NCBI RefSeq assembly: GCF_039555335.1
Contig: NC_092628.1
Location: 62,450,735-62,514,734 of the forward strand
Source: Amphiura filiformis
Lineage: Eukaryota > Echinodermata > Ophiuroidea > Amphilepidida > Amphiuridae
Direction of reading: 5' to 3'
Length of the DNA: 64,000 nt
Part shown: in pieces, positions 1 to 64,000 of the stretch
Position numbering within the stretch: position 1 is the first letter of the stretch
Layout of the letters: each line of letters begins with the position of its first letter
Program-made: the position numbers and the translations under genes
The notes under the pieces: model-generated
What the model was told of the DNA's origin: nothing
What the model saw: only the letters and a program-made list of their open reading frames with translations
Databases searched by the model: none

Positions 1-134
1 TTTTACAGTTGTGGGAAGATACTAAGATGTTGATTCAGTTATCAACTATAGCATTTTGACCAAATACCTCATACTTTTTAATCTAGTAGCATTTTTCAAA
101 CTGTATACTTTATTTTGATACACCCTGTGCATAC

Positions 135-260
135 CTGTGATGGATCATGTTGTTGTAATATCCTCTGAGCCTCACTTGTGAAGATTTCTGTTGAGTACTG
201 TCAAATACCTGGCTTATTAATTTTACCATTCTTTTGAAAGTCAAATCCCCAGTAATGACC
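135..260 (-). pseudogene. Second copy of sulfatase exon 5 in left gene, disabled
   Basis: This 126-nt exon copy has the same acceptor and donor positions as the intact copy at 322-447 and as both copies in the right gene. Codon 20, a conserved Gly (GGA), reads TGA (201-203 on the plus strand), so including this exon would truncate the protein. The matching right-hand copy (31164-31289) is open. The lesion therefore arose in this lineage after the gene duplication. Confidence 0.75.
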
Positions 261-3200
261 CTGTTAATATGAATATTATGGGAATCAATAAGCATGCAAA
301 CACACAAACAAATATACATACCTGCGATGAATCATGGTTTTGTAGTATCCTCTGAGCCTCACTTGTGAATATTTCTGTTGAGTACTGTCCAAAAACTGGC
401 TTATAAATTTCACCATTCTTATGGAAGTCATATCCCCAGTATATGTCCTGTTAACAATTCAATGCATATGAGGTCTTACTAGACAATCTTCAACAATTGT
501 GCTATTCCAGTTGAAATCATCAATACACCCCCCTATGGAAGACATGACCTCAAAGACCCATTCAGTGATTTCATTGTAAGTGTAAAAAAATTAAGATTGT
601 TTATAAATTGCTTAAAAGTGAAGGACAAGTCATCCAAATTGTCATCTGGTATTTTTGAAATGAAAAATTGGCAAAAAATGAAGAAAACAGCAAGTTGAAG
701 CCCCATTCAAATACACATAGCTAATTTAGATACTGTCAGTATCTAAATTACAGATTCATGTAAAATATCTTATTTTGTCTTAACTACATGGCTTTCGACT
801 GAACCACTAGCAGGCTACGTTATCACATCTATGACAATGACAAAGATCTGAATTTCGATGAATTTTACGATCGTCCGGATGAGCAAATCACTGAATGGGC
901 CTTTAATCTCCCACACAGGGAGTGTAGATTTCATAGATTTCAAATGGAGTCACCCATTCAGGTAGTCCAATTTGAAATTCACACTCCATGTGTATGAGAT
1001 TAAGGTCATGCCTTCCATAGGGGGTGTTTAAATGATTTCTACTGTAATAGCCCATTTTATATTATAACATCAGAGTGCACATTCTTCTTATTCATTTAAA
1101 GGCTTGCACACCAAATAAAACTATATTCTTTCCAAAATACCAATATGATTTGTTCTCTATCTTACTATGGTTCATAATTGCAAGCCATAATGTTAAATGC
1201 ATTCCGGAGTTGTATACCTGATTATTGGGTACAATAAAAATTACACTCTCATGAGCATAACTGCAGCAAGGTCTCATGTTTTGGCCCAAAACACTATTCA
1301 TGAACACTATCATCATCAAAATTATATAATTGCACTATAGGCCTTGTTTTTTTGGCCAAATACACTATTTATGAACACTAACCTTAGCACAATATAATTG
1401 CACTATTAAAAGCCTTGTGTTTTGGCCAAATTTACTATTTTTTTATATATATTTTTTTTGGTTAAAGTTTTTAATTACCTCTAAGGTTGTGTGGTTAAAA
1501 TAGTCTTCTTTTCCCATGTAAAATCCATAATGTGTATCAAATCCACGCTCTGTTGGAATATACTCCTTGGCAAAGAATCCCAAATGCCACTGACAAAATA
1601 TAACAAGAAAATAAATGCAATATACAAAAGTAGGTTTTGTAAGTTTGTATGTTTTATAATATAAATTTCTCCCAAAATCTACATGCACACTTACTTTGGG
1701 TAGACAGACAGGATGATATTAAAAACTACAAAAATAAAGAAGCAGAAATTCACCAGATATTAAGGAAATGCTTCAGAATTCAACTACAGCAGCAACTTTT
1801 AATTATAACAGATTCTGTTATATCATTGAGTTGAAGAGAAGACTGTTTGTCGGAGACTGGTCAAACTATACTTTTTCTGAATCCTTATGATGAGAGCAAT
1901 ACATTGGTATATGGTTCTAAACAAGATTTTAAAATTAAAAAATTTCACCCCCGTGGCCATTTTGGATTTATGCAAATTAAGCACTGTTCCACTACTTGGA
2001 CTTTTGATGACTTTTGACATGTTCTTTAATATACTTTTCTGAAATGATTTTCCTTAATTTGACTAGCCTATAAGGGGTATCACCAACTATCACATCAACT
2101 TGCATGCCTGTTGAAGTCACACAAAATAACATGCATAATTTTGTATTTTTCAATGCTTCCACAAAGCATTCCTTACCTTCCCTACACAGTGAGTTTGATA
2201 ACCAAGTGGTTTCAGTCTTTGTGCTATTGTCGTTTCATTCAATGGTAAACCAAAAGGAGAATCACCAATAATCACACCCAATTGCATGCCTGTTAAAGTC
2301 ACACATAATGAGAAACAAATATATTACAGTCATGTCGAAAATAGATTCTACTAGATATATGAAATCGGTTTTTAATTCCTTTTCTATCTAGATGAGATGA
2401 ATCTTATCAAAGCTGGCAATATGATATAAGAATGAAACTTAGTCAAAAGTGTGTACAGCAGATTGTTATTGGTGTATAAATTGGTGACACATAATAATTC
2501 ACAAGAATGATGCCCTCAAGATACTTTTAAGATACTTACCTGTGTGCATTGGATGTCTCCCTGTCATGATGGCACTACGTGTTGGTGTGCATATCGGTGA
2601 CATGATAATTCATAAGAATGATGCCCTCATAGGCTAGCTTGTAAGATACTTGCCTGTGTGTATTGGATGTCTCCCTGTCATGATGGCACTACGTGTTGGT
2701 GTACATATCGGTGACATGATAATTCATAAGAATGATGCCCTCATAGGCTAGCTTGTAAGATACTTGCCTGTGTGTATTGGATGTCTCCCTGTCATGATGG
2801 CACCACGTGTTGGTGTACATATCGGTGATGCATAATAATTCATAAGAATGATGCCCTCATAGGTTAGCTTGTACGATACTTGCCTGTGTGTATTGGATGT
2901 CTCCCTGTCATGATGGCATTATGTGTTGGTGTACATATCGGTGACACATAATAATTCATAAGAATGATGCCTTCATAGGGTAGCGTAATATACTTGCCTG
3001 TGTGTATTGGATGTCTCCCTGTCATGATGGCACTATGTGTTGGTGTACATATCGGTGACACATAATAATTCATAAGAATGATGCCCTCATAGGGTAGCGT
3101 AAGATACTTGCCTGTGTGTATTGGATGTCTCCTTGTCATGATGGCACTATGTGTTGGTGTACATATCGGTGACACATAATAATTCATAAGAATGATGCCC

Positions 3201-6200
3201 TCATAGGGTAGCGTAAGATACTTGCCTGTGTGTATTGGATGTCTCCCTGTCATGATGGCACTATGTGTTGGTGTACATATCGGTGACACATAATAATTCA
3301 TAAGAATGATGCCCTCATAGGGTAGCGTAAGATACTTGCCTGTGTGTATTGGATGTCTCCTTGTCATGATGGCACTATGTGTTGGTGTACATATCGGTGA
3401 CACATAATAATTCATAAGAATGATGCCCTCATAGGCTAGCTTGTAAGATACTTTCCTGTGTGTATTGGATGTCTCCCTGTCATGATGGCACTACGTGTTG
3501 GTGTACATATTGGTGACATAATAATTCATAAGAATGATGCCTTCATAGGCTAGCTTGTAAGATACTTTCCTGTGTGTATTGGATGTCTCCCTGTCATGAT
3601 GGCACTATGTGTTGGTGTACATATTGGTGACATAATAATGCATAAGAATGATGCCCTCATAGGCTAGCTTGTAAGATACTTTCCTGTGTGTATTGGATGT
3701 CTCCCTGTCATGATGGCACTATGTGTTGGTGTACATATCGGTGACACATAATAATTCATAAGAATGATGCCCTCATAGGCTAGCTTTTAAGATACTTACC
3801 TGTGTGCATTGGATGTGTCCCTGTCATGATGGCACTACGTGTTGGTGTGCATATTGGTGACATTATAATTCATAAGAATGATGCCCTCATAGGCTAGCTT
3901 GTAAGATACTTGCCTGTGTGTATTGGATGTCTCCCTGTCATGATGGCACTACGTGTTGGTGTACATATCGGTGACATGATAATTCATAAGAATGATGCCC
4001 TCATAGGCTAGCTTGTAAGATACTTGCCTGTGTGTATTGGATGTCTCCCTGTCATGATGGCACTACGTGTTGGTGTACATATCGGTGATGCATAATAATT
4101 CATAAGAATGATGCCCTCATAGGTTAGCTTGTACGATACTTGCCTGTGTGTATTGGATGTCTCCCTGTCATGATGGCATTATGTGTTGGTGTACATATCG
4201 GTGACACATAATAATTCATAAGAATGATGCCTTCATAGGGTAGCGTAAGATACTTGCCTGTGTGTATTGGATGTCTCCTTGTCATGATGGCACTATGTGT
4301 TGGTGTACATATCGGTGACACATAATAATTCATAAGAATGATGCCCTCATAGGGTAGCGTAAGATACTTGCCTGTGTGTATTGGATGTCTCCTTGTCATG
4401 ATGGCACTATGTACTGGTGTACATATCGGTGACACATAATAATTCATAAGAATGATGCCCTCATAGGGTAGCCTAAGATACTTGCCTGTGTGTATTGGAT
4501 GTCTCCCTGTCATGATGGCACTATGTGTTGGTGTACATATTGGTGACACATAATAATTCATAAGAATGATGCCTTCATAGGCTAGCTTGTAAGATACTTG
4601 CCTGTGTGTATTGGATGTCTCCTTGTCATGATGGCACTATGTGTTGGTGTACATATCGGTGACACATAATAATTCATAAGAATGATGCCCTCATAGGGTA
4701 GCGTAAGATACTTGCCTGTGTGTATTGGATGTCTCCCTGTCATGATGGCACTATGTGTTGGTGTACATATTGGTGACACATAATAATTCATAAGAATGAT
4801 GCCTTCATAGGCTAGCTTGTAAGATACTTGCCTGTGTGTATTGGATGTCTCCCTGTCATGATGGCACTATATGTGTTGGTGTACATATTGGTGACACATA
4901 ATAATTCATAAGAATGATGCCTTAATAGGCTAGCTTGTAAGATACTTACTTGCCTGTGTGTATTGGATGTCTCCCTGTCATGATGGCACTACGTGTTGGT
5001 GTACATATCGGTGACACATAATAATTCATAAGAATGATGCCTTCATAGGCTAGCTTGTAAGATACTTTCCTGTGTGTATTGGATGTCTCCTTGTCATGAT
5101 GGCACTATGTGTTGGTGTACATATTGGTGACATAATAATTCATAAGAATGATGCCCTCATAGGCTAGCTTGTAAGATACTTTCCTGTGTGTATTGGATGT
5201 CTCCCTGTCATGATGGCACTATGTGTTGGTGTACATATTGGTGACACATAATAATTCATAAGAATGATGCCCTCATAGGCTAGCTTGTAAGATACTTTCC
5301 TGTGTGTATTGGATGTCTCCCTGTCATGATGGCACTACGTGTTGGTGTACATATCGGTGACACATAATAATTCATAAGAATGATGCCCTCATAGGCTAGC
5401 TTGTAAGATACTTTCCTGTGTGTATTGGATGTCTCCCTGTCATGATGGCACTACGTGTTGGTGTACATATTGGTGACATAATAATTCATAAGAATGATGC
5501 CTTCATAGGCTAGCTTGTAAGATACTTTCCTGTGTGTATTGGATGTCTCCCTGTCATGATGGCACTATGTGTTGGTGTACATATTGGTGACATAATAATT
5601 CATAAGAATGATGCCCTCATAGGCTAGCTTGTAAGATACTTTCCTGTGTGTATTGGATGTCTCCCTGTCATGATGGCACTATGTGTTGGTGTACATATCG
5701 GTGACACATAATAATTCATAAGAATGATGCCCTCATAGGCTAGCTTGTAAGATACTTTCCTGTGTGTATTGGATGTCTCCCTGTCATGATGGCACTACGT
5801 GTTGGTGTACATATTGGTGACATAATAATTCATAAGAATGATGCCTTCATAGGCTAGCTTGTAAGATACTTGCCTGTGTGTATTGGATGTCTGCCTGTCA
5901 TGATGGCACTATGTGTTGGTGTACATATCGGTGACACATAATAATTCATAAGAATGATGCCTTCATAGGCTAGCTTGTAAGATACTTTCCTGTGTGTATT
6001 GGATGTCTCCCTGTCATGATGGCACTACGTGTTGGTGTACATATTGGTGACATAATAATTCATAAGAATGATGCCTTCATAGGCTAGCTTGTAAGATACT
6101 TGCCTGTGTGTATTGGATGTCTGCCTGTCATGATGGCACTATGTGTTGGTGTACATATTGCTGACATAATAATTCATAAGAATGATGCCTTCATAGGCTA

Positions 6201-9200
6201 GCTTGTAAGATACTTTCCTGTGTGTATTGGATGTCTCCTTGTCATGATGGCACTACGTGTTGGTGTACATATCGGTGACATAATAATTCATAAGAATGAT
6301 GCCCTCATAGGCTAGCTTGTAAGATACTTGCCTGTGTGTATTGGATGTCTCCCTGTCATGATGGCACTATGTGTTGGTGTACATATTGGTGACACATAAT
6401 AATTCATAAGAATGATGCCCTCATAGACTAGCTTGTAAGATACTTACCTGTGTGTATTGGATGTCTCCCTGTCATGATGGCACTACGTGTTGGTGTACAT
6501 ATTGGTGACATAATAATTCATAAAAATGATGCCTTCATAGGCTAGCTTGTAAGATACTTGCCTGTGTGTATTGGATGTCTGCCTGTCATGATGGCACTAT
6601 GTGTTGGTGTACATATTGCTGACATAATAATTCATAAGAATGATGCCTTCATAGGCTAGCTTGTAAGATACTTTCCTGTGTGTATTGGATGACTCCCTGT
6701 CATGATGGCACTATGTGTTGGTGTACATATCAGTGACATAATAATTCATAAGAATGATGCCCTCATAGGCTAGCTTGTAAGATACTTGCCTGTGTGTATT
6801 GGATGTCTGCCTGTCATGATGGCAGTACGTGTTGGTGTACATATTGCTGACACATAATAATTCATAAGAATGATGCCCTCATAGGCTAGCTTGTAAGATA
6901 CTTGCCTGTGTGTATTGGATGTCTCCCTGTCATGATGGCACTACGTGTTGGTGTACATATCGGTGACACATAATAATTCATAAGAATGATGCCCTCATAG
7001 GCTAGCTTTTAAGATACTTGCCTGTGTGTATTGGATGTTTCCCTGTCATGATGGCACTACGTGTTGGTGTACATATCGGTGATGCATAATAATTCATAAG
7101 AATGATGCCTTCATAGGCTAGCTTGTAAGATACTTGCCTGTGTGTATTGGATGCCTCCCTGTCATGATGGCACTACGTGTTGGTGTACATATTGCTGACA
7201 CATAATAATTCATAAGAATGATGCCCTCATAGGCTAGCTTGTAAGATACTTGCCTGTGTGTATTGGATGTCTCCCTGTCATCATGATGGCACTACGTGTT
7301 GGTGTACATATCGGTGATGCATAATAATTCATAAGAATGATGCCCTCATATGCTAGCTTGTAAGATACTTACCTGTGTGTATTGGATGTCTCCCTGTCAT
7401 GATGGCACTACGTGTTGGTGTACATATCGGTGATGCATAATAATTCATAAGAATGATGCCTTCATAGGCTAGCTTTTAAGATACTTGCCTGTGTGTATTG
7501 GATGTTTCCCTGTCATGATGGCACTACGTGTTGGTGTACATATCGGTGATGCATAATAATTCATAAGAATGATGCCTTCATAGGCTAGCTTTTAAGATAC
7601 TTGCCTGTGTGTATTGGATGTATCCCTATCATGATGGCACTACGTGTTGGTGTACATATCGGTGATGCATAATAATTCATAAGAATGATGCCTTCATAGG
7701 CTAGCTTTTAAGATACTTGCCTGTGTGTATTGGATGTTTCCCTGTCATGATGGCACTACGTGTTGGTGTACATATCGGTGATGCATAATAATTCATAAGA
7801 ATGATGCCTTCATAGGCTAGCTTGTAAGATACTTGCCTGTGTGTATTGGATGTCTCCCTGTCATGATGGCACTACGTGTTGGTGTACATATTGGTGACAC
7901 ATAATAATTCATAAGAATGATGCCCTCATAGGCTAGCTTTTAAGATACTTGCCTGTGTGTATTGGATGTCTCCCTGTCATGATGGCACTACGTGTTGGTG
8001 TACATATTGGTGACACATAATAATTCATAAGAATGATGCCCTCATAGGCTAGCTTGTAAGATACTTGCCTGTGTGTATTGGATGCCTCCCTGTCATGATG
8101 GCACTACGTGTTGGTGTACATATTGGTGACACATAATAATTCATAAGAATTATACCCTCTTGAGCTAGCTTATCAATATTTGGTGTTGGGATCTGGTCTG
8201 AGCCATGAAAGCTGACATCGTTCCAACCCTGGATTTAAGCACAAAAAAGGTGTAAGATATTGATACAACAGTACTTCATAATATAAACTGCCCATATCCA
8301 TTACTGTCAAATGTTGTCAAAGATATTTTTGTAGGCTGGGCCGGATTTACCTTTTTAGGGCCCTGGGCCAGGCCAAAATTTTGAAGGCCCCAAACTCACC
8401 ATGAGGAAGACATGTGCACCCAAGTGGCCAATGCTTAGTTTAGGTATCGACAGTGGCGGCAGGAGCATTACAATTTAGGGGGAGATGAGCATAGATTTTA
8501 GTAGGATATTGTGCATGCAAAAATTTTTAATTTAGCCCAAAATGAAGGTGAATTTTGCTATATAAGTGCGCAAAATTGTGCAATTTTACCCTATTTTGAC
8601 CAGATTTTGGCCCAAAACATGGGCTAAAAAGGAAGATACAAGGGCAATTTTGGGGCCCCAAAATTTGGGCGCCATGGGCCCGGGCCCATCTGGCCCAATG
8701 GTAAATCCAGCCCTGCTTGCAGGTTCTGTGCCAAAACCCCCATATCAGAAAAAAACAACGCACTGAAGGGTCTATTGTTCTATTGTGTCCGATTTGAGCA
8801 CTGACATATTGGAAAATGTTGCCAATTAATATTCATGAGAGCGTACATTCAACGTCCAGTTATCGAAATTGGGTGACTTGTGTTGGGCAGGTGTGAAATC
8901 CATCTGACTGGGTGTTTTAATTACGTAACGCATAAAGGTTTTGGCATCATTGAATGGCTGCCTAGTGCTGTTATATGCTTAGTTTCTATAATAATAATTA
9001 TTATTTTCTTTATTTTTTCCTTTCTCTGCACTTATTCTTTCTTATGCCTACACTTTAGCAGTGGTGTAGAATTCTTTTTGACATGGGGGTGGGATATTTT
9101 TTGTAGGCCTACCGGGTATAGTGAATCCAGTACCTGTACCTTATAAATGCGGGCAAAAATTTTTACCATAAGCTCATTGAAACTCAGCTGGTGAAATATG

Positions 9201-11659
9201 GGACAAAAGTGGAATAAATTTGCGCGATGCACTAAAGAAATGGCATTTTTGTAGCTAACATGGTCAAATATGAGGTTGATTTCGACAGAAACCCATACAC
9301 AGGCGTCAACATGGGGGGGGGTGATTGTATGGACCACCCCTTGCAAAATATTGGGGGATTTATCCCCCCGGATCTATACGCCTATGCACTTTAGGGACCT
9401 GTCACTCCATCATTCTCCTTCTCGCCCTCTCTCTCTCTCTCCTTCTCTCCCTCTTCCTCTTTTTCTTTTTGTCTCCCTCCCCTCCTTACAATCTCGATCA
9501 CCCATCCGCTTCTCCTCTTTTCACCCCTCAACCCCTCCTTCACTACCTCAATTGGATATTCGTGATATTAAGAAACCCATTTGAGTTTATTGAACAGGCC
9601 TATAACCATAATAACATATAGGCCTACTGCGAAGGAGTTAATTATAGAAAGTGACACAGATAGACTTATACATAGCAGCCATGGCACGTTGTTATGGGTA
9701 ATCGATTAGCAACTCTATTGAGTTGATTTAAATGAGGTGCCTAAATAAAGCTGGGTGGTAAATAATCGTAATTTCGTGTGCTGGCGAACACTCAGTCACA
9801 CCCTTGGGTTGAACAAGGACAATAGGTACCTCTCACTGAAGTGGGCGCTTTCACATGACATTCTTTTGATCACTTATTGACAGTAGCCTGCCTGATAAAG
9901 CGTTAATACGCTGTCAGGTTAGTTACCGATTTAATGGCGGAAGCCCTTTGTCTTGAACAAAAGGTACCTCTCGATGAATAGCTTGGCAGAACTTCTAATC
10001 GGCACAAAGTTACAATGCGTTACATAATCTACTGCGCCTCCACGAATATGATAGCTCCGTGGAAAAAAAAGATAAATGGGTTGGGGTTGCTAACTAATAT
10101 TGATACTCTGTTTGTGTCTTTTTATTTTTCCAACACCAGGTAGAACCATGTTCCAGTTCTTTAAAGACCCTAGTTCAAGTACACTCCTGATTCTATTTCA
10201 GTTGGTGCTGAAATGTTATATGTTTACAGCTACAGGCTGTATCACAAATATGATTGGTATGATCAGTTTGTAGTGATCTCAGACAAGACTGCCGCATTAA
10301 AATGCAACATTATGATCCACCTTGTTTATGGTGAAATGTTATATAGGTCATAAAACTATAAATTCTGATCCTTGCAACAGGATCTAATGTTACATTTGGA
10401 AGAAGCAGGCTTTTATACTGATGGGTACCAATCAATTTGATATAAGATTTGATCTACCTGCTCTTTAGTTCATTAGAACAATTTTTCTGGCTAGTTAATC
10501 AGTTCTCCAAGAACCTATTATATTTTCCCAGGCTAATTTCACCTCGAATTAGATCAGATCATAAAACCATCTGATCATTCAAGATCTTCCTACATCAGAC
10601 TTAGAAGGTTCATTAAAAATTGGTCCTTAGACCCCATTCACTGGAAGTGGAACTGAATTCAACTTTGTCACTATACATCCAACAGTTTTTGTTAGCATAA
10701 ACAGTCAGTCAAATTGCGTTTTTCTGCTGATTGCACATTAGAGGTCATTATACACTTTCCCTACTTACGTACAGTGTTAACACCCAATGATTCATATTAA
10801 TTAATGATGATACTCTGTATATCAAAACAGGGAATACCTGCCATAATTTACAACCAAAGGATGGATCCAAGTGACACAATTGTGTCATACCAGCAAAGGA
10901 TAAAAGTAAAACAAGGTAAATGTGACATAATATCTAATGCGGGAATGATACAAAAGGTATAAAGGATTTGTGTCATTCCTCTGTTGGATGATGCATCACA
11001 ATTGTTTTGAATTTAATCCTCTGTAGTCTACCACAATTGAATTTGAGGTCAAAATCAAACTGTGATATTTTTATAGCATAAAATAGGATCCCCATTTGTT
11101 CAAAAGCAACTTTTAATTTAACAACAGTTTACAGCAGGCCTGTCGGAACGAATTTTGAAGTGGTGTGGCCTAAATTTGGGGTCTGGGGGTGAGACACCTA
11201 GCGGAGTTTTAAGGGGCAGGGCCCCTCATGTGGGTGTAAGGGGGAAAAGCCCCTTTAAAGCCACAGAACTTTTGAAAATGAATATACAATTTTAACAGTA
11301 AATTAAACTGCAAAATATGCTATTAAAAATCCTGACACTAGTAAACCAATTAGTCTCAGTAAAAATCAGATTGTTTGTGTCAATTTGTTTATTTTTATCT
11401 TTTAGGCTGCAAAATGGTGCGGCAAAGTGGTGCGGCCATGGCTGCACCTGCCGCAGCGGTTCCGACGGGTTTACAGACCTCCGAAAACAAAATTCGACAA
11501 ACTTACCAAGTCATCAGCTAAAATAAAAATAATATGTGGCTTGGAACTGGCTGCTTCTCTGGTTGCTCGTTGCTTGACTAGCACCATAGGGCTATATATA
11601 TAAAGCACTATCCCTAGCACCAAGAAAATGAATACCAGTGAAATGCAGTTCTTCATCAT
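135..11659 (-). CDS. ARSB-like: Arylsulfatase B-like sulfatase, left-hand paralogue, 3' part outside window
   Basis: Tandem paralogue of the right-hand gene, with the same exon boundaries and phases. Exons: 1, 11507-11659; 2, 8069-8228; 3, 2177-2289; 4, 1479-1589; 5, 322-447 (a second exon 5 copy at 135-260 has a stop). Exons 6-11 would lie beyond position 1. Exon 2 keeps the active-site motif CTPTR, and exons 3-4 keep GKWHLG. Exon 1 encodes 51 residues, 14 more than the paralogue: a hydrophobic stretch (about residues 5-28) is followed by the basic segment [11 protein letters not shown] before [12 protein letters not shown]. That reads as either a long signal peptide or an uncleaved type II anchor. 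Intron 2 holds the exon-derived tandem array. Whether the gene is functional cannot be told without exons 6-11. Confidence 0.85.
322..447 (-). CDS. ARSB-like: Left sulfatase exon 5, intact copy
   Basis: A 126-nt exon in phase 0-0, bounded by TTAACAG and GTATGT. It encodes 42 residues including [17 protein letters not shown], which aligns with the ARSB stretch around NMYSTNIFTKRAIALI. It lies 61 nt upstream, in gene order, of a disabled second copy. Confidence 0.8.
497..1055. repeat. Foldback repeat split by a younger insertion
   Basis: The arms are inverted copies containing TGGAAGACATGACCT and its complement. The same foldback, uninterrupted, is at 31527-31714 in the right gene, so it predates the gene duplication. 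Here it is split by the MITE at 551-904. Confidence 0.7.
551..904. mobile_element. MITE of about 350 bp with CCCATTCAGTGATTT termini
   Basis: The ends are inverted copies of CCCATTCAGTGATTT. A second full copy with the same internal sequence is at 59223-59570. The right paralogue lacks it and reads straight through (GACCTTAATCTC), so it inserted after the gene duplication. The flanks suggest a TTAA-like target. Confidence 0.7.
1056..1478. other. Intron 4 of left sulfatase, no further feature
   Basis: The sequence aligns with parts of 31715-32697 in the right gene, apart from two insertions found there. It contains several near-repeats of a phrase with TGTTTTGGCCAAA, TATGAACACTA and ATAATTGCAC. 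I see no gene. Confidence 0.5.
1479..1589 (-). CDS. ARSB-like: Left sulfatase exon 4
   Basis: A 111-nt exon in phase 0-0 encoding 37 residues that begin [20 protein letters not shown], the sulfatase segment that follows the catalytic Lys. The acceptor is TTTTGTCAG and the donor is GTAATT, both as in the right gene. Confidence 0.85.
1590..2060. other. Intron 3 of left sulfatase, nothing recognised
   Basis: AT-rich intron sequence. I see no coding exon, tandem repeat or clear inverted repeat. Confidence 0.4.
2066..2107 (-). pseudogene. Truncated second copy of sulfatase exon 3, left gene
   Basis: Its acceptor and first codons ([12 protein letters not shown]) match the intact right-gene copy at 33949-34061. 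The homology stops after about 42 of 113 nt, and the remainder with its donor is missing. The left gene therefore has one usable exon 3 where the right gene has two. Confidence 0.7.
2177..2289 (-). CDS. ARSB-like: Left sulfatase exon 3
   Basis: A 113-nt exon entering after one base of a codon and leaving in phase 0. It encodes [19 protein letters not shown] and ends in VGK, whose Lys is the sulfatase active-site lysine just before WHLG of exon 4. Confidence 0.85.
2472..8068 (-). repeat. Tandem array of about 49 copies of sulfatase active-site exon sequence
   Basis: I counted about 49 units with a period of about 113-118 bp. Read on the minus strand, each holds the last ~103 nt of exon 2, from the codons for [20 protein letters not shown] to HPIHTG, and then about 12 nt of intron. 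Only the copy at 8069-8228 has the first 57 nt of the exon. The Arg of the formylglycine motif is CGT in a little over half of the units and CAT (His) in the others. The base after the exon end gives a GC donor in about 32 units, GA in about 13 and GT in 4 (near 2541, 3799, 6446, 7370). Most units have TAG just past the donor. Units lacking it are 114 nt long and join into open stretches. Between successive exon pieces there are too few bases for an intron, so the array cannot splice as separate exons. Confidence 0.92.
8069..8228 (-). CDS. ARSB-like: Left sulfatase exon 2, catalytic motif exon
   Basis: A 160-nt exon encoding [20 protein letters not shown] and then the active-site segment [21 protein letters not shown]. 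The Cys in CTPTR is the residue converted to formylglycine in sulfatases. The donor is GC (CAG then GCAAGT) in both paralogues, and the acceptor is AATCCAG. It is the right-hand end of the array and the only unit with the complete exon. Confidence 0.88.
8336..8715. mobile_element. hAT-type MITE
   Basis: Termini CTGGGCCGGATTTACC and CAGGGCTGGATTTACC are inverted. The flanks TTTGTAGG and CTTGCAGG are an imperfect 8-bp target duplication. The insert is absent from the right gene. GC-rich short ORFs inside are by-products of the repeat. Confidence 0.7.
8770..10070. other. About 1.3 kb present only in left intron 1, origin unknown
   Basis: The right paralogue goes directly from the sequence before this block to AAATGGGTTGGGGTTGC. 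The block contains a hAT-type MITE (9059-9386) and a pyrimidine (CT-rich) tract at about 9420-9480. GGTACCTCTC occurs twice, near 9820 and 9960. I see no coding frame or paired ends. Confidence 0.45.
9059..9386. mobile_element. hAT-type MITE with perfect 8-bp target duplication
   Basis: The ends are CAGTGGTGTAGA and CATAGGCGTATAGA (reverse complement of the right end). CACTTTAG flanks both sides exactly (9051-9058 and 9387-9394). Confidence 0.78.
10071..11134. other. Intron 1 of left sulfatase, shared with right copy
   Basis: The sequence aligns with 34990-36580, minus two MITEs found only there. No exon is recognised. Confidence 0.5.
11135..11468. mobile_element. hAT-type MITE with exact paralogous empty site
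   Basis: The target duplication GTTTACAG is at 11127-11134 and 11469-11476. The right gene has one uninterrupted GTTTACAGACCTCC at the same place. The ends share the inverted motif GTCGGAAC. Confidence 0.8.
11507..11659 (-). CDS. ARSB-like: Left sulfatase exon 1
   Basis: Starts with two Met codons, followed by a hydrophobic segment and then [12 protein letters not shown], whose Asp pair binds the active-site metal in the family. The donor GTAAGT follows TTG in phase 0. The first Met matches the start of the right gene, but the part between the hydrophobic core and KPHII is 14 residues longer. Confidence 0.82.
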
Positions 11660-11839
11660 GTATGATCTGAAAAAGAGAAATTGTGTGTTAAAGATGGTTG
11701 ATCTGATTGACTGCCTCATACCACACTTTTTAAGACACTTAACCCCATCAAAATGCAAATTTTGGTATCAGGTGAAAGCTCTTACAAATCAATTTTCTCA
11801 TAACTCCATTAAGATTTTATGCCTGAAGTATGTTTCAGT

Positions 11840-12425
11840 TTAATATGCAGTATGAAAAAAATGGCAGTTTGGTGGTATACATGGACATCATGTACATCCT
11901 GACCATGCCTATCTGCGAATGTAAAAGGTTTGGTGGCTCTGAAAAGAGCCATTCACTGAAGACTGCCCCTTGTCAACAGAGAACAAGCAGACCTCGCCTA
12001 TCTGCTAAATATAGGAGATACCAGAATAATGTTGATAACAGCATCAAAAGTTCATCATCTATCAATCAATTCCGCCATGTGTTTAAAAAAAATCTTATGC
12101 AAAGTTACTGTTAATTCTTATTGTTTCCGGTTTATACGACCACATTGGATATTTATTTTTATATTATTTATTTGTGTTGTGTACTTCATAAGTTACTATT
12201 GTTTATTGTTATTTTTTATATGACAGCTTGTTGCTAGTTATTCATTGATCTGACAATCTGCTGCCATGTCCGATGATGAAAACCAAACAAGGGATCACAT
12301 ACTTTCAGGCCTCTTTTGGCTTTTCCTGTGATTCCTTCACTCTCACATATTGTATTTTGTACATTTATATTATGTATTCTATTATTGTTATATGATGAGT
12401 GAAAAAAATGAATGAATGAATGAAT
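11840..12425 (+). mobile_element. 3' end of a LINE with (AATG)n tail
   Basis: A plus-strand frame ends SINQFRHVFKKNLMQSYC, typical of a LINE reverse-transcriptase C-terminus. It is followed by an untranslated tail and a run of AATG repeats (12406-12430). It is heavily truncated at the 5' end and sits just upstream of the left sulfatase start. Confidence 0.55.
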
Positions 12426-12429
12426 GAAT

Positions 12430-13020
12430 AGGAAAGTAACAGGGGTTGTACGAGTGTGTCTAGCTCCAGTAACTGTAACATTATCTTCATTTATCATTCA
12501 TGCATTTATGTCATGAAGATAGGAGGCATGCTATGCTTTACTCTAACTCTAGCCTCAAGATCTGCACATGATAGTTTATACGCATTCGATGCTAGAGTAT
12601 GTTGCTATCGTTTCTCGGTCGGTCGGCATTGCAATTTTTTGCCCCGGATGTTATTTATTCATTTAATGTTAAAATTGAGATGAAAGTTATTTTGATGAGT
12701 CAACTGTATCTTCTAAATAAATAATTGCAGTTAGTTATTTGTAATGTATGCCGTGGGCGTGAGCATGCTGCCCATACGTCATACAGTCATTGACATGCAG
12801 AAAACATTCATTGCTAACAGTAACAGAGAGTGTGGCATTAATTCACGAATAGTATTGTTATTACTATTGTAATAACAGTAGATGTATCGGAAGTTCCAAC
12901 GCCACATGCTCGGGCACATGCTCACTGAGTGGCTATTGTGTGCAAATTCAAAGCTAGAGTCCTTGAGTAATCCATGTGTCGTCTGCTTGTGGGTAAAAAA
13001 TTTGCGATCCTAAATCACTG
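12430..13020. repeat. Dispersed repeat, copy 1
   Basis: Contains CGCATTCGATGCTAGAGT and GATGAAAGTTATTTTGATGA. Related copies lie at about 16615-17270, 41165-41760 and 51860-53100, the last partly inverted. No coding capacity is seen. Confidence 0.5.
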
Positions 13021-13857
13021 TTTTAAGGTTGGTCTGAACCCTGGAATTATGGAAACTTTCGGGCCTCATAACTGCTAAATTGTTGGTGTAATGTATATAA
13101 AAGTATACATATTTAGAATGGCAGACTTGATTAGTTCATCTGTGAGATCAAATTTGGGCCAAAATGCTCATTTTTGGCCCAAAATCCAGGAGCCGTTTTT
13201 TTATTTTTTTGAATTTTGACCAACTTCACCAAAAATATTTGAAATGTGTGCAAAAATCAGGCTTTTTATGATTTTTTTTTTTAATTCAGCATTTTTTGAC
13301 CATTTTTGACCAAATGAGCATTACCCCCAGATGAAATGAGACACATTTTACTCAAAAAGTTTTGCTGGCATATCTGTCAGAGTATCTCCATTTATTTTTA
13401 AACCAGAATTGGATTTAACTTCAGCTTATCCAATAAAATACGGACCCAGAGGGTACCGTTATAATACATCAAACTTGGTTTAACTTTTCAAGAGAAAACT
13501 TCTCAAGAGAAGTTTACATACATTTATTGAGTCAATCCTTTAATATAAATTCCTTAGAAAAGTGCATATACATTAATCCTACTTTCCTGAAGCCGGAAAC
13601 ATTCAGGAAAGTAATCTGGATATTTGACCTATTTCGTTCAACTTCTCATGCACTATTTCTCAAATTTATTAGTTACAAATTATTACTATTTGTAAACACT
13701 TATGCAATTATCTATGGTGATCCAATTATTTTCATATAATTGGATTCAAGATTAAATTTGTGGCCCTGTCCCTTTTTTTATCTCTTCAATTTTTGACTTG
13801 GATAGTCTTTATTTTCCCCGTAAATACAGAGTCTGTTCCCATCTACACACAGTGTTG

Positions 13858-15460
13858 GCTCACCCGTAAGATACGGGGCCCTCCCGGGAATTTCCCGAGC
13901 CAATTCCTAAATTACTCACCCGGAAGATACGGAGCCCTCCCGGGAATTTCCCGAGCCAATTCCTAAATTACTCACCCGTAAGATACGGGGCCCTCCCGGT
14001 AATTCCCCGAACCCATGCCTACACTACTTACCCGTAAGGTACGGAGCCTCTCCGGAACAAAGTGTGGCCCAACTTCTCACAGAGAAGTTAACCCAACTTA
14101 ATTCCTTGTATAAGATACGGACCCTCCAGGGAATTTAACCAAAAAAAGTTAACCAAAATTAATTCCTTGTAAGATACATAAATGAAATGCAATGAAGAAT
14201 GAATGATTGAATGAAAATGAATGAATTGAATAAGGGGCCAACTTCTCAGAGAGAAGTTAACCCAAGTTAATTCCTTGTACAATACATTTTAAATGCATGA
14301 AAGAAATGAATGAATGAAAATGAATTAATGAATATGGGGCCCTCCAGGGTATTACCCCAAGCCCTTTTGCACACACGCAAGTGTGGCCCCACTTCTTGTC
14401 TCGCAAAGAAGTTAACCCAAATTCCTCGTAAGATACGGGGCCCCCAGGGAATTTCCTCGGCCCTTTTTCACACATGTAAGTGTGGCCCAACTTCTCTTTT
14501 CGCATAAGTTAAACCAAATTAATTCCTCGTAAGATACGGGGCCCCCAGGGAATTTCCTCGGCCCTTTTTCACACATGTAAGTGTGGCCCAACTTCTCTTT
14601 TCGCATAAGTTAAGGGCTGGGGTATGAACGTTTGGAAAGTATTTATTTTGGGACATTAGAGCACATCAGACATATCGAATTGCATTCTGAATACGAAGAA
14701 TGTCCTTCTGATATGAAATAATTTTGATTTTTTGAAATTCGCAATTTAATACACATTTTATGGCAAATCATTAAAAATTGAGATTTTTGATATTTAACAG
14801 TACTCGAAGTAAACTTGACAAATCTGATGGTTATGTAGGTGGGATGAAAAGCCGACGATCAATTGAAAATTTTGACCTTTCGTATTGGAGATATGGATTT
14901 TTTTTTTCCCAAAACACCAAAAAAAATAGGTCTTTTTAGGAAAAAAGCCATATCTTCAATATGAAAGGTCAAAATTTTCAATTGACCGTCGGCTTTTCCT
15001 CCCAGCTACATACACTTTAAGAATATATCATTAGATTTATATAATTTACTTCGAGGACTGTTATATATCAAAAATTTGAAAAATATTAAATTTTTATAAT
15101 TTGTCATAAAATTTGTATTATATTGTGATTTTCAAAAAAGGAAAATTATTTGATATCAGAAAGACATGCTTCGTATTCAGAATGCAATTCGATAGGTCTG
15201 AGGTGCTCTCATGTCCCTCAAAAAATACTGTCGAAACGCAATAAACGCTCATTCTAGATCCCTTAACCCAAATTAATTCCTCATAAGATACGGGGCCCTC
15301 CGGGGAATTTCCCTGGCCCACACACAAGTGTGGTCCAACTCCGACCTCTTCTTGCAGAGAAGTTAACCCAAATTAATTTCTTGTAGGATACGGGGCCCTC
15401 CAGGGTATTCTCAAGCCCTTTCCACACTCGCCAAGTGTGGCCCAACTTCTTAAAGAAGTT
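13858..15460. repeat. Degenerate minisatellite with GTAAGATACGGGGCCCTCC core
   Basis: A first block (13858-14060) has three units of about 54 bp. Later units of about 85-160 bp combine that core with AAGTGTGGCCCAACTTCTC and the complementary GAGAAGTTAACCC, so each carries a small hairpin. It resumes at 15265 after the foldback. Short ORFs through it merely follow the repeat. Confidence 0.7.
14614..15262. mobile_element. 649-bp foldback element inserted at TTAA in the minisatellite
   Basis: The two halves are long inverted copies, for example ATTGAAAATTTTGACCTTTC near 14861 and its complement near 14961. The flanks are TTAA at 14610-14613 and 15263-15266. It splits a minisatellite unit, so it is younger than the array. 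Confidence 0.78.
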
Positions 15461-15905
15461 AACAGCAATGTATTATTATTAACAGGCAAGCTACAGAAAC
15501 CTTTTTAAAGGGATGTCCTGAACACCTAGATCTGTTTCCCAAATGTGGCCTAACCTCTCCAAGAGAAGTTAAATGTGAACTTATTGAATCCTCTCCCTTG
15601 GTCAGCTTAACCGCCCTCTTCCTGGTAATTTGCCCATGCCCAGAAGCTACCATTAAAACGCAGACTGCATACCCTTTAGGTCTATGTACCTCTATACCCT
15701 GTACGATATGGAAGCCTTCCCAGCCAACTACTGCTCTCAAGTGACTGTCTACAAAGGTATTGAATACTGCGATATGACCTAAATTTTTGGGTGTGGTGGG
15801 TGGGAAAATTTTCTTCACATTGGAGATCCAACCTTCTCCTTCCTTGACAGATAAAATTGTGCCTATCCCCTGACCAACTGGGAGTGTCAGAAGGTTATTA
15901 ACCAC
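15459..15905 (-). CDS. Unrecognised 148-aa ORF inside the 3.2-kb element
   Basis: One uninterrupted frame with a varied composition unlike the surrounding repeat. It includes GWISNVKKIFPPTTPKNLGH and VVGWEGFHIVQGIEVHRPKG. It may be part of a transposase or another element protein, or a captured piece. I recognise no catalytic motif, signal peptide or membrane span. Confidence 0.3.
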   Translation of the reverse strand: MVNNLLTLPVGQGIGTILSVKEGEGWISNVKKIFPPTTPKNLGHIAVFNTFVDSHLRAVVGWEGFHIVQGIEVHRPKGYAVCVLMVASGHGQITRKRAVKLTKGEDSISSHLTSLGEVRPHLGNRSRCSGHPFKKVSVACLLIIIHCC

Positions 15906-16224
15906 TTCCCATTGGCTACTTCAAACAATAGACCTTAAACCTCATTGGCCCTTACATAAAGCCATTACTAGGCAACCAATCAATAAATCAATCATATTGA
16001 TTTGTCCAAGCACAAGCTTTGGACCAGGGTTAGTCTCTTTCACAGGAGGTAAATTTGTTTATTGTATAGATACAATAAACTTTATTTTGCCCCAAATTTG
16101 ACCTCACAGATGAACTTATCAAGTCTTTGCCATTCTAAATATGTATACTTTTATATACTTTAGACCAACAATTTAGCAGTTATGAGGCCTGAAAGTTTCC
16201 ATAATTCCAGGGTTCAGATCAACC

Positions 16225-18205
16225 TTAAAGTCCCAAAATGTCCGTTGTACATTAGCTAAGTTATCCGTAGGTGCTATAACAGTTCCGTCACCTGAAACTT
16301 TGCTGCAGGTTCCATAAAAAAGAATCCCATCGCTAATATTATGTATTTAGATGGGACTTACCAAACAAGGTTGAAAAATGCAGGGCGGCCATCACAAATG
16401 TGCAGGGAGGTCAAATTACAAATATACACCCAAATTGAAATAAAGATATAAAGAAAAAAAGAAAAAAATTCTCAAAAAGTGGGGCGGCCATGGCATCCCC
16501 GGCCGTCCTGCTTGCTACGGCCCTGTTTGGATATCCGCAACCATTTTGATAGGTCTTTTGTCTAATCTCTCTGTTTCAGGCATTTGTAAACAGACAAGGA
16601 TGATAAATTTGTCATCCTCGCCGAATAGGAAAGTAAAAAATAACAGAGGTTGTACACATGTACACCCACTATTTGTACTACAGTGTGCCTAGTTCCAGCT
16701 AACCGTAACTCAGTATCTGGAGGCTGGAGGCATGGCATTAGAACTCTAGCGTCAAATTTGAACACGATAGTTACGCATTCGATGCTAGAGTGCGTTGCTA
16801 TTATTTTTCTGTCATTCTGTTAATATTGAAATTTGGATGAAAGTTATTTTAATGAGTCAACTGTATGTTTTGAACATACCCTAGAAAGGAAAGATTTGCC
16901 TATTTTCGACAGTCTAAAATTATGCTGAAGTGTAACTTTAGCAACATTTTTGATGTGATCGCCTGTCGTGATCGGCTGTGTATACTTCTGAACTTCCATT
17001 GCTTTACACAGTGTCATGCTTCAGCGAATCCGACTAGATTTTGAATGCAATGGTCTCTAGCCTAGAATGTGAAGCTATCGGTAGCAAATTCTTGGCTAGA
17101 CTTCACGAGCAAGGCTAACTTATACTGTATATATGAGATAACAGAAACAGCAGTGTGCCTTTTCCACCTCGTTATAAAAAACATGTTTGATTCAAAACAG
17201 CCTCAAGATTCAAAGCAGATTCTGACCGTAATCGCTAAATATTATATTTAATCTTACCTTCCTATCTCTTCTTAATCAAACTGCATGCACCGTATAATTT
17301 GACCCATCTATTTCTATAGTTATTGTAGCACGACAAAAACTGCACAATTGATCACACTTGCAGAGCTCTGCAGCAACATGCAACAGCTTGCGTAGTGTGA
17401 TCAGATGACTATTGTCACAAAGTCAGTCTGAGTCAAGGACAGGGTGACCCAACTAAAACTGAATCAGGTATTTAAAATCTACCATCATGCGCATATTTTG
17501 GGGGGTTTGGGGCGCCAGCCCCGAGTAAATAAAAGCAGGGGGCCAAAAACGAAGGGCAAGTGGAAGAAGAAGGGCGGCAAAATGAATTAGTAAAGAAAAA
17601 AAGGGCGGAAAAATTTGATTAGTATAAAATTTTTTGAAATAATTGTACTATACATCAAAATGTGTTGCTTTAGGGCGCTATCGCTTATAATCTTTTATTA
17701 TGCTCTTTTTCAAACGACCGGAAAAAAAATTGGGTCAACATTTTCGGACTTTTGAGGAAGGGCGGCAAAATTGAATTTCCTTCAGCCCCCCGGGGTAGGA
17801 GCGGCCAAATTACCAAATTTGTCCCATAACCATAGACTGGAAATAGTGCATAAAGCCACTGTATTTCATTTTATTAACTGTTTTGCTTTTTGCTACTTAA
17901 CTTTTCTGTAGTGAGCATGCTTTCCTCCCCGAATAAGTGAACCATTTGCAAGGTTCAATAAACGGAACCCCTATTTATCCCCTCCCTCCGCTGACAGATT
18001 TTCCCCCTCTATTGTGAAAGGAAGTTCCTATGCCACATGCTCTGGCACACGCTCACTGAGTGAGTAGCCCAAGGTACTTTGATCTAGTTAAGCTTTTTGG
18101 AGATATTGGAATTTGGGATTGGGGGTTGCAGCAAGAAAGTGCAGCAATTGTGGTCTTTTGGTGACAGATAACTGTAACATCTAAGCCTTCAGTACAACCT
18201 CTTTT
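16225..18205. repeat. Upstream flank shared with the right copy
   Basis: From about 16740 to 18205 this matches 41165-42680, including ACTTCCATTGCTTTACAC and a stretch ending in CAAGGTTCAATAAA. Relative to that copy it has an insertion at about 17445-17815 and lacks the hAT MITE at 42216-42526. Homology fades near 18205, which I take as the edge of the duplicated unit. Confidence 0.6.
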
Positions 18206-19183
18206 CTCCAACCATCTATTATAAATTAATGAATTTGGCAAATTGGTAAAGCTAAAAACTTTTACAATTTACATTATTTTGGAAAACAGACTTTTTCGAG
18301 GCAAAGTACAAGGTTGTCCACACCCCAATAAAACATCAAATTTTGTTTTTGTTTATGTTTAGGGTGTCAAATTAAGTTTATTAGTTTCAAAAGCACTGAA
18401 AGGGCCTTTCGGACTAATTCACCACCAACTATTCACCTATTGGGTTGCTGTTTAACACCAACACCCACAGATCCTATGTCTGGTCTGATATTGGGTCACT
18501 CATACCATTACACAGGAGAAGCTCACATGAGTAATTAACATGTATTATTTATTCAACTAATTTGTTAACAAATTGTTCAAATTTAGTGTTCAAAGGATAA
18601 CTGTTTTTATGGAGAACCTATTGTCAACAGTAGAGTGTTTGTTTATTAAATTAGTTTAAGTGTTTGATGCTTTTGGGTTGAAGGACCATCCAATTTCACT
18701 ATTTTGAAGTCTCAAAAATCACCCATATTAATCAGGGTTGCCAAACTGCCATTTGGTAGCCCAAATGGGTGACTTTTGAAGATTTTTCCTGCAACTTTTG
18801 ACAATTACCTCTCCCATTGAAACAGATGGTTAAAGAAAAATTAGGTGGCTTTTTAGCAATGCAGGTTCAAGTCTGATAAGGCTTAGCATTTTGATGTCTT
18901 GAAGGCCTACATTTATTCAATTATAGGGACTGTGCAATAATTAACCCTGCTCAGACCCTGGGAGAGGGTTTGTCTGATATACAGGAGTACTGTTCAAAGA
19001 TGTACCGGCATAATTAGCATAAGTGGGCGAGACACTGGTGTCACTGGTATCTTATTGAAATACTTCTGATAATCCTTGATCTTGACCATCAACGGACCTG
19101 CTCGCATGTCCAACTCCATCTGTAATTTCACTCCTTCAATTTCCACTAACCTAATCCGACGGAGAATTTTCATGTGTACACAG
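18206..19183. other. Intergenic, no gene seen
   Basis: AT-rich. GGGACTGTGCAATAATTA near 18926 resembles the end of the element at 53130-55017, so it may be a solo remnant. Confidence 0.4.
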
Positions 19184-19497
19184 CCCGGGGGGCACTCAAC
19201 TTAAATTTTGTTGGGGGTGTGCGGCGCGGAGCGCCAAACTTTGGGAACTAAGAACTGATTTTCGGGCAAAATAGGGGCTTGAAGAACTGAAATTAGGGCC
19301 AAATTATAGGCTGTTGAGCTAAAAATTTCTAAATTATTTCCAAATTTGAGCTTAAAGAGCTACAATTGTCTGAATTTGAGGCTCAAAGAACTGGAGGAGA
19401 TCAAAATGTGGGGCTTAAGGAACTGACAGAGAGCCTGAAAAAGGGACCCTTGACCGCCGCACATACCCGTACCACCTTAACATGTGAGTGCCCCCCG
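19184..19497. mobile_element. MITE with CGGGGGGCACTCA ends
   Basis: The inverted ends carry CGGGGGGCACTCA. GTACACAG is duplicated on both sides (19176-19183, 19498-19505). The 8-bp duplication fits hAT or P-type transposition. Confidence 0.72.
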
Positions 19498-19606
19498 GTA
19501 CACAGGCATTTTTTTTTGCATTTTTGGCACAACCACTCAACCATCAATGTCACTACCAATTTGTGGTGAAATTAAGTGTAGTACCATGCATTTTATTGAA
19601 GGCATA

Positions 19607-19863
19607 TATGTGATGCGATCAAGCAAAATCAGTCGGAACTCTGGAATATTAATTTTAAGATATAGCCAAACAAAGGAAATAGTTCCTTTTGTTTCCTCTT
19701 CTTTTGGAAACTCTGTTATTGGTTATATCTTTGGAACTAGTTGTTCAATTTTAATGGGGTTTTCTGCAAAATGCAGCTTTGTAAATGCTTTTTACTATCC
19801 TATAAGAAACTGAAAATTTAGTATTTTCAAGTTCGGACTGATTTAGCTTTATCGCATCACATA
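19607..19863. mobile_element. Foldback MITE, GATCAAGCAAAATCAGTCGG family
   Basis: The left end TATGTGATGCGATCAAGC and the inverted right end match over about 30 bp. Relatives are at 32376-32614 and, as a fragment, from about 48945. Confidence 0.65.
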
Positions 19864-19990
19864 TTAGCACTTAAGGTATCAAAATATAAAAGCTCATATT
19901 AGCACTTACCAAATATAGGCCTATATATAAACACATTTGAGCACTCTAATAAGTACTTACCAAATATCATACAGAAGGCACTAGGGAAAA

Positions 19991-21118
19991 TCAGCGCCAC
20001 CGGTATTCCGTTCTATCCCTATCTCGTTCTCTCTCCCTGTCCCTATCACCACGTTCACCCCTGTCACGATATTCTTTGTCATGGCTTCGTTCACGGTACT
20101 CTCTACTTCTGGAATGGTCTCGGCGCTCTTTGTGTTGACTGCTTTTTGATTCACGGCTGCGATGTCAGCTACCATCTTCTCGTTCTCTAGAGCTACGTTC
20201 TTTATGTGACCTGTTAAAATCAAAATGTATTGGTATCCTCTTAACACAATCTGAGTTTTTCAATTCCATGGATATTCAGAATAGCAATATTTCCTGAATC
20301 TAATGTACTCGCTGCAGCCCATTATTTTTTATTCCATAGCCTTACAAGATTTGAAAGGTATGTCCAATACATTTCAACATGAACATAAAATTGCAAATTA
20401 GCAACTGTCTTTACAGTTTGTCCACTCTGAAGTACAAAGTGACAATGCGCGCGTACACAACGCATTAACAGTGCGTAGTGCGTCTCTGCTGTAGGTATGC
20501 GTGGCTTCAAAGTCGGCACAATGTGTGCGTCCACGTCTGTACTTTGTACTTCAAAGTAGACCGAGTGTATAGTACACCCCTCGCTACGTGTATACATGTT
20601 TTCAATGCAAATCATGGATGATTTACAGTATTATGCAAATGCAGATGGTGCACATACAAACCATTGGCATTTTCCATATTATTTTTTTTTTTCATTTTTC
20701 ACACAGATACTCATGCACATGAAATACAAAACATTAATAAACAACAAGTGATAACCTGCATTGTATACCAGTGGGCATGTAGAGTGACTGCACCTGAAAA
20801 GAGACCATGTGCCATCCATGGTTAGACATTAGTACCTGGTTGGAAGTGCCATATCAAACATGTCTCCTTTTTTGGTTGAAGGGTAAAACAAGTGCAAACA
20901 CACACCCCATAGAAAAACCCTAAAACACACACACACTATAACCCCTGGCCACTATACCCCCTTACCGTGATCCTGATCCATATGACTTGGACTCAATACC
21001 GTGCAGGCAATCTTGTAGAAAGCTGACCAGTACTTTACAGCGGTCATCTTGGCCACTTTGGACTGTTTAATGAGTGAGATAGCTGTTACAAGTGTTTTTA
21101 TAGCACTGGCATAATCAC
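19991..21118 (-). pseudogene. CPSF6: CPSF6 3' end, two exons with lesions
   Basis: CPSF6 is the 68-kDa subunit of the CFIm complex, which acts in the nucleus in choosing polyadenylation sites. The exon at 20966-21118 encodes [14 protein letters not shown] and then, in another frame, [20 protein letters not shown] and KSYGSGS, near-identical to vertebrate CPSF6. It is 153 nt where the family alignment predicts 154, so one base is missing after KSKVA-like sequence (about 21053). The last exon (19991-20210) encodes the Arg/Asp/Glu-rich tail ending EYRWR (human EYRHR), with an in-frame TGA at 20165-20167. Splice sites are good (TTTTTCAG, GTAAGG, TTTAACAG), so this is not a processed copy. No earlier exons are found up to 24 kb. 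A partial duplicated pseudogene is most likely; assembly errors in a live gene are the alternative. Confidence 0.82.
20412..20573. mobile_element. Short foldback, TCTGAAGTACAAAGT family
   Basis: The arms are inverted around TCTGAAGTACAAAGTGACAA. It lies in the CPSF6 intron. A shorter relative is at 45583-45664. Confidence 0.6.
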
Positions 21119-22194
21119 CTGAAAAATTCAATGTAACAAAATACACATGGTGAATACTATTTGTTATTAGGCGAGGTTTGGGGGTGATAAGGACAATTTC
21201 CCCAAAATTGTAAAAATTTGTGTTAAATTCGACTGAAAATGTTGAATTCTGGTATATCAATTGATTCATATTTCTTGAAAAATTGGTATATTAAAATTCA
21301 ATTAATATTCAAATTCTCAGCTACACACCCCTACCCAAAATGACTTCACCAAAATTTGCACATATTTACAGCATTTTAGCCCAAAATTAAGGTGACTTTT
21401 AGCCAAAAATGGACAATGCATCTGTTCCCGTGCTATAATTACTATGCCACTGCTGGAAACCATATAATAAAATCTATCAAAGTTAAGCCACAAATACAAA
21501 ATTGAACCCACTGATACCTCTTTCAATAACTTCCTCAACTCAGTCTATACCATCCCATAATACATCATAGCTTTTCCCCCATTGCAAAAATAGTTTTTGG
21601 AAGGTCATAAATTATACCGAAGTTGTGATATGTAAGTGGGCATGCATATACACAAGCCTATGAACAACGATGGAGTTTGGAATATAATGATAAAGACAAA
21701 TATAAATTGATCAATTTGCTATCTACTAAAGATTGCACACAATTGTCATCAAGGACAGATCCCGGTGGAGCAGGAACCTGCCCCTAAAAAGGGAGAATAG
21801 AGAGAGTCGGTCTACATAGCAAATCTATTCAGTTTTACATAAAAAAGGGTGATTTTGACCCCTTATTCGCAAGGTTTTCCAACTTTTATGTTAACCCCCA
21901 GAATGACTGCAATGAAAGAATATGGGTTAACCAATTCGGGCTAGAGGCACAAGCTATATTTTGACCCACCTCCATTTCAAAAAACCTGGATCCATGCCCA
22001 ATTATCAGAATATTAATGGTACAAGTGATAAAATCATGATTCTGTCTTTCACACACAATATAAAGATATCAATGCACATCACCTATAATAGGTTGGTTTC
22101 ATTTATTGCCTTCATTCTCATATTCTGTATTCATAGAGACAGGTATCATAGACTAAACTACTTTTTATGATTATTTATCAAGGCTCATGATTAT
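21119..22194. other. No gene recognised
   Basis: I looked on the minus strand for upstream CPSF6 exons (RRM and proline-rich parts) and found none. Confidence 0.4.
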
Positions 22195-22572
22195 AGCAGT
22201 CAAGTTAGCTCAATCGATAAGGCGTTCGACTATGGTGCGAGAGGTTGCGGGTTCGAACCCTGGCGGTGCCCAGTTTGCTCTCGTGGAAAAAATTGAATTA
22301 GCTTGAAATTCCCTGGACAAGGAACTTACTGCTAATTGTCTCGTTGTAACCCGCATGAAACTCGGGAGCTGATCCTGGTTGCGAAGGTTATTTGTGGAAT
22401 GTCTAGGGTGTGCGCTCTTGAAGCTGCAAAGTCCCCGAGTTGTTGTTAAATGGTTTATGGAATGATGTGGGGCCGTAGCGGTCAGCGACAACCTGTAAAG
22501 TGTGCTGAGGCTTGTGGATCAACGCTCAGCGTTGTGCCAGCGTAGCGCACTATAAATCACTGCGCCTTTTTT
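22195..22572 (+). mobile_element. tRNA-derived SINE
   Basis: The head has RNA polymerase III promoter boxes TTAGCTCAATCGATAAGG (A box) and GGGTTCGAACCCTGG (B box). About 300 bp of unrelated body follows, then a T-run at 22566-22578. The layout is that of a SINE rather than a tRNA gene. Confidence 0.7.
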
Positions 22573-24020
22573 TTTTTTAAAGTCATGGTCTCCAAGTCCA
22601 GTAATGTTTGTACAACAAAATATCTTTTTTTCATACTCTTCTATTTAAAAATCATTTAAAGCACCCTATACATGTATGTTTCCTCAGATTTCAAAAATAT
22701 GTAACTACACTTTACTTTGTTATAATAACAGTGATTTTTAATTCTATACATAACCAGTGCACCGTTTAGAAACAAACACCAAATTTAAGAAATAACTATC
22801 AACAACAAAATAAGAATTACAAGGTGGGTAACCGATATGTGGTCAAATATGAACATGCTTTTGAGCTATCTGATAACATGCAACACTAAGTCAATTTCAA
22901 TTGACATTTACAGTACTGAAAGACACTTTGGTTGGTTACACATTGTGTTAGAAAAAATATATATGATATATTTTGTGCAAAAGATTTGATCCCATTCCAC
23001 AATGCATTGCACTGCATGACACAAACAATAATAATTACATCTAGACTACCATGTTAACATTGAAACATGGCAGTTGTCAGAAGCCTTAAATTAAAGCTAA
23101 TAATAAAATATGTATGAACAAAATAAAGAAAATGATAAGGAATTTGCACTGCAATATGTCACATGAAATCAATCTTTAATATCAGACATCAACAATCTGA
23201 GGGGTTTCTTAAAAGCAGCTCTATAACTTCGAAGCTCATTTATGGATACAACTACCATGTTTTTTGATATGATGGTTTACACACATAATTGTAGCACATT
23301 AAAAAAATCTACTATTTCATTATAGCATTAAAGAAGTCTGCAATTTTATTGTAGACTTCTTGAAAAAGTATTGACCCTTTGTATGGTCATCTCAAAACAA
23401 GATTCTCCCTGCAAAATGTGAGTTGTGTGTGCGTACGCCTGTCAATCGCATGCTTAATTACTGCACACGCCTTGCAAAAGCCTTCTGGCACGTTGTTAGA
23501 AAAGCATGAGAAATAAAAATGCACTTTTTGCGCATGCGTTTGCAGGGAGAACCTCGTTTTGGTAGCAAGATGGCGGATCCGTGCAAAGGGCGAATAGACC
23601 TGATCTAAGTCTAATTGTGATCTCCATCTTCTTCTCAGTTTTCTCTATTTCACAGAAATCTCTCCTTAGTCCTTCTCTCTCTCTCATTCTTGGCTGAGAG
23701 TAGTACTGGTTCAATGCTAGATGTGACAAACCATCGCCGGCGATAACCAATGTACACTGCAGTCACTAGATTAGAGGCTGCTTCACACCCATGAACACAG
23801 GGGGAACGCAGGAACTGAACCAGTTCTAGCCCTGGAGAATAAGCAAGGCATGTTTCCCACATTATACTTTCAACTCAACCCTCTACCTATGATTTTATTG
23901 GGGTTTCCATGAAGTGAGTCAATTCGGCAACTTAGAGGAAATCAGATTTAATTCTGACGAATGCTACGCGCTGTTTGCAGAAAATGCCCATGTTGATTAC
24001 AAGAACACGCTATATTACAG
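22573..24020. other. Downstream of right sulfatase, nothing firm
   Basis: No CPSF6, sulfatase or other exon is recognised. AAGATGGCGGATCC at about 23567 resembles a start context, but its frame ends after 12 codons. Confidence 0.4.
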
Positions 24021-27000
24021 TTATTGTGGTGTTGTTAAATTGACCCATGGAACCCAATTACCACCATGTAATTTAGGATCACATTTTGGATCCGCTGGTT
24101 TGTTGCCTGGTGGAACTGCTGTTGCATTCCATGCTTCTATTCTGGCTTTCAACTCCTTCACAATATCTGAAATTAGAAAGAAAATAATGAAGTGACCTCT
24201 TTCAGATACATAAGCACCGGGAAAATGCATGATTTTTGTGAGCAACTTTCACGCGGCAGTTTTGGAAAATTCGCGATTTGTCCATAGTATTCCCAAAATA
24301 TGCGCAATTCCCCCAAATAGTTCAAAATTGATGTTTTAAAATATTTTTATCCTTTTTTTCACCGAAATATTTCCCCCAGTCTATTTTCTATACTTTTTTC
24401 TGCATGGACTGTATTGCAGATCACCATGATTTCTTTCAATTTTAGTGAAAACTTAAGATTTTTGGAAAATGAATACTTTAAAAATGGATATTAAACATCT
24501 TAAACCATTTGAGGTTGCAGTGAGTGCCTACCTTGATTCCATGGTGCTATATTATAGAATTCACATGGATCATTCCTGATGTTAAACAAACATGGCTTCT
24601 CTGTTGGTTTACAATTAGTGGTAGCATTAGCTGGTCTTGGAGGACAAGATACTCTTCCTGGTCTCAAAGGTAGTGGGTTGTAATCTGGTAAGATATAAAG
24701 TATATTACAATTAGTGGTAGCATTAGCTGGTCTTGGAGGACAAGATACTCTTCCTGGTTTCAAAGGCGGTGAGTTGTAATCTGGCAAGAAATAAAGTATA
24801 TACATAAATCAGTTTACTTGATGTTGTAGTAACTATTTTATTCAATATTAACTGCATCAATCAGTGTAATTCTGTTACAATAGACTTACCTTTATCACTG
24901 GTAACTTCACTTATGGTTCTCCAAGATGCATTTACTTTTGGTGGAAACTGGTCTCTTGGTCACACCAATATACAAGTTGTTAATGGTACATAATTCACAC
25001 TGTCAATCTAATTTACTTGCCCAACTATTTCACTCAGAATGTACTATAACATCTTTATATCAGTCACTCCATGGTCTTATCATTGATAATGATACATTAC
25101 CCTTATCAACCTAAACCATAACTAACCATTTCACCCAGAGTGTAACTTACCATCAACAGCATGTGTTGCATTGTACCAGCCATCCCACTTGCCATTATAG
25201 TCATTGCCTATCACTACCTTGTAGTCGCCTCTGCGTAATGCTGACAATTTTCTCTGTGGATCTATGTTATGCAGGATCTCTTTCCTAGGTGATGTGGTTC
25301 CTCTGTAATCAAATTATATGTATAAGTATATTGAATTTTTATATGGCATTTCCCCCAAGATACTTGTGAGAGAAGAATGATTAATCCTAACCAGTATTAC
25401 TCACAGACCCATGCACTTGTGTAGCCAGGGGATATACTCACCATATCTATCTAATAAAACAATTACAGCTCTATGCACATTTTCAGGATAAGATAAAAAG
25501 AGCTATCCAAGTGTAGCACCGTGGACGCGAGATATATATGAAGAGAAATTGATAATGAATCCGAATTTTTGAAAATGAGTCCAAATACAATGATGCACGC
25601 TAACGAGAAGCCTGGGTGTGAGTCCTCTGGTTGCCAACAAATTGTGACCACAAAGCAAATCTAATCATAAAAATGTAACCCAATTCCCCCCCTTAACCAT
25701 TGATTTCTATGGAACAGAAATCCACCAACAATTGCAGTGGCCAATGGAAAAATGTTGCCCAATTTAATGATCAAAACTTTACTTTTGCGATGAATGACAG
25801 ATTTATAATTAATACCCCTTATTTGTCCTGCTCCATGCAGATATTTGATTTATAAAGTCTTTCAACAGGCTATAAAAGTTGTAAGACTTGTAAGTAGTAA
25901 AGGTAAATTGACTGAAAATGTAAAAAGGACATTTTCATATTTTAACATTTATGTGAAACATCAAATATAGTCTGACTAACTAAGCTTATTTAATATGAAC
26001 TTACTTTGACAAAGTGGCCCACACATCATATCCATCCAAGTTTGTTAGTTCGCTAACGTTTCCTCCAGCCAGCCTATACATGGTTGGAAACCAGTCACAC
26101 ACATGCAACATGTCTTCTGATATCCTCTTAGGTTTTTCTAACAATGGACTATGTACAAAACCAGTGCCACGGACACCACCCTCCCAAATGGTATCTTTAG
26201 TTCCTCGCAATGGCCAATTATTGGCATAATTGTAGTCAAAAGAAGCTGGTGGGCCACCATTATCAGTGCTAAAGAAGATGACAGTGTTATTGTAAAGTCC
26301 TGTGTCTATTAGTGTTTGTGTGAGATTTCCTATAGAGTCATCCATTGCTGAGACCATTCCTGAAATTAGATGGAGGAAAGAAAAAAAAATGTGACACAAA
26401 TCGATGAAATTGAAATCAATTGTAGGAAGCTGCCATAGTTTTCAGCACAGTTCTTCAGCAGTCAAAGGGTAAAAGATACAACTTTTCCTCCAAATATACA
26501 GGTCTTTTAAGTTAAAAGTTAGATGTACATGTATAGCCTCTATGAGAGACTACATCCATTTCTGGTTGTGACTGCAAACATTGCTTATACAAATGAAGAT
26601 TCCTCCTCAAAAGTATATGGTCAGTGCAATTACAGAGATGAATATTTCTGATTTTCCATTTTGTAGCAGAAAAAGGGGTTCAATACGAACTGCATGCATC
26701 CAAATACAAAGAGTACCATTTGGGTGGTTTGTAAAGGAGTATGATTAGATTTCAGATGCACAATAGTTCATGAAATGCATCTCATTACCCATATAGGTAA
26801 ATGAGGCCAATGAATATATGTAGACTAATTGAAACCAAGCCTTACCTGCGAACACCCGTCTCCTTTCATTCTCTATGGTAGGAAATCTCTGTACATATTT
26901 AGCAGGAGCTTGAAGAGGTTGGTCTGGATCTGCACTGTGTACTGCTTGATGTGCAAAGTACATGAATAGAGGCTGGAAACAAGTAAAAATGGAGTGAGTA

Positions 27001-30000
27001 AGTTTGGCTGTACATACTGCAAAATCAAGACAAAAAACATCAAGACCAGTAGGTTGGATGAAATTACTTTACATTCAAACTTTCAACATAGACTGGCTGT
27101 ATTAGGGCATAAGTGGTCCTACCCTGGGATGGATCAAATCATTCCTCAGCGAATGCAAGCAAGCAGTATCTGTCTAAGGAAGCCACTATCAACCCTATTA
27201 ACCATGCTATATTGCAGAACAATTTGGCTACTCTTGCATCCTGGACAGAACTTCTGAAAGAGACGGCTGTTGAAGTTTCTCCTGCAGTCACCCTTTTGTG
27301 CCAGGCATCAATTCGACAGGGAAGAGTTCCACCGCAATGGAAGAAGGCGCTGGTTGTTCCCTTGTTTAAAAAGGGAAGTCGTTCTTCTGCAGCCAACTAT
27401 CGCCCTATTTCGTTGACTTCAGTGCTGTGCAAGTTATGTGAACATATCATTCACTGTTCCATCATCCATCATCTCTCTGACAACAAAATCTTGTCAGACG
27501 CCCAGCATGGGTTCAGGAAACGACGTTCTTGCGACACACAATTAATTGCCACTGTCAATGATCTAGCTAAGGAATCAACAAAAAATCTCAAACCGATGTC
27601 ATCCTCCTGGATTTTGAAAAAGCATTTGACAAAGTGTCTCATCGCCATCTTCTAGCAAAGGTCAAGCATTATGGCATCCATGGCAGCACATACCATTGGA
27701 TCAGTGACTTCCTTCATGCCAGAACACAAGTCACATCTGGTGTTCCGCAGGGGAGTGTGTTAGGCCCCCTCCTTTTCCTGAATTTTATTAATGATCTACC
27801 TGAGTGTGTATCATCTGCCACTGCTAGATTGTTCGCTGATGACAGCATCTTGTACCACCAAATATCATCAAGTGCTGATTCCATCAAACTCCAGAAAGAC
27901 CTTGACGCTCTCCAAGACTGGGAATCGAAATGGCTAATGAGGTTTAATGCCGCCAAATGCCAGGTCCTCCAAATTACCAACAAGAGGAACCCCATTCCAG
28001 CTTCCTACACAGTTCATGGCCAAGTCTTGGAGGTGGTGGGCTCAGCAAAGTATCTGGGCGTTCACTTGGATAGCCATCCGGATTTCAACACCCATACTGA
28101 TGCTATCACCAGGAAAGCCAACTGTACAAGAGCATTCCTGCAACGTAATCTCAGCCATTGCAGTAATCAAGTGAAGGAGGCTGCTTACACAACATACGTC
28201 CGCCCCACTGTGGAATTTGCATCACCATCATGGGATCCTCACACAAAGAGGAACATAAACAAGGTAGAACAAGTTCATCGAAGCGCCGCTCGATTTATTG
28301 TTGGCAACTATCAACGCACCAGCAGTGTTTCTGATATGATCAGCGCCCTCAACTGGCCTTCCCTTCAAGAAAGACGCCTCCAAAGCCGCTTGGTGATGTT
28401 CTATAAGATCCATCATGACCTGGTTGACATCAAGTGTGAGGACTACCTCATCCCGCTCAGAACATCCACCAGAGGTCACAACTCCCGGTACTTCATTCCA
28501 TCAACCAGCTCTTCAGTTTATACCAGCTCATTCTTTCCCCAAACCATCAGGGACTGGAATAATCTATATGTAGATCCAGCTGAGTATACATCCCTCGACA
28601 CCTTCAAGGCTGCCCTGAGGGACCTCCTGCTGAAGTAGCTCCATCACCTCATCTCCAGTTTTTACTTGCACCTTGTATATATTTGCACCTGGAACAAAGT
28701 TTCTGTCGCCTTTGAGACGACGCATGTGTACACCGTAGTGCGAGCTGCGAGTTATCTTCGTTTACATGAAGCCTGCACTTCAAAGGGAGAAAGAAAGACA
28801 CCTGGCTCAATGTACAGTTATGTCCATCACTCATAAAAGTAAGATTAGCCTCCACACATACAACATTCAAGGAGAAGCTCTACAAAGAGTAAAACAGCAT
28901 GACTACCCTGGTGTAACAATATCAGACGACCTAAAATGGTCAACTCATTGCAAGAAGACAATGGCTTAAGCCAGTCGTACAATGGGTATGTTGAGATGTG
29001 AAGATGAAGGCGTATTTGTCCTTGGTATGTCCCCAACTTGAATACAGTGGTGAAATATGGAATCCACACATACATCAAGACATATAGGCTCTAGAATAAG
29101 TTCAGTGTCAAGCCATCCGCTTCATCTACCAACACTATCGTAGAACAACTGGGGTCACTCCACTCTTCAAAGCACTATCTTGGGACCCTCTACACACAAG
29201 ACACCTTTGTCAACCAAGCCAACATGTTTTATAAGATACAGTTTTAGCTGGTCAACATCATATTTCTTTCATACCTTCATTTAGCAACATCATCCACCCA
29301 TAACCAAGATGAATATCGGTATAAGCAACCGAACACAAGTGTAGATGTGTATGGTTATTCATTTCACCAAAGGGCTGAAAGGACTTGGAATAAACTTCCT
29401 GAATATGCAGTGAACACACCATCTATTTCAGTCTTCCGGTCGACAGCACTCCCAGTCATCAGGGATATGCACCCACCACCCAGTCTCAGAAGTCTCTAAA
29501 CCAATCTTTTTGTAGCACCAGCACCTTGTATCTACTTTACATGTATGGCACTTTGTGAGTTCCTTTGTGGCACCTTGAGTTTCGCCGCACCATTCCTAGT
29601 TTAGTCTACAAGACTGTAAAAGGAGTACAACTACTATAGACTGAAGAATTGTTTGGCAATTGTGTGATTGCTTTGAAGCACCAAGTGGAATGACCCCTAA
29701 GATCTCCTGATCTCACACCTCCGGATTTCATCTGGTGGGGCTATTTAAAATCAAAGGTTTTCACAAGTCCTCCTGTAGACCTTGATGAAGTTCAGAGACA
29801 CATAACTGCACAAGTTGATTAGTTGACATCCCAGGCAGGACTGACCTCTCAGAAGTTGTGGTGTGAATGCCAGGTTGAGGAGAGCTGATATCTGCATACA
29901 GAGGAATGATGGGCTTGGTGGCCATGCCCTAGTGGCCATGTAGAAGACTAAGACAGTCAACATTACTGTAAGAGGTTAAACATGATATGTGATGGTCATG

Positions 30001-33000
30001 TTGCTTTTCGCAACTGCATTTTTACTCGGCTACAAATATAGCCACTGAGTCCTTATTAATGGTCACACACCGGTCATTTTCCAGTTGTAGGAAGACACTA
30101 AGATGTTGATTCAGCTATCAATGACTGTTTATTATACCGTGCCATCCATTCATCAAGAGATACAGACGCTCTGCAAAAAGATCTTTCATCCCCTGGGCAT
30201 CAAACTGGCAAATGTCATTTAACACTAATAAATGCAAAACACTTCGCATCACCACCAAAAGAAATCCGGTAATTCATACATACTCGATGGCTACAGATTA
30301 CCTTGAAACCGTAAAACACCACCCATATCTTGGAATCAAACTGACTCATAATCTCAAATGGGCTGAACACATTAATAATATTGCAACTAAGGCCAACAAA
30401 GCTCTCTGGTTTGTAAGACGTAACCTCTGGCGATGCCCTTCATCAATCAAGCAACAAATGTATTTCGCACTTGTCAGACCTATCCTAGACTATAGTAGCA
30501 TAGTGTGGGATCCTCATACCGCAACAGATATACAGAAACTGGAAATGATACAAAGAAGAGCAGCGCAGTACTACATTTTAATTTGTTGTTTAATTACCTT
30601 TTCTGAGCTGTGTCTTTTGACGACCGGTGTTGGCAATCATGTCCTTAGTCAGATATTGCCTTTATGGCAACTTTACTAAGTATTGTTGAAGATGTAGATG
30701 TAGATCAACTATAGCATTTGACCAAATACCTCCAGGCCGTTGCAACTCATATACTAGCGCAATACAAAAAGGTGGCGACAGCGTCGGCTTTCCCTGTGTA
30801 TTACATGGCGTCCGATGGCGTCGCCAACAGTCACCAAATTGATTCACGGGCGGCGCCATATTGGAAAAGTAAAGAAAAATGCTGCTGCCACCACGATAGT
30901 ACCTAAAGCTACCTAAAAAAATATGCGTAGTGCTGTGGAGACTTACGTTAACATGACGTCACGAATATGCCAATTACAGAAAAATGCTGCTGCCACCTAC
31001 GTCCACATGTTCCAAGTGTTGACGTCGCTGACCTCACATCGACGAACGGAGTTGCATTTCCATCGCACTTCGTGCTCTATTCTTCATCCATGATACCTCA
31101 TAGTTTTTAATCTAGTAGCATTTTTCAAACTGTATACTTTATTTTGATACACCCTGTGCATACCTGAGATGTGTCATGTTGTTGTAGTATCCTCTGAGCC
31201 TCACTTGTGAAGATTTCTGTTGAGTACTGTCCAAACACAGGCTTATAAACCTCCCCATTCTTATGGAAGTCAAATCCCCAGTAATGACCCTGTTAATATG
31301 AAGATTTTGGAAATCAATAAGCATGCAAATAAACAAACAAACATACATACCTGTGATGGATCATGTTGTTGTAGTATCCTCTGAGCCTCACTTGTGAATA
31401 TTTCTGTTGAGTACTGTCCAAAAACTGGCTTATAAATTTCACCATTCTTTTGGAAGTCAAATCCCCAGTATATGTCCTGTTAACAATTCAATGCATATGA
31501 GGTCTTACTACACAATCTTCAATAAATGGTCTATTCCAGTTGAAATCAATACACCCCCTATGGAAGACATGACCTTAATCTCTCACACAGGGAGTGTAGA
31601 TTTCAAATAGAGTCACCTAATTGGTAGTCCAATTTGAAATTCACACACCATGTGTAGGAGATTAAGGTCATGTCTTCCATGGGGGTGTATAATGGGTTTC
31701 TACTGAAATAACCCATTACAACATCAGTGTGTAAATCCTTCTTATTCATTTCAAGGCATGCACATCATATCAGTCAATTAAACTAGCAAACAAGCTGGGT
31801 TAATCTATATTCTTTTCAAAATACCAATATGATTTGTTCTCTATCCTAACCTGCCAGGGGCTTTTGGCGACGGGAAGGGAAAGAGGGAAGGAATAAAGAG
31901 AGAAAACAAAGAAAGAAGTTGTGTGCTCCGGGTGGGATTCAAACCCTAGACCCCTCGCATGCCAACCACTGGCTCGGCGACACTTTGCCACGGGTCTTGG
32001 GCTTGGTTGGCCAGCGAAACCGTGCCTATATATCACTTAGGGCGAATGTGTCATCAGTGACACCACGTGGGATGCACACACGAACAGCACATATATATCA
32101 AGTAGTATTTTGTAGTACATGTACTCAGGTGTGTAAGGGTTAATGGTTTATAATTGCAAGCCATTATGTTAAATGCATTTCGGAGTTGTATACCCGAATA
32201 TTAGATGCAATAAAAATTACACTCTCATCAGCATAATTGCAGCAAGGTCTCTGTCTATGAACACTATCGTCAGCAAATTGTGCTACTTTGTCCATGTGTT
32301 TTGTCCCAAAACACCGTCTATGAACACTATCAAAATTATATACACTAAAGCCTTGTGTTTTTGACCAAATACACTAGATGTGATCAAGCAAAATGAGTCG
32401 GATGTCGAGAATATTGATTTTGAGATATAACCACTATTTAACTTGGCTTTGTATTGTATTGTTCTGAACAGCACTAAAATGGCCATATCTCTGACACTGT
32501 AGGTCTAAATATGATGGGGTTTTCAGCAAAATGAAGCTCTAAGAATGGCTAATGTAATGAAACTGAAATCTGAATTTTGATTTTGATCGACATCAGACTC
32601 ATTTTGCCTGATCCCATGAACACTATCCTCAGGACACAATATAATTACACGAAAGCCTTGTGTTTTGGCCAAGTTCACTGTTTAAGTTTTTAATTACCTC
32701 TAAGGTTGTGTGCTCAAAATAGTCTTCTTTTCCCATGTAGTATCCAAAATGTGTATCAAATCCACGCTCTGTTGGGATATACTCCTTGGCAAAGAATCCA
32801 AGATGCCACTGACAAAATAGAACAAGAAAATAAATGTATCAGAACCACATTGATCCCCCAAGTGAGTTTTCACTTGATTATTGCTCTTCATGAATCTCAT
32901 GCCCAATAATATAAAGCACACTTCAAATTGATTTCCACAAGATTTCAATTTATATTTGACATCCAGGACATGATTTGCTTACTAAGTACATTTCACAATG

Positions 33001-36000
33001 AAGTAATTATGTAGTACCAAAAAACAAACAAACAAAATAATCTTAAGTGCCATGATTGTAGGACCAATCAGAAATTTTCTATACAGACTACTGTGCCTAC
33101 TGCTACACCAGTATCACAGATTTAACCATGAAATAAAAACCAATTGTCATTAAATTCTACTTGTAGCAAACAACCTGCTAGTGCTAAAATAGCGATCTTT
33201 AAAGAATGGTAGATGTTTGTTGAATTTCATTACTCTCTTCTTGAACAAAGCATTACTTACTATCACTGAATAGATTCATCAGTAGGTAAACAGATTGAAT
33301 AAATTTCTTTTGCACAAAACCACAATTTTACTCATGATTGATGGTTGTGGTGTGTGATGCAGACTCTATTGGGGAATCCAATTTATTTATTTATTTATTT
33401 ATTATGCTTCATCACTGGCTCATATACAATTACAAAGATAAATATATTATATAAATATTGCACATACTAATAATCAAGACAAAGTAAAGAATAAAATGCC
33501 AGCGAAAAGAATGGGACAAACAGGTGCAAAATCACCTCTAGGACCATCCCACCTTTCGATTTTTGAAAACAAATTATTGGGGAAAAAAACCCATCACAGC
33601 CCCATCCCAAATTAAATAAGCCTGCAATTCGCGCATCTGCAGTAAGAGCTCCAAGAGCATGTTTTCAAAGAACAAAAATTTTGAGTAAAATGAGAATTCA
33701 AAAATTCAATTGGGTCAGGAGGGATGGATCCAACATCATGAATGGTGCGGTCCCGCTTCTTGAGTCATGTATGAGATCCCCTCCTGACTGCTCAAAATAC
33801 ACCATCTGCAGTTGGGGTCTGGTCTGGCCGGAGGTGGGAACTGACCATCATCATTTCAAAGATGTCTATCGACCATGATAGATAAACCATCAATTGTGAG
33901 TATAAATCTATTTTTGTGCAAAATTAATTTATTCAGGCCATTACTTACCTTCCCTATACAGTGAGTTTGATAACCAAGTGGTTTCAGCCTCTGTGCTATT
34001 GTCGTTTCATTCAATGGTAAGCCATAAGGGGTATCACCAACTATCACATCAACTTGCATGCCTGTTGAAGTCACACAAAATAACATGAATAATTTTGTAT
34101 TTTTCAATGCTTTCACAAAGCATTCCTTACCTTTCCTACACAGTGAGTTTGATAACCAAGTGGTTTCAGTCTCTGTGCTATTGTCGTTTCATTCAATGGT
34201 AAACCATAAGGGCTATCACCAATAATCACACTTAGTTGCATGCCTGTTAAAGTCACACATAATGAGAAACAAATATAGTCATGTTGATGTTAGATTTTAC
34301 TATAGCTAAAATAATAGCTTCTCGATCGTGAGAGCTCACACGCATGACAATTGCGTCAGCGTACAACGCCTACCACACACGCTTTGGGTAGCGCTGCATT
34401 TCTGTGCGTGCACAATCGATCGCGCTACCGTGTCATTCCAGTAAACTTGCGACATTACGCAGTGCACGCAGTACATTCATACTCTCATGTCGAGAAACTA
34501 TTATTTTGGCTATAGATATATGAAATCAGTTTTTAATTCCTTTTTCTATATAGATGAGATGAATATAAGCTGGCAATACGATCTAAGAATGAAACTTAGT
34601 CAAAAGTGTGTACAGCAGCCTGTTATTGGTGCACATTGGTGACAAAATAATTCATACAAATGATGCCCTCATAGGCTAGCTTGTAAGATACTTGCCTGTG
34701 TGTATTGGATGTCTCCCTGTCATGATGGCACTACGTGTTGGTGTACATATTGGTGACACATAATAATTCATAAGAATTATACCCTCTTGAGCTAGCTTAT
34801 CAATATTTGGTGTTGGGATCTGGTCTGAGCCATGAAAGCTGACATCATTCCAACCCTGTATTTGAGCACAAAAATTGATTCAACAGTACTTAATAATATA
34901 AATTGCCCATATCTGTGTTCTTTCCAATGTTGTCAAAAATATTCTTCTGTGCCAGAACCCCATAAGGTTCTAACCCAGAACACTATATCAAATGGGTTGG
35001 GGTTGCTAACTAACATGTCTTTTTATTTTTTCAACACCAGGTAGAACCATGTTCCTGTTCTTTAAAGACCCTAGTTCAAGCACACTCCTGATTCAATCAG
35101 TGCTGAAATGCTTTATGTTTACAGCTACAGGCTGTATCACCATGATTATCACAATGATTGGTACTCATCAGTTTCTAGTGATCTTAGACAAGACTGCCGC
35201 ATTAAAATGCAACATTATGATCCACCTAGTTTATGGCTAAATGTTATAAAGGTCAGAACTATCAATTCTTATCCTTGCAACAGGATACAATGTTACTTTT
35301 GGAAGAAGCAGGCTTTTAAATAAATTTTAATACTGATAGGTACCAATCATTTTGATATACTCTGTATATAAGATTTGCTCTACCGTATTCATTCCAATAA
35401 GCGCCCAAGGCACTTTACAAAGTCATTTTGGGTGGGCGCTTATTTTTTACGTGGTTTACCTAACATAAGCGCCGTTTATTAGAGACAAATTTACCTACTT
35501 TTATTATAGGGTCCCGGGACGTTCTAATAGCTTTTCTGATGCAGTAAATGTATTGCAAGTTTACACAGGACTTCAAATCCTCAAGCTATTTCACTGTATC
35601 AATGTCTATCAGTCACTTCAACATTAATGGTACCCTTTAGCATATTCAAAATAGCCTGGGTGGGCACTTATTGGGGTATGGGCGCCTATTGGAATGAATA
35701 CGGTACCTGCTTTTCTCCTCAGAACAATTTTTTGGCTATAGTCCATTATCTACCTCGAGTCACCAGCACTAGCTTTGAAGTTCAGCGTGTTCTGCGTTAG
35801 CTTAGCGTTACTTGGTGTGTGTACATACATGTACTTTTACGTGTGTGAACAACATGCCGCATATACGCAAGAAACCACGCTAAGCCAATGCAGCACATGT
35901 TTAAATTCAATCCTAGTGCTGGTGACTTGAAGTAGATATATAGACTATAGTTAATAATTTCTCCAATGAACCTTCTAGTCTGAAAGGAATATAGTTAGAT

Positions 36001-36727
36001 CTTGAATAATCAGATGGTTTTATGATCTGATCTGATTTGAGGTGTAAATAGCCTGGGAAAAAATTGGTCCTTAAGACCCCATTTTCGCTTAGAGAAATTC
36101 ACTACTGGACTTCAACTGGCAAGTCCCTATATTTTGGAGCATCACGTAGTGGGAACTGAATTCAACTTTGTCACTATACATCCAATTGGTTTTTATTAGC
36201 ATAAACAGTCAGTCAAATGTGTGTTTTTCATGCATTTCAGCTGAATGCACATTAGAGGTCATTACACACTTTCCCATATTACTTATAGTGATTCACCAAA
36301 TGATTGGATGGATGGATCCAAGTGGACACAATTCATACCAGCAAATGATAAAATTAAATACAAGGTAAATGTGACACAATATCCAATGGGGGAATGACAC
36401 AAAAGGTATAAACAAAGTATTTGTGTCATTCCTCTATTGGATGGTGCATCACAATTGTTTTGAATTTAATCCTCTGTAGTCTACCACAACTGAATTTGAG
36501 GTCAAAATCAAACTGTGATGTTTTTATAGCGTAACTGGAGTCTAGGATCCCCATTTGTTCAATTTAACAACAGTTTACAGACCTCCCAAAACAATATTTG
36601 ACATACACATACTTACCAAGTCATCAGCTAAAATGAAAATAATATGTGGCTTGGTACTACTGGTTGCTTCACCAGTATAGAAGACTAGCACCAACAAAAT
36701 GAATACCAGTAAAGAGTGGTTCATCAT
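24021..36727 (-). CDS. ARSB-like: Arylsulfatase B-like sulfatase, right-hand paralogue, complete
   Basis: Predicted sulfatase hydrolysing sulfate esters, probably on glycosaminoglycans, in the lysosome or outside the cell (family knowledge). Exons, in coding order: 36617-36727, 34696-34855, 34131-34243 or 33949-34061, 32698-32808, 31351-31476 or 31164-31289, 26846-26972, 26005-26359, 25151-25302, 24890-24952, 24532-24684, 24021-24166 (stop TAA at 24021-24023). One choice per pair gives 1,617 nt, or 538 aa, close to human ARSB (533). A signal peptide spans about residues 1-24. Expected active-site residues are present: D35, D36, C74 in CTPTR (C74 becomes formylglycine), R78, K128, H130, H219, D282, N283, K304. 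Exon 9 has a weak acceptor and is the least certain. Intron 5 holds LINE fragments. I saw no stop or frameshift in the assembled frame. ARSB rather than ARSI/J is judged from alignment by eye. Confidence 0.9.
24532..24780 (-). CDS. ARSB-like: Right sulfatase exon 10 with a 96-nt internal duplication and two acceptors
   Basis: The stretch with acceptor CCAG and [17 protein letters not shown] occurs twice, starting at 24780 and at 24684. The copies are 96 nt (32 codons) apart and joined by an open frame. Using the nearer acceptor (24684) gives the ordinary product; the farther one (24780) adds 32 residues without a frame change. The exon continues with [19 protein letters not shown], matching the ARSB LWLFDIDRDPEERHDL region. 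Confidence 0.75.
26005..26359 (-). CDS. ARSB-like: Right sulfatase exon 7, core catalytic exon
   Basis: At 355 nt this is the longest exon. It holds FFSTDNGG (metal-binding Asp-Asn), [19 protein letters not shown] (active-site Lys) and [10 protein letters not shown]. It aligns to ARSB without gaps of note. Confidence 0.92.
26846..26972 (-). CDS. ARSB-like: Right sulfatase exon 6
   Basis: A 127-nt exon encoding [13 protein letters not shown], with the substrate-binding His of the family, up to [13 protein letters not shown]. The acceptor is GTTTCCAG and the donor GTAAGG. Confidence 0.9.
27000..28760 (+). mobile_element. LINE, 5'-truncated, CR1/L2/jockey-like reverse transcriptase
   Basis: The frame at 27113-27655 carries [20 protein letters not shown] and [13 protein letters not shown]. 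It is followed in another frame (to 28638) by [34 protein letters not shown], the catalytic LFADDSILY and a C-terminal region ending AALRDLLLK. One frameshift lies near 27600, and a dozen or so residues are missing before VTSGVPQGS, so the copy is inactive. It is in intron 5 of the right sulfatase, antisense to it. Confidence 0.85.
28790..29625 (+). mobile_element. Second LINE fragment, C-terminal part
   Basis: Short frames with stops resemble the RT C-terminus: [18 protein letters not shown], then pieces like [13 protein letters not shown] and [11 protein letters not shown] near 29390-29460. It is diverged from the neighbouring LINE, so it is a separate older insertion. Confidence 0.6.
29640..30114 (+). 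mobile_element. Mariner-like transposase remnant
   Basis: Translation gives [20 protein letters not shown] followed by [17 protein letters not shown], typical of the C-terminal catalytic region of mariner-type transposases, with several stops. Its last ~45 bp (from 30077) match the first bases of the window, so it was there before the gene duplication. Confidence 0.65.
30116..30709 (+). mobile_element. Short LINE copy with visible target duplication
   Basis: The frame from 30212 encodes [20 protein letters not shown] and [20 protein letters not shown], an RT C-terminal region. The tail is GATGTAGATGTAG. The left gene at about 43-55 is the empty site (GTTATCAACTATAGC), and ATCAA is duplicated here. 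It inserted after the gene duplication. Confidence 0.78.
30733..31092. mobile_element. 360-bp insertion flanked by ATACCTC, family unknown
   Basis: ATACCTC is repeated at 30726-30732 and 31093-31099, and the left gene has it once. The insert is GC-richer than its surroundings and contains AGAAAAATGCTGCTGCCACC twice (about 30874 and 30978). No inverted ends or tail are seen. Confidence 0.6.
31164..31289 (-). CDS. ARSB-like: Right sulfatase exon 5, downstream copy
   Basis: A 126-nt exon, open, beginning [17 protein letters not shown], with the same length, phase and donor type as the copy at 31351-31476. Only 61 nt separate them. Confidence 0.82.
31351..31476 (-). CDS. ARSB-like: Right sulfatase exon 5, upstream copy
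   Basis: A 126-nt exon, open, beginning [17 protein letters not shown]. The two copies differ mainly at the first residues and near the end (HDPSQ against HDTSQ). Confidence 0.82.
31527..31714. repeat. Foldback repeat, uninterrupted copy
   Basis: Inverted arms include TATGGAAGACATGACCTTAA and its complement. It is orthologous to 497-1055 and lacks the MITE found there. Confidence 0.7.
31850..32145 (-). mobile_element. Probable tRNA-derived SINE, right gene only
   Basis: On the minus strand GCCGAGCCAGTGGTTGGCAT and GGGTTTGAATCCC look like polymerase III A and B boxes. The left gene lacks the block at the same intron position. Confidence 0.5.
32376..32614. mobile_element. MITE, GATCAAGCAAAATGAGTCGG family
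   Basis: The ends AGATGTGATCAAGCAAAATG and the inverted CATTTTGCCTGATC pair up. It is absent from the left gene's intron 4. It is related to 19607-19863. Confidence 0.6.
32698..32808 (-). CDS. ARSB-like: Right sulfatase exon 4
   Basis: A 111-nt exon with [20 protein letters not shown], then [17 protein letters not shown], aligned with the ARSB region around RRGFDTYFGYLLGSEDYY. Confidence 0.9.
32830..33940. other. Intron 3 of right sulfatase, with a possible retroposon tail
   Basis: TTTATTTATTTATTTATT from 33382 looks like the tail of a minus-strand LINE or SINE whose body would be about 33405-33890. No coding match was recognised, and the left gene lacks this stretch. Confidence 0.35.
33949..34243 (-). 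CDS. ARSB-like: Right sulfatase exon 3, two intact copies
   Basis: Copies at 34131-34243 and 33949-34061 are each 113 nt, each enter after one base of a codon and leave in phase 0, and each have an AACAG acceptor and a GTAAG donor. They differ at [13 protein letters not shown] against [13 protein letters not shown] and THCVGK against THCIGK. Both end in the active-site Lys. Joining both would break the frame, because 113 is not a multiple of 3 and the phases do not match. The intron between them is only 69 nt. Use of one or the other is therefore expected (inference). Confidence 0.82.
34303..34512. mobile_element. Palindromic MITE with TA target, right gene only
   Basis: The ends carry inverted GCCAAAATAATAG-like sequence. 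TA is duplicated, and the left gene reads CTACTAGATATATG across the site. Confidence 0.72.
34620..34683 (-). repeat. Single truncated exon 2 repeat, seed of the array
   Basis: Straight after exon 2's donor comes CTAGCCTATGAGGGCATCAT and the following codons up to about TGTGCACC. This is one partial array unit, and it shows the state from which the left gene's array grew. Confidence 0.75.
34696..34855 (-). CDS. ARSB-like: Right sulfatase exon 2, catalytic motif exon
   Basis: A 160-nt exon with C74-T-P-T-R78 intact, GC donor (GCAAGT) and acceptor AAATACAG. It is identical in layout to 8069-8228. Confidence 0.9.
35383..35703. mobile_element. Tc1/mariner-type MITE with TA target, right gene only
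   Basis: The ends are inverted copies of CCGTATTCATTCCAATA, continuing into AAGCGCCCA or a close variant. TA lies on each side, and the left gene shows the empty site GATCTACCTGC. Confidence 0.8.
35739..35947. mobile_element. Palindromic MITE with TA target, right gene only
   Basis: CACCAGCACTAG and CTAGTGCTGGTG form the inner arms. TA is duplicated, and the left gene at about 10493 is uninterrupted. Confidence 0.7.
36617..36727 (-). CDS. ARSB-like: Right sulfatase exon 1
   Basis: A 37-codon exon: [19 protein letters not shown] signal peptide, then [12 protein letters not shown] with the metal-binding Asp pair. The donor GTAAGT is in phase 0. Confidence 0.85.
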
Positions 36728-36786
36728 GTATGATCTGAAAAAGAGAATTGTGTGTTTAAAGGTGGGTGCCTGATTGACAGCCTCCC

Positions 36787-38232
36787 CAGATAGCAACACT
36801 ACGTTGGCCCAACGTTGGTCCAACGTGAGCGAACCGACCTTACTACGTTGTAATAGCGTTGGTTTTTTGACGTTATTAACGTGGATTTGGCCAGGCAGCC
36901 AACCCCTGCAACGTTGGGCCAATGTCGCCCAACTTTGACCCAACCTCAATACAAATGTAATTTGCGACGTTGAAACGTCAAATCTTTGATGTTAATAACG
37001 TTATTTGGCCAACGTTGAGCCAACATTGACAAACAAGCCTAATGAGAAAAAATAAACGAATAAAATTAGTTACTTGTGTATACTGTGCTTACTTTAAGTC
37101 TTAAATTACCTGGCTCTCTATTTTACAACGAAGACAAATTAACTACCTTAATTTTACACAAGTCACTTACCTTAGTACCTACCAGGATTCGAACCTGGGA
37201 CCTTCTGTTTATAAGCCTGATGCTCTACCAATTGAGCTAACTGGGATTACATAGTTCAGCAAGTGTTTTAAAGTTAATATAAGCTATATTTTCATGACTA
37301 AACCTGCCAAAGTGCATCTTTTAGGGATATTGATCAAATTTACTGTGAATATTGATGACATTAATTTGCTATAAATGTTGATTTAAGAAAAAAAGAAGTA
37401 ATATAAAAATATAATTCTTACTGTTGATTTAATTCCTAGCAATATTGTTCTTATTATAATTACATACCTAGTATGGTATAAGCATTATCATTATTATCAT
37501 CATCATTATTATTTAATATCATTATCATTCATTAGGCCTATTATTATTATTGTTATTGTTATTGTTATTGTTATTATTATTATGATTATTATTATTATTA
37601 TTATTATTATTATTTGATATTATTATTAGTTTATCTAGTGGGCTTTTATAGTCTTTATTTAATGTCACTCTTTAATACGCCTTAGTAATAAAAAAAAGAA
37701 AATAATTATAAACATGACCATTTCCATGACTTGAACAACAGCTTATACCATCGCTGGTCCAATGTTGGGATTCCAGCCGTTTGTGCGACGACATTGGCCC
37801 AACCTCCACGTAACAACCGTCATTTTACGACTGGCTGGCTACGTTGGTGCAACGTTGACATACCGACTATCATTTTAAGGTTGGCACAACAACGCTGGCC
37901 CATCCTCGGCGTACTGACCGTCATTTTAAGGTTGGCTGGCTACGTTGGCTCGACGTTGGCATACTGACCATCATTTAAGGTTGGCACAACAACGTTGGCC
38001 CAACGTTGGCATGCCGACCGTCATTTTAAGGTTGGCTGGCTACGTTGGCTCGACGTTGCCATACCGACCATAATATAAGGTTGGCATAACAACGTTGACC
38101 CAACGTTGGCCTGACGCTCCCATACCAACCATGACTAAAGGTTGGCATGTCAATGTTGGTCCAACGTTGGCTTGGCGTCGGCTTACCGACCGCGACCATG
38201 CCGACCATTGCCAACGTTGTCTTGCTATCTGG
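36787..38232. mobile_element. 1.4-kb inverted-repeat element with ACGTTGG-rich arms
   Basis: Starts CCCAGATAGCAA and ends with the inverse. The arms (to about 37030 and from about 37735) are built of repeated CCAACGTTGG-like palindromes. The left gene has the continuous site GACTGCCTCATACC, and the flanks here suggest a 2-bp TC duplication. The centre has a tRNA-like sequence and ATT-type microsatellites (37490-37625). Confidence 0.75.
37174..37247 (-). tRNA. tRNA-like sequence, apparent anticodon TAT, probably not functional
   Basis: The A box (TTAGCTCAATTGG), the T arm (CCAGG TTCGAAT CCTGG) and the loop CTTATAA are well formed. The anticodon stem has two mismatches and the acceptor strands pair poorly. 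A pseudogene or SINE-head-like relic is more likely than an active tRNA-Ile. Confidence 0.45.
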
Positions 38233-38360
38233 GTCATATCACACTTTTTAAGAGACTTTACCCCATCATTTGTAAAATCAAATATTGTTGTGAAATAATT
38301 AAATGCCCGCTCTAGTCGAAACGAGTCAATAGTTGCTTGTAATAGTTTAAACTAAATAGG

Positions 38361-41156
38361 GGGGTCACTCACACCATTGTGGCCTGTAGATAGTCACTAT
38401 CATATTTTATTTTATTTTATTTTATTAGATCTTATTTTGCCTGGGGAACAAACTCAGTGGTCCACACTGATTTCCAGTCTGGCCCAGGGGTCAAACAAAA
38501 TACATCAAAATACAAATTAAATACATACAAAGAATAACATACCATGGATTTAACAAATAACATTATATATGAACACACCAAGGAAGCACACCTGTGCTGG
38601 CTGGCCGCAGTGCGGCCATGTCAGCAGGCTTCTAAGACAGCCCGCTGACAAAGTCCGCACTGCAGCCGACCATCACTGATGCAACAACCTGAATATTTAA
38701 ATAATTAAATTGCACATCGCCTTGAAATGGCCTGGTGTAGGAGGTAATGGAACTTTAACCTGGGTTGGCAATGAATTAAAAGAGACCACACCTCTGGATG
38801 TGAATTTCCGCTTAGCCGACTCGCTCTTACAAGGTGGGATGACCAGGTTACCTTGTGACCCTGCTCTAGTCAGATGTTTATGACTAGAGGCAACAGTGTG
38901 GAATATATTGCACAGGGGTGATGGGAGAAGGTTACAAAGGCTTTTGTACACCATTAAATTTAGGTGGAAATTGCGGCGGCAATCCAGTTTATCCCATTTC
39001 AGGTCGTTGAGAAGTACTTCGGAGGGATATCTGCATGGGAGCCCCAGAATGATTTTACCAGCTGCATTTTGAAGTTTATCAAGTCTACTGAGGGATGTCT
39101 TAGCAGCGTTGCCCCACACAGTATCGCAATAATCAAGTTGCGGGATGATAAGAGTTTTGTACAAAAGAATGAGGATTTTCTTGGGCAAGATGTTTCTCAG
39201 CCTTCTTAGCAAACCATTACGTTTGGAAACAGAGCTTGAGATCTTCTCAATGTGAGAAGACCAAGTGAGGGACGGATCAAGCCAAACACCTAAGTATTTA
39301 AACTTTTCAACATTTTCGATGACAGACTCATTGATGTAGACCTCAAGCTCCATGTCTTTACTGAGCAAGTTTTTGGGCAGTACCTAAAATCATCCCTTTG
39401 GTTTTTTAACATTGAGCGTAAGGAAGTTGTTGTTTAACCACTCAGAAACATGGGTGAGTTCATAGTTCAGAATGTCATTTATGGCCTTGATATTTTTAGC
39501 TCTGACAAAAATAGCAGTGTCATCAGCATATAATGCTACCTTGGAGTCAGGATGGGTAATAACACTTGATAAGTTGTTGATGTACAAGGTAAAGAGGAGG
39601 GGCCCCAGTATTGATCCTGTGGGACTCCAAAGTTTACTGGAGCAGGACTAGAAACCATGTCACCAATTTTAGTGACTTGTTGGCGATCTCTAAGGTAGGA
39701 TCCAAACCAGTCAAGTTCAGTGCCATGCACACCTATGCTATGAAGTTTGTTTATCAGGACGTTGTGGTGCACCGTGTCAAACGCCTTCTTAAGGTCTAAA
39801 AAGATAGCACCAGTGAAAAAGCCAGAGTTAAAATTGTCAAGAAGGTAGTCAGTAACACCAAGAAGGCATGTTTGAGTGGAGTGCATGGCCCTGAAGCCCG
39901 ACTGGTTAGGAGATAAAAGATTGCAATCTGTGATGTAGCTGTAAAGCTGGCCGTGGACCAACTTTTCAAACACCTTCATACAGGCAGGGATAACTGATAT
40001 TGGCCTGTAGTTGCTAGTGTCCATGTGGTCACCCTCTTTGAAAATTGGAGAAACTCTGCTTTTTTTCCATGCGGAAGGTACGACACCGGTGGAGAGACTA
40101 AGATTCATGATGTAGGTTAGTGGCCTACATAATTGCGCGTACCCAATTTTGAGGAGTTTTGGACTGATATTGTCCAGACCAGTGGCTTTCTTACTGTCAA
40201 TACCTTTGAGAAGCTTAAGAGCATCCTCCTCGGATATCTTAGAGAAAATAAAAGGACTCTCCTCCGTGTATCGTCTCTTGGTGCAAGGTTGATTGACATT
40301 CATAGGGAGTTGGTTGGAACAAATGGCATCGGCTAGATTTTGACCTATGTTTGAGAAGAAAACATTGAAATGATTAGCAATTAAATTACCATCATTGACA
40401 ATTTCAGTCACCTATTCTTATGCTGTTGATTGATTGTTGTTTACAACCGGGAAGCACAGTTTTAACAGTTTTCCACAATTTATGGGAGTTAGTTCCAGCT
40501 TCATTGATTGAAGACTCAAAGAAATTCCGCTTGAGCCTGGTAGCAAGATTGTTAGTTTTGTTTCCGAGGTACCTAAAAGCATCCCAGTCAACCTCAGAGC
40601 AGGTATTTTGGGCATGGGATTTTGCACGCACAAGGTCTTGTCTGCACGCAATATAATCATCATCAATCCACTGAGGAGGATTGTTTGGAATTTTAACCTG
40701 CCTAAATGGGGCGTGAGCATCGCAGACAGGGATAAACAAACTTTCAAAGGTGCTCCATGCCAAGCCGGGGTCATCCAAGTCTTCAACCATACCCCACGGA
40801 ATCATAGTGTACACCATCCTTGATATTAAAAACGCGTAAAAAGTGTAGTTTTTCGTGGGTAGGCACGGTACACGCGTATCTGCGTATCGTGTTTAGGGTG
40901 TTAAAATCATGAAAAATTGGATAAAAGGGTAGCAAAATTACAATTGCTAATACGCGGAAATGAAATTGGCGGGGTATGAAATTTGATGCAAGGAATAAAA
41001 TCCCTGTTTAGGGTGTGAAAACAGGCGCATGTTACCTAATACCTATTTATGGTATCCTTTTATAGCCAAGGGTTAAATCCTTGTTTAGGGTGCTTTTCAA
41101 AAGTTGATTATCGCGAATGGTGTACAGGCCACAATCATTGACAATGGGAGTGACCC
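38361..41156. mobile_element. Inverted-repeat element hosting a LINE
   Basis: GGGGTCACTC...ATTGTGGCCTGTA at 38361-38388 recurs inverted at 41118-41156. The inner right part (40850-41110) repeats GTTTAGGGTG three times. The LINE at 38403-40805 lies between. Confidence 0.5.
38403..40805 (-). mobile_element. LINE, 5'-truncated, CR1/L2/jockey-like
   Basis: In coding order: a linker (40817-40404), then RT with DNISPKLLKIGYAQLCRPLT, SNYRPISVIPACMKVFEKLV, FLDLKKAFDTVHHNVLINKL (40411-39536), then LYADDTAIF (39587-39390), then FKYLGVWLDPSLTWSSHIEK to the C-terminus (39368-38697). The frame changes near 39590 and 39385, so it is inactive. The 3' tail is (AAAAT)n at 38403-38427. ATCATA on both sides may be its target duplication. 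Confidence 0.85.
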
Positions 41157-41164
41157 CGGGCCCG

Positions 41165-42680
41165 GGTTACTCGAGAACTCTAGCTTCGAATTTGCACACG
41201 ATAGTTACACATTCAATGCTAGAGTACTTTGCTATGGTTTTTCGGTCGGACAGCGGTGCAATTCTTTGCAAGCAGAGGTATTAAATATTCTGTTAATGTT
41301 GATATTTGGATGAAAGTTATTTTGATGAGTCTTACTGTATCTTTTGAGCAAGATTTACCAAATCTGGACAGCCTAAAATTTTGCTGAAGTGTAACTTTAG
41401 CAACATTTTTGATGCAATCGCCTGTTCATGTGTTGTGATCGGCTGTGTTTACTTCTGAACTTCCATTGCTTTACACGGTGTCATGCTTCAGCGAATCCGA
41501 CTAGATTTTGAATGTAATGGTCTTTAGCCTAGAATGTCCCACTTCCCTGATGTATCGGTGAGCAAATTCTTGGCTAGACTTCACGAGCAACCCCCAGGGT
41601 TCTTTTATTCATTCATTCTTGTCTAGACTCAGGACAGGTTCATTCAATCATTGTTTGATTCAAAACAGCCTCAAGATTCAAAGCAGATTCTGACCGTAAT
41701 AGCTAAATATTATGTTTAATCTTACCTTCTTATCTTTTCTCAATCAAATCATGTACCGTATAATTTGATCCATCTATGTATTTCTATCATGTATCACGAC
41801 GAAAACTGCACGATTGATCGTACTTACAGCCAGCAGCAACATGCGACAGCTTGTGCAGTAGCGATCAGCTGACTATTTGTCACATGACAGGCTAATCAAA
41901 ACCAGATGACTCGACCCAGTATTGATTCGTCCACAGCCAAGTTCGTCCCATAAGCATACACTGTAATGAGTGCATAAAGCCACTGTATTTCGTTTTATTA
42001 ACTGTTTTGTTTTTTGCTACTTAACTTTTCTGTAGTGAACCTGCTTTCCTCCCCAAGTAAGTGAACCATTTGTAAGGTTCAATAAAAGGATCCCCTATTT
42101 TATCCCCTCCCTCCAGTGGCAGATTTTCCCGGATTTTCCCCCTCTATTGCACATGCTCCAAGAAACAAAAAAATTGGCGCCACTACCCACCACCCGAGAA
42201 TATCTTAGATGCGGGCAGTGGCGTAGCTAGGGGTTGTGGCGCCCAGGGCTAAGGATACATAATGCCACCCACCCCCCATTATTGAAACAATCCGCGCGCA
42301 AAATTTTGGACAAATAAGGCCTACCACTAATTGGTTTTGGTTACTAGAAGTTGAATATCGGACTTAAAATGTTCTTTCAATTGATTTTGCAAACGAAGTG
42401 CACAAAAATTTTGACTTTCACTCAAGTTGGAGTGGTGCAGATTCGATGCTGAATTTGTCAATTTGGTGCCCCCCTAAGGGTGGCGCCCGGGGCACATTGC
42501 CCCCCTGCCCCCTAGTTACGCCACTGTCCAGGGTGAGTGGGTAGCCCAAGGTACTTTGATCAAGTTTTTTGGAGATATTGGAATTTGGGGTTGGGGTTGT
42601 AGAAGAAAGTGCACTGCAATTGTGGTCTTTTGGTGACAGATAACTGTAATAAGGATACAGTCCAACCTCTTTAATCCAGC
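41165..42680. repeat. Upstream flank of right sulfatase, duplicate of 16740-18205
   Basis: Long near-identical stretches, for example TAGCAACATTTTTGATG and CTGTTTTG with TTTTTGCTACTTAACTTTTC. It marks the outer edge of the tandem duplication. Confidence 0.6.
42216..42526. mobile_element. hAT-type MITE
   Basis: The ends are CAGTGGCGTAGCTAGGG and the inverse of CAGTGGCGTAACTAGGG. No clear target duplication is seen, and it is absent from the left copy. Confidence 0.68.
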
Positions 42681-42719
42681 CATGGCTCCAGGCATTGATT
42701 CAGATAAGTGAAACAAGAA

Positions 42720-43460
42720 ATTATATATGACACTGGAATAAAAAAAAAAAAAAAAAAAGCTGGTATTTTAGTAAACTAATACCATACACAATTTTGTACT
42801 GAACAAATAAATGTTGATGTAGATCCAGAGATTCAGGGCACGTTTTTCATTTAAGATTAATCGGGAGATTATTTGACAGGTTTAACAGAGAGATCCATAT
42901 AAAAGAGGTCCAGATAGGGGAAGTTCTGTGGAGCATCACTCTATTATGACTCTAATGTAAAAGTGTTACACATGCGTGTTAATCAAAATGGCAGAAAAAA
43001 AGCTCAGTTTTTGAGCACACAGTGGCATAAACAATTTGTCCAATTAGTGATGATCCATTTTCAGCCATATCAACATTTAGATGAGGATCTCTTTTTTAGC
43101 CATCAATGATTCAAAAAGTGATGTTACGCGATGTAGAGGGAAATGGTTATGCAATTTAATACCCTAATACTGTCTAAATGTTTACAGTTATGTCATTCAG
43201 TCCATCAGTCACCGCATCTGTTATGCCATTGTTTGAGGGTTGATTAACAAGCATGGATATGCAAGTAGCACTTTTATATTTGAATTACCCTCCCCCTCCC
43301 AGGAAAGGTTAGGCAAGGGAAATACATTTCAAGTTAAAAACTCTTTATGGCCCATAACAGATCTAGAGGGAGCCGGCCCAATATGTGGGGATAAAGTTTT
43401 CAGCAATGCTATTACCGCACCCAAAGACCTATTTTCCGAACACCCTCAAGTTATTCTATA
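42720..43460. other. No gene recognised
   Basis: Contains an A-run (42741-42759). The 85-codon frame at 43240-43497 has no recognisable motif. Confidence 0.4.
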
Positions 43461-44270
43461 CTGCGCCAAAAAAATATCCTTACACTTGGAAAAATAATCA
43501 CAATTCCAAAACTGAACCATGTTGGAATAAATTTGTGCATCTAATCCTGCACATTATGACACCACATTGAATCCAATGTGACCAGGCCCGTACACAGGAT
43601 TTTTTTGGGGGGGTGCTGATTTTGAAAAAGTGGACTTTTTTTCCAAGGGGGGTGCGGTTTGTGACAAGTGGATTTTCTTCCCCAAATTTGGACCTTTTTT
43701 GACCAAAAAAGCGTAAAATTTTGGGACTTTTTGTATACTTTTGCAAATTTTGGGAGGTGCGGTCGCACCCTCCTGCATACGGGCCTGAATGTGACCTCAA
43801 GAAGTAAAGTTACAAGCAATTGAACAGACGAAGGTCCAGTTTTAAAAGTGACAAACATGCCTATACAAGGCGCAATTCCATCAAGCACAATAAAGAGACA
43901 ACACAGTTTCTGCAATGAAGCTTTATTTAAAGGAGTTTGTACTTTTCATAAACTTTCATTTTATTTGTCAGTTCTTTTGTTTCAGTTTTCTTATGTTCCT
44001 GATGTTTTAAATTAAAGGCACGCATAAATTAGCCATTCACCACTCTCAAACCAGATGTCTAGTCCGTGGCCAGTTTGACACTTTTAAAACTGGACCTTCA
44101 TCTAATCAAATGCTTGTAACTTTGCTTCTTGAAGTCACATTGGATTCAGTGGGGTGTCATAATGTGCAGGATTAGTGCATCTATTAAAAGACAAATTTAT
44201 TCCAACATGATTCAGTTTTGGATGGAATTGTGATTATTTTTCCAAGTGTAAGGATACTTTTTTGGCGCAG
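43461..44270. mobile_element. 810-bp foldback transposon with TA target
   Basis: The arms begin CTGCGCCAAAAAA and match inverted for about 250 bp, including CCAAGTGTAAGGATA. The inner sequence differs, and the left arm is split by the MITE at 43583-43787. Confidence 0.7.
43583..43787. mobile_element. hAT-type MITE nested in a foldback
   Basis: The ends are CAGGCCCGTACACAGGA and CAGGCCCGTATGCAGGA (inverse). The exact 8-bp duplication AATGTGAC is at 43575-43582 and 43788-43795. A related left end is at about 58484. Confidence 0.82.
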
Positions 44271-44274
44271 TATA

Positions 44275-44946
44275 CTTTGGATCTGTCACCCAAAGACCCC
44301 TAAAATCATGCTTTAACCCAATGCTACATTTAAATAAGGACACCCAAAAATAAATCTTTCATCAGACATCAGTTTTGTCTCATGGATTGCTCAAGAAGGC
44401 AGCCAGTGCAATGGACCTAAAACTTGCATAGATTGAATAAGATGGTGCCCTCACACCATGATACAAACAGAACTGAGGATAGGATCTTCAGATTGTCTTA
44501 ACTGAAATGACAGATGTTTGCAATCTCTTTACAACTACAGTCCTACAAACTTGCCTTAATAATTTAAAATCTACATTGTATAAGGGTGGTTTTCTATTCT
44601 TTATTTTTGGTAACTTCATTCCAACTGAGCCAAGTTTCATAAATGCTGAAATTGCGCATGCAAATGTTAATGTTTTAATTACACCCACTACGGGTAATCT
44701 GTGTATTAATATTAATTTGATACACATGACATCATTAGATGTCAAATGCATTATACATTTAATTGAGTACAAAGGTACCCACTTTCCCAGGCTTGTATGC
44801 AAGGGGTGTGCTGCAGCACCAACCCCCTCCCCATTCCACAAAGGCCCACCTTTTGCTATTTTTTCACAATAAACTGGTCCATTAAAGTAGGGAAAAAATC
44901 AACAAAAGGCAACTTTTTGTTGTCAAGAAAGCCAATAATCACATTC
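44275..44946. other. No gene recognised
   Basis: The overlapping frames of 117-121 codons here lie on opposite strands and show no family motif. Confidence 0.35.
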
Positions 44947-45580
44947 TATAGACCTTTTTCCCTCTATCCCACAATGCACTATTCCAGGGGGGTATGACGT
45001 AGTTCATCAACCTCATAGATCGTGTGCATCCGATGGTCTTTGCCATACCTTCGCAATTATTTTGTCTTAATATGGGCATACTGATTCCATATATGCGGAT
45101 TATCGTAAAGGCCATCGATGTTACTAATTATGCAATTATTGAATACACGAGTGATGCAGTTACGGAGCGACGCAGAACATCTGTGTAAGAGATTGTGTTT
45201 ACATTTTATTTTCATCTCCGAAAAAAAAGTGAAACGGACGCCGACAAAATATCACGGCGTGTCCCGTCATTAGTTTATCACCATTAGGTCTATAAAATGT
45301 ATACAAAGTTAGGTTTCAATAGCAGGAAACTTTTTTGGGTGAGGACACCATGTCCATAAGGCATAAAATGTTGTTTTTGCCCCGAAAGGTATTAGTGATC
45401 GCGGCGCCATTATCGTGATTATCGGGGATTCCTTTTTTGTGATGAAGGCACCAGCCGAAATGTCTGTATTCTAGTATGTAATGAACTTAACTCTGTACTC
45501 CCCCGGGGAGATGATGTAGTTTGCGACACTCATACCCCCCTGGAATAGTGCATGATGGGAAAGAGGGAAAAAGGTCTATA
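44947..45580. mobile_element. Inverted-repeat element, GACCTTTTTCCCTCT ends
   Basis: About 50 bp of terminal inversion, including ATGCACTATTCCAGGGGGGT. TATA flanks both ends, consistent with a TA target. Confidence 0.7.
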
Positions 45581-45582
45581 TA

Positions 45583-45664
45583 CAGTCAGTCTACTCTGAA
45601 GTACAAAGTAGCAACGCGCACACACACATTGTCACTTTGTACTTCAGAGTGGACAAACTGTATG
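45583..45664. mobile_element. Short foldback, TCTGAAGTACAAAGT family
   Basis: Two inverted arms around ACTCTGAAGTACAAAGT abut the preceding element. It is related to 20412-20573. Confidence 0.55.
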
Positions 45665-46194
45665 TGACCCGTTCTGACAAAACCAGGAACAAGTCACATT
45701 TTTGACATTTCATAATTTGCATAAAATGTAAGCATGGGACAATAAGCTTTAAAATGATACCAAAATGATATACATAGCATCAATACTTTTCAAGATATGG
45801 ATAATTTTGTAAATGATACCTTGATATTTTTGTGAAATTGCTTTTCTGAGTAATTGGGCTAATAGTTTCCTGCTTTACACAGGATTGTATAGGGATTATC
45901 ATAGTTCATCACCTGTCAATTATTGACTAAATAAACCTCTTTTTAATAAGTCGTTTCAAGGATTTGAAAGTCCACTTAGTCCCAAGGTCAAATACCATGA
46001 AATTAGGAATTCCAAAATTGGATTTTTTTTGTTATGGGAATGTCATCTTTAAAGACCTATAACTCAAAAACATGCCCAGCGACTTGTTCCGGGTTTTGTT
46101 GGAGCTGGTAACATATGTGACACGATCTGCTCCATGGGGGCCAAAGGGGGTAATTTTGAAAATTGAGTTACTATAATTATTACCTTGTAGTAGT

Positions 46195-47955
46195 ATTAGG
46201 CTATTATATATTGAAAACACCAAAGGTCTAGCATACTTGGTTCTAATGTTACGAGGTTTTGTGATGTGTATTTTCTTATGTATTTTATTGTTTTTTTACT
46301 CCATATTTCGGCCTTTATATCTCAGTTTCAAATTTGCCGCCTTTGGCCCCCATGGACCAGATCGTGTCACACCCTCCCCAAATCCTCTGCAAGGTCACTT
46401 TGCTGTAGACATATGCTAATAATGCCCCCATGGAGCAGATCGTGTCACATATGGTGGTAGCAGAGGTCTTCGTTTATTTTAAAGCCACTAATTCAATATA
46501 TCAACACGAAAGTTTTGAACATTTTCCTTCTCCCCAGAAAAAACATGCACATGGGATGGAAATTTCACCCCTTATATTAAACCTTCCGCGTGCAGTGGGC
46601 ACACCTGACATCGAAATCCTAGCATGTGCCCACTGGGTTTGGATCTCCTTTATAGAATCCATACCATTCCTCTTGTGTGTCAGCTTTATTTGTCTATATA
46701 ATTTGAGTGCAAACACCACTAGGTCATGTTCCCCTCTGACCTGCCTGAATATTTACATTAAATCTTTGAAAGGGAAATTACTTCACTCGACCTACATAGG
46801 AAGATTAAAATATTCTTTTTTCAATGAAAAATGCTCAAACATAGCACACACTCTAAATAATGTACAACTTATCTTTTAATTATCATTGCATAATTGATAG
46901 TGCACAAGAAAGTGTTGTATAACTAGCAATATAATAATTTGTATTCAAATTAACTTAATTCAATGATGCAACTTCTTGGTGTGATTTTCCATCACTGCAA
47001 AATTTTGATATAGTACAACAACAAGATACTTGATTCAAAGTTTTTAAAGCTCCACTTCACAACACACTTCATCATTATATGATATCTTTAGCAGGTCTTG
47101 TCGATCCATATACAAAACTAAATTGCTCTATGAGTAGAACATGCTGTTCTTCATACTGTCATACTGATGTCACCTCTTGTTGATATTTAATGATGCAATC
47201 TTGGATGAGTTTTCAAAGCAACCACACCAGATCCTCTTCAGTTTATCCATCACTGTCAGATCTGCCTTCTGGTGTTTTACTTCTCAGCAGTATACTACAA
47301 GTTATGGGCAAAATGTCAGAAAAATAACAACAAAAGTGAATATTATGTCCTACTACAATAGAGTGTTGCAAGAAAAGCACAATTTTAATATATCCCTTCA
47401 GGCCTGTAGCCAAGATTTATTGGGGTGGGTGGGATGGGATCTTCCCCCTCTTCCTCTCAAAATAAAGCTGATGAAAATATACTTAACATGAAAGTATTTT
47501 CAAATTTGATGGGTTTTTTTTGCAAAAAACCCCCTTTTCATGCAACTGGTCACATATTTTAATGCAGGAATATTAACCCTATATGATATTTTCTCAAAAC
47601 TCTGTTCCTTGAGGGCATTATTAGTATACATCTATCCAGAAAAGCGACCTTTTGGGAGGGAATGTGACACTTTTTTTTTTAATTGAGCAATTGTTACCAC
47701 AAACATTTAGGCTATCATATACTGAAAACACCAAAGGTCTAGCATACCTGGTTCTAATGTTATGAAGTTTGTGATGTCTATTTTCTTGTACTTTATACTA
47801 TTGTTTTACTCCAAATTTTTGCCTTTATCAAATTTGCCTCCTTTGGCCCCATGGACCAGATATATGGTACCATCCATATCCTCCAAGAGGTCACTTTGCT
47901 GTAGACATATATGCTAATAAAGCCCCCATGGAGCTGATTGTGTCAAATATGGTTG
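46195..47955. repeat. Pair of direct repeats of about 250 bp, 1.5 kb apart
   Basis: 46195-46450 and 47710-47955 share AACACCAAAGGTCTAGCATA, ACTTTGCTGTAGACATAT and GCCCCCATGGAGC. GATCGTGTCACA occurs twice in the first copy, and its complement at about 46117. The 1.25 kb between has no coding frame of note. Confidence 0.55.
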
Positions 47956-48242
47956 TGGTATGCATGAACCAAATCCCCACCCTGTAAGTCTTGAGAACTG
48001 TCAGCTCTTCGAACATATCTCCTATTATGAAATCTTTATCATCCAATTGTATCGAGCTGATTTGGCAATTCATCAAACCTGTGCACAGCTTTGCAGTCAG
48101 GATTAACTTTCAAGATTATAAGGTTAACTATGACAATCATAACTCAGGGATTGAGATTTAAGGCCCTATTGCAGTCGCACATATTCGCCTGTCCAAGTGC
48201 GATTTATAGCACACCTCAACTTGAGGGTTGTGAGTGACATAC

Positions 48243-49724
48243 CTTCTTTAAAATCCAGTCTGCATCTTGCACAGCTCGGCTGATAATTTCTGTAACCCTC
48301 TGTGGATCAATCTCATCAGCATGACTATTGAAACTCTGAAATGCAATTGACAATTTTTTTTCTAGAATTAAAGCCATGTTATAACATTTGCTGAGAAGGG
48401 ACACCTCAATATTTTTCAAAATTCTGTTTTTTACACAATTATAATTTACGTTATTAAAAGGGGGTACTACACCCCTGTGGTAAATTTGTGACTATTTTTG
48501 CATTTCTCTCAAAAAATAAGAATACACTGGTTATAAAAGTTATGTATATTATTGGGGCAAGGAATCCAATTACTACACTGAAATTTCAGTGACTCAAGAC
48601 AAGTGGTTCAGTATATATGATAGGAAATGAGGTACATCATAGCGGTACCTTATTTCTTATCATAAATAACGAACCGCTTGTCTTGGGTCACTGACATTCC
48701 AGTGTAGTATTTGGATTCCTTGCCCGTATAATATACATACCTTTTGTTACCACTGTGTTTATATTAGTTTTTGAGAGAAATGCAAAAATAGACACAAATT
48801 TATCAAGGGGTGTAGTACCCCCTTAAACTAACATACCCAGCAAAAATCAAGACTCTAGGTGCTGTAGTTTAGTTAAAATCCGAGATTTTGAATAAAACAC
48901 AGGAACCGTCGTTTAATTATCACAATGGAAATATGTGACACGAAATCACACGATCAAGGGAAATGAGTCGGATGTCGCTAATATTGATTTTGAGATATTT
49001 GCAAAGAAAATGTTAAAATTGTTTTATATTGTTTTCAGCGACCTACCCTAATTTTTTTTTCATGTTACGCCAATCAAACAATTTTTTTAGACCTGATTTT
49101 ACATTTAAGTGTAGCTAAGACAAGGGTCAAATTTCAAAGTTGGTCAAATTTGATTAAAACATCACAAATTAGGTCATGGTCAATACGGCTAGTATGGCGT
49201 CGTTTCCCAACAATTTTGCCATATTTCCCCAGATAACGTTACAAAGTATTCTCTATAGACAGCTGGTGCGAACTGATAGTACAGGGATCTATACGATGAT
49301 TTTTATTTTTGGGTGCACCAAATGCACCACGTAATTGAAAAGCAGACTGGCACTGCACAGTACCGGCTTTGGTTGGTTACCAGTAATTAGTTGTACTCGT
49401 CTACATATGTAATCGGCAATTGGAGCCTACAAAACGTGGCGCATATATCATGACATCGGAATTTACAAAAATTCATCCAAGATAACCCTTTTGATTGACT
49501 GCTTATCATGAATATGATCTACTGTAGTTGTGAAGGAAAATAGGGAAAATAGTTGAATTCGGCAACCATGGCATTTATTTAAGCTTACTGAAGTTACTCA
49601 CTTGTCTTACATGATGTTTATAATGGTTCTGAGCCTCTTTTGGAAGTTTTTCACATACTCGAAATAAGTACTTGTATAGTTCCCTCGACGTCCTAATAAT
49701 CTGTCCCGAACTCGCTGCACTCAT
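48243..49724 (-). CDS. LYRM9: LYR motif-containing protein 9
   Basis: A member of the LYR/complex I superfamily, small helical mitochondrial proteins that bind the acyl carrier protein; the exact role of LYRM9 is not settled. Exon 1 (49602-49724) encodes MSAASSGQIIRTSRELYKYL, then FRVCEKLPKEAQNHYKHHVRQ split over the donor GTGAGT. Exon 2 (48243-48335) encodes SFNSHADEIDPQRV and SRAVQDADWILKK. Human LYRM9 has QLYRYLLRCCQQLP, YKHAVRQSF and RAIEDADWIMNK at the same places. After LKK the sequence is a good donor (GTATGT), but reading on gives VCHSQPSS and a stop at 48216, for 80 residues (human 78). Both endings are possible. Confidence 0.88.
48454..48826. mobile_element. Palindromic MITE with TTAA target, GGGGGTACTACACCCC ends
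   Basis: Long inverted halves around TGTAGTA, GGCAAGGAATCC and TGCATTTCTCTC. It lies about 30 bp upstream of LYRM9 exon 2 in plus coordinates, inside its intron. Relatives are at 55038-55389 and at 54843-54873 (one end only). Confidence 0.72.
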
Positions 49725-50744
49725 TCTGATCTGTCGAGTATTAAGCCGAATGCCCTGCTAATCATCCGCAGTCCGCAGCTGGAGCCCACTGGAGCCTGGT
49801 TGTTTTGGGTTGGATGGCTGGATATGCCACCCGTAGTTCAACTCGGCCCAAGTCGACTCGTCCCAGGGTTTATGCTCCTTTGGCCAATTTGTAGGGTCGG
49901 GATCAGGCGGATTCGAATATTCAGGTTTGAGCCGGGGGTTTGGCCCGGGGGTTTGGGAAGATTTGCTTTGATTTGCTGTCAAATCTGAGGAACAAATTCA
50001 AATGGATCAAGCGGCAAAATAAAGTTTGTCCTTTTGTTTAATGTCAAGTCTTTGCCATTCTAAGTTTTAGACCAACAATTTAGCAGTTATCAGTCCCAAA
50101 AGTTTCCATAATTCTAACCTTAGCTGTGGAGCTCTATGGGTTGGTGAATAATACCAGGGATCCCTGGTTTGTAAGCCATATTATGATTTGCTGAGGAATT
50201 ATAAATTTATGCTGGTGTAAGTTGAGACTTTATGGCACAGTAACAAAAAGCGAATAATCACCTGTTATGAACTATTTGACCATATAGTGCAATAAATAAC
50301 CACAGAATTAAAATTGCTTCTGTGATAATGACAGTAAAATTAAATTTCTATGATAAAACCAAGATCTTAGTTTTATTATCGACTGGAATGAAAAAGCGAT
50401 TCTGTTTTGTTAAGCCCGAAACAAACAAAAAAGCAAAGAGTTGAATTAAATATTAAATAAACATATTTATTAGATAACAAATACCCATCTTCAGTAGATA
50501 GCAATAATATGATCTTCAGTAGATAGCATAAGTATGTATAGCAGTGTGTCATTGACCGGTGTTAAATTTGTTTTTGAATTTAAGGATCCTTTCAACTGAA
50601 ATGTAAAAGAAGCTGTTATTTAATGATTATAATGTTTTCAAAATAATGTTAATGAATTTTTTAGTGCCTGTCAAGCCGGGCTGGCTGTCAAGTTTTATAC
50701 CAGTGGCTTCTTGGCTGTGTTGCAGGTGTGTGTTGCACAGAAGG
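49725..50744. other. Region upstream of LYRM9, no gene seen
   Basis: It should hold the LYRM9 promoter, but no motif can be named. A Pro-rich 74-codon frame at 49758-49982 looks like a by-product of GC-rich sequence. 50045-50122 is a lone end of the 13027-16224 element family. Confidence 0.4.
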
Positions 50745-50748
50745 TTAA

Positions 50749-51294
50749 CTAGTAACAAACGCAGGGCGCATGCGCGAGCCGGGAAGTTCAAGCTTGCTGT
50801 AGAATCGGTCCCTACACATGTACGACACGTTTGCAACGCCCCGACTCAGGTGTCAATTTGTGGATTAAATTAAATAAAATTAAATATCTTTTTTTCTATA
50901 TGTCCGTTTCTCCGTCTCCCGGGGAATTGACTTGAAAACACTATGAGGATTACTCATTTAATTTTTGAGGACAAAAATCATGAAATTGGTGGTGTACGGG
51001 AATTTTTTATAGCCAAGTTTTAAGGCCAAAAAAATATGATTTTTTTCGAAATTTTTTTTTACCGAAAATTCGACCCTTTCTCGCTTATCTGATGAATTTT
51101 CAACTTCTTTTTGACATATGTGCTAGATATGACTTTGGTGTTTATATTCCCTCAAGTAATTGTTGTAGTTTTGCTTAGTTTTATAAAAAGAAGTGATTTT
51201 CTGCATGGAGTCGTTTTGATATTCAGCTTTGTTTACGTTTCAAAACCAAAACTGAATTTCCCGGCTCGCGCATGCGCCGTGCGTTTGTTACTAG
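50749..51294. mobile_element. 546-bp element with TTAA target
   Basis: The ends CTAGTAACAAACGCA, then GGCGCATGCGCGAGCCGGGAA, are inverted over about 45 bp. TTAA is at 50745-50748 and 51295-51298. Confidence 0.75.
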
Positions 51295-53129
51295 TTAAAC
51301 AGAAGGTGTTATATCGCCCTCTATTTATCCAATTAATCTAACAGGTGTAATTTAACATCATAGTACATACGCGGTTCATCTTTCCCTGTTGTGTCACGCA
51401 ATTATGTCGTGCTTAGGGGTTGCGAGCATTGACGTCAAAACAGGTCAAAATTATAAACAGAGCCAGCGAGATTGCAGCACGGATGAAAGCTGATGAATAG
51501 GCGAAAACATTGGATAGATGAAAGACGAGCTGAATGGATAAGCTCATTGGCTCGGCGTAACTCGGGATTATTTTAGGACGGATTGATTAATTGTTTAATT
51601 GTTTTTGATCATTGGCAACATTTAATACATCATTTTGAAGGTAAGCTTTTCAATGCATGGATCCCATCATGATAATCATCGGGTGCATTGGTATTACGTA
51701 TTGCCAATGGCATTGCCCTGGCATGCATGGCCGGCAGTCAACTACCTGGACATGCTGGAATATAAACCTATCATGCCATTAGGAATTTGGAACCCTATCA
51801 TATGTCTACTTGTAAACAGCCCATTTCATAATCCCAATACTAATAATACTATAATTTTTCGGTAGTGTAGATCAGGGCGACATTTTTTGCAATGGATGTT
51901 ATTTATTCTGTTGATGTTTAAATTTGGATGAAAGTTATTTTGATGAGATCATGACATGAGTCCGCAACAACCGTATCTTTGCTCGAGAAGTCTCGCCACG
52001 AATCTGATCACCGATGAGCTCACATTCCAGGCTAGAGACCATTGGATTTGAAATCTAGTCAGATTTGCTGAAGCAGAAGCTTGCATGCCATGTAAAGCAA
52101 ATACATGTAGCAATGGAAGTTCAGAAGTAAACACAGCCGATCACAATTGGGCGATCGCATCAAGATTGTTGCTATAAAAATTGAACTTTGGATTGTTCAA
52201 AATTGGCAATCTTTACGCAAAAGATACAGTTGACTCATCAAAATAACTTTCATCCAAATATCGAAATAACATCGACTGTTGCAAAAAATGTCAACACTAA
52301 TCGACCGATAAATGATATGTATCAACAAATGTGTAACTATCGTACATGTATGCAAATTCGAAGCTAGAGTTCTCGGGTAACTGTATCAATTTGTTAAAGC
52401 AATGGTTGCCTATTCTGTAGGTATGCTAGGTGAATTCAAATTTGCCATCAAACTGCATCATTTTATATATCAAATCAAAGCCCTTGAGTAAACAAAGCCA
52501 AAACTGAAAACCATTTTTTCATAGCACTTTCCGTAGCAAAGTTACATCTTGTCAAAGATTGACTTTCATCGAAAAGTTTCAGCTAGCAAAATTCCCCAAA
52601 ACGGCATTTCGGGGGTGTTTCTAGATCTTAGTCTCATTATGATAGCAGCTTTTTTTAATGGAAATGCTATCAAAACCCTCTATAATACCTTGTGCGAGTG
52701 ACTTATCACCATAAAAAATCATATATTTGGGTCAAGTGAAGTATAGAAAACATATTTATGTACGTTTCCTTCTTCGCCAGTTGTTTTAAATTTCTATGTA
52801 AATATGCATTGACATTGTCGGCGAATTTGGCTGACTAGCAAATGTGTTAACTAAGGTTTGCCTGGGTTACCTATATTCTGAACATTCTAAAATTAAGTTG
52901 AAGTGCAATTAAAACAACATAATAGCGATCGCCCGTTCTGATCAGCAATGTTTACTTACAAACTTCCATTGCTTTGTAAACATGTTGTCATATGCTTCAT
53001 TTATTTCTGCTAGATTTCGATAGCAATGGACTTTTTATAGCCTCAAATGTTAAGCTATCGGTGAGCAAATTCATATGGCACAACTTCTTGTGTAATGAAA
53101 GCTTATATATTAAAAGTTAAACAAAATAA
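51295..53129. repeat. Dispersed repeat, diverged and partly inverted copies
   Basis: 51860-51945 is forward and 52000-52390 reverse relative to the 16615-17270 copy. 52860-53095 is forward again (ACTTCCATTGCTTTGTAAAC). The stretch between, about 52400-52860, shows nothing recognisable. Confidence 0.5.
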
Positions 53130-55017
53130 GGGGCTGTGCAATAATTATGAGCGGGGGGGGGGAATTTCCGAACGGCCCACCATAAATCGCTTGCCCCCTC
53201 TTGCCCTGCCAAATATCACCTCCCCTCCTCCTGCCTTGCCAAAATAATCTTTGACCCCTCCCCAGGGTCTTAGCTAGAAATTGAGGGTTGCCCGTCATTT
53301 GAATAAAATTGCCTGTCCTAATTTGACCTTTAAAACATTTACCAAACATCTATAGCCCATTGGGAGTTCAAAGAGTTCAAATATGTGCTGATATGGCCTT
53401 GTTTTACAAATTGGGTCTACTAAAAAGGTCAATTAGCTCCTCAAAACATGTTATACAATTTTAAATAATATAGCATCTGTCAAAGGCATTAATTTTGCCC
53501 GTCCCAGGAGCAAACTGGCCGTCTAAAATGACGGCCAGACGGGTGGCTAGCTAAGACCGTGCCCCTCCCCTTGTACTTGCCAAATTGTAGGGATCCCAAT
53601 TTTCAAACCTTAAATGGTCTGGATATGTTTGCGAGCGCAGCGAGCAGGAAAATTCTCATATTAAGGCGATATAATACCCCGATTTTCATCAGTACCCCTC
53701 TTCTTTTTTTTCTTGCAAATTTATTAAGTACATATATATGTTTATCACCTCATGTCCTGAACTTATAAAATATATCTACATATAAAGTGAATTTCAACAA
53801 TTTTAGTAAGTCATTTTAGCCCTATATATTTTTTGTTTACTGTAACCTAGTAACTCAGATCTGTGTTTCATAACAAACCATAATTTATTCTTTTGAAAAT
53901 GTTCAAGTAGGGTACATGGATAGAATACATTAAATCCTTTGTTATACTCTCTATAGAAAATCTATAGTGGTGCATGCAAAATACCTACCATGATATAACA
54001 CTGAATAAATTAAATAAACACTTATACAATGGATGTATAGTCATTAGTTGTTAGGAGAAGAAAAGGCTATTAGGTCACCGTATGTCAGGTTATAGGTCAA
54101 TTGGTTCAGGTCAAATTTAAGCATCAATTTTGAATACACATGTGAGAGTCTGTGATATCATATGAGGCATAATTTTGATATTCTGTCTTTAACTGGATAT
54201 ATATCGAGAAGTGCATGGTGGATATACTAATATACCTTGGGATGTAAATGGTGAGTACAATTTAGAATGCCTAGTTGAGACGGATTTCACAAATAAATAT
54301 AAAATAGTTACCAAAATCACAAAACTTAAGCTTACGGAAAACTACCCAATATGGTTGTATAGGTGACAAGAAAAACAATTATTTTCATCATTGCTGTAGT
54401 ATGGTTGTTGTAACCTGTTACCTATGGCTTAATTAAGTTTCAGTGCAATAATGTCGCAAGTTAAAAATGCAAAATATAGCTCAACATTGAAAATAGAAGC
54501 ATTTTAACCAGTTCCTTTTTTGATAGTTGTGGAGCACCAAGTTCATGACGTCATAAAAGAAATCAGGAACCACTTATTCCCATTTTACATATCAACTTTA
54601 TTTCCCTAATGTGTTAGCAACACATCCAAAATTTTAACGAAATCCGTTGATAGTAAGCTTTCCAAAATGAAGTGAATTTAAATCATCAGTGATGTACCTC
54701 CTTTTGGCTTCTATCTGTAAAAGCATGTAAGCTACATTGATACCGATACCACCAATAAAACGAGAAGATTTGCCCCTTCATTTTGCATACCACTTTGTCC
54801 AATTTTTTTTGTAATTTCTTCACAAAATGCAAAAAATGCAAAAAAAAAATCAATGGGTGTAGTACCCCCTTAAAGCGTTTCTGTACCGGTACTGTTTTCC
54901 TATAAGCCATATTAGAGCGTTTTATTTAAAAGGCGCCCCATGAATGAATGCCAAAAACCACATGCCCCCACCCCCATTTTACCCTCCCACCAGGGCTCAT
55001 AATTATTGCACAGCTCC
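53130..55017. mobile_element. 1.9-kb inverted-repeat element, PIF/Harbinger-like target
   Basis: The ends are GGGGCTGTGCAATAATTATG and GGAGCTGTGCAATAATTATG (inverse). TAA is on both sides. Transposase coding was not recognised, and a hAT MITE (53263-53561) is nested inside. Confidence 0.65.
53263..53561. mobile_element. hAT-type MITE with perfect 8-bp duplication
   Basis: CAGGGTCTTAGCTAG faces the inverse of CACGGTCTTAGCTAG. CCCCTCCC is duplicated at 53255-53262 and 53562-53569. Confidence 0.8.
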
Positions 55018-55037
55018 TAAATATTGTATACTGTTAA

Positions 55038-55389
55038 GGGGGTACTACACCCCTGCCAAATTTTGTGCCTAATTTTGCATTTTTCTCAAAAATATAGCGC
55101 ATTGGGGACAAGTAAGATACGTATATTATAGGGGCAAGGACTACAACTACTGCACTGGAAATTGTATTTCAGCGCAGACAACAGCTGTGGAGTTACGGCC
55201 AAAAAATGAGGGAAAACCAATATTTGATCAATAAATCAATAACTACTAGCTTTGAGTTGCTGAATTTTCAGTACAGTAGTTGTAGTCCTTGCCCCTATAA
55301 TATACATATCTTACTTGTCACTAATGTGCTATAATTTTTGAGAAAAATGCAAAAATAGGCACAAAATTGGCCAGGGGTGTAGTACCCCC
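55038..55389. mobile_element. Palindromic MITE with TTAA target, second copy
   Basis: GGGGGTACTACACCCC ends, nearly complete inversion, TTAA at 55034-55037 and 55390-55393. Same family as 48454-48826. Confidence 0.8.
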
Positions 55390-55393
55390 TTAA

Positions 55394-56470
55394 AATGTCA
55401 ATTTGTATATATTGTACTAAACTAATATAGTAAACCTATAAAATGTTTTGCAGGTTTCCTTAAATTACAAGCATGAAATGAGCTGCCAACTGTCCAGCGC
55501 CTCTTATTTTGCACAGGGTCCTATGCACACACTCTACATTGTACATCGTGTGCCCATACACAAGGACTAACACTTAAAAAGGACCTTGCAAAACTTAATA
55601 TACTGGTATAACCTTTCCTCTTTTATTTTTTTTAATATGGACTTGCTCGCTGCTCAGAGAAATGGGTTAGGTAATAAATCCGAATCTTGAATCTCATCAT
55701 GTCATGCTGTCAACAAGGTTTATATCCATGTCATGTAATATCATGCACCTGCCATCCAAGTCATGCGGACCGAGAAGCTGACTTGCACAATCAGCGAAGT
55801 CATGGTCTTATTTAGCTAGGATTTGACATCACAAGTGCTTGTCATTTTCACCAAAACTGCCTGTCCAAAATTTGACCCTGAATACATGAACCAGACCTTC
55901 TGGTTGGTCAGTCACTTCAAATTGCTATTGCATTAGACCTACCATTAGTTTTGATTTAGGTTCACAGATCTTATTTTTAGAATTTCACATATCAAAGGCA
56001 TTCATTTTGCCTTTGACAAAATTGCTCCATAAGTCACTCTTCAGTGAAGGCTCACTAGCATTATATTCATTGATCACCAGCAATCCTGGTATTATGAAGG
56101 TAGGGCTTACAGTTCTAAAATAGGTTTATTTGGACGCCATGCCTGGACTACCAAAGTATTACAATGGTTGAGTTATCTGACACCTCAGTCCTAAATGGTA
56201 ACTTGACTAATTGAAAATGGGGTACAGGACATTAACTGAGAACCATACCACTCCTACCACCAGCCTTCTTCACTTGATGGCTTGCTTCAATTTTGCCATC
56301 AAAACTGCTAGATATATGCCTATGATTGTATGGTACTGTCATTTGGCAAATGATCTGTCATCAAGATTCCTTGAATCGCAGAAAACAACGATGAAGACTT
56401 TGCACAATAGTGACCGAGTGATGATCTTCTTAAGGGTGGGAGATTTCCACTGAATGGGCTCATAATTCCA
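55394..56470. other. No gene recognised
   Basis: Upstream of the rabphilin-like gene. I see no exon or paired repeat. Confidence 0.4.
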
Positions 56471-56474
56471 GTGA

Positions 56475-56725
56475 TTAATGTGTCTTATTGAAATTCCAGT
56501 GATTAAAGTGTCTTATTGAATTTATTGAATTATTATCAGGAATTGCACCCCACCCTTTTTTGACCAAATCTTCAACATTGTAGTTATCAAGAAGACTGAA
56601 CATTGTCGGCTTGTCGCTATCGCAAATTTCATAGTCACTTCTGGGTTCAGAGTCTGAATTGATGCAGCATTTATTCTCATCTAACACACACTCATGAATT
56701 TCTTCTTCTTTAGAAACATTTGCGA
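56475..56725 (-). CDS. Possible coding fragment, unrecognised
   Basis: An open minus-strand frame rich in acidic residues: KEEEIHECVLDENKCC, EPRSDYEICDSDKP and FSLLDNYNVEDLVKKGWGA. The composition looks protein-like and TTGCAG or GATTCAG could be acceptors, but there is no start and no family match by eye. It may be a host exon or a transposon fragment. Confidence 0.25.
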
Positions 56726-56887
56726 CATTATTGGCACAATTACTGAATCACACACTGCAATATTGTTCTATTATATTGGCACTCTGACCCACCCACCTTC
56801 CGCACACACTATATGCCATTGTCTACTCTACATGTATATGTCTACATTTATCTCATTGTATTGTTTATTTCGTGACTTATTTTTCAG

Positions 56888-57699
56888 GTGTGAATTGATT
56901 GGTCTTTGATCTCAACTGGTTCGTCTACCCTATCATCTTGCCCATTCATTCCAACCAACCTTCCTCAACAAGAGCTCAACAGCAGCGGATCTTTTTCCCT
57001 GATTGTGTTGTAGTGTCATGGGAGAGTTCTCATCCAGTAGTGGCAATATGGATAAATGGACATGCCCCAATGATAGGCAACTGGCTCTCAGGGCAAAGTA
57101 AGTGAAGGGCCTGGGAAAGTCATGAGACTATATGACGCATGTCTAGTGGTTGCTGCATATGCAGTAAGTAAATGAATAGACATGCTTCGATGGTAGGCAT
57201 TTAGTTCTCAGGGCAGAGAAGTTGGAAGGAATCTTGGGGAAAGGCTATAGAGAATATACTGAGGTCCAAGTTCTTGGACATGACGAAATAACTGGAAAGC
57301 AAGTAAGGCATGAAGGACTGGGAAACCTGAGACATAGAATAGGGGCTGGGAAAGGGACACAAATTATTAAACATGGCTTTTGGATCATAGGAAGTAAGAA
57401 GCTCATCAATTGGATCAGGTATAAACATATTTAGACAGGGCCTTGAAAGGGGGAACCTGTGTAAAAATGACCCTGTTGCACATGTATCACCTTGTTAAAT
57501 TGTGTAGATTGTGCATGAACTTATACTGACAATGACTTATAATGACTCCACACAGGTTAGGCACTGGTTGGTCATTCCATACAACAAAGAAAGCAACAAG
57601 GAAAGCAGATGGAGCATTGAGTCGAGAGGAGACAGATGTTATTCAGTCTGTCATCCAGAGGGCAGAAAAGCTGGATACGGGAGAGCAGGAAAGAATAGG
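56888..57699 (+). CDS. RPH3AL/RPH3A: Rabphilin/Noc2-type Rab effector, first coding exons
   Basis: Rabphilin and Noc2 bind Rab3/Rab27 on secretory vesicles through an N-terminal helical and zinc-finger domain. Coding starts at 57018 (MGEFSSSSGNMDKWTCPNDR), and the exon ends at 57097 before GTAAGT. The second exon, 57556-57699, has acceptor CACACAG and donor GTAAGT. The join completes a Lys codon and gives CPNDRQLALRAKLGTGWSFH, almost the Noc2 sequence. Then follow SREETDVIQSVIQRAEKLDT and EQERIG, the Rab-binding helix. A 5' UTR start after TTTTTCAG at 56888 is plausible. The next exon (zinc finger) was not found before 64 kb, so rabphilin (with C2 domains) and Noc2 (without) cannot be told apart. 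Start choice rests on the match to MADTIFGSGNDQW in Noc2. Confidence 0.88.
57165..57235 (+). pseudogene. Decayed duplicate of rabphilin/Noc2 first coding exon end
   Basis: AATAGACATGCTTCGATGGT, then AGTTCTCAGGGCAGAG, aligns with the end of the exon at 57050-57105 (AATGGACATGCCCCAATGAT, then CTCTCAGGGCAAAG). The donor is lost (AGAAG in place of AGTAAG) and the frame closes, so it is a local duplication relic. Confidence 0.5.
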
Positions 57700-57835
57700 G
57701 TAAGTTTTATCAATTGATTAAGTGTAGATGAATTTGGTAACTTTTTAAACAGCAGAACTGCTTTGGATTCATTTGAAAAGAACAGGGGATCATCCCGGTA
57801 CTGTTGACTGTACTTAAAAATACACTCATCTACTC

Positions 57836-58789
57836 CAGGGACGGATTTAAGCAGTGGCCCGGTGGCCCGGGGCCAGTTGATTTTGCCTCGGGCCAGTAAA
57901 CTTCCAACAATGCTGGCCCAGCGGGCCACTAGATTTTTGATCCCATAACTCATATGAGGCAAGATAATCAGTGATGGACACAATTGGACACAGTTTCTGC
58001 TCCACTTGTCACCTGTATGTAATTTATATTTAATTATTTAATGATTTTTTTGTCTATTTATTTATTCTTATCCTTGCGTTGCAACTTGCAAGCAAGTTGG
58101 AAATATACCCGGTATGGCCGCTTTTTACGGCGATGTAGGTCTACATACTATTTCCAAGCTCTTTCATGCCCTATCTGATGATGATAGCGATATCGCAAAT
58201 ACCACATACTTGAACCTTTTCTTTTGTGAACTTTTGGAACTATAGATTAAGGAAGGACTACTGACTGAACTTATGTTAGTGACTAGTTTCTATATAGAGT
58301 ACGCTCAGTACAATATAATTAAAAATGTTCAGGTTTGCCTGAATTAAAGTGGCACCATAGATCCTGGAAAAAGATTTTTAGGGTCCATGGTGGCACAGAA
58401 TAAAACAATGTTAACACACAAGTAACATGTGTCAAGTTTGGTAATTGGTAGTCTCTAACTTTAAAAGTCGCATTGGAACGTGCAGGCCCGTAACCAGGAT
58501 TTTTTTTAAAGTTGACTTTTGTTCAAAATTTGGACCTTTTTTGACCGACAAGGACTGAAAACAACTATTTTTCGCTCGCTACGCTCGTAAATGTGACTTT
58601 TTTGGTCAAAATAGGGGACTCTTTTGGCATTTGGTGAGGGGGGGGGTGTTCACCACCTGCACTTTTTGCACTTTTTGCAGTAGAACATATTGAAAAAGTT
58701 GGGCCAGTAAATTTATTGCAGGGCCAGTAGATTTGCTGTTTCACTGGCCCGGAGGGCCAGTAGAAAACTGAAACCTAAGTCTGTCCCTG
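57836..58789. mobile_element. 954-bp hAT-type element with perfect 8-bp duplication
   Basis: CAGGGACGGATTTAAG faces the inverse of CAGGGACAGACTTAGG. ATCTACTC is at 57828-57835 and 58790-58797. The body repeats GGGCCAGTA-type sequence. Part of a second element (CAGGCCCGTAACCAGG at 58484) is nested inside. Confidence 0.78.
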
Positions 58790-58797
58790 ATCTACTC

Positions 58798-59222
58798 TAG
58801 GTTCCAGAGTAAAAAATAAGTACAGCTTGTCTCTGTACTCAGTGCGATAATACTCATACATGAGGCCTGTACTAATAAGGAAGAAAAAGAAGAATGCCAC
58901 AAATGCAGTGGTGTTATCATTACATGTAGCTTCATCCTGACCCTAATCCTAACCCTCAATGATCATACTTGTATATGTAAGTACTATTAGTACTATTTCA
59001 TGACACAGTCAGCTACAACAGGGGAATCTGAACATAAGAATACAACCTGTTTGAATGTGCATTTCCTGAAGAAACACATAATCTTGAAAGTCAACTACCG
59101 GTACATGTTTATCATACCTTTAGACAGGTGATGCTAAGTGGCTTAGAAAGTGCAAGTGCTAACAAATATTATTACCATATTAATGCACTTTTATATAAAT
59201 GACAGCAGCATGTATAATGTTA
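58798..59222. other. Intron of the rabphilin-like gene, nothing seen
   Basis: No exon or paired repeat is recognised. Confidence 0.35.
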
Positions 59223-59570
59223 GAGGCCTATTCAGTGATACCAGCAAAATGTAAAAAAAAATGTGTATAAATTGCTTAAAAGTGAAGTTCACATGAAATT
59301 GTTATTGGGTATTTTTGAAATAAACAATTTGGTAAAAGATAAGGAAAACAGCAATATCGACAAAGTTGAAGCCCCATTCAAATACATATATTTCTCTACT
59401 TAAGTAGCGATATTATTACAATTTCATGTCTCATTTTGTCTACACGTCTTTCGGCTTAACCACTAGCCAGGCTATGTTAGCACATCCATGCTGCTAACAA
59501 AGGTGCAAAAATCTGAATTTGGATGATTTTTATGATTTTCCAAATGAGCAAATCACTGAATAGGCCTTTA
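59223..59570. mobile_element. MITE, second copy of the 551-904 family
   Basis: Starts AGGCCTATTCAGTGAT and ends with the inverse. Inner matches include AAATTGCTTAAAAGTGAAG and GAAGCCCCATTCAAATACA. Confidence 0.72.
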
Positions 59571-62500
59571 AGCTTAGCAAGCTTTGTTCAGAACAAAATA
59601 GTTTGTGAGGCTCCCCATGCTGTACTAGCTCCTGGTTGACCCAAATTTTCAATGAAAAAGGAGTCTTGTACATGACACCGTAGATTGTCAATATTTTTCT
59701 CTAACTTTGCTGTCAAAGCCAACTAGTACTGTAAATAATTTGAACTCGTTCCTCTGAGCACAAAACCACAAGGGAATGTTAAAGCTTCCTTTTAATGACA
59801 AAAAGAGAAAAAAGGAAAGAAGCATCTAACAAAGCAATGTTCAATAATTACGATGAATGTGAAGTTGCAATCAGCAGAATAAATATCAAAGGGGATATGA
59901 TTGTTAATATGTGTATTTAAGCATTGCTATGTCAGCATGTTTGATGTGTTGTCTAGGGAGATGAAGACCATACTGAACTTTATCAATATTGAATGTGCAC
60001 TGATTGGTTTTGTGGGAGCTTAAAGGGTGTGTGGGATTGAGATGTACAACAGGGGTAGTCTACATGACATTTATTAATCTACTTCCAACTGAACTAGATG
60101 TTAAAGAAACTTTGAACCTAATTCAGTTCATTCATGATAGGGGTGCCTTCTTCATTGGCAATTCTTTTTGTTACATAGTTCACCCTTTTCCTTGAATTAA
60201 AATTGTGAAACTTTTGGGGTGAAAACTGCTAAGGGTTGGTTTTCATTTAAGGATGTCTAATGAAATCTGTTTTGCTGGCAAAATGAGTGCATTATAAATC
60301 CCTTTAACCAAGCCTTTTCCCTATCCAGAGCAGGTGCTTAGAAAATCTTCCTTCTCATGTACCAATCAGGGACCTACATACAATGCTTCTTGTACCTACA
60401 CTAAAGTATGAATTGTCATTCTTGTGACCTATAGTCTGTTCCAAAGTCATTTATTTGCTTTATTTTATGTGTTTGTTTGTTTTATAATAATTACTAAGAT
60501 AAGTTTCATGGGGGTGACATTTATTTATGAATTTAATTTCGCAAGTTTATACTTTTGTAGGGCATTATGAGCTTGCCCAATGATTCAAGGGGCAATTAGT
60601 GCAGCACAGCTTTTTGAGAAAGAAACTGAGAAGATGTAGTGTGTTGGTAACAATTTTAGATAACAACAAATCTATATGATTATTATTGAAGGTTTATCAT
60701 GTTTATATAATCACAGAAATGGTAGCCCAAAGACTGATTTGCACATTGATAAATATTGCCAGAATTGTTACAAATTTCCCCAAATTGTAAGTTAATTTCA
60801 AATATTTTGGCTACAGTGAGGCAAAATGTTGAAAAAAGGACTCATCCATATGGCATAAAAAAGGAGGTAATACTACATGTAATTAATATGTCAAATGGCC
60901 AAGGATGCAACCATGCTTGCAGCACATCCCCTAATCAATTGTACTGAGTACCCCCCCCCTCCCATTGCTCTCAGCCAAGGGCTTAGGCAGCCAGCCGTGT
61001 AGGGAGTGTTTTACGCACCCAAATTTGTAAATACACACCCAGTTTTTACCCACATGGCCTATACTTTGTACACAAATCTTAAATTTGCACACCCATTTTT
61101 AAAAAATTTAGACACCCAAACCTTCATATCCTGCCCAAGACCCTGCTAGCATAGTTGATGCATGACAGATGACAATTCTACATCAGACCAGGATCAATGT
61201 GTATTCATAATAATATTGTGCATATATCCTTCATGACATTTTCTGTGAACCATTTGATTTGTCATGGAATAAATGCAATTTCAGACGGTTTGCAAACATT
61301 AGGAGTGTAAATGTGACCTGTTTACACAGACTTGTAAGAGATGAATAAAACTGTGGACTACAAAATGTGAGGCGGTTTTGTTTAAATAGATGTAGACTCC
61401 CTGCTCAGTCCCTTCAGGTATAAAAATAACTTGTTTGGAGACAGTAAGAATTCCATCCAACAGATGGAATAAGGCAAAAAAAAGTTGTTTGCTTGTCCTT
61501 GTCCGACCGACCATCATGGCTGTCCTGACCATAGAACTTTTTTTTTTTCAAAAAAAGGTTTTGTTTTTTTACATTTTCCCCAAAAAACTCATGAACTTTT
61601 CCCCTGAAAACTGAAGATATAAGAGAAATCTATGGACAAACAAACAATTTTTTTTGGCCTTTAAGGGTACATAAATGTAGTATGAGTTTGATTTTGCTTC
61701 ATCTGTTTCTAGGATCAAGATTTGTTCCACTAAAATACTGAAATGTAAAAGATGTATTGTGAGGATACATTGGGTGGTACCTAATTGTGATCCAAAATAT
61801 CACCCCATCCCCACCCTACCACCACTTCTCTCTGAGCATGTTGGATGTTTATGTGTCATCAGATATTTTCCTTCATTGCAAATTTGAGGCAATTTTATTG
61901 ACCATTATCTGCCGTATAGAATTGGTATTTTCTTATTTGACATAATGATAATGGTGTCGAGTATGTGGTATGCGTTCCTAGTATAGTATATGAAAGCCTT
62001 ATTTTCTCATGCCTGCAAGTATAATTGCCAACCGGTCCAAACATCTGTTTAGTTCTGTAACACATTACATAACAACAGTGATGATTTAAACAGTCCTGAT
62101 CAGTGCAAATAATATTCTAAGTTTGAAAAAATGCTGTAAAAAAATAGATAGAAATGTGAATCAATACTTGAGCTAGACTGAAGATGGGATGGACAGAAGA
62201 TGCTAGCTATCATCTTAGCAACCTTGGCATTTCAATGTGATGGATGGATTCATTTTATCTTAATGTCAATAGAGTAGTTTGTACAATAAATATCTATGTA
62301 ACCATGGACAGGAGAGTTCTGGCTCCAGCTATGTGCAAGCCACAAACAAATAATAATAATAATAATAATAAACAACCACACAAAGAGATATATATATATT
62401 AAAGCTCTTTCAATCAAAGTGTTGTATATAGTCTATGCAGCTGACCAAAAGGAGGAAACACAATATTAACAAATGAAAAGCAAAAAACACAAAGAGAAAA

Positions 62501-64000
62501 TCTCATATTCCCACACACTTTATTAAGAAATTTGGTTCCATTGATCACAAAATCTGTGGCACAAATTCTTTTGTTTGTTGATTACCGGATATCCGGGCCG
62601 GATATATAGATACAATCCTCAAACATGAAGTTGAAGGGGCATGTATACAGCCATTTTGTCAGTAAGATAGATTTCAATTTTGACATCATTAAATGAAAAC
62701 CAAACTGTGCTCATCATGGACCGTCAGTACATCTCAGGCCATCTGTACACGACAGGCCCTGGTGAAAAAAATTTGGAATCACCAATTGGATTTTTGTCCA
62801 ATTTTGTGTGCACTGCTTGTCGAAGGTGAAGAAACGAAGTACATGTTGCCTAAATCTTGGATGTGATCCGTTGGATATTGGTATATAAATTGTGTGTGTA
62901 GACTCCATTTTAGCATTAGAATAGAGGGTACCCAGTATGCAATATGATGTCATTCATGACAGAGTCATCCTCATTTAACTAAAATTCTGCCCTCCGGAAG
63001 GTACCACAGGGCAATTCGCATGATAATATAATAGAACAGGTGGTAGGTATGAATGGTTGTGGAATCGATCTAGAGACCTGTCTATCTGTCATCTTAAAAC
63101 AGTCCCCCGACATGGCTGCCATTTCAATTGTTATTACCATTATGGATGATTTATTGCATTGGGTTTATTACAAATTTTGCTCGCTTTGCATGAATTTGTC
63201 CCAGGAAAGTAATTCTTGGAGCCGGTCAACGGGACCCTTGGAAATTGAGTCCCCTTTGGAAATTTTGCGCAGTATGTCACTGATAGGTTTCTGTAAGTAA
63301 CAGCATTTTGTATTACACTGTGAGTTGTGGCATATTTATCTTATAAAATTTGGGTCATGGGAAAACAATTTTGGAAGCCCTTATGTAAGTCTCTATGGCC
63401 ATTGCCCATGTCTGAAAATGCACTCACTTTCTAGACAAGGTATAACCTTCTATATCATATATTTACATGTAACAGATACTTTTCATTTCAATATGAAATA
63501 ATAATTCATTCAGCCAAAGATCCTCTTTAGCCATTTATCTTCTACATACTTCTTCTGCCATGTTACAGTATACCAAAAATAACCCAATTGATGCCACAAT
63601 TTTGTGTGTCAAATAGCCTCAGTCTTCTTGCTGTCCTGTATAATAACAAAGCTTTCCACATAGATACTCCCATATCATTTATGCACTGTAGCCTTTCCTG
63701 ACATATGATAATGTAGGATATAATGTAGAAAGGCAACCATGCCACAAGCCAATATCAGTTGCTTTACTTGGTTTGTGATTTCATAAACGGGAAGATTACC
63801 TGCTTAGTATATCATTCTGTCAATATTTGATAGTTTATTTTGGATTTAATTTTTTGTTGGTGGTGATGTGGGGCTGAGATTGTGACAATTGACCCCCCAA
63901 AGTATATATAAAATTAAATGAAAAAAAGACCTGAAAATATATTAATTAGTATTATTTTGCAAAAATGGGAAAATTTGTTCAAATTTGCAACAAATGAATG
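59571..64000. other. Presumed intron of the rabphilin-like gene, no exon seen
   Basis: I searched the plus strand for the next expected coding segment (RLVERLETM and Cys pairs of the zinc finger) without success. AAT/ATA microsatellites lie at about 62350-62400. No transposon could be bounded. Confidence 0.4.

Follow-up and report, generated by a model that had tools for sequence, protein, structure and literature searches.

The array in intron 2 of a sulfatase gene of the brittle star Amphiura filiformis is very probably a donor-side "mirage" minisatellite, which would have arisen from an early seed, grown by unequal crossing-over in one of two paralogues, and come to consist of neutral intronic units. 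The term has been used for tandem repeats lying across exon-intron boundaries in amphioxus, as described in PMC3087553 and PMC3902484. The window (the whole analyzed stretch of 64,000 nucleotides) contains the array-bearing gene g1 and, approximately 26 kb from the array, the unexpanded paralogue g2, which still shows the seed. By its sequence, g1 is most likely an ARSB/I/J-like sulfatase gene. The PF00884 sulfatase domain was detected in g2 (490 aa; E 4.8e-55) and in the partial g1 (221 aa; E 5.6e-32), and exon 2 of both genes carries the formylglycine motif CTPTR (CxPxR); searched by itself, the 22-residue 5' piece of exon 2 matched no Pfam family. The protein sequence of g1 exon 2 (GWNDVSFHG...), unit 1 included, was identical in 54/54 residues to the A. 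filiformis arylsulfatase P0001, showing that the authentic exon, at the cluster's edge, is intact. Among solved structures, human arylsulfatase B (1FSU) was the best relative of g2 (E 1.7e-115) and, unlike the arrayed exon end of g1, has one active-site segment in the aligned chain. In both gene models the exon 2 donor is GC, and according to the exon coordinates intron 2 measures 5779 bp in g1 vs 452 bp in g2. The modeled features of the two genes are as follows.

11507..11659, minus strand: g1 exon 1, from the start codon (gene model).
8069..8228, minus strand: g1 exon 2, the active-site exon, 160 nt, its 3' part being unit 1, donor CAG/GCAAGTAT (gene model and P0001 identity).
2177..2289, minus strand: g1 exon 3a, whose acceptor closes the array-bearing intron 2 (gene model).
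1479..1589, minus strand: g1 exon 4 (gene model).
322..447, minus strand: g1 exon 5a (gene model); the remainder of g1 lies outside the window.
24021..36727, minus strand: g2 gene model from start to stop codon, a 570-aa open frame with exons 1-2-3a-4-5a-6-7-8-9-10-11.
34696..34855, minus strand: g2 exon 2, the sole full copy, donor CAG/GCAAGTAT (gene model).
34621..34682, minus strand: truncated extra unit copy of g2, the seed (alignment, shared breakpoint).

Tandem Repeats Finder reported a single array at 2469-8171 with a period of 114, 49.5 copies, 95% matches, and a score of 9771. A script run on the minus strand found 50 unit starts and 49 donor ends, corresponding to 49 full units and one truncated last unit. 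Both results bear out the first-pass annotation, which had described about 49 tandem units inside their own sulfatase gene.

2469..8171, minus strand: tandem array of 49 full units and one truncated unit (Tandem Repeats Finder and unit script).
2466..2517, minus strand: truncated terminal unit u50 (unit script and breakpoint alignment).

The anatomy of the unit can be read directly: it consists of the final ~100 nt of exon 2, CTPTR included, followed by the exon's donor and 16 nt of intron. Thus, the proposed coding origin and own donor of the repeat held, but only the 3' part of exon 2, and not the whole exon, is repeated. Unit 1 is the real end of exon 2 and is continuous with the rest of this exon (8228-8069). 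Unit starts are spaced by 111-120 bp, with 116 bp and 114 bp each accounting for 19 of the 49 intervals. The donors of the 49 units are GC in 32, GA in 13, and GT in 4; most copies, the real exon end included, therefore have a non-GT donor. Because tandem arrays are error-prone in assembly, and since an aberrant assembly of an amphioxus mirage in a draft genome is reported in the available part of PMC3087553, we considered an artefact, with a real copy number that is much smaller. This is very unlikely, since the units are individually distinct (9 identical pairs among 1176, as cut) and show an ordered block structure.

The single truncated extra copy previously noticed in the paralogue was confirmed in g2 at 34682-34621. 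This copy and u50 of g1 have a common 3' breakpoint (CACCAATAACA, two differing bases, CTGCTGTACACAC), and the first duplication is therefore older than the g1/g2 split. Mean divergence among the g1 units was 4.7%. The g1/g2 introns were 8.3% divergent (91 of 1103 aligned sites, from 8 segments; 5.9-10.3% on bootstrapping the segments), a pooled value that excludes "intron2 end to exon 3a" (36/171, gap-rich, overlapping "intron2 start") and may be low because the segments were chosen for alignability. Since the units are less divergent than the introns, the present units should be mostly younger than the gene duplication. Accordingly, the suggestion that the array grew after gene duplication from a visible seed applies to most present units, but the seed duplication itself predates the split. 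In the opposite history, the array would be older than the gene duplication, wholly or in large part, and g2 would have shed it by deletion; this would be compatible with the rest of our explanation. The common truncated terminal copy indicates that some duplication is ancestral, and the g2 junction would look no different if a deletion had joined unit 1 to the truncated copy. Nevertheless, the 4.7% mean difference among g1 units vs 8.3% for the introns makes this history unlikely, and we infer growth in g1 over loss in g2. Homogenisation could give an old array a young look.

The order of the units carries a visible record of exchange. At two aligned diagnostic columns, 48/48 units after unit 1 had the base of the truncated copies, while further 3' they resembled unit 1, as expected from crossover with a truncated copy; the 5' differences could also stem from early divergence instead. 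Neighboring units were closer to each other than in shuffled order (4.77 vs 6.19 differences; 0/2000 shuffles as low). Unit-by-unit comparison, by which block duplications were assessed, revealed that units 33-37 recur as units 44-48, a 5-unit block (longest in 200 shuffles, 4). In the tree, unit 1 grouped with the g2 exon (97/92), and u49 had the longest end branch (0.082), yet with a close relative, u38, inside the array (88/88). Together, the likeness of neighbors, the grouping of unit 1 with g2, and the u49 branch correspond to concerted evolution inside a cluster with boundary units standing apart. The grouping of unit 1 also does not support the idea that the array, proposed as a reservoir, has converted the true exon wholesale. 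One base of unit 1 (GGGAGG) is common to unit 9, and small exchanges with the array are therefore conceivable.

From these patterns we infer the following course of exchange. An early local duplication would have copied the 3' part of exon 2, the adjoining GC donor, and 16 nt of intron, and the second copy would then have lost its 3' part. After the gene duplication, unit 1 and the truncated copy, or derivatives of the two, would have undergone unequal crossing-over, creating hybrid full units, which would have been amplified in one paralogue via more single- and multi-unit exchanges. If splicing joins the GC donor of unit 1 to exon 3a, as predicted, the other 48 donors lie inside intron 2 and would evolve neutrally. 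Of the explanations originally offered, the null one, unequal crossing-over with no function, fits the data best.

Is any of the array translated? When the unit 1 donor was used in silico, the g1 frame remained open through exon 5a. When exon 2 was instead extended to the donor of unit 2, 7, 15, 38, or 49, a stop was reached at codon 111 in 5/5 trials, and the array is therefore best read as intronic. A repeat retained in the mRNA and translated into a protein with many CTPTR-like motifs could draw on open stretches of 208 and 170 aa in the array, spanning five and four units, and on the Pinctada gene model P0003, which reads ten units in frame. However, read-through from exon 2 runs into a stop five codons beyond the unit 1 donor. 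Furthermore, the in-frame copy lacks a stop in 32/49 units and is closed in the other 17, and CTPTR is kept in frame in 16/49 and missing in 33. Purifying selection was not seen either. Among distinct coding variants of units 2-49, a small sample of 26, 6 were synonymous and 20 nonsynonymous, a ratio of 3.33 vs 3.35 expected (20.7 and 69.3 sites). Translation of the repeat is thus extremely improbable, and for frames starting upstream of exon 2 it is contradicted by the early stop. Judged by these variants, units 2-49 look neutral, as an intronic repeat would. Speaking against neutrality, unit diversity was 0.041 in exon columns (97 columns), slightly below the 0.062 in intron columns (14 columns). 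Duplication of tandem cassette (mutually exclusive) exons was rejected as well: the unit covers part of an exon, a donor lies 16 nt from the next copy, and retention leads to an early stop.

The donors themselves could matter. Four units carry a perfect U1-complementary 11-mer.

7365..7375, minus strand: perfect U1-complementary 11-mer CAGGTAAGTAT in unit 7, candidate decoy donor.
6440..6450, minus strand: perfect U1-complementary 11-mer in unit 15, candidate decoy donor.
3792..3802, minus strand: perfect U1-complementary 11-mer in unit 38, candidate decoy donor.
2532..2542, minus strand: perfect U1-complementary 11-mer in unit 49, candidate decoy donor.

Predicted U1 pairing was -14.0 kcal/mol for these four GT-donor units vs -9.3 for the real GC donor, and this stronger pairing means that downstream donors could be used. 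If array donors bound U1 snRNP and competed with unit 1's weaker GC donor, they would form a decoy (poison splice) field, one of the consequences suggested by the first-pass annotation, that makes a share of g1 transcripts unproductive, with array length tuning output. Indeed, when up to one mismatch is allowed, the U1-complementary 11-mer occurs 52 times on the window's sense strand: 49 of these sites, including 4/4 perfect ones, fall in the array, and the remaining three coincide with the donors of g2 exon 2, g2 5a, and g1 5a. That the real exon 2 donor is GC in both paralogues, and that each of the five later donors tried gave the stop at codon 111, would also suit such a field. On the other hand, it would need the definition of exons of 276 to 5689 nt, and in amphioxus mirages splicing was undisturbed, as RT-PCR suggested according to the available text of PMC3087553 and PMC3902484. 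The donor 11-mer is also not specially conserved: 1/11 of its sites is variable, and at most one variable site was found in 19/103 windows of 11 nt. We consider a decoy field possible but quite unlikely. Structured RNA, another consequence suggested by the first-pass annotation, was not supported by five folded single units (z-scores, -0.69, 1.30, -0.62, 0.25, and 0.50), and at Rfam gathering thresholds the only match was tRNA-like and outside the array.

The same exon end is repeated in a predicted sulfatase of the pearl oyster Pinctada imbricata, FSP39_021788 (P0003), with nine complete 34-residue copies and a partial tenth. In P0003, HTG is followed by EY, as would result from reading through a GTGAGTA donor; the g1 array has HTG-KY. 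Unlike the g1 array, this mollusc repeat is in frame in the gene model and has 10 copies; it is known from protein alone. Among 308 proteins compared (listings covered the best 120 of 5732, 614, and 214 hits), tandem segment copies occurred only in P0003, intronic arrays being invisible in protein data. In five other proteins two matches were separated by several hundred residues, a spacing expected of two sulfatase domains. The Pinctada model hints at two amplifications of this exon end, in two phyla, and raises the question of whether the sequence of this exon edge makes it prone to duplication. It is a speculative and rather improbable extension that the donor end of the ARSB-like active-site exon is a recurrent hot spot of animal mirages, reached independently in brittle star and pearl oyster (unit ends ~10 nt or less apart, judged from protein), and that the U1-complementary donor field is a fast-changing heritable dial on sulfatase splicing. 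Since an expanded g1 and an unexpanded, seed-bearing g2 coexist, array growth and its effect on splicing are testable within one genome.

The annotation had known of no sulfatase with such an array. No sulfatase or echinoderm case was found in the titles and abstract openings of a limited literature set, but the phenomenon itself is known as mirage minisatellites, from the available parts of PMC3087553 and PMC3902484, in the amphioxus genes for Adh3, the globins BflGb6 and BflGb9, troponin C, and PGBD5. Other systems are more distant. In human paralogues within segmental duplications, PMC2812944 (available excerpt) describes internal tandem repeats at exon-intron boundaries that share with g1 the minisatellite expansion at the boundary and its difference between recent paralogues. 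Those units average 30 bp x 4, with new introns in some cases, whereas in g1 the repeat is 115 bp x 49 and the gene model contains no new intron. In the systems of PMC3443670 and PMC4974935, as far as their available text goes, the duplicated stretch also contains a splice signal. In g1, by contrast, an existing intron was lengthened; the gene model has no new intron or acceptor use and would require no new acceptor. As in amphioxus, the g1 unit crosses the boundary, adjoins the authentic exon, includes a splice signal (GC/GA in 45/49, GT in 4; often included in amphioxus), and evolves in concert within its cluster; amphioxus has donor-side and acceptor-side cases within one gene family. Compared with these mirages, the g1 array is new in its ophiuroid host, its sulfatase gene, its donors (mostly GC, or GA), its four perfect U1-complementary candidate decoys, and its far higher copy number, 49 vs 6 and 3 in a pair of BflGb6 haplotypes, and vs an imperfect repeat of 3 x 108 bp in PGBD5.

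The minus strand of the window carries two paralogous ARSB/I/J-like sulfatase genes, g1 and g2. The g2 gene model is complete (36727 to 24021, minus strand), and its eleven exons give a 570-aa open frame containing a PF00884 sulfatase domain (E = 4.8e-55); the closest relative with a solved structure is human arylsulfatase B (E = 1.7e-115). Among the best 120 of 5732 matches, from which relatives were taken, the top match overall was a protein of Amphiura filiformis (Ophiuroidea) (79% identity, 99% of the 490-aa query), followed at 69% by a second Amphiura protein and at 57 to 62% by the next echinoderm and hemichordate matches (P0004 to P0014). This ranking points to a brittle star as the most likely source of the window. 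Exons 1, 2, 3a, 4 and 5a of g1 lie within the window, and the remainder lies past base 1. Other elements in the window were:

27113-28638, plus strand: reverse transcriptase fragment (PF00078, domain match)
39536-40411, minus strand: reverse transcriptase fragment (PF00078, domain match)
37182-37239, minus strand: Rfam tRNA match (44.1 bits)
37794-38191: GTTGGC-rich tandem repeats of ~50, 61 and 100 bp (tandem-repeat call)

By their domain content, the PF00078 fragments are retroelement remains, in and near g2. ARAGORN found no tRNA at 37182-37239, which is possibly a tRNA-derived repeat.

Intron 2 of g1 repeats the terminal part of exon 2 another 48 times. Each unit starts inside exon 2 at the LA codons and continues through the coding stretch and past the donor CAG|G[C/A/T]AAGTAT into 16 nt of intron before the next unit begins. 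Numbered from the real exon end (unit 1), the array at 2469-8171 is made up of 49 full units followed by a truncated one (tandem-repeat call: 49.5 copies, 95% matches). The first-pass annotation was thus correct in describing a sulfatase active-site exon amplified into about 49 tandem units inside its own gene. The array donors are 32 GC, 13 GA and 4 GT. Since the single full copy in g2 has a GC donor, as do most g1 units, the GC-AG intron probably predates the gene duplication. The CpG observed/expected ratio is 0.27 in the array and 0.45 in the window.

The last g1 unit and the single extra copy in g2 share a common end point (CACCAATAACA, two differing bases, CTGCTGTACACAC), so the first unit duplication must have preceded that of the gene. 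The bases of the truncated copies at two aligned diagnostic columns are present in all 48 later units; three further differences, CTAGCTCAA vs CTAGCCTAT, were noted by eye in the same alignment output. Furthermore, the 3' parts of the 48 later units resemble unit 1. Hybrid units of this kind would arise if unit 1 had crossed over with the truncated copy. Mean divergence is 4.7% among the units (4.3% for units 2-48) and thus lower than that of the g1/g2 introns (8.3%; 91/1103 sites in 8 segments; bootstrap 5.9-10.3%), which supports growth of the array after the gene duplication. The same difference speaks against an older array that was lost from g2, although homogenisation lowers the apparent age of an array and makes such a loss compatible with low unit divergence; we regard this history as unlikely. 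The proposal that the array grew from a seed after gene duplication is mostly right, with the seed duplication itself coming earlier. Neighboring units were more similar than under shuffled order (0/2000 shuffles), and units 33-37 are repeated as units 44-48, a block longer than any in 200 shuffles.

Exon 2 of g1, which includes unit 1, differs from that of g2 at 2/160 sites and encodes 54 residues identical to the Amphiura arylsulfatase P0001; in the tree, unit 1 and the g2 exon form one group (support 97/92). The 26 distinct coding variants against the consensus of units 2-49 comprise 6 synonymous and 20 nonsynonymous changes, a ratio of 3.33, with 3.35 predicted from site counts. From the near-identity of exon 2 and the chance ratio elsewhere, it appears that unit 1 is maintained as a coding exon, and that the remaining units carry no sign of such maintenance. 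CTPTR is retained in frame by 16/49 units, and the exon frame is not open in 17/49. The Arg codon CGT of the motif is changed to CAT by base change in 23/48 units; this commonest motif-breaking change is a CpG transition. Per-column diversity was 0.041 over the 97 exon columns of the unit and 0.062 over its 14 intron columns, a small gap based on few columns.

When exon 2 was extended in silico to the donor of unit 2, 7, 15, 38 or 49, a stop arose at codon 111 in 5/5 trials, since the exon frame runs into a stop five codons beyond the donor of unit 1. The four GT donors of the array are perfect 11-nt complements to the U1 snRNA 5' end, and the only such 11-mers in the 64 kb. Their computed U1 pairing (-14.0 kcal/mol) is stronger than that of the real GC donor (-9.3); the best other donor in the g1 and g2 models reaches -12.2 kcal/mol. 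The array donors could thus act as U1 decoys in g1 splicing, a possible role for the GT donors that we nevertheless consider very improbable; donor conservation does not exceed that of several other stretches of the unit.

Further exon duplications were found in both genes:

24609-24801, minus strand: in-frame acceptor-side duplication of g2 exon 10, 96 bp, covering the exon start and acceptor (tandem-repeat call, gene model)
33949-34243, minus strand: doubled g2 exon 3 (3a, 3b), 113 bp each, with a 69-bp intron between (gene model)
31164-31476 (g2) and 135-447 (g1), minus strand: doubled exon 5, 126 bp each (gene models)

P0001 has three copies of the 96-bp exon 10 duplication, and the acceptor tract appears in the protein as NILYI[FL]P. 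This repeat has the structure of an acceptor-side mirage, a minisatellite spanning an exon-intron boundary, read as coding in the P0001 gene model; thus, both donor-side and acceptor-side mirages seem to occur in this sulfatase gene family. Either g2 exon 3a or 3b alone leaves the frame open and both together break it, which makes them candidate mutually exclusive exons. In g1, the second exon 3 copy is truncated and the second exon 5 copy has an in-frame stop. A doubled exon-3 segment, as in g2, is also present in predicted sulfatases of Branchiostoma lanceolatum (P0015) and Mactra antiquata (P0093 and P0103). Exon 3 may have been duplicated repeatedly across animal sulfatases.

The third-best match to the whole g2 protein, in a search not directed at exon 2, was P0003, an 827-aa predicted protein of Pinctada imbricata. 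It contains nine complete 34-residue copies, with variants, of the exon 2-end segment that is repeated in g1, and a tenth that continues into exon-4 sequence. The residues after HTG in both animals would correspond to a read-through phase 1 donor: KY from G|GCAAGTA in g1 and, as judged from protein, EY from G|GTGAGTA in Pinctada. Judged likewise from the P0003 protein, the unit starts lie ~three codons apart and the ends ~7-8 nt apart. A search with the P0003 repeat region, one of two later searches directed at exon 2, returned P0003 itself at 795 bits and the next match at 87. Among the 308 proteins from the sulfatase searches (best 120 each of 5732, 614 and 214 matches), none besides P0003 had tandem copies of this segment; a general scan for short internal tandem repeats was positive for seven, including P0003. 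The array is of value for its size, for the seed copy paired with it in g2 and because the same exon end may have been amplified again in a mollusc.

Tandem repeats across exon-intron boundaries are described as amphioxus mirages in Adh3, globins, troponin C and PGBD5; they may affect either exon boundary, and RT-PCR suggested normal splicing (PMC3087553, PMC3902484). The same papers give 150-160-bp units for BflGb6, with two haplotypes of 6 and 3 copies, and a 157-bp unit for BflGb9 (PMC3087553, PMC3902484). Human paralogues in segmental duplications are also reported to carry tandem repeats at such boundaries (PMC2812944). The g1 array shares the sequence-level features of the amphioxus mirages and is most likely a passive, very large mirage minisatellite.
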